From: Diphasiastrum complanatum
Taxonomy: Eukaryota; Streptophyta; Lycopodiopsida; Lycopodiales; Lycopodiaceae
Length of the DNA: 64,000 nt
Reading direction: 5' to 3'
NCBI GenBank assembly: GCA_029204225.1
Contig: CM055097.1
Location: 28,569,192 to 28,633,191 of the forward strand
Below the pieces are notes generated by a model. It had not been told where the DNA came from. It made no database searches and worked only from the letters and a program-made list of their open reading frames with translations. The translations under genes were made by a program, and so were the position numbers. Shown piece after piece: positions 1 to 64,000 of this stretch (position 1 is its first letter; every line of letters starts with the position of its first letter).

Positions 1-130
1 CAGCATTGTTTCTAGGTTGATGCAAGAACCATCAACTTTCTCCATCTCCTTTATCTCCTTAGATAGAGAATTGAAACTACTTTATCTCTTGATTGGAGTT
101 GAATAATATTAAATCCTAGCAAAAGTTAAC

Positions 131-334
131 ATTCAGGAGGCCACCTTTGCCATCAACTTCAATTGAGATTTTCAAGTTTGTGATTGCAATATTCTTGGAT
201 AATTGGTGGAACGTAGAAGTTGTACACCACCATTGAGGACGCCACCTCTACCATCAACTTCAAATGACATTTTCAGGTTTGTGATTGCAATACTTCTTAG
301 ATAATTGGTAGATTGTAGACTACAACTACGTGTG
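131..334. repeat. Diverged tandem duplication, about 101 bp x 2
   Basis: Two adjacent units (131-231 and 232-334) share most of their sequence, including a common stretch reading TTTGTGATTGCAATA and the phrase CCATCAACTTCAA. They differ by many substitutions, so the duplication is old. The minus strand of both units can be read as a short peptide vaguely like the start of a copia gag (STNY followed by a hydrophobic stretch), but this is too weak to call a gene. Confidence 0.6.
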
Positions 335-340
335 TCATCC

Positions 341-3300
341 CATCCCACATAAGTAGCTTCAAGCAAGTGACCAATTATTGCATGTCTTCATTTGTAAATG
401 ATTATGAAGTGTATGGATAGATGAAAGGTAATCTTCATATAGCTTGTTCTTTACGAATGATAAAAGGTTTTCTACTTATGGATAAATAATCTGTCAGGCT
501 TTTAAACAAAAAACAAAAATGCACGACTTGAATCAAAAGTGTGCGTTTACAAAATTGCTGAAGAGGTAATATATTATCCTTGAGTGACTTGTACCGATTA
601 GTGTTTGTATATTTGTTGAATTCTTGTTGCACGGTTTATGTGATTTCTTGTTTGACTCGGTACATTAAGCAAAACTGGACCAGGTGACCAAAGTTCCGTT
701 AGGAGATAAACATGGCACTTGATATTAGATAACAATCTTCAGCCATCCTATCTTTGGAAAGTGTGACATTAGTTAATAACAACCTATACTCAGTGTTCAA
801 ACGTTCAAGCTGATCTCTTCAAACATATGGTAATGTGCTTGAACCATAGATTCATAACAAATACCAACAGGCTTGGCAATGCAGTAGTACAACTTCAGAG
901 TGTCATACGAAATATATTCCTAAGCAGAATTTGAATATGCCAACAAAACTGCTAGATGCTAAGTTTTGAAATATCCAAATATTTGTTACCACACAGTGTT
1001 TACAGAGTGTTACGATGGTGCAATAGATTTTAGTAAAGGTAAAAAACATCCTCTTTTGGGATGCAATTAAACAAGTGATTCAGATTCGTTCCCCTTAAAA
1101 TTAAGGCACCAGCTCCTTGGTTGAGTGAAATTTAAGGCAATCCTATATCATTTTTATAACCATAAACTTGTGAGTACGATAACCAAATGGATGGGAAAAT
1201 TCACCCCGACCAAATGCCCAAAACAAGCAATCTTAACAGTTCCAACACCCTCTGCAATGCTGAGAAGCTTTTCTATTACTGATATACAAAACCTTGATAA
1301 AATGACAAGAAACAATAGAAGAAGCCCACTGGACCAATGATCTCGTCGACTAAAACCAATGAGCAAGGCAAACTCTCTGAGAGAACTTACAAGTCATACA
1401 TGTATATCCATTCAGAATTGAACACAACTTACATAAGACAAAATATACTGTAGCCTATAAAAAACACACGTAATAATAATCTTGACAAAGTTGTGAAAAT
1501 CTCGGTACATAACCAATCAAAGAAACGTTTTTTCGTTGAAGTTTGGCAAATGTACCAATAGTGCTTTAGGTGAGATGACTGACTCATCACATTAATAATG
1601 CTTCCAATGTAAAGAAACCTTTACAAGGAAACAAGCATGTCATGAGCTAATTATTCACCAATCCAGATTAACAAAATCGCAAAGATTTGAATTTTCATCT
1701 ACATGATAAAATCATTACAACGTCTGAAGTAGCAAACAAAGGAGGCTAGAATGAACATGGTGTTGCGACAAAATCTAGAGCATAAGCAATCCCACCTAAG
1801 AAAGGAAAGATGCATTGAGTCAAATCCACAAAAGGTTACTCTATAGGCAGACCTTGAACCAAAACCAGGAATGAACCAATATGAACAACACAGTATGAAA
1901 AAAGACTAGAGAAGCAATAAACTCGAATCTAGCAACAAGGGTTCAGTTTGATCCAATCATCATATGACTCGTGTACAAAAAAAAAACAAAAGCAGCAGAT
2001 ATTCTTGGAAAACTTAACGTTGTATCTTGCAACAACAAAAAAATCTTTGCTACCGACCACTTGCACCATTTTTGTTAGATTAGTTTATAAATAAAAAAAC
2101 TTCATATTTTGATTGTCCACACAAAGCACGGGGTGAAAGCAACTCTTTTAAATTGGTTTCAACTTCGTATCAAGTTTAAATATGATCTATTTTGATCAAA
2201 ACTAGATGCAAATGTTCCATTAAGAATAGTCCCCGACATAACAAAGCAGCAGCGCAATGTTCAACTTTATAGAGTCCACCTGCAGGTCCTAGACCAAGTG
2301 CTAGGGTATCTCTACTTTCAACAAAGCTAAACAATTTTTGGAAAATTAAGTTAGTGTTATGTTGCATTGTAGTTTAGCGCACAGTTTTATTCCTAAAGAC
2401 TGAGGCTGATGTCAATGCCATATTAATCTAGGAATTTGTTCACCTATCACCCCAATCGAGATAGAGTGACACAAATCTGATCACCAATTCCAGCTTAAAA
2501 GGCCGATGCAAAAAATTTCAAGTGTAACTGTCACTAATGTCCACCGCTACTTCAAGGCACAATGCCTAACTGCCACAATGATTCCCCTAAAATTTAAACT
2601 TATCTCAGATCAATTTTTAATATAAATACCAATTAAAGTTCTCTTTGCAGTATCTCGAACCAAACACATGAAAAGTGTTCAAAATCATATCAAATTATCA
2701 CACACCGTTATATTCTAGAATTTAGAGCTCCCAGAGACAGAAGACTAATGAACTAAACAGTCTCAGAAAAAATAAAATGACCACGCTTAATAAATTAAGA
2801 GAGAACATAGAACTTGTTTGCAATCACAAAATACCAATGTCAAGATGTTCGTAACCTCTAGCATGAAGTAGATCTAGCTAATGGCTATTAGCACCCCTTA
2901 TTATTTTTCGGAGAACTTTCAATATCTTGTCCTCAAGTACAAGGACAAGTGCAATAAAGGCCCCGAGTCAACCTAAGAAGCTACGTCTCTGGAAACTGAA
3001 ATCATTGAATGATACTAGAACAGGAATCTATATTTTCAAAGCTAAGTCCTATCCTGACAGTATATGTAACAACAAAAAATTTGGTTTATTCAATAATAGG
3101 CAAGCCAGATACGTATATTGTCAAGACTAAGTAAGTTGAATATCGACAGTCTTTTGTGGCAACAGGAGTTGTTTAACATTCAACAACATGAAGATTATTT
3201 GATGAAACTAGAACAAAAGTACAGTAGATTGCCAGAACTAAGAAGACCTATCTCAGTTGTAGTAGTTGGCAACAATAGAAGTTGTACGATCCTATCATAA

Positions 3301-3370
3301 ACGACACTTTCATACTAAAAAATTGAAAGATTCTTTTGAGATCTCAAAAGATTTCAAGGAGAAATGGAAG
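341..3370. other. AT-rich intergenic DNA, no gene seen
   Basis: I find no open frame with recognisable protein similarity, no splice-consistent exon chain and no RNA gene here. Open frames are all under about 75 codons and have no family signature. The composition is typical of plant intergenic DNA or old transposon residue. Confidence 0.5.
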
Positions 3371-3755
3371 ATGGGATTAATTTATAGACAGGACTACATA
3401 TCTGACAAAGTGCTGTGTCACCAAATAAAAAAAAAAACATCCACAGAATTCATGCACGAAGAGATTAAACTGCATTCTTAGGCAATTTTAGTTGGCAAAG
3501 AAACATGGGACTAACCTCATAGATAGGACTATCATGCTTGACAGGATGCTAAATCACCATAGAAATAAGTAAAAGTAGAAAACTCATGCAAGAAGTGATG
3601 AAACTGTATTCTCATGAACTTTCCATGGGCAAAGGAACATGGAATTGAAGTCATAAATGGGACTATCATAATAACTGACAGGTTACCAAACCACCATAGA
3701 AAAGAAAATAGGCATTACAAAACACACGCAAGAAGAGATTAAACTCTATTCCAGC
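3371..3755. repeat. Tandem repeat, 134-bp period, nearly 3 copies
   Basis: Units begin at about 3371, 3505 and 3639, each starting ATGG and continuing through a GGACTA block, a CACCA block with an A-rich stretch, and a closing segment reading AAGAGATTAAACT or close variants. The spacing is 134 bp both times. Units have diverged by substitutions and small indels. No coding frame is conserved between units, so this reads as a non-coding minisatellite rather than a repeated domain. Confidence 0.7.
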
Positions 3756-3972
3756 TTCCAAGCAGCAGATTCATGACAGCCGCATATGCCAAATCCGAAA
3801 TAGAGAAAAGTAAACAAAACAGACTGGCTGGCTTCCGCTTTCTGGAATGCTAGCAAACAACTCATTTACCTGCAAAGGTTGCGATCCAGGGAACGGCGAA
3901 GGAGAAGCAATCTGATGCTGCCGAAAGGAATGGCATGATGGAAATATTTTACGCCCAACCACTGGGATCTTT

Positions 3973-4128
3973 GCCACGTGGCAGACGTGCCACTTGGACT
4001 CTTTTCAACGGTTGATCTTAGCACGTGGCAAAATCTTAACGTTAATGACAGGATCCAACGGTGATCAGCTTAAATCGATATTTCGCAGAAGCATGATGCC
4101 CGCCGCTTCCATCCATCCCAAACCCTAA
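3973..4128. promoter_or_regulatory. G-box/ABRE pair plus telo-box, promoter-like
   Basis: Two CACGTG G-boxes in ABRE-like context (GCCACGTGGC at 3973-3982 and GCACGTGGC at 4021-4029) lie about 100 bp from a telo-box, AAACCCTAA, at 4120-4128. In plants G-boxes bind bZIP and bHLH factors, and telo-boxes sit near transcription starts of many housekeeping genes. No convincing gene follows on either strand: the minus-strand open frame next to it starts only at GTG. The cluster could be a promoter whose gene has decayed, a promoter of an unrecognised small gene, or chance. Confidence 0.3.
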
Positions 4129-4135
4129 TACTTAT

Positions 4136-5406
4136 TGCATCGTTAAAATGTGAAGTAATACCATGTGCTAGCCAAAATATGTCATCCAAAAAGTTCATGA
4201 AAAAGAGTATTTTAAAGAGATTTTCGGCCATTCATGATAGCAATAAGCTATTGTGACCATTCGCTCACAGCTAAGGTCTCACGCTTAGGTGATTTTGAAT
4301 GGCGGAAGGTCACCCACCAAGGCAGTTCCATCGGGGAAGGGCCTTCCGTTGCACGGAAACTTTTTTTACTTTTTTCTTTCTTTATTTTTTTGCCTTTATT
4401 TATTTTTTACATGCACCTTTCGCGCGGAAGGTCGTGTAAATTTTTTTCACATGCAACTTTTGCATTACAGAAGATGCATGTAAAAAAATATATATTTTAA
4501 GAGACGCGAACATTACGTTGTGTGAGGCACCTCTTCTTTTTTCATGAAAAAGTAGAAAAATGATTTTATGCATTAAAATGAATCTTTTTATATTTTTATT
4601 CTTCTAAAATGTAATTTTCTTTTTTCTTAAATCTTAACCACTTGAAAGCTTGAGCTCAAAGGCAAAGCTTAAATTTACTTAACAATATGGTAGTAGAATT
4701 CGAAAACTAAAATCTTAAAACCTAGAGTGTTTTCATACTAGTGGTACAAACCCAATGGGGTTGGCTGAGTAAGTTAACTTGGCATCCAAATTATATTTTG
4801 TCTCAGGTTCAAACCTATCTTGGAAACTAAGATGCATAGTAGTGCCACCAATCAGTGTATGCATATTATCTCTTATCGCTCAATTTCACGAGCAAACCTA
4901 GCACCATGCCGAATTTGATAGCCATAAACAAGTAAATTCTATCCAACTAATACACCCAACTCAACAAACAGGCCAAAACTTGCAATAGTTCACATTTGTG
5001 CGAGGTACACTTAGAGCCACAAGCCACGATAGATATATTGACAACCGGTTCTGGACTAAACAATCTTGATGACATACTGCTAAGATCAAGGATGGAATGG
5101 TCCTAACAACCTATTGTTGGTGTCAGGAGATAACCATCCCTCGTGTGCCAGAATAAAAATGTTGGGTGGCCTTTCAACTAGCATTTTTAGTAACATTGAA
5201 ACCCCAAAGGTAATCAAAGCTAATCAGAGAAATGTCACTATATTGGTAAGTTTGAAAATATACAATCCATCAATTTTGGTCTCCAAGGACATCCATGACT
5301 AATGCCAAGACAACTTTCTAGCAAGAGGCGCTTGGACCTTTGTCCTAAGTCACCCGCATCCCCTTACAGTTTCGTTGTCATTAACCACATCATTGCCTAG
5401 TTTGGT

Positions 5407-5410
<4 letters not shown>
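4136..5410. other. Intergenic DNA, no gene seen
   Basis: AT-rich with T-tracts and a small GC-richer patch around 4290-4450. Short open frames here have no recognisable domain. I see no inverted terminal repeats that would define a transposon. Confidence 0.45.

Positions 5411-5500
<90 letters not shown>
5411..5500. repeat. (CT)n microsatellite, about 90 bp
   Basis: An uninterrupted TC dinucleotide run. Ser-Leu or Arg-Glu open frames across it are repeat artefacts. Confidence 0.97.
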
Positions 5501-5505
<5 letters not shown>

Positions 5506-5520
5506 TTGTTTTCTCTCTCT

Positions 5521-6740
5521 AAAGTCTTTATTTCTCAAGCTTCCTTTATCCATGGCTCATGTGATGCCAAGTAAATGTACACTAAATAGAGCTCTCTAGA
5601 GTTTACTAGAGCCATTAAATTGGATGGCCAAAGGAACAACACTAGTGTCAATGACGTCAAGAGCGAGCGGAACTAATGTAACATGAAAACTTTCATTGAT
5701 CTTGTGAAAATCTGATGTTTTCATCAAATGTCAAATTAATTAGAGTTGTGTCTCCTACTTATCCTTCTTATTACTTAAGCTACTCGGCATAGTACTTGAT
5801 TTATTGACTTTTTTTATTGAGAATAACTAGCTACCACAAAGAGGCTTAATTTGTACATATGAAATCAAAATTGTAACTACCATTTCTTCAACAACAAAAA
5901 AAAAAAGGATAAGTGGAACCCGAAATATCATTAATTGGGGGGTAGCGTAAAACATCTACTCCTATTTCTTTCCCTCTCCAAGGAAACTCCCTAAACTCCT
6001 CATAAACATATCACAAGTGGAGTCACCTCCGGTTACACGGTCATGTCATAATGATTGATAGGAGTTAGTTGTGCCCACTATCACATGGTCAATAACTTTG
6101 GGCCCCTTCACCAATAGAACATTGACATGTGATATTCAATTGATCTATAACTCTGGACCAACATTCCATTCCATATAACAAGGGATTCACCTCAAGTAAG
6201 CTATTACATGCTCTTATGGGTACATAACATTTCCTCTACTAGGGAGAAGATGTAGTGGGCAGTAAAAGGTCGACTCATGGTCAACTCATGCTCAGATACC
6301 TAAGTAATGGGCTCTCCCCAAATGAATTTTGTTTTAGGATCGTGAATGCAAATTGTCTGTACCGGAATTAAGAGCTATAACTCTATTACCATTTATATAC
6401 TAGAGTGCTTTGATTTGTTATATGTCATATTATGTAGAGTTTCAGAGATATTCTAAAATGAAAACAATCAGAGTTTTTTCAATACACACTATTTATACAA
6501 AGGTATAGTAGACTGTCATGATGAGACTCATGACTGAGACTTATGTAGAATACAAGAGACATACATGGCTAGACACAAGTCCTAAAAACAACATTCATTC
6601 ATAGCCTAGAGATGAACGACCATAGTGTTAGCAAACTTAGGATGAGCTATCAAGTGCGATAAGTGATCATCTTAATGATTTCAAATAGTTGCTTAATCAG
6701 CTAGCTATGAATAACAAGGCAGTTGCCTTATATTCAAATA
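5521..6740. other. Intergenic DNA, no gene seen
   Basis: No recognisable protein-coding exon, RNA gene or repeat boundary. It ends where a copia gag remnant begins. Confidence 0.45.
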
Positions 6741-6751
6741 AATAATTGTCC

Positions 6752-6940
6752 AAGAAGAAGACAAATTCGAAAGACAAGAAGACAAATACTGAGCAAATCG
6801 ATTCGAACTAGCATCAACAACACGTTCGACAGCAACAGAAATCCAAGACCAAGCTATTCTGCAAATATTGGAAGAGAATCAATCATGACATCAAGGATTG
6901 TCGAATTCTCAAGCATAATGAAGTGAAGAAGAAGATGTAG
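6752..6940 (+). pseudogene. Copia gag remnant with broken zinc knuckle
   Basis: One plus-strand frame reads a Lys-rich stretch followed by LFCKYWKRINHDIKDCR and a basic tail ending in a stop at 6938-6940. This is the nucleocapsid end of a Ty1/copia Gag, whose zinc knuckle normally reads C-x2-C-x4-H-x4-C. Here the second Cys is Trp, and an in-frame stop lies upstream. A better-preserved relative is at 31.8 kb in this window, with KLFCRYCKIANHDIKECR. Only the C-terminal part of Gag is present. It runs into an oppositely oriented gag fragment about 25 bp downstream. Confidence 0.7.
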
Positions 6941-6962
6941 TAGCAAGAGTTCCTACACTCAT

Positions 6963-7245
6963 TTAAAGGGATAGGAATCTCTTTATTAGAAAGAGACGAG
7001 TGGTGATATCTGTAGTTTCATATAAACTAATTAGAATGTCCCATGCTTATTTGGCAGTGGAATAATTAGCTACATGGGCTATTTGGGAATCTTTTAGATT
7101 TAGGCATATGATGGCTAAGGCTTTGCCATCCTTCGCTTTCGAAATGGTCAACGATTCTGGTTCAGCCAGTTTGGCTCTCGAACTGTTTACGTATCCCCAT
7201 AGTTCCTTTTCAATTACAATCATCCTCATTTTGAACTTCCACATG
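6963..7245 (-). pseudogene. Copia gag N-terminal domain remnant
   Basis: The minus strand reads [20 protein letters not shown], then [20 protein letters not shown], an in-frame TAA, and AWDILISLYETTDITTRL. These are signatures of the copia Gag N-terminal (UBN2-type) domain, which packages element RNA. The start is lost, one internal stop is visible, and the frame ends near 6963. It points toward the plus-strand gag C-terminal scrap at 6752-6940, so the two halves of a Gag lie tail to tail. Next to it is a GA microsatellite. Confidence 0.75.
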
Positions 7246-7312
7246 TAAGTTCGTCGATGACGGCGGGCGGCCGCTGGTGTGTGTGTGCACGTAGGGGCGT
7301 GCGGTGCACACA

Positions 7313-7773
<461 letters not shown>

Positions 7774-10063
7774 TCCAAAATCTTGATTTGCAGCTATTAT
7801 CTCTTTCCAAACCGAATATTGAATCTTCGTTTCTTTGCCAGAATAATTTGCTCAAAATCTACGAGCTTTAGATCCTCCAATGCTTGGTTTGCATGGAATA
7901 TTTCATGATTTACCTAAAAGCTTGTCGTCTTTTTTTATTTTAACATGGCCTTTATGTAAGCCTGCTTTAGACAATACATCCTCTAATCTGGATATAGCTT
8001 GTTTTGAAGATGATTCCGGTTCGGTGTTTCATTCAAACAAGATGTGAAGATATATTATTTTTTATTATATGCTCCTCTGCATGCAATGTCCAAATATGAA
8101 CATTCTGGATCATATTCTTGTACTCCTTGTCATGTCTTTTGATGTATTCATGCAGTACAAACAATGATGTTTAAAGTTTGCACCATGGGATACATTGAAC
8201 ATACATTTTAATGTCTTCATCAGATCTCCTGCTAAATGCCATTCTATGTTGAAAGTGCCAATTCCAAAAACATTGAGTGGAACTCCCTCCATGTGATTTT
8301 TTATGGTGGCAAGATATGACGTTCTATTAAATATCCATGAGAGAATGTCATGGTCTTCTTTCAACACCTATAAGAGAAACAAAAAATTGATTTAGCATAA
8401 CATTGACATAGAGAAGATTATTCAAATGGAATCCATATAAGATTATCCCTATAGAATCTATAAAGGAACTACTATACCTGAAAAGCTGCTAACCACAAAA
8501 TATCATTTTTTGATTGAACATTGAAGTTGAGGCCTTTTGAGTATTCTAAATTTGAAAGTGCTCCATTCATGATCGTAAGACTGACTCTCTCCATTTTTTG
8601 TCCTTTTATAATTTCAGACTCATCTAACTTAAGAACAACTATCAACTTGTTATTGACATTCTCATTTGCAATACCATAAAAATCTATGATGAATGTTAGT
8701 AACTGTTTAATTTCAATAATTAGATTGTTGGAATAGTTATAAACTAGACATTCTCCCTTCGAGCAATACACTTCATTGATATGAGATGGATTACCGACTA
8801 TTTTCTGCATACCTTGGTTTAACATGTCTCTTTTCTAAAAAAGATGAAATGGTTGTGGGATTGGAAACTTTTTAATACTTACCTGTGCAAATACTTCATT
8901 TATCATCTTAAACATTGTTGCATATGCTTCTCTACTGATGCTAGAAAAATCACATACCCCCTGAACCAATGTGGTGTCCAATACTTTTTAACTTCATTCA
9001 TAATGCTATCAGTAATTGAAGCCTTAATATTTTATATTTTGTTATTGTTTAACATTGATTTCATAGATTTAGAAGTTAAAATAGAACCTAGCGAGTTTCG
9101 AATGGAAATCTCATCGGCCAAATGGTCTTCAAGAACCAATGTTGATCTGCATTGCAAATATAATGTTCATAAAATAGTCAATAGAGATTAGGACACTCGT
9201 AGTATTCACAACATCATAATAAACAAATAAACTATGAGTGGAAATTAATAAATAACAAAACTAGTATGATTGAATCAAAAAGTTCAAGAAATATTAAACC
9301 AAATAAGCTATAACTTCCTTAAATGCACGGATTCTTCTTTTTCGATAACCTCCTCTAGATGATAGATCACATATATCCTTGGTTACCCGGTCTTTTTCTC
9401 TTGTTGCTTTTTACCGTTCTGTTGAGCAGATCCATATCTTTAACAAGAGACAAATATGAGATGCGCATGGATTGAAATGCAATTTTTATCTCATCATTAC
9501 TAGTTGTAAAATAATGCAAAGGAGATTTCAACATTTGAATCTCCTTCTTGAACATCTCATTTTCTTGCAAACAAATTTTCAACTTTGTAGATTTTTATTC
9601 GCATTCCTTTGATGTTTTCCTTAATTCCTCTTCCAAATAATGTATTCTTTGCATTGAATGTGCATTCCCATAGAGTTTCAAATTCTCACAGTAATCCTAA
9701 AGGCTATTTTTGCCATGACACATATAGATTATCAATTGAGTCACCGAATGAAAATCCAGATGTTGCAATGAATATGGATTAATAGGAAACAATGTTCCTA
9801 ATGACCATAAATCTACATGCCTTAGCATTTCCTCATGTATTGGATCATATCAAAAGTTAAAAATTTGGGTTGTTTTGAATTTCTTGTCCTGAGCAGAGCA
9901 TATTCTGGTGACAGATCCACATGAAGATGATGAAGCTTTGTCATCAATACAATAGTATAGTAGCAAACAACACAATGACAATAACAGAGCTAGAGATGGC
10001 GCTAATAAACACTTGTATGACCCTAGAGATGGAGATGGCGTAGGCTTTGTTTCTATAATGTCA
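7774..10063 (-). mobile_element. 2.3 kb repeat copy A, transposase-like cargo
   Basis: This block is repeated at 33507-35840 with very high similarity along its whole length. The right-hand boundary is sharp and the same in both copies, ending in ATGTCA. Here it abuts copia pol inside the reverse transcriptase (after SLIYF), where the pol frame reads straight into the repeat and gives a chimeric tail. The left boundary is less sharp. I did not find clear terminal inverted repeats or target-site duplications, so the class is unproven. It carries a multi-exon minus-strand gene (separate entry). Alternatives are a segmental duplication or a fragment carried inside a larger element. Confidence 0.65.
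8110..9660 (-). pseudogene. Spliced transposase-like gene, copy A, family unassigned
   Basis: On the minus strand: a coiled-coil/basic segment (about 9660-9330, with KRKR, a likely nuclear-localisation signal); an exon ending near 8881 with a GTAAGT donor; an exon at 8834-8478 (119 residues) bounded by AG and GTATAG; a 110-bp intron; and an exon from 8367 to about 8110. The 8834-8478 exon contains VVLKLDES (Asp at 8622-8624). The last exon contains EWHLAGDLMKTLKCMF (Asp at 8224-8226) and then CLYC. This order resembles a poorly characterised protein family I recall from cnidarians and glomeromycete fungi (GGDxK...YxCxWC). The two Asp residues could belong to an RNase-H-like (DDE) fold, which is inference. 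Relative to copy B, a single-base deletion near 8985 breaks the upstream exon, and about 45 bp are missing near 8110. Confidence 0.5.
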
Positions 10064-13000
10064 CAAAAATAGATTAGAGAGCCTATAAGCTTTCTAAAGA
10101 GGGTGATGTCCTCAAAGGATGCTTCATCACCTTCATTAGTTGCTTTCACAACATGCTCCATAGGGGTGTCAATCCCCTTACAATCTTTCATACCAAGTCT
10201 TTCAAGAATGGAAGTAGCATACTTAGATTGACTTATGAAAGTACAATTGCTACTTCTAGACACTTCTATCCCAAGTATAAACTTTAGGAAGCCTAGATCT
10301 ACCATCTTGAACTCACTTGATAAATCAACTTTTACTTTGCTTATACCTTCATCATCATTTCCTGTCAAAATGATGTCATCAACACAAAGTACCAAAATGA
10401 TGATCATTCCTTCATTACATTTGAAATATAAAGAAGGTTCATAAGCACTTAGCACAAAGCCAAGAGAATAGAGAGAATCATGCAACCTAGAGTACCAAGC
10501 TTTAGGTGCTTGCTTCAAGCCATATAGGCTCTTTCTTAAGGAGCACACCTTTTGCTCCTCACCAACCTTGATGAATCCCTCGTGTTGCATCATGTAGATT
10601 TCCTCTTCTAAGAAGCCATTCAAGAAGGCATTTGTCACATCCATTTGGTAGAGATCCCACTTGAACAAAGTAGCAATGCAAATGATTAATCTAATAGTTA
10701 CAAGCTTAGCTATAGGTGAAAATGTTTCTTCATAACACAATCCTTTTATTTGAAGAAATCTCTTAGCAACAAGCCTAGCTTTGTACTTACTAATAGATCC
10801 ATCTTGATTGTACTTTATTCTATAAATCCACTTACATGCAAGTGGTTTCTTCCCTCTTGGAAGATTTACAAGATTCCAAGTTTCTTCTAATGCATCATAC
10901 TCTACTTGCATTGCATCTCTCCAAACTTTAGATTTATATGCTTTTTCAAAAGATGATGGTTCTTCAAGCAATGTAGCTAAGAAGGAGTAAGAGGTAGAAG
11001 GTGTAGAGTCTTCCTTTTGCTTTCCCTTGTCCACATAGATGATCCTTGAGGGCTCGGCCTTGCTTCTTGATGATCTTCCCGGCCCCTTTTGACTTGGATC
11101 CATGTCTCCATCCTCGAGTTTGTCAAGATCCTCCTCGGGTTTGTCAAGATCTTCAATGCACAATGGGTTAGATCCATTTGACAAGCTCTTAGCAAATTGT
11201 GACTCATCAAAAAGTACATCCTTGCTTACCTTTACTTTCTTGGATATAGGATCATATATCCTATAGCCCTTGCTATTTTCTCCATAGCCAACAAAGATCC
11301 CTTTGAAGGAGGTAGCATCTTCTTTCCTTCTAGTCTCCGAAGATATGTGAACATAACAAATACATCCAAAGATCTTAAAATCTTTTACATTGGGTTTCTT
11401 ATCAAACAAGGCTTGATAAGGTGAGATCCCATCTATAGCACTACTAGGAAGTCTATTACACAAGTAATTAAGACATGTTATAGCTTCTCCCCAAAATGAG
11501 ATGGGAAGTGATGCATCAAGTCTTAAAGACTTTGCCCACTCACATAGACTCCTATTTTTCCTCTTGGCCACCCCATTTTGTTGGGGGGTGTAGGGACAAG
11601 TGTATTGCAACTTAATGCCATTGATCTCACAAAAGTCTTTCATTTTATTGGAGGTGTACTCTCCTCCATTATCACATCTTAGTGCTTTGATGGAAGTACT
11701 AAGTTGTTTCTCTACTAGAAACTTGAACTTAATGAAAGCTTCATAAACTAGACTTTTCTTTGATAGTAGCTCAATCCATGTGAATCTAGTACAATCATCT
11801 ATAAAAGTTACATACATCAAAGCACCTCCATTACTTGCATGTGAAAAACTATGTACATCAAAATGTATGAGATCCAAGGGAGAGGTAGATCTTGATGAAG
11901 ATCTCTTGTAAGAAGATTTGTGTGACTTTGCAAGGCCACATGCCTCACACATCTTTCCACACTTCTTGAAGGCTCTTGGAGGCCGAGAGCTAGTTCCTTG
12001 CTTGCCATTGACTCCATAGATTGAAGATTAGGATGGCCTAATCTCTTATGCCATAGCTCTACTTGAGATAGCTCCTCCCTAGCCAAGTTCACACTTTCAC
12101 TTGCAACATTAGCATCCAACTTGAAAAGTCTACCTTGCTTAATGCCACTAGCTATGCACTTATCATTTTCCAAGATGGAACAAACTCCATTCTTGAAATG
12201 TACATCTAGTCCATTGTCCATTAATTGTCCTACACTAAGCAAGTTTCTTGAAATGGTAGGAACATACAAAACATTATCTAAATCTATACTTTTAGATGTG
12301 CCTAAGAAAAGAGGTATAGATCCTATGCCATCTATCTTGCATGCTTGATCACTAGCAGTGTATATTGACTTCTTAGAGCCATTACAAGATAGAAGAGTAG
12401 AAAAATAATGCTTGTTAAAAGACATGTGGGAACTAGCCCCACTATCTATCCACCATGTGTCTTGACTTGAAGTTGGTGTAGATGCAACCATTAAGGACGT
12501 GTTGAATCCATCCTCAACTTCTTCCTCTTGAGCAATGTTGCCTTGATCTCCATTGGCTTGTTGATTCTTCTTCAAGTAGCATTCTGAGGCAAAGTGTCAT
12601 TTCTTTCCACAAAAGAAACACTTGAGTTTTGCCTTGTTCTTCACTTTGCCTTTGGAAGTAGATCCTCCATTCTTCATCTCGGCCTCCTTGCCTTGATTTT
12701 TCTTGAATGAATGTTGCTTCTTCTTGCCTTTAGATGTAAAGTTAGCCTTCTCCTCTCCTCCATTAAGTGACATGCTATCCATTCTTGTCTTGAGGTGTAG
12801 AAGTCTACTCTCCTCGGCCACAAGAACATTGTGCAACTTTTCAATGGATGGAAGAGTGTCTTGAATGGCAAATGATTGGACTAAGTTGGTGAACTCATCA
12901 CCTGGACCATTCAAGATGATTTGTCCTAGCTCTTGATCTTGGATCTTCTCTCCTATTGCACTTAACTCCTTGTTAAGAGATTTGATCCTAAGGACACACT

Positions 13001-13370
13001 CTTGTCCACTCTCTCCACTTCCTTTCATGCTTTGGAAAACTTGATTTCTTAGCATGAGGATTCTTGAAGTATTATTGGATTCATAGATGCTCTTAAATGA
13101 ATCCCAAGCCTCTTTGGATGAGGTACAAGAAGACACCTCTTTCAAGAGGTCATTGCATACATTTAACTTTATGCAATGTAGAGCTAATCTTGCTCTCTTC
13201 TTGTATTTGGCTTGTTCTTGGGGAGTTTGAGGCTTTTCCTCAACTCCTTGAACTATGTCAAATAGATCATGGATCACTAGGAGTGATTCCATTCTCACTT
13301 TCCAAATGGAATAATTTGTGGAAGTGAGTCTCTCACTTGATTCCATCAAATATCCACCCATGGATGACAT
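10064..13370 (-). pseudogene. Copia gag-pol, truncated in RT (Copia-1)
   Basis: This polyprotein reads from ATG at 13370 leftward. In order it has the gag N-terminal domain (TNYSIWKVRMESLL); a zinc knuckle CFFCGKK whose next codon is TGA (about 12597); protease WWIDSGASSHM; integrase GAG pre-domain (LWHKRLGHPNLQSM); integrase core with CDNGGEY and PQQNGVAKRKNRS; and RT with MDVTNAFLNG and LCVDDIIL. The integrase catalytic Glu is Lys (VAK instead of VAE). A frameshift near 11950-11960 separates the pre-integrase domain from the integrase core. The element ends abruptly at 10063 inside RT, so RNase H and the 3' LTR are missing. It cannot make a working element, but most domains are well preserved. 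Its gag and integrase resemble Copia-2 at 49.3-51.2 kb. Confidence 0.93.
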
Positions 13371-13937
13371 TGTAGAATGAATGCTCTTCTTAAAATCACA
13401 AAGATTTCTGAATTTTAAAAGATCTATGAAAGGCCTAAAGCTTACAAGAATGCCTATAGGCTTGTCTCTATCAAACTAGCACACAAGCTTGAATGATACA
13501 CAAAGATCTTGCCAAAAATTCCTAGCTTTCACTCTCACAAAAAAAATTGCTTTACACTTTTCTTAGAGATTTCACTTCAACTAAGGATCTAAACAAATCA
13601 GCCTCTAAGCTCTGATCTTAGACTCTAAATGATCCAAAACTCTATTTAGTCATAGGCATTAGCTAGATTGAATCTAGATCAATACTCTGCTTCAAAAAGC
13701 ACAAAAAATGAACTAGTATCGTGATTTTGGGACCAAAAAACACAAAGTAATTTGAAATGAAAGTTGTTGTACGGTTTCACACGTGTGAAAAGTACATACA
13801 CAGCCTCCAAGTTGTTTTGATCCAAATGAATTCAAGCTATCACTCTAGATGAACTCGCCCTCACTAGTATTGGCCAAAAATAAATTTTGCCAAAGATCTT
13901 TACAAGATTTATGATTCAATGATCACTCTCTTACTTA
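13371..13937 (-). other. Copia-1 untranslated leader
   Basis: Non-coding leader between the primer-binding site and the gag ATG. It contains a perfect 16-bp palindrome (TTTCACACGTGTGAAA, 13775-13790) of the kind repeated in the adjacent LTR. Confidence 0.6.
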
Positions 13938-13949
13938 GCTCTGATACCA
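13938..13949 (-). promoter_or_regulatory. Copia-1 primer-binding site (tRNA-Met type)
   Basis: The minus strand reads TGGTATCAGAGC directly after the LTR end ATTTATCA. This is the usual initiator-tRNA-Met complementary site of plant copia elements and fixes the LTR inner edge. Confidence 0.85.
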
Positions 13950-14814
13950 TGATAAATATTATAGTTTTTAGGACAATAATGATTGTACTTTACAATCATA
14001 GAGAGTCATTGGTTGCTTAATCAATGGATCTATCAAGTTCTACACATTAGATCTTGATCTAGATTCACTACACTTGGATTTAAGCACGAGCAATGGATCA
14101 ACAAATCATAAATTAGTGAGAGCGGCCTCACACGTGTGGAGTACTACTATCCACAGTACGGCCTGCACCTAAAACAACAAGTACAATAATCCTAGATAGC
14201 AATCATTCATAGAAATCACAAGACAAATGATTAGAGACCTCACAAAAGTGTAGAATGCAAAAGTCTCATCAATCTTCTTAGCAAAATGATGATCCTTTTA
14301 TGGATCAAGTACATCCACGAGTCTGGTCCAGTCCAGCAGGTCTTCACACGTGTGAAGAGTGCCACATCACTCAGATCTATCCATTTGATCCATCCTTGAT
14401 CCTTATCCAAAGTTGACCTTCTAGAATATGGCTAAAATCCAAAAAGCTAGTCTCATAGAATATAGGAATATTCCCTACAAAACAGGATCTAAGGAAAATG
14501 GTCAACTCTTATCTTCTAGTACTCTGTACACACGTGTGAACATCCACTTGCCATGTGGGAGCATTTACTCATGCACATGCAAGGAAAAGCTAATTTCTAG
14601 GTGACTAGTCAACTTGACTAAAAACTAGTCATATCATGTTCACACTAACTAGATCGATACAAGATCAATTTAGATATATACAAGTATGAAAAGTACATCC
14701 TTTCACACGTGGGAACAGGCTCCACACGTGTGAAATTAGATCATCAACATTATTCTAATGTTTGATCAATATTTACAATAACCAATGTCAAGTGAGAAGT
14801 GATAATTTTCAACA
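13950..14814 (-). repeat. Copia-1 5' LTR, about 865 bp
   Basis: The minus-strand LTR would begin TGTTGAAAATTATCAC (outer end, 14814) and end TATTTATCA next to the primer site. The outer end is inferred from the TG...CA rule, because the partner 3' LTR is not in the window. It holds five copies of a CACACGTG-type palindrome (near 14127, 14342, 14529, 14702 and 14722), each with a G-box core. This could make the LTR promoter responsive to G-box-binding factors. Confidence 0.7.
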
Positions 14815-14923
14815 ATTTCAATGGCTATCCTCTCCCATCAATATCAAATATAGTTGGAATGGGAAAGACAATTTGGTATTTCCGTCATTGTTTGGTGTCC
14901 ATTAAGAAAGTCCATGAATGAGA

Positions 14924-14927
<4 letters not shown>

Positions 14928-14974
<47 letters not shown>
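14928..14974. repeat. (GA)n microsatellite, about 47 bp
   Basis: GA dinucleotide run with one GC interruption near the right end. Confidence 0.95.
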
Positions 14975-15635
14975 CCCTTTTGGACTAAAAAAGGAGTTGG
15001 TACCCAAAATAATAAATATTATTCATGGTGCCCCAAAGACATTGGTGGTCACCAACAAAGTATTGGCCTTTCGAATCATATGCATATTATAGTAAAAAAG
15101 GTCATGCTTTTCATGAAATGCATACTAATCTTTTAAACAAATAATATACTTATATCGGGGTTTATACTCAACTGGTATCACCTTTGCAATACCCAGGCCG
15201 ATCGATACCAGCCACCAATTAATTAACATGATTATATTCATACCTGACTGGTATCAAAAAAAATTTAAAAACTGTAATACCAAGAAAATTTTAATACCCG
15301 CCTAGCATTGGTCTCACTAGTGCATATGACATGGCATATAAAGTTAAAATCACAACATGGACCTAAATTAAACCTCAACTACTAACTCTACTATAACCCT
15401 ACTACTCACATTAAGGGCAATTAAACTCAATTTCAAATCTAATACAAGTAAGAAACGTGAATAGATTCGATCTAAGTAGTGACCATTTTAGAGGTTCATG
15501 CCTTCAGTATGATTATATTCCAAAAACAAATGCAAAAAAACTAAAATTTTGAAAAAGATTCATCATCTACTTTTTAATTTTGATGGGCTCAAATTTGAGC
15601 ATGAGTAAGTGGGAGAAAGACTTTGTTTGTATGGT
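14975..15635. other. Intergenic DNA, no gene seen
   Basis: AT-rich. The words ACTGGTAT and ATACCAG recur several times between about 15170 and 15310, but with no fixed period. Confidence 0.4.
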
Positions 15636-15744
15636 GGAAGGCCCTGATCGAGGGCCTTCCTTGCAAGCGGGCCCTTGCCCAAGGGCGGGAGCCCAAGTGC
15701 AGGGCCCCGACCTGCAAGGAAGGCCCGAGGTCCTCGGGCCTTCC
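15636..15744. repeat. GC-rich nested palindromes (cruciform-capable)
   Basis: Two perfect hairpins bracket this 109-bp block. At 15636-15660 a 10-bp stem (GGAAGGCCCT) encloses a 5-base loop. At 15718-15744 a 13-bp stem (GGAAGGCCCGAGG) encloses one base. In addition, GGGCCTTCCTTGCA just after the first pairs perfectly with its complement just before the second, enclosing a further GC-rich stretch. The block is strikingly GC-rich against AT-rich flanks and lies about 0.6 kb upstream of the TLDc gene start. It may be the hairpin end of a small transposon, a structured promoter element, or a recombination relic. Confidence 0.7.
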
Positions 15745-15756
15745 AGGTCGTAATGT

Positions 15757-15863
15757 GAGAACGTGCATTCCATAGAGAGAGAACAGAGAGAACGCGCATT
15801 CCGTAGAGAGAGGAGAGAGAACACACATTTCGTAGAGAGAGAACGCACATTCTAGAGAGAGAA
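15757..15863. repeat. Minisatellite of about 28 bp, 4 copies
   Basis: Four units of the form GAGAACRYRCATTYYGTAGAGA, interspersed with GA-rich filler, follow the palindromic block and precede the TLDc gene. The last unit is shortened. Confidence 0.7.
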
Positions 15864-16320
15864 TGACTTATTTTGGAGAAGAGAGAAAGTAGACGGACCT
15901 TCTGCTCCTGGGGATGTCCCAAAATACAAAGGAAACATGAGCACATATGGCATTGCGTGAAATGAAAGGCCAGGGGGCAATGTGAAGTGGGCTCCAAATC
16001 TGGGAACTTTTATAGATTTTCTTTTTTGACAAGAATTTGAACATGTCAAGTTTTGGGTTTGCAAAACAAGGCACCTGGCAATGCAACAACAGGTGTTAAA
16101 AATATACCAAAGGGATCCTTATGAGTTATTGCTTTTTGTGCTTTTAATGGGCATATGACACCTGGGGGCTTTATGTATTTCATCATTTTCTTTGATGATA
16201 TTTGGCAGGTGCTGAAGCAACAACACAAAGAAACAGCAATACTAAAGCTACGGAGCACATGTGATGTGAGAGTGAGGGCAAAATTGGAAGAAGGGAGTGA
16301 TCGATCGAGGGAAATTGAGG

Positions 16321-19300
16321 ATGGGGGCGTCTTCATCATCCACCGGGAAAAGCTCTGCGCAGGAAATTGAGGTCCATGAACTGGAAGCTCGACTTACAGC
16401 AACAGGCGATTTACCATTGTTGCAGCATGTGTTCACCAAATTTTCACGATCATCTACTTCTGCCTCCGTCTCCACCAAGCCTGCAATTCCTTTTTCAACT
16501 CTTCAGGCAAGTTAGGCCCCTCCTTTACACCCTGGATAAATGTTAGGCCTTGGGAGCCCCAAAAAACTAACTATAACAGAGGGTTAAAGTTATGTTCAAA
16601 ATCACAGATTTAGCTGAATTGAAGCATGAAATGGCAATACATGGTGAAATTAAGCAATCTCCAACTAAGAATGATTCATAAGCATCACATAGGCCAAAGG
16701 CATGAGTTCTTCCACGAAGAGCTCAAACAATTCCAATCGATAATCTAGGCAAGTGAGCCAAGCATGCTCCTACTTGTACTAAACAAGGTGGCTTGCCCAC
16801 AAGTTAGGTCAAGTGTGCCCTGATCTTAAAGTGACATAATCAGGCCCTCAAAAATGGTGATTAGTTCTATACATGCCTAAAATGTAAATTTAAGTTAAAA
16901 GTCTAATCAGGCCCTTCATAAATGGAAATTAGTCCTGTCCATGCATAAACTTAAAAATAATGCTGAACATATTTCATCTGTAGTAGCTCTAATAGGACCA
17001 TGTAGCCTGGTCCATACCTCTCCCCCACCACCATGGGGTAGCAGCAACACAAATAGGAGGAAGAGTAATAGCATCAGCAGGAGGGACATCAGTGGTAATA
17101 GGTGCATGAGAGAATCAGCAATGAGAGCAACCAAAGAGCGAGCCTGATCTGCTAAAATAGGTGTATGTTAAAAAACATTAATCGACTGCCCTGTGACCTC
17201 CTCGTTAGGATGGCCATCCCACTAAATCAGAAACTGAACTTCTTGTTGTCGACGACTATGCGTAGGCAAACTCGAAGGACAGCAGCAGGTAAGGGTGGAA
17301 ATAACTCAGGATCATCAAGTAACGTGGCATCTCAAGGAGCAGCATCCTGGCTAGCAGTTGCGAAGCAAGCTGACATGAAAAAAATCACAAGCATGTGTAG
17401 TAGAAGGCAGCTGTAAGAGGTAAGTAACAAGACTAAGATGCCCCAGAACTGTCCCTGTACAAAATTAGGGCATGCACACCTGAGGTGTAAACAGACCATA
17501 TCTCCCTTATCAAATTCAACATGTCGCCGAGTCAATCCACCTTGCTCTTTCATAACTGCTGAACCTGTTAAAGATGGCTAGCACCACGGGAAATAATCCC
17601 ATGAGTACCAGTATAAGAAGAGAGTGTAATAGGTGCATCATCAGGTGGTGTAGGTATACTTGGGAAGGCAAGAGAATAGCCATATGCTGGCAAAAAAGGT
17701 TAAAACCAATGCTGGAGCTGACAGAGCTACTATAGCTATATTCTGCAAGACATAGATGTTGGTCCCAATCTTGCCTTGTAGGAGAAAACAAAATGTTGCA
17801 AATAATGCGGTTAAGAACTTTAGACTGAGCATTTGCAGCAGAATGATAGGCTCTCCCCATTATTAACTTGACATCTAGAATACGCACAAGTTCATGCTAA
17901 AACCCTGAAGTAAACTTGGTATCCTGATTGATAAGAACAAGATTGCAGGTGACCATGCAAACAAAAGATGTCAGATATAAAAAGATGTCGACCCTACTCA
18001 ATGGTGGTAGTACCTCGAACTGGAATAGAATGTGCTTGCATGTATAAACCTTACCACCATCATACAAGAGTCATGACCACATTGCAACCAAGGATAAAAT
18101 CCATAGAAATATCAATCCATTGGTGGGATGGGATAGGACAACTTTGAAGAAGTCCACCATATTTGGCACAGGAGTGATTGTTATGAGCACACATGATACA
18201 GTTGTTGAGATGCTGAGCAAGATCACACTTCATAGAATTCAAAATGGCTGCCAACAGGATCACAATGAGCATCAGAAAGGACTTGAGTACTTGGAATACA
18301 AAATGCACCATAATAATAATGATGAGATGAAGGAGCAAGAAAAAGCAAGACAAGATGGGTATGCAGAAAGAAGCATACCAAACCAAGGAGAGGATGTATT
18401 GACAAGGCTATTAAGAAGACTGGGCTAAAAAGAAAGAGCATCAGCAACATCATTTTGTTTAGACCAATTTGTTCAAGAAGTACATTTGGGCATGCACTTT
18501 CAACCTGAAAAGTCATTTTTAAGCTCTGGTCATTATATTGAGTTCAAATCATGGAATATGAAAAATGATGAGGTAAATTTAAGGGTTTCAAACATAATTC
18601 AAAACCCATAGTTTTGAATCAGACTTTCAAACTTGTTGCACATGCAAAGATGCCTATGCATCAATAATTTGGGATGCATTTCTTTGCCAACAGAGGCTGA
18701 TTATGAGTCAATTGTGCTTTGTACTAGCTATTGAAGAACAAGCACAAGTGATTTGAAATTTGTCATATGTGTTTCAATCGATCTTGTATTAAGAAGGGTC
18801 AAATTTGTGGATTGTTTTGTTGATGAGTCTTTTGAATGAGATTATGTACTATGTAAATTGGTTCAGATTTGCTGTTTTTGCACTAGCTTTCAGGATGTGT
18901 ACAAAAGCAACTCACATTAACTGTGAATCATGTGCAGGCAACATTGAGCTTTTCTGCCCTAAACATAAAGGTCAGTTCAAATTCGGAAGGTCCTCAATTG
19001 TCAAAGCTGATTCAGTGCATTGGTCCATCTGTTGCTGAAGTAGTTTTCGAACCAGAAAAGGACGTTGATTGGATGAAATTCTTGAAAGGATATGAGAAGC
19101 ACTGCAAACAAAGCTTTGGAGCCACAAAGCTTAAAAACTTGATGATTCTTCTTTGTCAGATAAGAAAATTTGCACGGCTACCATCAGGGGTGAATCATAC
19201 TTCACAAGTTGTGGAATCGTTTAAGGATGCAGATTTGGAGGGACTAATTGCTGAAAGTCAAGTTAGAGAGTTTCTGTCTCTATGCTGGTTGATGATGTCC

Positions 19301-21188
19301 TCTCCAACAATTCAAAAGGCAAGCTATGATGCATCTACAGGGCAACTGCAGGTAGAGCTGCCTGACATAGAGACTCTTGTGAGAGCATCTATGCTGGCTG
19401 GTCACTCTGGCAGGACCACAGATCACGTGGAAAGATTAGAGATTCCTCATACTGATGGATCTGACAAAGAGATCCCTATTCAAGGCCTGTTTTCTTGGAT
19501 GCTTGCCACTATTCCAGGTGTATCTAATGCACTTCCGCAATATGTCCAAGATCAGCTTGTGCAAAGTGGATCAACTAAGATGGTAACAATAGTGTACTGC
19601 CTTACTATGGAGATTTCAGTACTCAACCACAGGGTTTTGGAAGTCTAGAGACACTTGAAAATTGATAAGATAGCAGCTTAACATGCAAATACAAACTTGT
19701 AAGGATGGAAATTCTAGTGTTTCATTCTGTCCGCTGTGCCTATAATCTGAATTAAGGATCTTGTTGCTGACAGGGCGAGAATAAATTTCAGAAGGCATTT
19801 CCTGAGATTTCTGAATCAACCGTAGGTTCAATCGCTAGGGATAAAGCTGGTATTGCAAAAGAGCCGATCAAGAGTACGGACAGCTCAGGACTTTTAAACA
19901 TTGGAAGAGCTTGGGCAGTGGGTTTGTCCCTGCAAGGTCAGATTGGGGCTGAGCTTGTGAAAGCATCTGGCAACGTACATGAAACTCTAGAGAGTCACAT
20001 CAATCTGCTTTACAGGTACATCCAATTTCAGATACTGTCCAGCAGTAAGCTTTGACGAGTTTAACATTTTTTCTTTCCATGCTGAAAGACTCTGCAAATG
20101 CTTCACCTTACAAACTCAGCCTCAATTTTGGATTAAAAAGTCCAGCATGAGAAGTATGTCTTGTATCAAGTGCAGCATGAAATTTGTGTCTTTGCTAAAC
20201 TACTCTGTCTTGCATCTAATGTAGAAAATTTGAACACATGATCACCATTATTATACATAGCATTCATCTAACAAAATTTCTTTTCCCTCTGACCGAGTGA
20301 GATGCAAACCATGGGCATTTAAGGTGTGTTCTACACAAGGAGATGCTTGAAAATTTTGGGCAGAGCAGTTGTGCATCATTCAAATATTAAAGGGACAATA
20401 ATAAGGAACAATACAATAAAAAGGAAATATTTGATGAATGTAAAGCTTGGCAAAACAAGGTGGATGGGAATGGACATTATCAAAGGACATACTGACAAGA
20501 AAGAATTATCAAAGAAATTGGCAACATTACTATGTTACATAAACGTAATCATGTTGGAAACTAGTGCAAGGGCCTCTTTTCCTCCAGATAAGGAAGAAAA
20601 TATTCAAAAGTTCGAGATTTTGATAAAGTAGATCCTTGGGTAAGATTGAATGTTGGCTGGTAAAAAATTGGAAGACATTGTTGGAGATAAATAGGACCCT
20701 ATCCTGACAGTGATCTGCTATCAGAACGTAATAAAAGTCTCAAGATCCTATTCAGAGTCCACAAGAACCACCCCTAAGAAGTTCAAATCCTGGACCTTTT
20801 GTGGATGATCAGATCAATGGAAGACGAAAACAATCTTTAATAACTATTGTACCCGTTCACCTTATGAAATGGATAATCATTCGGAGAGTATTGTTGGCTG
20901 TTTACCAGAACGATAAACATCAAACATTATTATGCAGTGATATGTAAAACTACACAAGCGGTAGTAGAAAACATTGCACTAACTGTACCAGTTTCACTAA
21001 AATCAAGATCCAGAGATTAAGCATAAAAGGGAACATTTCAAATTAGTGGTAAGACAATGGAAAGGACAATGGAAAGTAGCACATGCCAAACAGTGGCTGC
21101 AAACAAAATGCAGAAGCTAAACTTTCTTATTTATCTTCTCAAAATTTGAACATACACACTTCTGATGAACTCTCTCTCTCTCTCTCTT

Positions 21189-21247
<59 letters not shown>

Positions 21248-24200
21248 GCTGGTATTTGAAAATGAGCACATATGCTCCTGATAACATCCCTCAGGCAGCA
21301 AGGGAAAAGGAAACTGCTCCAGTAACTGATTATGGCGGTTATAGTACCCCCGCCAATTCAGATCACAACTATACAAAACTATCAAAAGAAACACCACCAC
21401 TCCGGATAGGGCTGGTACCCATAAGATATACATAGATGAGAAATGACCCCTACCGGGTCTCATGGATTACTGGCACTTTTCCGCTACTGGTGAGGGCTCT
21501 CAGCTTCTTCACTTCAGCTTTCAGATAGGTGTTCTCCTTGGAAAGTTTTGAAATCTCATACGCACTGTGGCGGCGTTTCAGGCGCCCAGCTGACAATCTC
21601 CGAGTGACCTCCTCCAAAGAGGCGGTCTGTTGGTCGATAACCTTGGTAAGTTGCGTAGCTTGAGCTTGTTGAAGAGTAATGCCTATTTTACCCCTTTGGC
21701 TGAGCACTAATTAAGTTGTAAGTTGTACATAACTCATGGGGCATGTTATTAGTTAAATACATGAGACCCCCCTTTTGTAAGTTGAGTAAACTAGTGCAAG
21801 TGGCCCACTTGGCCAAGTAGCTCACTCCTATGGTTGACACCTAGACTTTCCATGCATGTAATTGAGGTGCTTGCCTCACAAGGGATTTGGAGGACCCACA
21901 CCCTCCTCTCTCGCTCTAGCAATTCATTTCCTCTTCTTACTTTTGGTGTTGTGAGGTGCTTATGCAATTCTCCTTGTATGTGATGTTTTCCATAGCTAAG
22001 TTTCTCAAGCTTTCATAGTTGATCTCGTATTGAAGTTAAGATACTCCATAGCTAGGTCTTGCAATTTATCATGGTATCAAAGCAGGTTGTCTAGCCTGTG
22101 AGTTTGTGAGTGAGAGAAACTTCAGTGCTCAGATTCTTGAGAAGATTCTCATCTTCTACAAGCACCTCAATCTTGAAAGATGGAGCTTTCGATCTATAGG
22201 AGTTAGATCAGGTTGAGTCTTGCACTGTTGGAGAGCTATTGGCAAGGAGAATGGGATGAACCAAAAACTTTCGAAATATGGCTAAGTTTTGGGGAGTCTT
22301 TCTGGAGGAGCTTACACAAAATCAGGGTGCACTTTCTGTAGGGGCTTTTGGTTACTGAACCAGTGGGGCCTAGTGCTTGTGCTAGTAAGGCCATACCAAG
22401 TGGCAAAGTCAAAAGCAGGAGCTGAAGGGTTGCCTTGAAGTGGCTACATACCCTAGTTTGGGGTCAAACCCTAGTTGCTGGAAGTTGTTTCTTTTCTGAT
22501 CTGCTTTTGTTTGAGCACAAATTATAGCATGGCTAGTCTTGGGGAGAGTTTGCTGGGTGAATCTAGCAAACTTGATGGCACAAACTACAAAGTGTGGAAG
22601 TGCGAGATGGCTAACATCTTGATGGACATGAATTGCTGGGAGTTAATGGCAGGTAGAGAGCCTATACCAACATCTAAACCTGAATTGAAGGACTACATAA
22701 ACAGGAGACAAAAAGCTCATAGGATGATCAATCTTTCTGTCAAGGACAACATTATTCCTCACATTTGCAATGCAAAGGATGCAATGGAGGCTTGGACTAT
22801 TCTGAAGTCTAGAGTTAGGGTTAAAGTTTCTCCTTCTAAGAATGTTCATCATCATTTTGATAAGATATTCATGTGCTTCTTTGACCCGCAATGTTATCTT
22901 TCTCTATCACTTTACCTTTTCTCATTTTTATCTACTTGGTACAAAGCAATTTCCAGGCAAAGAAAATGTAAATGCTAATGTTTTTGGATGTTAGGTCATT
23001 TTCCAGAGTGGTTATTGGGTCAAAAATAAATTTGAGTTTGCGGAGATTTTGATGTTATTGAGTTTGATTTTCTAGGGTACATGGTTTCTTATAGCCATGT
23101 TTGTCTTGATCCTAGTAGGTTTAAAGTTATTCTCACATGGCCTATTCCTATTGATGTCAATAAAGTTTGTATGCTTCTTGGTTTGGCCAACCATCTACTT
23201 AAGTGTGTTCCCCATTAAGCTACCGTTTCCACTCTTTCGCATGATGTGCTCGAGAAAAGTAGGCCATTTGTTTGGAGTATTGAATATTGACATACTTTTG
23301 AGTCTCGTAAGCAGTGACTCACTTTCTCTAGTGCTTTGTCTTCTTGATTTTGGTGATTTGGCCTTACGACTCCCTATGCAAAAACACACTTTTGGTGTTT
23401 TGCATCCCTTTTTGTCCCTTGGCTGTTCGCTCTCTCTGATGGTGGTCGCTACTATATAACTACCACATTGAGAAGCATTCATTAGCAGTTGGAGCATTCT
23501 GTTATTTTAGATTAGTCATCCAGAGTCTATTCTAGATCGCCATTGAAACCCTTCTTCTAGGTGCACGGATTGGATAGCACCATCATCATATGTACTGGCT
23601 TTATTATCAGAATTTCAGATTCATGTTTATTGTTTCTTGTCTATGCTGATTCAGTTGTCAATTGTAATATTCATGTTGTTTTGTAGGATGGACAATTAGT
23701 TGAGAAGACATGACAAGGCCTCGAAGGAATGATCAAAACACACACATGGGAGTGATCCTAGCCTTATGTGAAGAGTGGTTCACAACTGACTCAATACAAA
23801 GAGAATTAGTCATACAAGGCATGATTGTGTACTATTGGAGCATTCCTCCGTTTATCCTTAAGTGTTGGCCAAGAAAAAATGCTTCTAATCAATCACCAAG
23901 TCATTCTTTTAAATGGCTTACATGGAATACATGATGAACTATAGTTTCAAGAGGAAGCTCTAGTTGATAAGCAAACTTATTGAGTTTCTTTACAATCTTA
24001 TATGGGCCATTGTGTTGTGGAAACAACTGAGGGCATTTTCTCATTCGAAGCACTTTAGAATCTTTTGGAATTCTAAGATACACCAATCTCCGATTTTAAG
24101 TTCTCTAGAAGAGCGACTTCAGTTAGCATAGAACTATGCTTGGTTTTGGGTGGATTTAATGCTTTCATTAGCCACTTGCAGCATTCCCTGCATATTCAAC

Positions 24201-27200
24201 AAGAAGATGAGAGACTGATAGTCATTGCTTGCCAAAACTTGCCAATGAACTTACAATCTTGGTCACTAAGAATGTTTGGCAATCCATGTAGCCTAAGCAA
24301 TTTTTCAATGAAAAGTTGAGCAAGATTTGAAGCCTTGACAATAGACTTTGCTGGACTAAATTGTGCCATGTTGGTTAGCCTAGCAACTCCTACCCAAATG
24401 GTCCCATACCCTTGTTATAGGAAGTCCGATCACAAAACCCCTTTAGATAGTTTCCAACTTCTTTCTATGTGTCATCCTAAGATGTTGACATGTGGCACCC
24501 AAACATGTCGATAACCCTAGACCTGTGTGTCATCCCTTGCAAAGGCTGTTGCTTTGGGGCGTATCGTTATGGTACATAACACCTTGCCATTCTGATGACA
24601 TCTCTTTCTACCACTTCCACTTCCCGCTACCATCTCATCCCTCTCTTTGTGTAACAGAGGGAGAACTCACCCAATTCTTGGAGGAAATTATGGAACATTT
24701 GGGGAGAACTTTAACTTTGTGATTGCAGGAAACCTTTGTGAGGGAGAGCACTTTTGCATGTAATTCTCATGAAAAGTTCAAAGTCAAAAGGTTTGATTGT
24801 ATCAGGAACTCAGGCCTATAAGAGACTGTAGTTGCATCAGGAACTCAAGTCAATGAAAGGTTGTAGTTCCCCACAACCTAAGTCTCAAATTGACATTATC
24901 CATGACTTCAGGCTCGATAGTTTCCATTTTGAGGCTTGAGCTGGACTGAATAGCATGGCTTGACTTGACACAATCTAGGCTAAAAGTTGCACAATTTAGC
25001 TCGAATGATGACTAAGGATCCCAGCCCAGATTTACTATTTTCCAGCCTTCCCATTTTGAGAAAGAATTTTGCACTTAAAATTTTTATTTCATAACACTTT
25101 CTATATTAATCTGAGATTGCAAAAATGGGTACTCAGATAGTACTGAGGCTGGGTGCCATGTGGCCTCTTTGTCAGGTAGTCTCTCCCTTTTTTAATCAAG
25201 TACTCCACAATAATTCTGCTTCAAAAGATTCTTCTTCCTGCTGTAGATTAATACCCTTTGTTTTGCATTTGAAGTGCTTTTGTCTCTATTTGTGGGATTT
25301 GAGGATGATGAAGTTCCCCCTCTGTTTCATGTCAGTCTGTTATTAGTCAGCATTTTACTTTGTTTTTGCCTTAGTTTCCCTTGGCCAATTAGTAACATTT
25401 CTTCCATCTTGTTGATGTCGTCCTTGACACTTCGGGTTTAGATTTCCATTCCCAATGTAGATAAGGTAATCAAAGCTTTTACCCATGTATTTCCTCGCTA
25501 GGATCCATGCCTATTGATAACCGTTTTTCATATTTTGAAACAAGTTAGCTAAATATAACCATTAGTTCTTCTGATTGGTCATTGGCTTGTGGATGGTAGG
25601 CGATAGCTTATTACCTAATGAGAAAAACAATCAATGCCAAAATCTACTCATGAATTTGACGTGCTTGTCAGTGGCTATCTCTTGAGGCAGTCCATGTAGC
25701 TTGCAAACATTCTGCATAGATTGATTGGAAACCTGAGAAACAGAAAGGTAGCCGTTGTTGGAATGAAGTGGCCTACTTTGTTCATCCTATCCATGATTAA
25801 AAAGGTGTTACTCCATTTTAAGATGCTTTGGACATTGCTTCGTGATCTATGACCTTTGCAACTGGTTGCATAGATGGCTGTTCTTAATTGGATTATTCAC
25901 ACTTTTGAAACCTTCATCCTCTTTCTTTAACCCTGAAAGTTCAGAATGACATCAATCTAACAATAGTATTTTGTTCCACTTTTGTTTTGCAAGACAATGT
26001 GACAGCATCATTCCAGAAATGCATTAGATTTCCATTAGCTTCTCCCTCGTATTGTTGTTTCCTCACAATGCGGTTTCAGTAGCCCTGGTTTCTAGGCTTT
26101 CTTTGTTTGCTTTGTAAATTAAGTGTGTTATGGACACCGTTTTATGTGCTTCCCTTCTTTGAAATAGTTGAGGACTCAGGACACCACGGTTGCTTCTGCT
26201 CTGCCATGATTTCTATCAAAGTTTTACGGTTGATCTGAATTCTTAACAAATTTTCTGTGTATTTGTTAAGCAGATCCTCTGTCCATGGCCAAGGAATGAA
26301 TCGCTTTTGGAAACAGGTTGAAGGATATAAAGGCCCAGTGTTGATACTTTTAGCTGCAAAATCTTCACAAAAAATAGAAGAAGATGGTGGCCAAAATGCA
26401 GAAGAAAGCAGTTGGGTTCTTGGGTTTTTTGTCCCAGAAGGGCTAGAGAACAAGGCTTCTTTCTATGGTGGTAGTGGCTGCTGTATTTTTGCAATAGAGC
26501 CCGAATTTCATCCATTCCGCACAACTGGTCTGTGCTTTTTTATGCTTTCAGCACCTTTGATCAAATAATTAGCTGCTGGTTTAAAATATGCAAGCGGCAA
26601 TGGACGCTTTGGACTCTTAGTGGCCTTCACATTGTTTCACATGTCATTTTAAAGTTTGTAGGGAGGGATAGATGCTTCGTTTACAGCTACAAGCAAGCCC
26701 CTGGTTCTATGTATTCATCACAGCCCAAACAAGAGGGTATTGGCTTTGGAGGAGGGTATGGCAAGCAACGAGTATGGCTGGATGATGACTTCCTCTCTGT
26801 AACTGTGCGACATCATGCTGTGGATAAAAGCTATCAATCAGGAAAACTTGTACCTGGTCAGGTAACATGCGTTTACTTTACCTACTGAGCAGCTCAAAAC
26901 GCCTGATTCTTGTATCTCGTCAGGCATTAATGTGTTTTGAAAAGTGTATAATTTTAAATTTATGCCTCCTATGTAGTTTCTGTGCTCTATCTGAAATTGT
27001 TAAGACATTCACAATGCTTTCTTTCCATCATGGAAGATTTGTCTAGATTTCGGCATTATATGCAGATACAAATCTCAATAGACTCTCTCTGCAGGGTTAT
27101 GGTAATGTTGGTGGGAAGGTTTTGGAAGTGGAGGTCTGGGGTCTGGGTGGGTTGGCTGCAGAGGAAAAACAAACTGCTTACCAACAACGCCAAAACGTGT

Positions 27201-27503
27201 TTTTAGAGCAGCGGCGCAAAGTACACCCATTCTGACTCTCTTGTTTTTTGTACATGCAATGGCTAAGCTAAAAAAATGGGTTGCCAAGTAGAGTTCACCT
27301 AAACAAACACATCTCATATCCTTTTTATCAAGGGAGTTTCATAAAGCTTTTGGTCTTCTTATGGAACATAATACCAATTTATACAAAATTCTTGTAAAAT
27401 GCAGGTTGATTTGAAAGCTTTTGGAGATTGGGAGGAATCTCCCGAAAAGGCGATGCTCAATCTGCTCTCAGATCCAACTAAGGTGGCTCGAGAGGATAGA
27501 TAA
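16321..27503 (+). CDS. TLDc-domain protein, seven exons
   Basis: Exons: 16321-16506, 18938-19582, 19774-20015, 26274-26527, 26662-26861, 27095-27220, 27405-27503. They join in phase to 583 codons plus TAA without internal stops. The start is the first ATG in frame (MGASSSST); Gly2 and Ser6 fit an N-myristoylation signal. Residues about 63-277 form a helical N-terminal region of the kind in plant TLDc proteins. The TLDc domain runs from about 355 (YRSSVHGQGMNRFW) through GPVLILLAAKSS, GSGCCIFAIEP, GIGFGGGYGKQRVWLD and EVWGLGG to about 530. The C-terminus is LLSDPTKVAREDR. From memory the organisation matches Arabidopsis At5g06260/At5g39590-type proteins. TLDc proteins are linked to oxidative-stress protection and V-ATPase regulation in other eukaryotes; the plant role is unclear. 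Introns 2 and 4-7 boundaries are GT-AG and short. Intron 1 (2.4 kb) starts GCAAGT. Intron 3 (6.3 kb) is packed with retroelement fragments. Confidence 0.93.
16507..16512 (+). other. Non-canonical GC splice donor of TLDc intron 1
   Basis: Exon 1 ends CAG and the intron begins GCAAGT, the standard consensus for the minor class of GC-AG introns. Using it joins exon 1 (phase 0) with exon 2 at 18938 (phase 0). A GT two bases further would shift phase against exon 2. Confidence 0.65.
17560..18520 (-). pseudogene. Gypsy integrase remnant inside TLDc intron 1
   Basis: Minus-strand frames read pieces of a Ty3/gypsy integrase. First comes a zinc-finger tail (CIMCAHNNHSCAKYGGLLQ) with PIPSHQWIDISMDFI. 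After a gap comes MGRAYHSAANAQSKVLNRI, then WDQHLCLAEYSYSSSVSSS. These correspond to the HHCC domain end and to the region around the catalytic Glu, which here is Lys (QSK instead of QTE). Several frameshifts and stops separate the pieces. It is an old, dead insertion in the antisense direction relative to the host gene. Confidence 0.75.
21170..21244. repeat. (CT)n microsatellite in TLDc intron 3
   Basis: CT run of about 75 bp with two interruptions near the left end. Confidence 0.95.
21450..21707 (-). other. Coiled-coil-like open frame, unrecognised
   Basis: An 85-codon minus-strand frame with heptad-like Leu/Lys/Glu spacing (about residues 25-70) in TLDc intron 3. It begins only at GTG and has no upstream ATG in frame. 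I do not recognise it. It may be a piece of a retroelement gag or of a captured gene. Confidence 0.25.
21717..22071 (+). repeat. Copia LTR inside TLDc intron 3, about 355 bp
   Basis: It begins TGTAAGTTG and ends CAATTTATCA immediately before a tRNA-Met-type primer site. The outer end is provisional because no partner LTR is seen. The inner edge is fixed by the primer site. Confidence 0.55.
22072..22085 (+). promoter_or_regulatory. Copia primer-binding site (TGGTATCAAAGCAG)
   Basis: Complementary to the 3' part of initiator tRNA-Met, with one mismatch to the usual TGGTATCAGAGC. It sits directly after an LTR-like end. Confidence 0.75.
22508..22835 (+). pseudogene. Copia gag N-terminal fragment
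   Basis: A plus-strand frame from ATG at 22508 reads MASLGESLLGESSKLDG, then TNYKVWKCEMANILMDMNCW, and later MINLSVKDNIIPHI and AMEAWTILKS. These are the hallmarks of the copia Gag N-terminal domain. It follows the LTR and primer site at 21717-22085 by a normal leader length, so the three belong to one element. Gag is cut off near residue 110, and the next sequence is gypsy-derived. It lies within TLDc intron 3 in the same orientation as the host gene. Confidence 0.85.
23050..23440 (+). pseudogene. Gypsy RT/RNase H junction remnant
   Basis: The plus strand reads EFDFLGYMVSYSHVCLDPSR, TWPIPIDVNKVCMLLGLANH, a stop, and EKSRPFVWSIEY. This matches the conserved end of Ty3/gypsy reverse transcriptase (FLGHVVS...DP.K...W..P....vrsFLGlanyY) and the start of RNase H. 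Two or more stops are in frame. It lies in TLDc intron 3. Confidence 0.75.
23900..24480 (-). pseudogene. Gypsy integrase core and GPY/F end remnant
   Basis: Reading leftward: WVGVARLTNMAQFSPAKS (the first catalytic Asp of the usual VVDRLTKMAHF has become Ala), LHGLPNILSDQDCKFIGKFW (second Asp retained), a gap, then VYLRIPKDSKVLRM, GPYKIVKKLNKFAYQLELP and VFHVSHLKE. These are the core and C-terminal GPY/F module of a gypsy integrase. The segment with the third catalytic residue is missing and frames shift. It is antisense to the host TLDc gene within intron 3. Confidence 0.8.
25510..25800 (-). pseudogene. Second gypsy integrase core fragment
   Basis: The minus strand reads MNKVGHFIPT, then YMDCLKR in one frame or KLHGLPQEIATDKHVKFMSR in another, then FFSLGNKLSPT. 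It corresponds to the region around the second catalytic Asp of gypsy integrase. It differs from the fragment at 23.9-24.5 kb, so it comes from another family or a distant copy. Frameshifted and short. Confidence 0.65.
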
Positions 27504-27687
27504 GAAAACAATCATGAAAACTCGGTGTTTCAGCTGAGAATAAGAGTTGATGCTTTCAGGCAAGATGTGTTGTGCCATACAAACTTGTGAGATACGAAAT
27601 GCTTTCAATCTCCCTTCGTAGAGTACTAGAGTGGGAGGGTTCCAATCAAAAGGCCGTATTTGGTTATAGATTGATCCAAATGAGTTG

Positions 27688-27693
27688 AATAAA
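27688..27693 (+). terminator. Candidate polyadenylation signal of TLDc gene
   Basis: AATAAA lies 185 bp after the TAA stop, a plausible 3'-UTR length. Plant poly(A) signals are loose, so this is only a candidate. Confidence 0.35.
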
Positions 27694-27699
27694 TAGATT

Positions 27700-28480
27700 T
27701 CGTAGAAAAGGTTCACTTTTTTATGTATGAGTGGGCGTGCTGTGTCAAAACTTCCAGATTTTAGTTGGTTGGGAAAAAGTGAATTCTATTTTTATACCTG
27801 TACTGAGAATCAAAAAGTAGCTGAGACTCTTGCTTGAGACCGACAAGAACTAAAGCAAACAATATAAAGCTTTATGGAAAGGTTGGATTTTGGGGGCTAT
27901 TGTTAGCAGATTTGTGTTCACATACTCTCTATGATTGAATGCCTTTTTGACTTCTGACATGATTCATCATTTGTATGTTGAAATGATTAGAGCATTGTTA
28001 CAGTGGTAGATGTCAGAGTCAATCAAGGCTCTATTCAATGAATTGGGTACATAAACAGAAATAATAATCTCATAGTTTACTGGAAAACCCATGTATATAT
28101 TTATTTTGAATGTGTTGGATTATTTTATGTGCTTAGCATGGGACATTTACCAACCGTTGCTGCCTTCACCAGTGCAATGCACCATAGTGAAACGTGTAGA
28201 ATTTAGAAAATGCAAAATGTACCAACTGTACAGTAATAAAAAATATTACTTTCATACACTTTTAAATGCAAAAGATGAAAATTTCTCTCACTAGAAGATA
28301 CAAAACTTTGGCAGAGTGAACTTACTGACATAAAAAAACGATTGCATGCTTTAACAATGTACTTACTGAAATTCTCAATGATATATTTCACATAATTGGC
28401 CACCATAAGATAAGAGTGCCAAAGGGGCTAGTGTCACTTCTCTAGTCACTCTTGCAACCTTAACTCTCATGGGATTATGA
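27700..28480. other. Intergenic DNA after the TLDc gene
   Basis: AT-rich, with no recognisable exon or RNA gene. Confidence 0.4.
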
Positions 28481-28489
28481 GCTTTGAGC

Positions 28490-28720
28490 CCAAAAATCTC
28501 ACTCTACACTTTGCAACATCGCCCACTCTTTTACATTTAAAGCAAGTTCCTAAAAGTCCAAAAAGGTTACCTTTTTCCCATATATTGCTTTTTAATTTTC
28601 GATGTTTATGAAAGATGATTGCTCTTTAACTAGCCTCTTGAGCACATACGTGTGGAGAGGATTGAAACTCCTTGAGGGGACTGTGAGGACTTGCCCAAAA
28701 TAAAAAAATATCTCATAAAT
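28490..28720 (-). pseudogene. Zinc-knuckle fragment, retroelement ORF1/gag-like
   Basis: The minus strand at 28507-28545 reads CFKCKRVGDVAKC, a CCHC zinc knuckle whose His is Asp. The upstream sequence in a neighbouring frame reads GKAIYGKKVTFLDF. That order resembles the DUF4283/zf-CCHC proteins of plant LINEs, but no reverse transcriptase is seen. Low confidence in the class. Confidence 0.35.
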
Positions 28721-28903
28721 CATTCCCTTTAATCTTAATGGTAGAGAGATGAATCCAAGAGAAAACTTCGTCTTTGGAAATCTCTAGAATAGTAGATTAC
28801 CATAATTGGGTTATTAGTAAGCTTGTAGGGCCACAAAACATTAGGGGAACTTCGGACTCAATATGGGCCCTTTAAGAATGCAGAGAGAGAACATCATTAG
28901 ATT

Positions 28904-30083
28904 GCCCAACTTCAATTTCGGACAGCCACTTCTGAGATAAACCAATGACACTAAAATTCAAAATGAAAAGGGTGGGAAACCTGAGGCCGTGTCCTCGCGC
29001 ATATGTCGTCGCGTCACGTTGTGCCTCGCCATCGGAAGGCAGGTGGAGTGAGCACATGTGGAGGAGGAAAATAGAATGCCTTTAGTAAAATAAGTGTAGC
29101 ATCTCTTTACACCATTACGTAGATCATGAAAAACTGCACACTTTTTCTTCTTGGATCACTTCAATCTGACGCACGGTTTAAAAGTTATGACAGTTTGAAA
29201 ATTCATACCCTACTTGATATCGGAGCCGAGCGACCAATGACCTGTTCACACTGAACATAATGCTCTGGTCGCGTGGCTGAGATATTGTAGCATCTGTTTA
29301 CGCGATTGTGTAGATCATGAAAAACTGCACACTTTTTCTTTTTGGATCACTTCAATCCGACACACGGTTAAAAAGTTATGGCCATCTGAAGATTCATACC
29401 CTCTTTGATCTCGACGACCCATGGCCTCTTCTCACTGAACATAATGCTCTGGTCGCGCAGCTCTGATATCGCAGCCACGCGACCCATGGCCTTTTCTCAC
29501 TGAACATAATGCTTTGGTCGCGTGGCTGCGATATGCGACCAGAGCATTATGTTCAGTGAGAAGAGGCCATGGGTCGCTCGGCTCCGATATCAAGGAGGGT
29601 ATGAATCTTCAGATGGCTACCAGGTGTCAGATTGAAGTGTTCCAAAGAGAAAAAGTGTGCAATTTTTCATGATCTACACAATGGTGTAAACAGATGCTAC
29701 AATATCTCAGCCACGCGACCAGAGCATTATGTTCAGTGTGAACAGGTCATTGGTCGCTCGGCTCCGATATCAAGTAGGGTATGAATTTTCAATCTGTCAT
29801 AACTTTTAAACCGTGCGTCAGATTGAAGTGATCCAAGAAGGAAAAGTGTGCAGTTTTTCATGATCTACGTAATGGTGTAAAGAGATGCTACACTTATTTT
29901 ACTAAAGGCATTCTATTTTCCTCCTCCACATGTGCTCACTCCACCTGCCTTCCGATGGCGAGGCACGACGCGACGCGACGACATATGCGTGAGGACATGG
30001 CCTCGGGTTTCCCACCCACTTCATTTTGAATTTTAGTGTGATTGGTTTATCTCAGAAGTGGCTGCCCAAAATTTAAGCTGGGC
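28904..30083. mobile_element. Foldback element, two ~0.59 kb inverted arms
   Basis: The left arm (from GCCCAACTTCAATTT at 28904) and the right arm (ending AAGCTGGGC at 30083) are reverse complements with few differences. They meet at a centre near 29528 with almost no spacer. Each arm also contains an internal partial duplication: blocks beginning GTAGCATCT at about 29096 and 29290 repeat, and the phrase CTGAACATAATGCT recurs three times on the left arm. No protein is encoded. This is the architecture of a foldback or long-TIR non-autonomous DNA transposon (Mutator-like elements often have such arms). No obvious target-site duplication is visible at these ends. Transcripts across it would form a very long hairpin. 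Confidence 0.85.
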
Positions 30084-31060
30084 CGCCACCGTTACGGTCT
30101 AGCACACATGGAAACACACCATTGGGCCATGTGGACATAAAACCTTTGAAAAGTAAAAAAAAGCATCTTTACAAAAGGCCCTATTGGATTCAAGAGTTCC
30201 CCTAATGAAAATCAACTTAGCATAATTAGGTGACTTGAAAGTGCCTTCTTTCTAAAGGTTGGATGGAGGTGACATTGAAGTTGAGCTTTTCCCATTGGCT
30301 AACACTCTCATGCCAAATCAAAAGGGAGGCCTATCCTTGAAGTACACCAACTGCTACATGGCAAGAAATAAGTGAATCCATGAAGTCTTTTGATCTCTAT
30401 TTTCTTGGTAAGAGAAGATTACATAGCCAATCTCCACATGTTGACCTTCTCTTCTTGATTGAACAAACTTCCAAAGTAGCTTAAAAGGATCAACATCTGT
30501 CTTATGAGCTTCTAGAGAGTCAATGAGGTCACCATTTATAATCTCTCCTCCAACAAGTGTAACAACATAACCATATTCATTTAGACCAAAGGCTTGGGGA
30601 GAACTAGAAAAGATGCATTTGCTCTCTCAAATGTGGAAGATTCTGACAACTACATATATGTTTATTTGAATACACTATGTACAATTGTCACAAAAGCCAA
30701 TACTTCCAAGTACAACGGCTTACCTAATTAGGTGACAAACATTTAATGTAGTTAATACATGGATGCAATCTATAAATAGATCATCCCAGCACAAATTACT
30801 GGAAGCTCCGTCCATGAGACGTATTATTTGAGCCTCCCAGTTACGCCGTCATTTTTTGTTGTAATTGCTATTTTATTGTGCTTCAGTGTAATATAGCAGT
30901 AGCATGCTTTTCTATCTGTGTATAACGTAGATAAATGCTTGTTGTGATTGAATGCACTTTATTGTTGTTTGATAACATTGTTCACTCACTCTGATCAGAA
31001 CACGAACGTCTACGACTCCTCAATTTCTGATCAGACGATGGCCATCTTTGACGCCTGAGG
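30084..31060. other. Intergenic DNA and probable leader of next copia
   Basis: No gene seen. The stretch from about 30700 to 31060, just before the plus-strand gag, probably contains the leader or LTR end of that element, but I could not define an LTR edge or a primer site. Confidence 0.4.
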
Positions 31061-31063
31061 AAC

Positions 31064-32590
31064 TTGCGCTATGACATTGCTATTTTTTATTTCAGAACTA
31101 AACTTCACGAACCTAGAATCATTGACAAGTTCAATGGTTCTAACTTCTACATCTGGAAGTTAAAACTCCAGATGATGTTGATAGATAGAGATCTTTGGGA
31201 TGTAGTAGAAGGTGCTGACTTGAAACCAGAAGATGGTGATCAAGCGAAGACATGGAAGATCAAAGATCAGAAGGCCTTAGCATGCATCACACTCAATCTG
31301 GCTGACTTCCAAATATCCCATGTTACCACATGCAAAACCTCTAAGGATGCATTAGATTCGTTATCAAATCTCTATGAGACTCATGATGTAATCACTAGAT
31401 TACATCTTAGAAAGAAGTTCTTAGATTCTACTGCCATCACTTCTCACATCAATAGCTTCAAGTCTTTATTGGATCAGTTATCAGTTGTAGGATGTTCTAT
31501 TCAAGATGATGATGCGGTCATGACCTTGCTTTCTTCTCTTCCAAAGTCGTATGAACACTTTGTGGTGATGATCTCCACACAACCCAACCTCACTCTTCAA
31601 AAGGTGAATATTGGTCACCTACTTCAAGAAGAAATGTGGAGAAAGACTAGCAGCCTGTCTATCAAAGACAAATCCATGGCTCTATACACCAAGAAGAAAG
31701 ACTACTCCAAGGGCAAGAATCAAGTGCAGCAGCAACAACAGAACCTCATACTCAAGGTGAGAATAGTAGATTACGAAAGAAGCTTTTCTGCAGATATTGC
31801 AAGATAGCCAATCACGACATCAAGGAGTGTCGTATCCGGATCTACAATGAGGTAAAGAAGCAACAACAACAACAATAGCCAGACTCCTCCAACACGGCGG
31901 AATTCAAGGAACAAGATACACACTTGTTAATGCCTTACACCAGCAGCAACTAAGACTGTAATAGCTGGTACCTGGACAACGACGCTACCCAACACATGAC
32001 CTCTCGCAAGGAATGGTTCACCAAGTATGCAGCTTACAACAGAGATCAATTCATCTACCTCAGAGATTCAAGCACTCCGAACTGATGGTGGTGGCGAATA
32101 CCTCTCTAATGAGATGTCCGACTACATGGCTGAACATGGCATTAGAAGACAGTTCACCACTTCCTATTCACCTTAACAAAACGGAATTGTAGAAAGGAAG
32201 AATCGAACTCTTCTCAACTCAGCCAGATCCATGCTACATCAAGCACACCTACCTGCGAAGTTTTGGGCAGAAGCTACTGCCATAGCCTGTTACGTGTAGA
32301 ACAAATCCAGCACCAAAGCCGTCAACAACAAAACTCCTCATGAAGTTTGGCATGGGCACAAGCCTAGTGTCAGCCATTTAAAAATCTTTGGTTGTATATG
32401 TTTTGTTCACATTCCTAAACAACTTAGGAAGAAGCTGGATCATAGGACAAATAAATGTATTTTCATTGGCTATCGTGATGGACATAAAGCTTATAAAGTT
32501 TATGATCCATCCACCAATGTAGTATTTGTCTCTAGAGATGTAATATTTCAAGAACATACATACTATGATTTCAAACAACCATCGATAAAC
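31064..32590 (+). pseudogene. Copia gag-integrase with internal deletion (Copia-3)
   Basis: The gag frame (31064-31807) has FNGSNFYIWKLKLQMMLIDR and ISHVTTCKTSKDALD. In another frame a zinc knuckle FCRYCKIANHDIKECR follows, then the protease start WYLDNDATQHMTSRKEW (Asn-Asp for the usual Asp-Ser/Thr). At about 32068 it jumps directly to the integrase core (LRTDGGGEYLSNEM), so most of the protease and early integrase is deleted. It continues with QNGIVERKNRT (catalytic Glu kept, but a stop just before) and LKIFGCICFVHIPKQLR. In-frame stops lie near 32174 and 32297. It ends at about 32600 against an oppositely oriented copia piece. Confidence 0.88.
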
Positions 32591-32613
32591 GATGCTGTGT
32601 CATTTCATCCTAT

Positions 32614-33288
32614 TTTATGTATAGTAACAAGCTTAGCCACAGGAGCAAAAGTCTCATCATAATCAATGCCTTTGGTTTGTAAAAAAACTATGGCTACAAG
32701 CCTAGCTTTATGCTTACTTATTGATCCATCTTTATTATACTTTAATCTAAACACCCACTTGCAATCAAGTGGTTTCTTCCCTTGAGGAAGATTCACAAGA
32801 TCCCAAGTATGATTCTCAATGAGAGCATCATACTCTACTTGCATAGCATCCATCCAACTTTTAGATTTACAAGCATCTTCATAGCATGTTGGCTCATCTA
32901 ACATTGAAGTAAGAAAGGTGTAAGATGTGAAAGATGATGAGCCATCCCTTTGATCACCTTGAACATCATAGGTGAGCCTCAATGGCTTGGTCCTTGCCCT
33001 TGTAGATCTTCTTGGAGTTCTTGGAGTGCTTGCATCTTGAGGTGGATCCTCAAGTTCTTCTTCACTTGGAAGCTCCTCCTCCATCCTAGCATGATCCTTG
33101 GCATCAAGATGATTAGTAGCATTATCATCCAAATTACAAGCATGTCCTTCATAAAAAATAACATCCCTACTCACTATCACCTTTCTAGTGATGGTATTGA
33201 AGACTCTATGTCCTTTGCTATTCTCATCATATCCCACAAAGATGCCTTTCATGGATGTTGCATTATCCTTCTTCCTCTTATTGCATGA
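32614..33288 (-). pseudogene. Copia integrase-RT linker fragment
   Basis: The minus strand reads KGIFVGYDENSKGHRVF, an acidic linker, then SKSWMDAMQVEYDALIENHT, CKWVFRLKYNKDGSISKHKA and YDETFAPVAKLVTI. It covers the end of integrase and the start of RT. It is closest to Copia-1 (matching VEYDAL, YNQDGSISKYKARL) but is a separate copy. Both ends are truncated: the left joins Copia-3 head to head, and the right meets unrelated sequence at about 33288 just before repeat copy B. Confidence 0.85.
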
Positions 33289-33487
33289 ATTTTTTAATAT
33301 AATTAATTATGATGCTGATGATCTTCTCCTTGGTGTTGACGATGTAAATAAGGATGAGTTTTATTTAGAGAAATATTGCTTGAAAATAACAATTGAGAAA
33401 ATGCGCCAAAAAGAAGATGATCTTCCTTCTAAAGAGGAGTTTTTCAGATTTCAAAATCAGCTTGGTTATCCAAAACCAAATGTCTAA
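33289..33487 (+). other. Short acidic open frame, unrecognised
   Basis: About 65 codons read open on the plus strand to a TAA, with YDADDLLLGVDDVNKDEFY and ending LGYPKPNV. It lies between a copia fragment and repeat copy B, and has no counterpart left of copy A. The composition looks protein-like rather than random, but I do not recognise it. It could be the end of a transposon protein into which other elements inserted. Confidence 0.35.
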
Positions 33488-33506
33488 TCACCAACCTTTT
33501 AGTTTT

Positions 33507-35840
33507 TCAAAATCTTGAGTTGCAGCTATTATCTCTTTCCAAACCGAATATTGAATCTTGGTTTCTTTGCCAAAATAATTTGATAAAAATCTACGAGCTT
33601 TAGATCCTCCAATGCTTGGTTTGCATGGAATATTTCATGATTTACCTAAAAGCTTGTCGTCTTTTTTATTTTAACATGGCCTTTATGTAAGCCTGCTTTA
33701 GACAATACATCCTCTAATCTGGATATAGCTTGCTTTGAAGATGATTCCGGTTTGGTATTTCATTCAAACAAGATGTGAAGATATATTATTTTCTATTATA
33801 TGCACCTCTACATGCAATGTCCAAATATGAACATTCTGAATAGAAATCGATAGTACGAGTTTCCAATTAGAATCTTCTCAATCTCTTGATATTCTTGTAC
33901 TCCTTGTCATGTCTTTTGATGTCTTCATGCAGTATAAACAAGGGTGTTCAGAGTTTGCACCATGGGATACATTGAACATACATTTTAATGTCTTCATCAG
34001 ATCTCCTGCTAAATGCCATTCTATGTTGAAAGTGCCAATTCCAAGAACATTGAGTATAACTCCCTCCATGTGATTTTTGATGGTGGCAAGATATGACATT
34101 CTATTAAATATCCATGAGAGAATGTCATGGTCTTCTTTCAACACCTATAAAAGAAACAAAAAATTGATCTAGTATAATATTGACATAGAGAAAATTATTC
34201 AAATAGAATCCATATAAGATTATCCCTATAGAATCTATAAAAGAACTACTATACCTGAAAAGCTGCTAACCACCAAATATCATTTTTTGATTGAACATTG
34301 AAGTTGAGGCCTTTTGAGTATTCTAAATTTGAAAGTGCTTCATTCATGATCGTAAGATTGACTCTCTCCATTTTTTGTCCTTTTATAATTTCAGACTAAT
34401 CTAACTTAAGAACAACTATCAACTTGTTATTGACATTCTCATTTGTAATACCATAAAAATATGTGATGAAGGTTAGTAACTATTTAATGTCAATAATTAG
34501 ATTGTTGGAATTGCTATAAACTAGACATTCTCCCTTCGAGCAATACACTTCATTGATATGAGATGGATTACCAACTATTTTCCGCATACCTTGGTTTAAC
34601 ATGTCATTTTTTTAAAAAAGATGAAATGGTTGTGGGATTGGAAACTTTTGAATACTTACCTGTGCAAATGCTTCATTTATCATCTTAAACATTGTTGCAT
34701 ATGCTTCTCTACTGATGCTAGAAAAATCACATACCCCCTGAACTAATGTAGTGTCCAATATTTCTCCAACTTCATTCATAATGCTATCAGTAATTGAAGC
34801 CTTAATATTTTTTATTTTGTTATTGTTTAACATTGATTTCATAGATTTAGAAGTTAAAAGAGAACCTAGTGAGTTTCCAATGGAAATCTCATCGGCCAAA
34901 TGGTCTTCAAGAACCAATGTTGATCTGCATTGCAAATATAATGTTCATAAAATAGTCAATAGAGATTAGGACACTTGTAGTATTCACAACATCATAATAA
35001 ACAAATAAACTATGAGTGGAAATTAATAAATAACAAAACTAGTATGATTGAATCAAAAAGTTCAAGAAATATTAAACCAAATAAGCTATAACTTTCTTAA
35101 ATGCACGGATTCTTCTTTTTCGATAACCTCCTCTAGATGATAGATCACATATATCCTTGGTTACCAGTCTTTTTCTCTTGTTGCTTTTTACCTTTCTGTT
35201 GAGCAGATCCATATCTTTAACAAGAGACAAATATGAGATGCGCATGGATTGAAATGCAATTTTTATCTCATCATTACTAGTTGTAAAATAATGCAAAGGA
35301 GATTTCAACATTTGAATCTCTTTCTTGGACATCTCATTTTCTTCCAAACAAGTTTTCAACTTTGTATATTTTTATTTGCATTCCTTTAATGTTTTCCTAG
35401 ATTCCTCTTCCAAAAAATGTATTCTTTGCATTGAATGTGCATTCCCATAGAGTTTCAAATTCTCACAGTAAGCCTAAAGGCCATTTTTGCCTTAACACAT
35501 ATAGATTATTAATTGAGTCACCGAATGAAAATCCGGATGTTGCAATGAATATGGATCAATAGGATACAATGTTCCTAATGACCATAAATCTACATGCCTT
35601 AGCATTTCCTCATGTATTGGATCATATCAAAAGTTAAAAATTTGGGTTGTTTTGAATTTCTTGTCCTGAGCGGAGCATATTCTGGTGACAGATCCACATG
35701 AAGATGATGAAGCTTTGTCATCAATACAATAGCATAGTAGCAAACAACACAATGACAATAACAGAGCTAGAGATGGCGCTAATAAACACTTGTATGACCC
35801 TAGAGATGGAGATGTGGTAGGCTTTGTTTCTAAAATGTCA
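33507..35840 (-). mobile_element. 2.3 kb repeat copy B, transposase-like cargo
   Basis: Second copy of the 7774-10063 repeat, same orientation, same right-hand end (ATGTCA at 35840), with about 45 bp more near 33841-33885. On its minus strand are an N-terminal segment (EEMLRHVDLWSLGTLYPID), the coiled-coil/KRKR segment (35359-35072), an exon with ASITDSIMNEVGEILDT (to about 34660), an exon with a stop just after LKLD, and the HLAGD...CLYC exon (34144-33878; Asp at 34001-34003). Two stops in the third exon make this copy defective too, but different lesions from copy A show the two decayed independently after duplicating. Right flank: non-copia DNA. Left flank: the short unrecognised frame. 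Confidence 0.65.
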
Positions 35841-36129
35841 TTCCTAATTCAAATTTTTTGAGTGTTCCCAACTATTGGGAGGGACTATTTTGACATTTTG
35901 AAAATTATACTTTAACTATGGTTAAGCACTAGTGACGTTTGATGTTTCTAAAATAAGGTAGATTCATTTTCATGGAAAGTAGTGCGGGCAAATGCATAAA
36001 GAAATTAGAAAATGATATCTTAATTACTTTATTGTTATTTTTATCTCTCCTACATGGCATTTCCTATAGGGCCCTCTTTGAGCCCATAAAAGAGGGCCCA
36101 TATTTTTTCTAATGCCAGGAGGACGTGGA

Positions 36130-37136
36130 TCTACTTCTTGAAAATCAAATCGGACGCATTTTCATGCTTCAAGGAATTCAAGGCTTTGGTTGAGAACCAA
36201 TTGGATGCCCATACTAAATTGCATAGAGGGGATGAGTAAAAACCAAGGGATTTTGAAGCCTTTTGCAAGGAGCAAGGAATCAAGAGGCAATTCATGCGCT
36301 GCATATCAATGGGGTAGCTAAAAGAAAAAACCGCACCATTTTGGAAAGCGCATGATCAATGGTGAAGCAAATGGGATTGGAAAATTTCTATTGGCCGGAG
36401 GTGTGCAATGCAACAACCTTCTTGCAAAACAAGACTCCCACTATCGTTGTTCTCAGTGTGACTCCCGAAGAGGCGATCACATGTATGAATCCAAAAATTG
36501 ATGAGTTTCGCATTTTTGGATGCAAGGCCTATGTGCACGGCCTATGCCAAAGGAAGAATGAAACAAGCTTGATGCAAAGTCCATTGAATGTGTCTTTTTT
36601 GGGTATGACGAGAAGGCAAAGGCCTACACATCTTTTTGATCCAATGATGCAGAAAATCCGTATTATCAATGATGTGATTCTTGATGAGATGCACAAGTTT
36701 GATGAAAGTGGTCATGCTAATGGTGATAGTGACATCTAGATGCTTCCAACTATCTTGAAAGAAGACAAAGATATAATTCCACATGAAATCGAACGTGAAG
36801 ATCAAGATTGGGAGGATGATCATGATCGAACTCCACCCATGCAAGAGCCAAGGCGGAGGTACTTGCCAATTTGGTGCTAGGAAAGAAAAACATGTGGGAA
36901 GCAAAAGGACTTATCAAGACGCTCTTTGGGAGACCTATTTGCCAAGAAGTGTGCTTGAATTGAAGGTATCAAAGTGGTACGAGATGATCATGTAAGATGC
37001 GAGAATGAATCTATTAGGATCAAGTTTTCAAGGAGAAGAGAGAACATCAATGAGAGAGAAGAAAACTCTTGATCGCTACCATGTGAATTACACCCTTATG
37101 AGTGACATCTTGAAGTGTCAAGAGCCAACGACCTTT
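36130..37136 (+). pseudogene. Copia integrase-RT fragment (Copia-4)
   Basis: Plus-strand frames read SCFKEFKALVENQLDAHTK, FCKEQGIKRQFM, NGVAKRKNRTILESA (catalytic Glu is Lys), YWPEVCNATTFLQNKTPT, FRIFGCKAYVHG, and later LMSDILKCQEPTTFS followed by decay. These are the copia integrase core, its C-terminal extension and the approach to RT. Several stops and frameshifts are present. It ends at about 37136, where the 3' non-coding end of the gypsy family begins. Confidence 0.8.
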
Positions 37137-37640
37137 AGTACAGTCATAAATGCTTTTTTCCACAATCTGAACCTATGGACAACCTAATTTTGACATTTAA
37201 AGATCATCTAGCAAGTCGACGAAGGTTCATAATGATGTTATGATGCTCGGCGAAAATTCTCAAAATGAAATATCACTGAACATTCGCCTGACTCAAAAAT
37301 TGAATTTTCTCTTGTCAGAAACCTTCGCGCACCTCAATTTAGATAAATCAAGGGTGGATGTACAGTCTGAGAGTCAGCGAAGGTTTTTGATACTATATTG
37401 GTCAAATCGGCCCAAAACAGTAGTTTTCTAAGTCCAATACTGTGCTTTCATTTTCTTATGCTGATGACTTCCTGACTTTTGCTCATCAGCTTTTCCTTAT
37501 TTTTTTTTCAACTGTCTTTTTCCAAAAAAAAAGTCAGCAAATTAAATACTGAAAACAAAAAATTGAAAACAAATAAAATGAAAAAATATATTGAGATCAG
37601 GCTTGCTGAACTGGCGGAGCAGGTTGCCGAAACTTGCGTA
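37137..37640 (-). repeat. Gypsy-A 3' non-coding end, copy 1
   Basis: Closely matches 43995-44500, which lies at the same place relative to the other gypsy copy. It contains the words CGAAGGTT and GCGAAGG. It is either the start of the 3' LTR or the 3' untranslated region plus part of the LTR. It is truncated at 37137 against a copia fragment. Confidence 0.7.
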
Positions 37641-37641
37641 A

Positions 37642-40600
37642 TCAGCTGTCATTTACCGGAGTATCAAATCGTTTCCCATCCAAGTGTTCAAGAATTACTG
37701 CGCCATAGTTCAGGATTTCCTTCACTTTATACGAACCTTCCCCAGTAAACTTCAACTTACCCTTGATCAGCTTGGTTTTGTACATCAATGCAAGATCTCC
37801 TGCTTCCAAATCTTTCTTATGCAATCGCCGATTGTGCCATGCCTTGTGGCGGGCTTTCTCTGCTGCTAAGGCATGAACTGCCATCAATCAGGTTTCACAT
37901 AATTTGTGCAACGCATCGTGGCAAAGTTGTAAAGACTGATCATCATTTAATCGTTCCGTTGCTCCTATGCATAAAGATGGGATTAAAAATTCAATTGGCC
38001 TAACAGCATCTTGACGATAAACCAGTTGAAAAGGTGTTTGATTTGTACTATTTTTGTAAGCGATTTTGAATGCCCATAATGCTGCATACAGTTTATGTTC
38101 CCAATCAGACTGACTCGTTTCAACTGTCTTTGTCATAATGGTGCAGAGAATCTTATTGGAAGATTCAGCTTGGCCATTCCCTCTGGGATAATAGGGAGTA
38201 CTAAATCTATGTATAACAAAAAAATCTTCCAGTAAACACTTTATTGTTTGATTAACAAAGTGTGTACCCCGATCACTGACAATTTTGATCGGACATCCAA
38301 ATCTGATTATAATATTTTCATATAGAAACTTAGTTGTAGATTTCACATCAGCTACTTTGATAGCTTTGGCTTCAACCCACTTGGTCATATAATCAGTTGC
38401 GACGATAATGTAGCGAGCCTGAGATCCTTGAGCAGCGGGATGAATAGGACCAACATAATCTAGTCCCCATTTTTCAAAAGGTGCTTGCGATAAAACCAGA
38501 TGTAAGGGTCCATAATTCTGTCGAGTAGGCCGTCGTGCTCACTGGCAGACATCACATGTCCGAATAAAATTTTTGGATTTGTAAGTTGTCTGCTTGCAAA
38601 TCGTATAGGATAATTCTTCTTATAGTCACCTGGCTATGTCAAAACTGATCCAATGGCGTATTTTGAGGTGTCCGTATGAACATGAAACTCTAATGTCCAA
38701 TCTGGAGAACGCAGTATTGGTGCTGAAGATAATGCTTTTTTTAACTTTTCAAAGGCTTCTAACGCCTCTACTGTCCAAATAGGAACAATAGTTAACTTGT
38801 ATATAGGTCGTGCTAAATCCGCAAAGAAGATAATAAAAATTTGATAGTAGTTCGCATGACCCATAAACACATAAACTCCTCGAATTGTTGCTGGCGGTGG
38901 CAATTCCACAATACCTTTGATCTTAGAATAATCGGTAGCAATACCATGTCTTGATATCACATGTCCAAGCACCACTTCGTGAAAAACCCATATCTGGCAT
39001 TTTTCTGCATTTAGCGAAATCTGATATTTGCGACATCTTTCAAAGACTTTTTCCAATCGATCCAGGTGGTCTGTATCTGTACTATGAACTCCCAAGTCAT
39101 CCAAGTAAATTTCAAGAAATTTTTGCAGATAATCTTTAAAGGCAAATTGCATTACTCTTTGGAATGAACTTGGTGTATTACAGAGTCCAAACGACATTAC
39201 TTTGTAAGCATAGTTCTGTTGCAAAAGCAGTTTTGTGGCGATCGGCAGGTGCAATCTTAACCTGGTTGTAACGATTAAATCCATCCAGGAAACTATAAGC
39301 TTCCACTCCAGCAAGGCGATAATGCTTTCAGTAAAAGGTGCGGGAAAGTGATCCTTCCATGTCACTTTATTCAATGCTTTGAGATTCATACAAATTTGCA
39401 ATTTCTCATTTTTTTAGGAATAATGACAATCGGTGAAATCCATTCGGTATGCTCGATCTCATAAATGAAATCGACGTCAAGCAATCTCTGAAGTGCTTTC
39501 TTTATCAGATCTGCCACATTAGGATTACAGCGATAGAACTTTGTAACCTTTGGTACTGCATCAGGTACTAAAGATATGGTATGTTCATTGACTGATGTCG
39601 GAATACCCTTCAAATCTTAATAAGTCCATGCAAAACAATCTTGATACTTAATAAGTAGCAAACGGAGTGCTTGATACTGTTTAGGATTAAGTTGTGATCC
39701 CACTTGTACAATCTTTTCTGGTTCTCCTGGTTCTGCAAGATTCATTGGCTGCGTCCTAGCTGGGCCATCGTAAACCTCTTTAGATTCTGACATGTGTTCT
39801 TCAGGTTCACAATGTGCTTTAGGTAACATGATTACTACATCATCCAATGTATAACGTTTAAAATGCTCTGGCATATCATGCTGGACTACATTTGCTTGTT
39901 CTTTTTCGAACGGACTTGTCTTGGATCTTTGTTTAGTCTTCTTAGCAGGAATTGATCGTGGAGGTGATGACTTCCGGGATGATTAATCTTTCTTCTCAAG
40001 TGAAGACTTTTTAGATGATGATGTCTTGCTGAAGATCTGACTTGAAGAATTATTCTTGACTTTTTCTTTGTCTTTATTCAATAGAGGTGGCACTTCGTTT
40101 AAATCAATCTTTTGAGGGGGATTTTCCCATTTCAGGACCGTATTATAATCTTGCTTTGCTTGTTTCTTCGTCATCGAACCTGTCATCATGTCTCCCTTCA
40201 ATATAACTACTTTGGACGATTTGATTGTTGGTTCATCAGGAACATTACGCACTCCAAATCTGGTCAGATCCATATGATGTAGAATCTGTTCATCCGTAAG
40301 TTCTACATTGCCATCATAAGTTAAGGCATGGCTCATTGGTATGAGATCATCCTCAATTGGATCTGGTATAGGTTCCGTTGATATCCAGGCTACATTCAGC
40401 ACATTTAGTGGAAACATGATTGGCGTATCCAAAGTTCGATCTAACAAGGAAATCTCGCTCATCTCTGATTGAATATCTTGTTGACACATATATCTTGCTG
40501 TACAATCAATTGTTGAAAGAGCTTCGTTCCAATTGACAGTATCCGTTTGAGAATCGTAGTGAACTCCCAATTTTTTCTCTGGTCGATCACAAGTGTAATC

Positions 40601-42990
40601 CGTTGTTGATGAATCGTCATCCGCTTTTTGAACCACTGGCTTGATAGTCCAAGTCGTAGGATCAATTTTAACTACACATTCACGATTTTCAAAAGTGATT
40701 TTGCCAGTACCCCAATTATGAACTACTTGCGCAACTCGTAACCATGGACGTCCTAAGAGAACTCGGTAGACATTTGGTGATTCTGGTAAGTCCATTACGA
40801 TGAAAGTAATGACAAACTGTACTCCTGCAATCCTGACATGTATATCTTCCACCATTCCTCGTGGACGAACCGTCGTTTGATCAGCTAGCTTAATAGCAAA
40901 AGTAGCAGGCTTAATCTTTGTAAGGCCCCATTTTGTACATAGCTTTGTAGAAATCAGGTTAACTCCTAAACAGCCGTCTATCATGGCTGCTTTTTTAGAA
41001 AATTGTCTATGTTGTATTGGCAGAGTGATATTCTTTTGTTCACTTTCCCAAGCTGCTCCAACATGTAGTACATCTTTAGATTCTTCAAATCCAGCACAAA
41101 AGAGCGGCTCCTGATGGTCTTCTGATTCTTCTTGAGCTAGCTTTTGCGCTAAGACTTCTTTTGCTTTTGGCACCAACTTTAGGAGCTCTCCCAATGAAAT
41201 ATTGATCTTGCTAGACAAAATATTCATGAGTAATTCTGTATGTGGTGCTTCCGGTTCCGTCATCTTGAAGGGTTCTTCGTGATGATGTATCTGATCATTC
41301 ATATCCGTACGTAAATTTCTTGAAGGCTGCAATGGTGAAGACCGAACTTCAGCTGTTACTTTAGCAGCTTCAAGTTCCTCTTCTTCTTGCAGATGCTTAA
41401 TCCACTATCTCATATCTTGATATCTTCGTTTTTATGCATTAAGATTTGGATAAACTTCTAATGCTGTTGGTATATCGTTCAATGGTATACAATCAGCAGG
41501 TACTGAATCCACTACTGGTTCTTTTTGCTTTTGTGCTCTGGTAACCACCATCAAGGGTGCACTTGGTTTATTGTGAGCTACCGATCCTTGCTTGATTGTT
41601 ATCAAATCTACAAGTGCTGTAGCTGGTGGTGGATTCGGTCTTGCTGGACAGTCTTTATAGCAATGCCCATATCCACAGTCACGACAGAATGATACAATTT
41701 TTTTTTAATTTGGGCATTCTGCAACTCTGTGATTTTCTCCACATGCAAAGCATCCAAGTGGTGCTCTGGCCCAATTTCTCGAGGCTTGTTGTTGAGCGGC
41801 AGCATAAATGGCATACTATTCTGAAGATCCACATTCCGGATCATTACCATAGCTCCATTGCTCAGCACTTCCGTAAGGTTTTGGTTCCATTAAATTGACA
41901 GGAGGAGCGGAGTGCTTTGGTGGGGCAGGCAAGGCTAGACGCTCCGGGTATCCAAGAGTAGATTGTCATAGTCTTGCTGCTGGATTGCCTTCATACTGTG
42001 GATCTCGATATCCCATCTAGGCATACCATTGCTGAATCATCCGAGGATTGAAGTTGCAAAAGGCAGTCTCATGGTCAGGTGAATTACATAGATGGCAAAC
42101 ACTGATTTCCATTCATTTTTTCAATTAAGGACACTCGTTCACTGCGTGATTTCTTGTACAAATAGAACACAAGACATTTTCCCTGCAAGAAAAGTCTTTG
42201 CAAACTTCTCAGGTTCCTTGTTCGCTTCTCCGTGGAAATTTTCCAATGCTTTGATCTTCTCATCAAATTGCAACTGCAACTTTTCCATCTGTTTCTGCTG
42301 GGTCTTCCCAAGTTTCTCGAACTCATTGAGCATCATTTCTGTAGTAGCATTGGCATTCGTTGATGCAATAGTGGTGGATGTCGTAGTAGTCTGCCCTCCT
42401 GTATAAGGCAACATAATGACATTCGGCTCATCATCTGAATCTTCATCCTCCTCCCAAATTGCATCGTCCATCGCATTTTGCAAAAGTGCGTATTCATTAT
42501 GACGTTTCAGTTCACGTCTGATCCGTTTAGGTAGACCTAACAAAAACCACATAATCATGGCATTTTCATTAATCAGCTCAGGCTCACATTCAGATCTAAG
42601 ACGTTTCACCCTTTCGATGTAATCTTGAACCATTTTCCGCTTTCCCATTTTAATTTTACTTAAAAGTAGGAAAGGGTCTTCCATAAACTTTCACGGTTTG
42701 AACCGTGTGATAAGGGCTCGTTCAACAACCTCCCAATCTGTATGCTCAGTTTCATCTTGGTTATAGTACCAATCTTGTGTTGCACCTGTTAAGGCCATAG
42801 GAAACAACTTAAGTTTATCTTGAGGATAAATCTCACCATAGACCTCACAAGATTCAGCATAGATCTGAAGAAATCGAACTGGATCTATTAATCCATTATA
42901 TTTGGGTAGATCCAATCGGGGTGCTCTTCTAACAATAATTGGATTGACCTCCTGTGGAGCACCTCCAGGAACAGCTCCAGGGGCAGCCAT
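37642..42990 (-). pseudogene. Gypsy-A copy 1: gag-protease-RT-integrase
   Basis: Minus strand from ATG at 42990. Gag: LPKYNGLIDPVRFLQIY, then GATQDWYYNQDE. Two zinc knuckles: CFACGENHRVAEC and CRDCGYGHCYKDC (about 41765-41640). Protease: AAMIDGCLGVNLIS (Asp codon near 40977). RT: MSFGLCNTPSSFQRVM and IYLDDLGVHSTD. Integrase: VSDRGTHF and NGQAESSN. Lesions relative to copy 2: CAA to TAA near 39618, a one-base deletion near 39405, a small deletion near 39210, CGA to TGA near 37888, and loss of about 620 bp covering RNase H and the integrase zinc finger at about 38577. The RT motif and the long gag-protease spacer suggest the Athila/Tat side of plant gypsy elements, which is inference. Confidence 0.93.
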
Positions 42991-43994
42991 TTAGATCAAA
43001 TTGATAATATGATTGGATATAGATTTTTTCAAAAAGTATTTCAGATTAGATCTGCTAGCTCTATTCCACTTTTCAAGAATCTGGTTCTATATGATGAAAA
43101 ACTACCCAATAATTCGATCAATCAATACTTCTCAAAAATGATAAATCTCTCAGAGTCCAATTTAGCTATATCAGATCTGATCCAAATTTTGACAGAGACT
43201 TGATCTGGAAAATCAAAAACTAAAAATAGGACTGGCGAAGATTATCTAGGCGAAGGTTCAACAGTGCTATTTTGGGATAAAAATTCTTTGAACACTTTTC
43301 TGACAATTTCTTGGAAAATAAGCTTCGTCGATTTCTCAGATGGAAGATCTGACATAGTGAAAACTATGGACAATCGGACGAAGGTTTCTGACACAAGAAA
43401 ATACAGTTTTTGTGATCTAGCGAGGGTAAAAATCAAGAGTTTTTGTGATCTGATCAAGATAAATATTTTTCAAACTCAAAAATAGCATTTTTATATAAAT
43501 AAAATGTTCTGAAAACTCGGCGAAGGTTATGGCGAAGGAGCAAGAGTAGTAATGGTAATTTCACAAAAAAGTGATTTTTTTTTGGCAAAAATATGACAAT
43601 ATGACAACTGATCCTCTTAAAACCTGTCTATTTTTGACATTATTCTTCTCCGACCTGGCAATAGATGGATCTGAATCACATCTAAGCGCAATGAATTGGG
43701 CGAAGGTTCTTTTTTTGTATTTTTTAGGATTGGGTCATCCACTGAGTGACCATGTTTGTGCTAGGAAGAATCATGATGTCCGTTGCAGATGAGACATCAC
43801 GATGGATAGTATAGCACGAAGACTGGGAAGTATCGATAGAAGACATGATGAACAAAAATTTGCAGGCATATACAGTACTATAAAAATAGACTATAGAAAT
43901 CTCGACGAAGGTTTCTAGGGATCTGAACCTATCAAGCGAACGTTTTCTAGGGCTGGTGAAGAATGAACCTTCGTCCAGGAGGGTCCTTCGTCCA
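42991..43994 (-). other. Gypsy-A leader and/or LTR between the two copies
   Basis: Non-coding, with the word CGAAGGTT or GCGAAGG repeated at about 43248, 43379, 43519, 43530, 43700 and 43907, and in reverse near 43969 and 43986. It separates the gag of copy 1 from the 3' end of copy 2. I could not fix LTR edges or a primer site, so the split between LTR and leader is unknown. Confidence 0.55.
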
Positions 43995-44500
43995 GGTACT
44001 GTCATAAATGTTTTTTTCCACAATCTGAACCTATGGACAACCTAATTCTGACATTTTAAGATCATCTAGCAGGTCAGCGAAGGTTCATAATGACGTTATG
44101 ATGCTCGACGAAGGTTCCAAAAATGGCATATCACTGAACATTCGTCTGACTCAAAAAATTGAATTTTCTCTTGTCAGAAACCTTCACCCACCTCAATTTC
44201 GATAAATCAAGGGTAGATGTATAGTCTGAGAGCTCAGCGAAGGTTTCTGATACTGTATTGGTCAAATAGACCCAAAAAAGTGGTTTTCTAAGTCATTTTT
44301 CATAAAAATACTGTGCTTCCGTTTCCTTATGCTGATGACTTCCTGACTTTTGCTCATCAGTCTTTTCTTATTTATTTAATTTTTTTCAACTATCTTTTTT
44401 CAAAAAAAGTCAGCAAATTAAATACTGAAAACAAAAAATTGAAAACAAATAAAATGAAAATATATATCGGGATCAAGCTTGCTGAACTGGCGGAGCAAGC
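43995..44500 (-). repeat. Gypsy-A 3' non-coding end, copy 2
   Basis: Partner of 37137-37640. It follows directly after the integrase tail of copy 2 and leads into the leader of copy 1, so the two gypsy copies are head to tail and may share a single LTR here. Confidence 0.7.
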
Positions 44501-47500
44501 TGCCGAGACTTGCATAATCGGCTGTCATTTACCGGAGTATCAAATCATTTCCCATCCAAGTGCTCAAGAATTACTGTGCCACAGTTCAGGATTTGCTTCA
44601 CTTTATACGGGCTTCCCCAGTAAACTTCAACTTACCCTTGATCAGCTTGCAAGATCTCCTGCTTCCAAATCTTTCTTATGTAATCGCCGATCGTGCCATG
44701 CCTTGCGGCAGACTTTCTCTACTGCTAAGGCATGAACTGCCATCAATCGGGTTTCACATAATTTGTGCAACGCATCATGGCAAAGTTGTAAAGACTGATC
44801 ATCATTTAATCGTTCCGTTGCTGCTATGCATAAAGATGGGATTAAAAATTCAATTGGCATAATAACATCTTGACCATAAACCAATTGAAAAGTTGTTTGA
44901 TTTGTACTATTTTTGTAAGCGGTTTTGAATGCCCATAATGCTGCATATAGTTTATGTTCCCAATCAGACCGACTCATTTCAACTGTCTTTGTCATAATGG
45001 TGCAGAGAATCTTATTGGAAGATTCAGCTTGGCCATTCTCTCTGGGATAATAGGGAGTACTAAATCTGTGTATAACAAAAAAATCTTCCAGTAAACACTT
45101 TATTGTTTGATTAACAAAGTGTGTACCCCGATCACTGACAATTTCGATCGGACATCCAAATCTGATTATAATATTTTCATATAGAAACTTAGCTGTAGAT
45201 TTCGCATTAGCTACTTTGACAGCTTTGGCTTCAACCCACTTGGTCATATAATCAGTTGCGACGATAATGTAGCGAGTCTAAGATCCTTGAGCAGCGGAAT
45301 GAATAGGACCAACATAATCTAGTCCCCATTTTTCAAACGGTGCTTGCGATAAAATCGGATGTAAGGGTCCATAATTCTGTCGAGTAGGCCATCATGCTCG
45401 CTGGCATACATCACATGTTTGAATAAAATTTTCTATGTCCTTATGAAGCGTAGGCCACCAACAACCAGATTGCAAAAGTTTGCGAACAGTAATATCTGTA
45501 GAGAAGTGTCCTCCACCCATGTCATCATGTGAAAACATGACTAGATCTGGTACTTCATGCGGTAAAACACATCTTCGTAAAATATTATCTGATCCACGAC
45601 GATACAATTGTCCTGCAATTAATTGATAAGGTTGAGCCTTATGAATCAATTGTCTTTTCTGTACTTTTGTCAAAGAGTCATTTGGTTGTCCTAGCATCAG
45701 GTACTCAACAATATCTACCACCCACTCAGGTACTGCTTCAACATAGAACAACGCAACATCTGGCAGTTCATCATCCACTTTAGTATTAACTGGTGCGGAT
45801 TCAATTCTGAAACGTGATCGGCTAGATAATGTTGCTTCCCCTTTCTGACCACAATTCGAAAGTCAAATTTAGTCAATAATAATAACCATCTTGCAATACG
45901 TCCAGTATTACATGTCTTATTTACCAAGTAAAGTAACGGTTGATGATCCGTATAAAATGCAAAGTGCATGAGATAGTGACAAAATTTCCGAACAGAAAAA
46001 ATCATGGCTAGCGCTTTACATTCTGTTGTTGAATAATTCTTCTCTGAATTTGTAAGCTGTCTGCTTGCAAATCGTATAGGATAATCCTTCTTATAGTCAC
46101 CTGTCTACGTCAAAACTGATCCAATGGCGTATTTTGAGACGTCCATATGAACATGAAACTCTAATGTTCAATCTGGAGAATGCAGTATTGGTGCTGAAGA
46201 TTATGCTTTTTTTAACTTTTCAAAGGCTTCTAACGCCTCTACTGTCCAAATAGGAACAATAATAATTTTGTATATAGGTTGTGCTAAATCCACAAAGAAG
46301 ATAATAAAAATTTGATAGTAGTTCGCATGACCCATAAACACATAAACTCCTTGAATTGTTGCTGCCGGTGGCAATTCCACAATAACTTTGATCTTAGAAT
46401 AATCGGTGGCAATACCATGTCTTGATATCACATGTCCAAGTACCACTTCGTGAGAAACCCATATCTGGTATTTTTCTGGATTTAGAGAAATTTGATTTTT
46501 GCGGCATCTTTCAAAGACTTTCTCCAATCGATCCAGGTGGTCTGTATCTGTACTATGAACTCCGAAGTCATCCAAGTAAATTTCAAGAAATTTCTGCAGA
46601 TAATCTTTAAAGGCAAATTGTATTACTCTTTGGAATGAACTTGGTGCATTACAGAGTCCAAACGACATTACTTTGTAAGCATAGGTGCCCCATTCTGTTG
46701 CAAAAGCAGTTTTGTGACGATCGGCAGGTGCAATCTTAACCTGGTTGTAACCATTAAATCCATCCAGGAAACTATAAGCTTCCACTCCAGCAAGGCGATC
46801 CAAAATGTTTTCAGTAAAAGGTAATGAAAAGTGATCCTTCCGTGTTACTTTATTCAATGCTTTGAGATTCACACAGATTCGCAATTTTTCATTTTTCTTA
46901 GGAACAATGACAATCAATGAAATCCATTCGGTATGCTCGATCTCATAAATGAAATCGACGTCAAGCAATCTCTGAAGTGCTTTCTGTATCAGATCTGCCA
47001 CATTAGGATTACAGCGATAGAACTTTGTAACCTTTGGTACTGCATCAAGTACTAAAGGTATGGTATGTTCAATGACTGATGTCGGAATACCCTTCAAATC
47101 TTGATAAGTCCATGCAAAACAATCTTGATACTTAATAAGTATCAAACAGAGTGCTTGATACTGTTCAAGAGTAAGTTGTGATCCCACTTGTACAATCTAA
47201 TGTGGTTCTCCTAGTTCTGCAATATTCATTGACTGCGTCCTAGCTGGGCCATCGTAAACCTCTTTAGATTCCGGCATGTGTTCTTCAGGTTCACGATGTG
47301 CTTTAGGTAACATGATAACCACATCATCCAATGTATAACGTTTAAAATGATCTGGCATATCATGCTGGACTACATTTGCTTGTTCTTTTTCGAAAGGACT
47401 TGTCTTGGATCTTTGTTTAGTCTTCTTAGCAGGAATTGATCGTGGAGGTGATGACTTTCGGGATGATAAATCTTGCTTTTCAGGTGAAGACTTTTTAGAT

Positions 47501-47868
47501 GATGATGTCTTGCTGGAGATCCGACTTGAAGAATTATTCTTGACTTTTCCTTTGTCTTTATCCAATAGAGGTGGCACTTTGTTTAAATCAATCTTTTGAG
47601 GGGGATTTTCCCATTTCAGGACCGTATTATGATCTTGCTTTTCTTGTTTCTTCGTCATCGAACCTGTCATCCTATCTCCCTTCAATATAACTGCTTTGGG
47701 CGATTTGATTGTTGGTTCATCAGGAACATTACGCACTCCAAATCTGGTCAAATCCATATGATGTAGAATCTGCTCATCCGTAAGTTCTGCATTGCCATCA
47801 TAAGTTAAGGCATGGCTCATTGGTATGAGATCATCCTCAATTGGATCTTGTATAGGTTCCGTTGATGG
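44501..47868 (-). pseudogene. Gypsy-A copy 2: RT-RNase H-integrase
   Basis: Lacks gag and protease and begins in the spacer before RT at 47868. In order: spacer frame (47868-47197); RT (47187-46201) with FLDGFNGYNQVKIAPADRHK, MSFGLCNAPSSFQRVIQF and IYLDDFGVHSTD; RNase H (about 46080-45850) with FYTDHQPLLYLVNK; integrase zinc finger (GCWWPTLHKDIENFIQTCD); and core (45247-44642) with ATDYMTKWVEAK just upstream, VSDRGTHF and NGQAESSN. The three catalytic acids of integrase and YLDD of RT remain. Stops break the frame near 47199, between RT and RNase H, and near 45280. This copy keeps the RNase H region that copy 1 lost. Confidence 0.92.
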
Positions 47869-49315
47869 ACTGAATTGATACAAGAATTCGATCATGAAAT
47901 CCGTTACATAAGATACAACTCTAATCAAGTTGCAGATGATCTTAGTCGGATCGGTGAACTGAACGAGTTGTCATTCACCCAGATTTCCACGGACCTATAT
48001 CTTTTGATGAGAGAAAAATATGAAATAGATTCCCATTTTGGTCATATTTGGAACATTGTTCAGACAGGAAAAAATGTGGACAGTGTTGAGTCAAGTACAC
48101 AAGGGATTCAACTAACAAAGAAAGATTAGAAGATTGTGGGACAGTTTACCATTCGAGATGAATTGCTATTTCGGAATGAGAAAGATTGTGTACCTGGGGA
48201 TGAGGAGCTCAAACGCAAAATTTTGTTTGAATGTCATGGCATACCTTGTGCAGGACATCTCGTTGTACACATGACTCTAGACTTGGCTAAAAGGGAGTTT
48301 TATTAGCCAAATCTCAAACCATATGTCGACTCCTATGTGATTAAATACAAGCCATGTCAACTAGCAAAGGTTGAACACCATAAAGCTGCTGGTTTGTTGC
48401 ATCCACTAGATATCCTTGATATTAGATGAGAAAGCATGTCTATAGATTTTGTAGTTGGACTTTGAAAGACCCAATGACAAAATGATTTTATTTGGGTTGT
48501 AGTGGATCAGTTAACTAAGTTAGCTGCTTTCATACCAGTTAAGTCAACTATAAAGGCTTCTGAATTAGCCTAGATCTTTGTTGAAAGATTATTTCAGTTG
48601 TATGGTCTGCCGAGTGACATTGTTAGTGATAGAGATCCTAAGTTCATAAATCACTTCTGGTCAGCAGTATTCCATAAACTGGAAACTTCTTTGAGTTTAA
48701 GTTCTTCTGATCATCTTGAATCAGATACCAAGACATAAAGGACTAATCAAACTATGGAAGATATTTTGAGGACATATGTTTCTCACAGGCAATCTCATTG
48801 GGAAGATTACCTCCCACTAGTTGAGTTTGCATACAATAGTAGAGAACATTCTGCTATAGGTTACAGTCCTTTTATGCTTATGTATGATTTTCAACCTAGA
48901 TCTTTGGTAAATGTGGAGACGAAGTTTGTTAAGATCCAGAAGGTTGCTGATTTCTTGCATCATATGCAAGATATGCTACAAGTGGCTAAGGATAGTATCC
49001 GAAGTGCTCAAGATAGAAATAAGCACTATGCCGATCTTAAGAGATCTCCTAAAGATTTTAAAGTTGACGACTGTGTATATCTTAGGAGTCCAAAAGATTC
49101 TAAGACATTATGTACAAGAAAGCCTTACAAACTGTCTACTCGTATTTGTGGACCATTTAGGATTGTATGTAGAATTGGTTCTTTGGTGTATAAACTCGAA
49201 TTTCAAGGAAAATTGGCTGCACATCAAGTATTTCATGTAAGTCATTTGAAACTAAGTTTATATGAAGGTGATATAGTTGGATCATATGAGAATTTATTCC
49301 ATGGTTTGGATAGAG
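47869..49315 (+). pseudogene. Gypsy-B RNase H end and integrase, plus strand
   Basis: A different gypsy family from Gypsy-A. The plus strand reads FDHEIRYIRYNSNQVADDLS (RNase H end), then the HHCC zone (CHGIPCAGHLVVHMTL...YKPCQLAK), core VVVDQLTKLAAFIPV and LPSDIVSDRDPKFINHFW, RTNQTMEDILRTYVSHRQSH, and GPFRIVCRIGSLVYKLE with VFHVSHLKLSLYEGD. The position of the catalytic Glu (usually GQTERTNQ) is a stop codon. At least five in-frame stops are present. It is bounded left by Gypsy-A copy 2 and right by Copia-2, both on the other strand. Confidence 0.88.
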
Positions 49316-51180
49316 AAACATCTAGCCTTAAGGCCTTAGCACACTCACAAAGAGATCTATTTCTTCTCCCACTCACTCCATTTTGTTGAGGGGTGTATGG
49401 ACATGACAACTCTCTCTTTATGCCATTAGAACTACAAAAGTCAATGAACTTATTGGAGATATATTCACCTCCATTATCACTACTTAATACCTTAATCTTG
49501 GTACTAAGTTGATTTTCTACCAAAGTCTTGAACTTTACAAAATAATCAAACACCATTGATTTGCTAGACAAGAGGTACATCCAACAATATCTAGAATAGT
49601 CATCAATGAAGATTACATAATATTTGGCACCACCATTAGACTCATGTGAAAAGCTATGAACATCCGAATGGATGAGTTGAAGAGGAGAGCTTGATCTTGA
49701 TGTAGATCTTGAGAAGGGTAGTTTGTGAGCCTTTGAGAGGCTGCATGCTTCACATCTCTTTACACACTTTGACAAATGCTTGGGGAGTCCAACTGCAGGC
49801 TCCTTTGCAACCATAGATTCCATGGCTTTGAAGTTGGGGTGGCCCAACCTTTTGTGCCATAGTTCCACCTTTGATAACTCCACCTTTGCCAAGTTAACAC
49901 TCTCCACTGCAATATTAGCATGAAGCTTAAACAATCTACCTTGCTTAAAGCCTTTGGCTATACATTCATCATTTCTAAGGATGGAACAAACTCCATGCTT
50001 AAATTGTACATCAAGGCCATTATCCATTAATTGGCCAACACTAAACAAATTCCAGGTTAACTTAGGAACATAAAGAACATTCTCAAGATTCATCCTTTTG
50101 GATGATCCAACATACAATGGAATGGTTCCTATTCCACTTATCTTACATTCTTGACTACTTGCAGTATCGGATTGATCTATGTAAATCATTGTAAGAAAGT
50201 AAAGTGGAGCAAATGTCCTTTTGATATGTCATGTGGAAACTTGCCCCACTATCAATCCACCAAGAATCATTGGTGTTGCTCTTGGATGATGGTGGTTTGT
50301 TGGAAACCATCAAGAATGACTCTTCACCCTCCTCCTCCTCCTGATGTGCAATGTTGCTTTGTTTGCCCTCTTGTGCCTTCTTCTTCTTGAGACATTTTGA
50401 TGCAAAATGTCCTTTCTTTTCACAGAAAAAATATTTGTACTTGGACTTGTCTATGATCTTGCCCTTTGAGCTTGAAGCCTCATCCTCCTCCTTGATCTCC
50501 TTGAAGTGCTTCTTCTTGCCATTGGTCTTCTTTTTGCTTTTGAATGAGAAATCAGCTTTCTCATCACCATCCTGCAGAGAAATAGCATTCATTCTTGCAT
50601 TGGTATGCATCATCCTACACTCTTCAGCCACTAATACACTATGAATCTTTTCTATAGTGGGCAAAGTGTCTTGGATTGCAAAGGTTTGGACCAAATTTGA
50701 AAAGTCACTCCCTAGACCATTAAGGACAATATGAACAAGCTCACCATCTTGAATCTTCTCTCCAATGGAAGCTTACTCCCTATTGAGAGACTTGATTCTA
50801 AGCACATAATCCTGTGCACTCTCATCACTCCTCTTCATGCTTTGTAGAATTTGATTCCTAAGCATGAGAACCCTCGAAGTGTTACTAGACTCATAGATAG
50901 CTTTTAAAGATTCCCAAGCCTCTTTAGCACTTTTACATGATGATACTTCCCTAAAAAGATCATTGCTCTCACTCATCTTAATACAGTGAAGTGCAAGCCT
51001 AGACCTCTTCTTGTATCTCACTAATTCCTGTGCACCTAGAGGTTCATCTTCATCATCCATTAGAAACTCATAAAGATCCTGGAGCCCCATGAGTGACTCT
51101 ATCCTCACTTTCTAAATAGCATAATTGGTAGAATTTAACCTCTCACTAGCTTCTAGGAGGTAGGCTCCCACTGATCCCAT
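49316..51180 (-). pseudogene. Copia gag-protease-integrase (Copia-2)
   Basis: Minus strand from about 51180. Gag has KVRIESLMGLQDLYEFL (after an early stop) and VLMLRNQILQSMKRSDESA. The zinc knuckle is damaged (KYFFCEKKGHFASKC, first Cys is Tyr). Protease WWIDSGASFHMTY is intact in its motif. The pre-integrase domain has LWHKRLGHPNFKAM, and the core has SSDNGGEY and PQQNGVSGRRNRS, where the catalytic Glu is Gly. It stops near 49316 at the end of the core, cut against Gypsy-B. Clearly the same family as Copia-1 by gag and integrase, with different lesions. Confidence 0.9.
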
Positions 51181-54195
<3,015 letters not shown>

Positions 54196-54816
54196 CACTT
54201 GAATGGCCAAAGTGCCACTTGTAAATCCACACCTAAGGTAGTTTACCATGAGTCAAGAAGAGTGGTTGTGTCCATTTGGTAGTGATTCCTACTTTGTAGG
54301 ATCTAGACCTTGATTTATGATGAGATTTGTACCTACCATGCACCTACCAAGCATGACTCTTGGATCTAGGCTAGGGTTTTCACATTAGGGCAAGAAAGTT
54401 GAGTCTACTTACTTATTACATGCTGGATTTTCACCTAACTTTGCAAAGGAAGTGTCAAGTTAGTATGTATTCCCATTCTCCATAGTGAAAAAATAGAAAC
54501 GTTTTGGAGCCTCAAGGAGAAACTCGAATTTTCTCTCTCTATGTATGGTGATTGTGATTGATTTCAATGTAACTAAGCTTTGGCACACTTTAAACTCTGT
54601 CTACAGGCCGTACTACAGCCTCATTTTCAAACGTGTGAATTCGGATTTCAGTTTATGATCAATGATCTGATTGTCTCTCCTTGTTTTCTATCAAGCTGCT
54701 AAACTAGATCTTATTTTCTGATGAGTAGTATCTGATAGATTGTTTAACAAGCACACAATCAACCTTGTGGATCATTCAAAGATCCATTTATGGTCCTTAG
54801 TACTGTAATTTTCACA
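54196..54816 (+). repeat. Copia LTR remnant, plus strand
   Basis: The inner edge is fixed by TTTTCACA followed directly by a tRNA-Met primer site. The outer edge (about 54196) is a guess. It contains TTCAAACGTGTGAA and GGCCGTACTAC, related to words in the Copia-1 LTR. No gag follows, so this is an LTR plus primer-site remnant. Confidence 0.5.
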
Positions 54817-54829
54817 TGGTATCAGAGCC
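54817..54829 (+). promoter_or_regulatory. Copia primer-binding site (TGGTATCAGAGCC)
   Basis: Exact initiator-tRNA-Met type site immediately after an LTR end. Confidence 0.85.
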
Positions 54830-55627
54830 AAGTACAAAAAATTGTGACGTGTGCCAAAGGGCAACCAAATCACACAAAACTGGCGAAATGCCCTTGCATC
54901 CAATTCTGGCCAAAAACATCATTTGAAAAGTTGGGGTCTTGACTATGTTTGCCCCATTGCAATGTCCACTTTACATTGCATTGGATCCATTGTAAATATA
55001 AGAACTATAGATAATCCATTTTTGGTAGTGAGTGCTTCATTTGCTTGCTTCTTTGGTCTATATGTAATTAAGTACCAACTTCTTCACATTTCAAAGTTTT
55101 CATTTCCTATTGTGGATTTTTTCTCTTGTGATTTTCCTTTTAGTTCTAGCCATCCATCCAACTATAAATGGGGAGAGACAAGTTATTACGTAATGTTGAG
55201 TTCTAGTACATCTAACTTTTCTACATGCAACTGACATTTTGACTATAACAGTACTTTGACAAGAGTGAGGCCCTCAATGGTAAAATCTCACTAAACTTAT
55301 GTATGAATATGAAATCAAAAGTGTCCAAAGTGACTCCTATCACTTATGTACCCTTGGAATTGACTACACAACTAACATGAATCCAATAGGGAGACTATAA
55401 AATCACTTCAATTAAATAACTTTGATCTATGATTTATTTTTTTGTGTCATTTCTTTCTACCTTGCATTTTCACTCATATAAGGACACGTTTCCATGACAT
55501 TTCAACTTTGATCATATTAAAACATTGAAACTTATCACACTTTAAAAATCAAGAAAATTTTGATCAAGTACTTCGATATGCATATTAAAAATGTTCTCTA
55601 CAGATGTATGTAGAAGATTAATGTGGC
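54830..55627. other. Intergenic DNA, no gene seen
   Basis: AT-rich, with no recognisable gag after the primer site and no exon before the LRR gene end. Confidence 0.4.
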
Positions 55628-56451
55628 TTAGTGAGTACAATAGATCTTATTGTTTTGTTGAACACAAGTAATGTGCCGCAAGTAGCACAATGCGATGCTA
55701 TAACCTATCAAGAATCCACCAAGTGATACATTGTTTGATATCCAACTTCCTACATGGTGACGTATGTCGTTTGAGGGCCTTGCTACTTGTGGAATTGGAA
55801 ATGGAGAACGAGGAAGTCCACAAAGGTCTGGATTCCCCTCAAAGCTTGTGTTAGTAAATGTACTTAACTGCCCAGAAGGAGGAATTTTTCCAATAAGTTG
55901 ATTAGTAGAAAGATTAAGGTATTCCAAGAAATGTAGAGAACCAAGTTGGAGAGAAATTGCACCAGTTAAACGATTATTTGACAGATTTAAAGACTCCAAT
56001 TGCAAGAGATTACCGATGCTAGGAGGAATAAAGCTAGTAAAAGCATTTTTTGATAGATTTGAATTGTGAAGCCGACTTAAATTGCCCAACACAAAAGGTA
56101 TGCTCCCATTAAAATAGTTTCCAGATAAATCAAAAGACCCTATTACCATAATGTCTGAATCAATAAGTCTAAGAACATATTTTTTAGAATATTATCAATG
56201 TATATAATTGTGCCCTTGGAGTCAGTCATATTATAAAAAATGTCTACTGAGGTGGCATTGTTGCTTGTCTTGAATCCTTTCATTTCCTTCACGGCTTCTA
56301 GGTATAGAGCTTCCAGTCTTTCAAAAAAATAGTTATTTGATAAGTCAAGAATCCAAAGTGATGAAAATTTGCTTAGACAAGGAGGGAATGTTCCTTGAAG
56401 GTTGTTATAGCCAACCATAAAAATCCATAAAGTAGATGCCAACATTACCAA
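55628..56451 (-). pseudogene. LRR receptor-like protein, C-terminal end
   Basis: Two overlapping minus-strand frames give the end of a plant receptor-like protein (RLP). The first (56451-56143) has LQGTFPPCLSKFSSLWILDL and the island/C3-type segment (MKGFKTSNNATS, FYNMTDSKGT). After a frameshift near 56145 the second (56149-55628) has four final LRRs (SFDLSGNYFNGSIP, LESLNLSNNRLTGAI), the conserved cap SFEGNPDLCGLP, a membrane segment (SLGGFLIGYSIALCYL) and a short tail ending at a TGA/TAA-type stop. RLPs are cell-surface receptors in defence or development that lack a kinase and signal through partner kinases. The order and cap are diagnostic of the family. It is continuous with the LRR array to the right and is broken by at least one frameshift here. 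Confidence 0.9.
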
Positions 56452-56850
56452 GCAATCTGGATGTTGCCTTTAAGGTGATTTCTCCTAAGATCTAATGCAC
56501 GTACTCGAGTACAATTCTGTAGAGAAGTTGGAATTGAACCTGTTAGGTGGTTGTCATAAAGTGATATAAGTCTAAGGGAGCACTCACTTGATTAGGGATT
56601 GGACCTGTAAAAAGATTTTCCGCCAAGTTAAGGTTTTCCAAGCAGAAGCCACCAATTGAAATAGTACCCTGAGAATGAAACCATGTACAATTCCAACCTG
56701 ACGCTAATTGTATGATAGATTCAGGGATCGGTCCTTCTAGATAATTTGAGGTTAAGCCGAATGTCTTAAGTTGGGAGAGATTTCCAAAAGACTGTGGAAT
56801 TGTTCCTCGAGCTGATTATGAGATAAATCTAAAATTCTCAAAGAAGTGAG
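56452..56850 (-). pseudogene. Degenerate LRRs between array and RLP end
   Basis: The minus strand still shows ordinary, non-amplified LRR sequence in shifting frames (e.g. LSSNQLEEQF and a stretch with ASAWKTLTWR). Stops are frequent. These repeats are much more diverse than the array to the right and represent the original gene body. Confidence 0.6.
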
Positions 56851-59323
56851 TTTTCCCAAGCTTGGAGTAATAGTTCCTTTAAGTAAATTGTTTGACATAT
56901 CTAACATGTTTAGAGAGGACGGATTTCTCAATGATGGGGGAAAATTTCGTGAAACTTATTGGAGGAGAGGTCCAGAATTTGTAGAGAGGAGAGATTTCCC
57001 AATTATGGGGGGACAATCTCGTAAAACTTATTGGAGGAAAGGTCCAGAATTTGTAGAGAGGATAGATTTTCCAAAGATGGGAAAATTATCCCGTGAAACT
57101 TACTTGAGGAGAGGTCGAGAATTCGTAGAGAGGACAGATTTCCAAATGATGGCGGAATTATCCCGTGAATCTTATTTGAGAACAGGCCAAAAATTTGTAG
57201 AGAGGACAGAGTTCCCAATGATGGGAGAATTATCCTGTGAAATTTATTTGAGCGAAGGTTCAGAGTTTGTAGAGAGGACAGATTTCTCAATGATGAGAGA
57301 ATAATTCCGTGCAATTTATTTGAGGAGAGGTTGAGAATTTGGAGAGAGGACAGATTTTTCAATGATGGAGGGATAATCATGTGAAACTTATTTGAGGACA
57401 GGTCGAGAATTTGTAGAGAGGACAGATTTTCCAATGATGGGGGAATTATCCCGTGAAACTTATTTGAGGAGAGGTCGAGAATTTGTACAGAGGTTAAATT
57501 TTCCAATGATGGGGGAATTATCCCATGAAACTTATATGAGAAGAGGTCGAGAATTTCTAGAGAGGAGAGATTCCCCAATGATGGCAAAATTATCCAGTGA
57601 AAATTATTTGAGAAGAGGCCGAGAATTTGTAGAGAGACAGAGTTTCCAATGATGGGAGAATTAGCCCATGAAACTTGAAGGTTGAGAGTTTGTAGAGAGG
57701 ACAAAAATCCCAATGATGAGGGAATAATTTCGCGAAACTTATTTGAGGAGAGGTCGAGAATTTGTAGAGAGGACAAATTTTCCAATGATGGGGGAATTAT
57801 CCCACGAAACTTATTTGAGGAAAGATCGAGAGTCTGTAAAGAGGACAGATTTTCCAATGATGGGAGAATAATCCCGTGAAACTTATTTGAAGAGAGGTCT
57901 AGAATTTGTAGAGGACAAATTTTCCAATGATGGGGGGATTATCCTATAAAACGTATTTGAGGAGACGTCGAGAATTTGTAGAGAGGATAAATTTTCCAAT
58001 GATGGCGAAACTATCTCCTGAAACTTGTTTGAGAAGAGGCCGAGATTTTGTAGAGAGAATAGAGTTCCCAACGATGGGAGAATTATCCCGTGAATCTTAT
58101 TTGAGCGAAAGTTGAGAGTTTGTAGAGAGGACAGATTTTCCAATGATGAGGGAAAAATCCCGTGAAATTTATTTAAGGAGAGGTCAAGAATTTGGATAGA
58201 GGATAGATTTACCAATGATGGGAGAATTATCCCATGAAACTTATAAGAGAAAAGGTCGAGAGTTTTTAGAGAGGACAGATTTTCCAATGATGGGGGAATA
58301 ATCCCGTGAAATTTATTTGAGGAGAGGTCGAGAATTTGTAGAGAGGACAAATTTTCCAATGATGGGGGAATTATCTCGTGAAACTTATTTGAGGAGAGGT
58401 CAAGAATTTGTAGAGAGGACAAATTTTCAAATGATGGGAGAATTATCCGGTGAAACTTATTTGAGCGAAGGTTGAGAGTTTGTAGAGAGGACAAATTTTC
58501 CAATGTTGGCAGAATTATTTCGTAAAACTAATTTGAGAAGAGGCCGAGAATTTGTAGAGAGGTTAGGGTTTCCAATGATCGGGGAATTGTCTTGTGAAAC
58601 TTATTTGAGCGAAGGTTGAGAGTTTGTAGAGAGGCAAGATTTCCCAATGATGAGGGAATTATCCTGTGAAAATTATTTCAGAAAAGGTCGAGATTTGTAG
58701 AGAGGACAAATTTTCCAATGATGTGAAATTATCCCGCGAAACTTATTTGAGGAGAGACACAGAATTTGTAGAGAGGACAGATTTCCCAATGATGGGGCAA
58801 TTGTCCCATGAAATTTATTTGAGAAGAGGTCGAGAATTTGTAGAAAGGACAGATTTTCCTATGATGGTTGAATTATCCTGTGAAACTTATTTGAGAAGAG
58901 GCCGGGAATATGTAGAGAGAGAAGAGAGTTCCCAATGATGGAAGAATTCTCATGAAACTTATTTGAGTGAAGGTTGAAAGTTTGTAGAGAGGACAGATTT
59001 TCCAATGATGAGGGAATAATCCTGTGAAATATATTTGAGGAGAGGTCGAGAATTTGGAGAGAGAATAGATTTTCCAATGATGTGGGAACTATCCCATGAA
59101 GGTTATTTGAGAAAAAGTCGATTGTTTGTAGAGAAGACATATTTTTGAATGATGGGGGAATAATTTCGTGAAACTTATTTGAGGAGCGGTCGAGAATTTG
59201 TAGAGAGGATAGATTTTCCAATGATGAAAAATTATCTCGTGAAACTTATTTGAGGAGAGGTCGAGAATTTGTAGAGAAGACAGATTTCCCAATGTTGGCG
59301 GAATTATCCTATGAAACTTATTT

Positions 59324-60796
59324 GAGAAGAGGCCGAGAATTTGTAGAGAGGACAGAGTTCCCAATGATGGGAGAATTATCTCATGAAACTTATTTGAGTG
59401 AAGGTTCAGAGTTTTTATAGAGGAAAGATTTTCCAATGATGAGAATAATGCCGTGAAATTTATTTAGGAGAGGTCGAGAATTTGGAGAGAGGACAGATAA
59501 CCCAATGATGTAAAAATTATCCCATGAAACATATTTGAGAAAAGGTCAAGAGTTCGTAGAGAGGACAAATTTTTCAATGATGGGGAAATAATCCCGTGAA
59601 ACTTATTTGAGGAGAGGTCCAGAATTTGTAGAGAGGACAGATTTTCCAATGATGGGTGAAATTATCCCTTGAAACTTATTTGAAGAGAGGTCGAGAATTT
59701 ATAGAGAGGACAGATTTTCCAGTGATGGCAGAATTATCCCGTGAAACTTATTTGAGAAGAGGCCAAAAATTTGTAGAGAGGACAGAGTTCCCAATGATGG
59801 GAGAATTATCCGGTGAAACTTATTTGAGCGAAGGTTGAGAGTTTGTAGAGAGGACAAATTTCCCAATGATGAGGGAATAATCTCGTGAAATTTATTTGAG
59901 TAGAGGTTGAGAATTTGGAGAGAGGACAGATTTTTCAATGAGAGAAAAATTTTCCCATGAAGCTTATTTGAGAAAAGGTCGAGAGTTTGTAGAGAGGACA
60001 GATTTCCCAATGATGGGAGAATAATTCTGTGAAACTTATTTGAGGAGAGGACCAGAATTTGTAGAGAGGACATATTTCTCAATGATGGGGGATTTATCTC
60101 GTGAAACTTATTTGAGGAGAGGTCGAGAACTTGTACAGAGAGGACATATTTCCGAATGTTGGCGGAATTATCCCATGAAACTTATTTGAGAAGAGGACAA
60201 GAATTTGTTAAGAGGACAAACTTCCCAATGATGGGAGAATTATCCCGTGAAGCTTATTGGAACGAAGGTTGAGAGTTTGTACAGAGAAGAAAGATTTTCT
60301 AATGATGAGAGAATAATCTCGTGCAATTTATTTGAGGAGAGGTTGAGAATTTGGAGAGAGGACAGATTTTCTAATGATGGAAAATTATTCCCATGAAACT
60401 TATTTGAGGAAAGGTCAAGAGTTGTAGAGAGGACAAATTTTCCAATGATGGGAGAATAATCCCGTGAAACTTATTTGAGGAGAAGTCGAGAATTTATAGA
60501 GAGGACAGATTTTTCAATGATGGAAGAATTATCCCGTGAAACTTATTTCAAGAGAGGTCAAGAATTTGTAGAGAGAACAAATTTTCCAATGATGTCGGAA
60601 TTATCCCGTGAAAGTTATTTGAGAAGAGGCCAAAAGTTTGTAGAGAGGAAAGAGTTCCCAATGATGAGAGAATTATCCCGTGAAACTTATTTGTGATGAG
60701 GGAATAATACTGTGAAATTTATTTGAGGAGAGGTCGAGAATTTGGATAGAGGACAAATTTACAAATGATAGGGGAATTATCCCATGAAACTTATAA
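59324..60796 (-). repeat. 1,473-bp tandem duplication, copy 1
   Basis: Starts at GAGAAGAGGCCGAG and ends just before the same word at 60797. Every stretch compared, including all predicted peptides, is identical to copy 2. 1,473 is divisible by three but is not a multiple of 72. Confidence 0.9.
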
Positions 60797-62269
60797 GAGA
60801 AGAGGCCGAGAATTTGTAGAGAGGACAGAGTTCCCAATGATGGGAGAATTATCTCATGAAACTTATTTGAGTGAAGGTTCAGAGTTTTTATAGAGGAAAG
60901 ATTTTCCAATGATGAGAATAATGCCGTGAAATTTATTTAGGAGAGGTCGAGAATTTGGAGAGAGGACAGATAACCCAATGATGTAAAAATTATCCCATGA
61001 AACATATTTGAGAAAAGGTCAAGAGTTCGTAGAGAGGACAAATTTTTCAATGATGGGGAAATAATCCCGTGAAACTTATTTGAGGAGAGGTCCAGAATTT
61101 GTAGAGAGGACAGATTTTCCAATGATGGGTGAAATTATCCCTTGAAACTTATTTGAAGAGAGGTCGAGAATTTATAGAGAGGACAGATTTTCCAGTGATG
61201 GCAGAATTATCCCGTGAAACTTATTTGAGAAGAGGCCAAAAATTTGTAGAGAGGACAGAGTTCCCAATGATGGGAGAATTATCCGGTGAAACTTATTTGA
61301 GCGAAGGTTGAGAGTTTGTAGAGAGGACAAATTTCCCAATGATGAGGGAATAATCTCGTGAAATTTATTTGAGTAGAGGTTGAGAATTTGGAGAGAGGAC
61401 AGATTTTTCAATGAGAGAAAAATTTTCCCATGAAGCTTATTTGAGAAAAGGTCGAGAGTTTGTAGAGAGGACAGATTTCCCAATGATGGGAGAATAATTC
61501 TGTGAAACTTATTTGAGGAGAGGACCAGAATTTGTAGAGAGGACATATTTCTCAATGATGGGGGATTTATCTCGTGAAACTTATTTGAGGAGAGGTCGAG
61601 AACTTGTACAGAGAGGACATATTTCCGAATGTTGGCGGAATTATCCCATGAAACTTATTTGAGAAGAGGACAAGAATTTGTTAAGAGGACAAACTTCCCA
61701 ATGATGGGAGAATTATCCCGTGAAGCTTATTGGAACGAAGGTTGAGAGTTTGTACAGAGAAGAAAGATTTTCTAATGATGAGAGAATAATCTCGTGCAAT
61801 TTATTTGAGGAGAGGTTGAGAATTTGGAGAGAGGACAGATTTTCTAATGATGGAAAATTATTCCCATGAAACTTATTTGAGGAAAGGTCAAGAGTTGTAG
61901 AGAGGACAAATTTTCCAATGATGGGAGAATAATCCCGTGAAACTTATTTGAGGAGAAGTCGAGAATTTATAGAGAGGACAGATTTTTCAATGATGGAAGA
62001 ATTATCCCGTGAAACTTATTTCAAGAGAGGTCAAGAATTTGTAGAGAGAACAAATTTTCCAATGATGTCGGAATTATCCCGTGAAAGTTATTTGAGAAGA
62101 GGCCAAAAGTTTGTAGAGAGGAAAGAGTTCCCAATGATGAGAGAATTATCCCGTGAAACTTATTTGTGATGAGGGAATAATACTGTGAAATTTATTTGAG
62201 GAGAGGTCGAGAATTTGGATAGAGGACAAATTTACAAATGATAGGGGAATTATCCCATGAAACTTATAA
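60797..62269 (-). repeat. 1,473-bp tandem duplication, copy 2
   Basis: Direct tandem copy of 59324-60796. After 62270 the sequence changes to a different LRR variant. The apparent 100% identity points to a very recent event or an assembly artefact. Confidence 0.9.
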
Positions 62270-64000
62270 GAGAAAAGGTTGAGTGTTTTTAGAGAGGACA
62301 GATTTTCCAATGATGGGGGAATAATTTCGTGAAATTTATTTGAGGAGAGGTCGAGAATTTGTAGAGAGGACAAATTTTCTAATGATGGGAGAATTATCTC
62401 GTGAAACTTATTTGAGGAGAGGTCAAGAATTTGTAGAGAGGACAAATTTCCCAATGATGGGGGAGTTATCCCGTGAAACTTATTTGAAGAGAGGTTGAGA
62501 ATTTCTAGAGAGGACAGATTTTTCAATGATGGTGGAATTATCCCATGAAACTTATTTGAGAAGACGCCGAGAATTTGTAGAGAGGACAGAGTTTCCAATG
62601 ACAGGAGAATTATCCCGTGAATCTTATTTGAGCGAAGGTTGAGAATTTGTAGAGAGGACAAATTTTCCAATGATGAGGGAATAATCCGGTGAAATTTATT
62701 TTAGGAGAGGTCGAAAAATTTAAGAGAGGACATATTTCTCAATGATGGGAGAATTATCCCATGAAACTTATTTGAGGAAAGGTTGAGAGTTGGTAGAGAG
62801 GACAGATTTTCCAATGATGGGGGAATAATCTCGTGGAACTTATTTGAGGAGAGGTGCAGAATTTGTAGAGAGGATAGATTTTCCAATGATGGGAGGTTTA
62901 TCCCGTGAAACTTATTTGAGGAGAGGTCAAGGATTTGTAGAGAAGATAGATTTCCCAGTGATGGCTGAATTATCCCGTGAAACTTATTTGAGAAGAGGTT
63001 GAGAATTTGTAGAGAGGAAAGAGTTCCGAATGATAGGAGAATTATCCCGTGAAACTCACCTGAGCGAAGATTGAGATTTATAGAGACGACAGATTTCAGA
63101 ATGATGAGGGAATAATCCCTTGAAATTTATTTGAGGAGAGGTAGAGAATTTGGACTGCGGATAGAGATGTGGATGAAAAGGTTGAGAGCTTGTAGAGAGG
63201 ACAAATTTTCCAATGATGGGAGAATTATCTCGTGAAACTTATTTGAGGAGAGGTCAAGAATTTGTAGAGAGGACAGATCTCCCACTGATGGGGGAGGTAT
63301 CTCGAAACTTGTTTGAGGAGATGTCGAGAATTTGTAGAGAGGACAAATTTTCCAATGTTGGCAGAATAATTCCGTAAAACTAATTTGAGAACACGTCGAG
63401 AATTTGTAGAGAGGTTAGGGTTCCCAATGATGGGAGAATTATCTTGTGAAACTTATTTGAGCGAAGGTTGAGGGTTTGTAGAGAGGCAAGATTTTCCAAT
63501 GATGAGGGAATTATCCTGCGAAAATTATTTCAGAAAAAGTCGAGATTTATAGAGAGGACAAATTTTCTAATGATGTGAAATTATCCTGCAAAACTTATTT
63601 GAGGAGAGACACAGAGTTTGTAGAGAGGACAGATTTCCTAATGATGGGGAAATTATCCCATGAATCTTATTTGAGGAGAGGTCGAAAATTTGTAGAAAGG
63701 ACAGATTTCCCTATGATGATTGAATTATCTTGTGAAATTTATTTGAGAAGAGGCCGAGAATATGTAGAGAGAGAAGAGAGTTCCCAATGATGGAAGAATT
63801 ATCTCATGAAACTTATTTGAGTGAAGGTTGAGGGTTTGTCGAGAGGACAGATTTTTCAATGATGAGAGAATAATCCTATGAAATATATTTGAGGAGAGGT
63901 CGAGAATTTGAAGAGAGGATAGATTTCCCAATGATGTGGGAACTATCCCATTAAGCTTATTTGAGAAAAGGTCGATTGTTTGTAGAGAAGACATATTTTT

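Follow-up and report, generated by a model that had tools for sequence, protein, structure and literature searches.

Background

In human NBPF/Olduvai and LPA kringle IV, repeats of a protein domain have been amplified as multi-domain blocks that keep the reading frame, and these repeats remain coding. The tomato gene Cf-2 keeps its frame and its function and has about 38 LRRs. Within the Hcr2 family, to which Cf-2 and Cf-5 belong, the 24-residue LRRs of the variable region multiply by intragenic recombination, giving near-identical nucleotide repeats and variable LRR numbers, as set out in PMC7468133. Transposable elements as sources of satellite DNA are among the subjects reviewed in PMC9659126. 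In the literature as judged by titles and abstract openings, a scope in which subscription papers mostly fall outside, we recognised no LRR-derived plant satellite, which is weak evidence of absence.

Here we describe an LRR array of the lycopod Diphasiastrum complanatum, found in a 64,000-nucleotide stretch of contig CM055097.1 (positions 28,569,192 to 28,633,191, forward strand; hereafter the window). As in Cf-2/Cf-5, 24-residue LRRs have been multiplied as near-identical repeats; unlike Cf-2, the locus has 265 unit lengths in one run, a higher-order unit of six LRRs, broken frames and decay. The frame-keeping amplification of multi-domain blocks resembles that of NBPF/Olduvai and LPA kringle IV, with the difference that the LRR array locus is, in our reading, dead. 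With plant satellite DNA that has higher-order repeats, it shares head-to-tail monomers, higher-order periodicity, block duplications, a difference in length between contigs and CG/CHG decay. Unlike such satellites, the array occupies 19 kb inside a recognisable gene; among the matches listed, its sequence occurs here and in near-identical contigs, with nothing further but 50 bp matched at a relative. We consider it probable (roughly 0.87) that the locus is a pseudogenised LRR receptor-like-protein (RLP) gene in which a local, satellite-like array was built up in blocks of six LRRs from an ancestral set of approximately five.

An in-frame higher-order repeat of six LRRs

The array has a 72-bp period and starts at 56,911 by TRF or 56,905 by wraparound alignment, with TRF scores (4,321 and 5,851) far above chance; its window part covers 7,096 bp, or 98.6 unit lengths, and reaches the window end. 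Each unit is one plant-type LRR of 24 residues on the minus strand, and the locus carries the tandem extracellular-type LRRs of an RLP. The assembly sequence continues the array for a further 11,991 bp (window coordinates 64,001-75,991), so that the unbroken whole measures 19,087 bp or 265 unit lengths, and about 286 once array pieces past two insertions are added. An earlier note on the window had claimed about 99 tandem 72-bp LRR units: the array and its LRR coding are real and were recovered by the TRF run and per-unit alignment it had proposed, while its count was cut by the window edge, and the true number, far from approaching normal RLP size, exceeds the claim. Its statement that the units show very little divergence was too strong, since the window units are on average 81% identical to one another and 88% identical to the consensus, with one perfect 1,478-bp duplication as the exception. 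Coordinates of these and other features are collected in Table 1.

Table 1. Features of the LRR array locus, in window coordinates
Feature	Position	Strand	Remarks
Pseudogenised flank with cap, tail and unamplified LRRs, broken into five pieces by changes of frame	55631..56955	-	collinear with the open C5 relative (residues 573-1012)
LRR-derived tandem array, window part; higher-order repeat of 432 bp, made up of six 72-bp monomers	56905..64000, continuing to 75,991 (C6:28645182)	-	TRF, wraparound alignment
Longest residual ORF in window part of array, 284 aa	57003..57857	-	LRR_1/LRR_8
Second residual ORF in window part of array, 206 aa	57883..58503	-	LRR_1/LRR_8
0.82-kb block, units 71-79	58325..59146	-	92% identical to 63,179-64,000; four single-base indels in common
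Perfect 1,478-bp tandem duplication, copy 1	59324..60801	-	offset 1,473; contig C773 has one copy
Perfect 1,478-bp tandem duplication, copy 2	60797..62274	-	
Partner of the 58,325-59,146 block, units 2-10	63179..64000	-	

The units follow one another in the order ABCDEF, a six-LRR higher-order repeat of 432 bp that stays in frame and whose consensus is open, without a stop. Among 80 window units, with one copy of the perfect duplication left out, identity at lag 6 (0.836) exceeds that at lags 1-5 (0.799-0.807), and none of 5,000 order shuffles reached the observed value. Order breaks are likewise scarce: there are 7 in the 102 rows of the window alignment, where the best-scoring five out of 20 shuffles have 26-27, and 16 in the whole array against 93-112 in shuffles. 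The part at 64,001-75,991, which had no role in defining unit types A-F, serves as a replicate: its 170 rows contain 9 breaks, and 10 shuffles of them gave 60-71. A 216-bp period reported by TRF was rejected as the main higher-order unit, since lag 3 has no excess (0.802) and lag 6 does. The six-unit repeat is absent from the earlier note.

A genome search for the array gave, among the matches listed, C6 (the contig of the window), C773 and C4170, together with the weak 50-bp match at a relative on C18; these counts are lower bounds, with five of seven candidates scored and the window itself absent from the list. The viral collection had no match to the 25-base unit pattern. Matches of array ORFs to SAM_3, Suppressor_P21, HHH and Abi_alpha were taken as chance.

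Loss of the reading frame

No single continuous open reading frame, such as an RLP gene has, runs through the locus: the array, the C-terminal flank and the 5' piece are all frame-broken. The whole array holds 120 indels, 103 of them frameshifting, and in-frame stops in 50 of 271 rows. Its window part retains only two ORFs of at least 200 aa (Table 1). With both duplicated blocks left out, 71 window rows contain 27 indels, 22 of which lie at places seen once.

In principle the locus could encode a live RLP whose LRRs number in the hundreds, its frame breaks being sequencing or assembly errors. Such a protein would fit the 71 of 100 internal window rows that are exactly 72 bp long, the 62 of 102 window rows without indel or stop, and the open higher-order consensus. 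It conflicts with the in-frame stops, with frameshifts common to copies that are 8% apart, with the array of a second contig, which is broken too (C773: 89 indels that shift the frame, stops in 47 rows), with insertions that split the gene, and with a structural Gly codon of the unit that decays at the rate of silent sites. Sequencing error as the source of the shared frameshifts was rejected, since their carriers are diverged copies, and a live giant receptor, rejected on frames, stops and substitution pattern, is extremely improbable.

Block duplications and the second contig

Two 0.82-kb blocks of the array, whose units are 90-94% alike, have four single-base indels in common, and the block duplication thus took place after frame loss. 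The perfect duplication raises a different matter, namely that the length of the array might wholly or partly be an assembly artefact: 1,478 bp are repeated without a difference although units are 81% alike, and the second copy is missing from C773, where exact runs at offsets 1,440-1,499 reach no more than 33 bp. Against this, C773, which is 98.7-99.3% identical to C6 along the aligned parts, has its own array of 17,630 bp with the same unit order except for the 1,473-bp duplication block, and the repeated 100-mers of C6 all lie at offset 1,473, apart from two at 5,960. False duplication would therefore account for at most about 1.47 kb, and we regard an artefactual array length as unlikely, bearing in mind that C773 comes from the same assembly, is possibly a haplotig and is therefore not fully independent of C6. 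Array length differs between the two contigs.

C-to-T decay and lack of purifying selection

No purifying selection is seen on the units since the higher-order amplification. In 81 window rows we counted 170 synonymous, 308 non-synonymous and 14 stop changes, against 178, 299 and 15 expected. Synonymous changes fall below expectation in the whole array (537 vs 591 +/- 18), in its right part (330 vs 369 +/- 13) and among changes common to at least three units (84 vs 93 +/- 6), and A/T sites without one variable column have a slight synonymous excess (46 vs 39 +/- 5); the standard deviations ignore the shared descent of the units. The fit to neutrality is imperfect.

CG and CHG sites show two to three times the C-to-T decay of CHH sites. 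Taking the consensus as ancestral, and with most CHG sites falling in three unit columns, the window rates are 0.183 (CG), 0.220 (CHG) and 0.066 (CHH), with site-level p of 5e-7 and 3e-7; the right part gives 0.151, 0.172 and 0.074. In the window there is little or no reduction at non-synonymous sites (0.175, 0.272 and 0.068). This context-dependent excess suggests that the array was methylated at CG and CHG in the past. Retrotransposon pairs in the window decay more at CG than at CHG, one pair having hardly any CHG excess (6/127 vs 40/1265), unlike the array, where decay at CHG equals or exceeds that at CG.

Flanks, insertions and unamplified relatives

The unamplified LRRs that the earlier note placed beside the array are present on the left, but the intact-looking C-terminal cap it described does not hold up: the frames of this flank are in turn 2, 1, 0, 2 and 1, four changes in about 1.3 kb, and its picture of an LRR array in a receptor gene with such a cap fails with it, array, C-terminal flank and 5' piece all being broken. 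The C-terminal LRRs are matched as well by LRR kinases as by the RLP of 7drb. Five scanned ORFs of 25 contained no kinase, and the longest minus-strand stop-free stretch at 52,500-55,640 is 105 aa.

On the other side lies a copia-like element whose LTRs are 97.8% alike and whose 5-bp target duplication has a single mismatch (TAGAT/CAGAT). It has array sequence on both sides, and together with a further 9-kb insertion separates 20 more units and the 5' LRRs from the main array. The 5' piece past the insertions presumably belongs to the array gene, or could be part of a neighbouring copy. An LRRNT-type pattern had no match at window coordinates 92,001-97,000, where a decayed or displaced cap could escape such a pattern.

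Two relatives in the same genome show the unamplified state. That on C5 is a single open ORF of normal length (1,031 aa) with LRRNT_2 and LRRs and no kinase match in its domain scan, giving an LRR ectodomain, cap and short tail collinear with the flank of the array locus. The stretch 56,946-55,679 corresponds in order to residues 573-1012 of this relative, and 93,290-92,521 to its LRRs at approximately 176-439; about 130 residues (roughly five LRRs) occupy the position of the array. The C18 relative consists of two overlapping ORFs of 437 and 541 aa. Both have LRR, cap and tail types like those of the array locus, with 69% (C5) and 75% (C18) DNA identity to the C-terminal flank; unlike that locus they are unamplified, only 36 and 76 bp, respectively, resembling the array unit.

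A proposed path from receptor gene to local satellite

A pseudogenised RLP gene that grew by six-LRR blocks would have arisen in several steps. LRR codons may first have become the block ABCDEF, and unequal recombination between homologous units would then have amplified this in-frame 432-bp block about 45-fold, unequal crossing-over being the probable mechanism of growth. The gene lost its frame and was split by the copia-like element and the 9-kb insertion. Since then the array has evolved as non-coding, probably CG/CHG-methylated tandem DNA, and continues to gain and lose blocks like a small satellite. In this it has several marks of satellite DNA: head-to-tail tandem monomers with non-coding evolution, higher-order structure and copy turnover. 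The suggestion in the earlier note that a coding repeat was turning satellite-like agrees well with the LRR register, the in-frame 432-bp unit, the lack of purifying selection, CG/CHG decay, frameshift-carrying block duplications and the unamplified open relative.

The relative order of gene death and amplification is something we infer from the indels and flanks. The array may have expanded inside a gene dead long before, in which case at no time was there a live gene with so large a number of LRRs. Such a history is compatible with the pseudogene reading, and we give it somewhat less than even chances. The units have evolved without purifying selection since amplification and some blocks were copied after frame loss, as such an expansion would predict. 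Yet the 432-bp block that was amplified is free of frameshifts and stops, although a young pseudogene could keep 432 bp clean by chance; together with the predominance of indels at singly seen places, this implies that most indels postdate amplification. Frame changes in the flank are no denser than in the array, where they average one per roughly 200 bp, and decay of the flank therefore does not look older.

A fuller version of the pseudogene reading, which we hold only tentatively, is that an LRR domain seeded a local satellite with higher-order structure: about five LRRs grew in frame, six at a time, to 265-286 units, perhaps partly in a live gene, followed by gene death, methylation, insertions and block turnover between haplotypes. 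If this is true, the entire path from gene to satellite is readable at a single locus. Where satellite monomers come from can often no longer be read; at this locus the codon block of origin, its register in the gene, the six-LRR growth step and the subsequent decay are all legible, as is an open relative without amplification. For annotation, the locus cautions against taking "giant LRR receptor" models at face value, as they may represent pseudogenic arrays. For the receptor family, it shows a possible end of Hcr2-type variation in LRR number once selection no longer holds the array.

Extent and structure of the LRR array

Starting at 56,911, the minus-strand LRR-coding repeat fills the rest of the window with a period of 72 bp, or alternatively 216 bp (Tandem Repeats Finder), and wraparound alignment on that strand resolves 7,096 bp as 98.6 unit lengths (102 rows, i.e. 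aligned units including partial ones). Each unit translates as LSSLQILDLSSNKFHGII(L/P)PSLEN, a single plant-type LRR, and the two longest ORFs of this part match LRR_1, LRR_8 and LRR_4. This LRR type, together with surroundings rich in retroelements, points to a plant source. Mean pairwise identity among these units is 81%, and identity to the consensus 88%. Pfam also assigned SAM_3 to pure LRR repeats, a match to be treated with caution since weak chance matches accumulate in such arrays.

When 40 kb to the right were added, the uninterrupted array was found to continue to an LTR element with inner frames that, judged by eye, resemble those of copia elements. It is bordered by TAGAT and CAGAT, together a target duplication of 5 bp that differs at one base. 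An array remnant separates this element from a second insertion, approximately 9 kb of DNA of no assigned kind, after which the array resumes; by eye, both insertions adjoin the repeat in unit register. The total across the insertions is ~286 unit lengths. Beyond lie LRRs of another kind, also frame-broken, where a search of 92,001-97,000 by motif pattern alone gave no match to an LRRNT-type N-terminal cap. These 5' LRRs include a smaller tandem repeat of another LRR type; the main array and this 148-bp-period repeat are two separate LRR expansions in what appears to be a single gene.

Features of the window and its rightward continuation
Feature	Coordinates	Size	Remarks
Dinucleotide runs, long	5411-5500, 7317-7430, 21170-21244
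Repeat pair	7768-10063 / 33500-35840	2.3 kb	94% identity (BLAST)
Copia-type polyprotein	9850-12027		RVT_2, rve; adjoins preceding pair
Open frame	18887-19648 (+)	253 aa	no Pfam match; possibly part of an ordinary gene
Direct and inverted repeats, clustered	29095-29892	~170-200 bp	81-83% alike
Retroelement region pair	37138-40382 / 43996-47866		91-94% identity, same orientation, ~7 kb apart; RVT_1 in one copy; presumed gypsy-type
GA/TC run	52118-52403	143 copies	98% matches (Tandem Repeats Finder)
Uninterrupted array	56,905-75,991 (-)	19,087 bp	265.1 unit lengths, 271 rows
SAM_3 match	57003-57857 (-)		E 2e-15
LTR element	75,992-82,000
Element LTRs	75,992-76,642 and 81,350-82,000	651 bp	97.85% alike; at array's right edge
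Array remnant	C6:28651190-28651241; C773:76213-76264	~50 bp	present in both contigs
Array continuation (5' piece)	91,060-92,510	1,451 bp	20.2 unit lengths
LRRs of another kind	to ~93,400
Smaller tandem repeat	L011:8858-9380	148-bp period	3.6 copies, 85% matches

Similarity between window units is 0.836, 0.835, 0.823, 0.824, 0.824 and 0.824 at lags of 6, 12, 18, 24, 30 and 36, and 0.799-0.807 at lags 1-5; the lag-6 value was attained by none of 5000 order shuffles. The units fall into six types in the order ABCDEF, which is broken 7 times in 102 rows (26-27 times in the best-scoring five of 20 shuffles), and their 432-bp higher-order consensus is an open frame. Types learned from the window give 9 breaks in the 170 rows of the right part versus 60-71 in 10 shuffles, and 16 versus 93-112 over the whole array.

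The C773 copy of the locus

The locus recurs on contig C773 (79.6 kb), whose identity is 100% (rounded) to the C-terminal flank and 98.7-99.3% along the locus to C6, the contig of the window; C773 is either a haplotig or a duplicate of very recent date. The array there spans 244.9 unit lengths (17,630 bp), with the unit order of C6 except for one block. A 1,473-bp perfect duplication in the window is absent from C773: the offset of the alignment shifts from 4,331 to 5,806. At offsets of 1,440-1,499, exact runs in C773 reach 33 bp at most. The duplication is therefore a haplotype difference or a C6 assembly error. Another contig, C4170, matches 88,598-98,595 (24,598-34,595 of the right-hand sequence) at 99.74%. 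Since the array search of the 1.74-Gb genome failed to list even the window, further arrays may be present.

Loss of frame and decay

The LRR receptor gene at this locus is dead. Indels occur in 29 of the 102 window rows (41 events, 4 of them multiples of three) and stops in 18, counts in which the perfect duplication figures twice; once one of its copies is taken out, 81 rows hold 31 indels (28 frameshifting) and 15 stops. Over the whole array there are 120 indels, 103 frameshifting, and stops in 50 of 271 rows. The C-terminal flank, read from 56,955 to 55,631, passes through frames 2, 1, 0, 2 and 1 while remaining collinear with residues 573-619, 645-722, 726-766, 767-855 and 857-1012 of an open relative on contig C5. 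Units 2-10 resemble units 71-79 at 90-94% identity, and the two blocks have four single-base indels in common, of which two, separated by three bases, may stem from one event; these common indels indicate that copying of the block followed frame loss.

Relative to the type consensus, the 81 window rows carry 492 changes (170 synonymous, 308 non-synonymous, 14 stop), with 178/299/15 expected when context is kept and 166/309/17 without it. Synonymous changes in the whole array number 537 versus 591 expected (SD 18), a deficit that is the reverse of purifying selection and is probably inflated by shared descent and by the use of types drawn solely from the window. At A/T sites, with one variable column set aside, there is a slight tendency in the opposite direction (46 synonymous, 39 expected, SD 5).

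Methylation of CG and CHG is the usual mark of silenced plant repeats. C>T or G>A changes per site in the window are 0.183 at CG, 0.220 at CHG and 0.066 at CHH (by site, CG > CHH p = 5e-7, CHG > CHH p = 3e-7), and 0.175, 0.272 and 0.068 at non-synonymous sites; the CG and CHG excess persists after the second duplicated block is dropped. Corresponding values are 0.151, 0.172 and 0.074 in the right part and 0.103, 0.092 and 0.034 in the 5' piece. Three retrotransposon pairs of the window follow CG > CHG > CHH, CHG being weak in two; the retroelement region pair served as a control in this comparison. The array's pattern of decay fits CG and CHG methylation, as far as substitutions can record it.

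Relatives and origin of the array

The C-terminal ORF as a protein query has at least 189 matches in the genome, the best of those listed besides the locus and C773 being on C18 (67%) and C5 (62%). The C5 relative is a 1,031-aa ORF with LRRNT_2 and LRRs in which no kinase was matched, and on C18 an ORF of 437 aa overlaps another of 541 aa. Resemblance to the amplified unit is confined to 36 bp in C5 and 76 bp in C18. In C5, residues ~176-439 correspond to the 5' LRRs of the locus and those from 573 onward to its 3' flank (LRR matches being partly ambiguous); the array thus occupies the place of ~130 C5 residues, roughly five LRRs.

The likeliest course is that unequal intragenic exchange among LRR codons would have created a six-LRR block which was then multiplied; the gene would next have lost its frame, elements would have inserted, and block exchange would have carried on. 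Intragenic LRR exchange of this sort is described for Hcr2 genes such as Cf-2 (PMC7468133). Most frameshifts are later than the amplification, which allows that a live gene may once have carried hundreds of LRRs. A protein of that kind, if ever made, was not retained long by selection.
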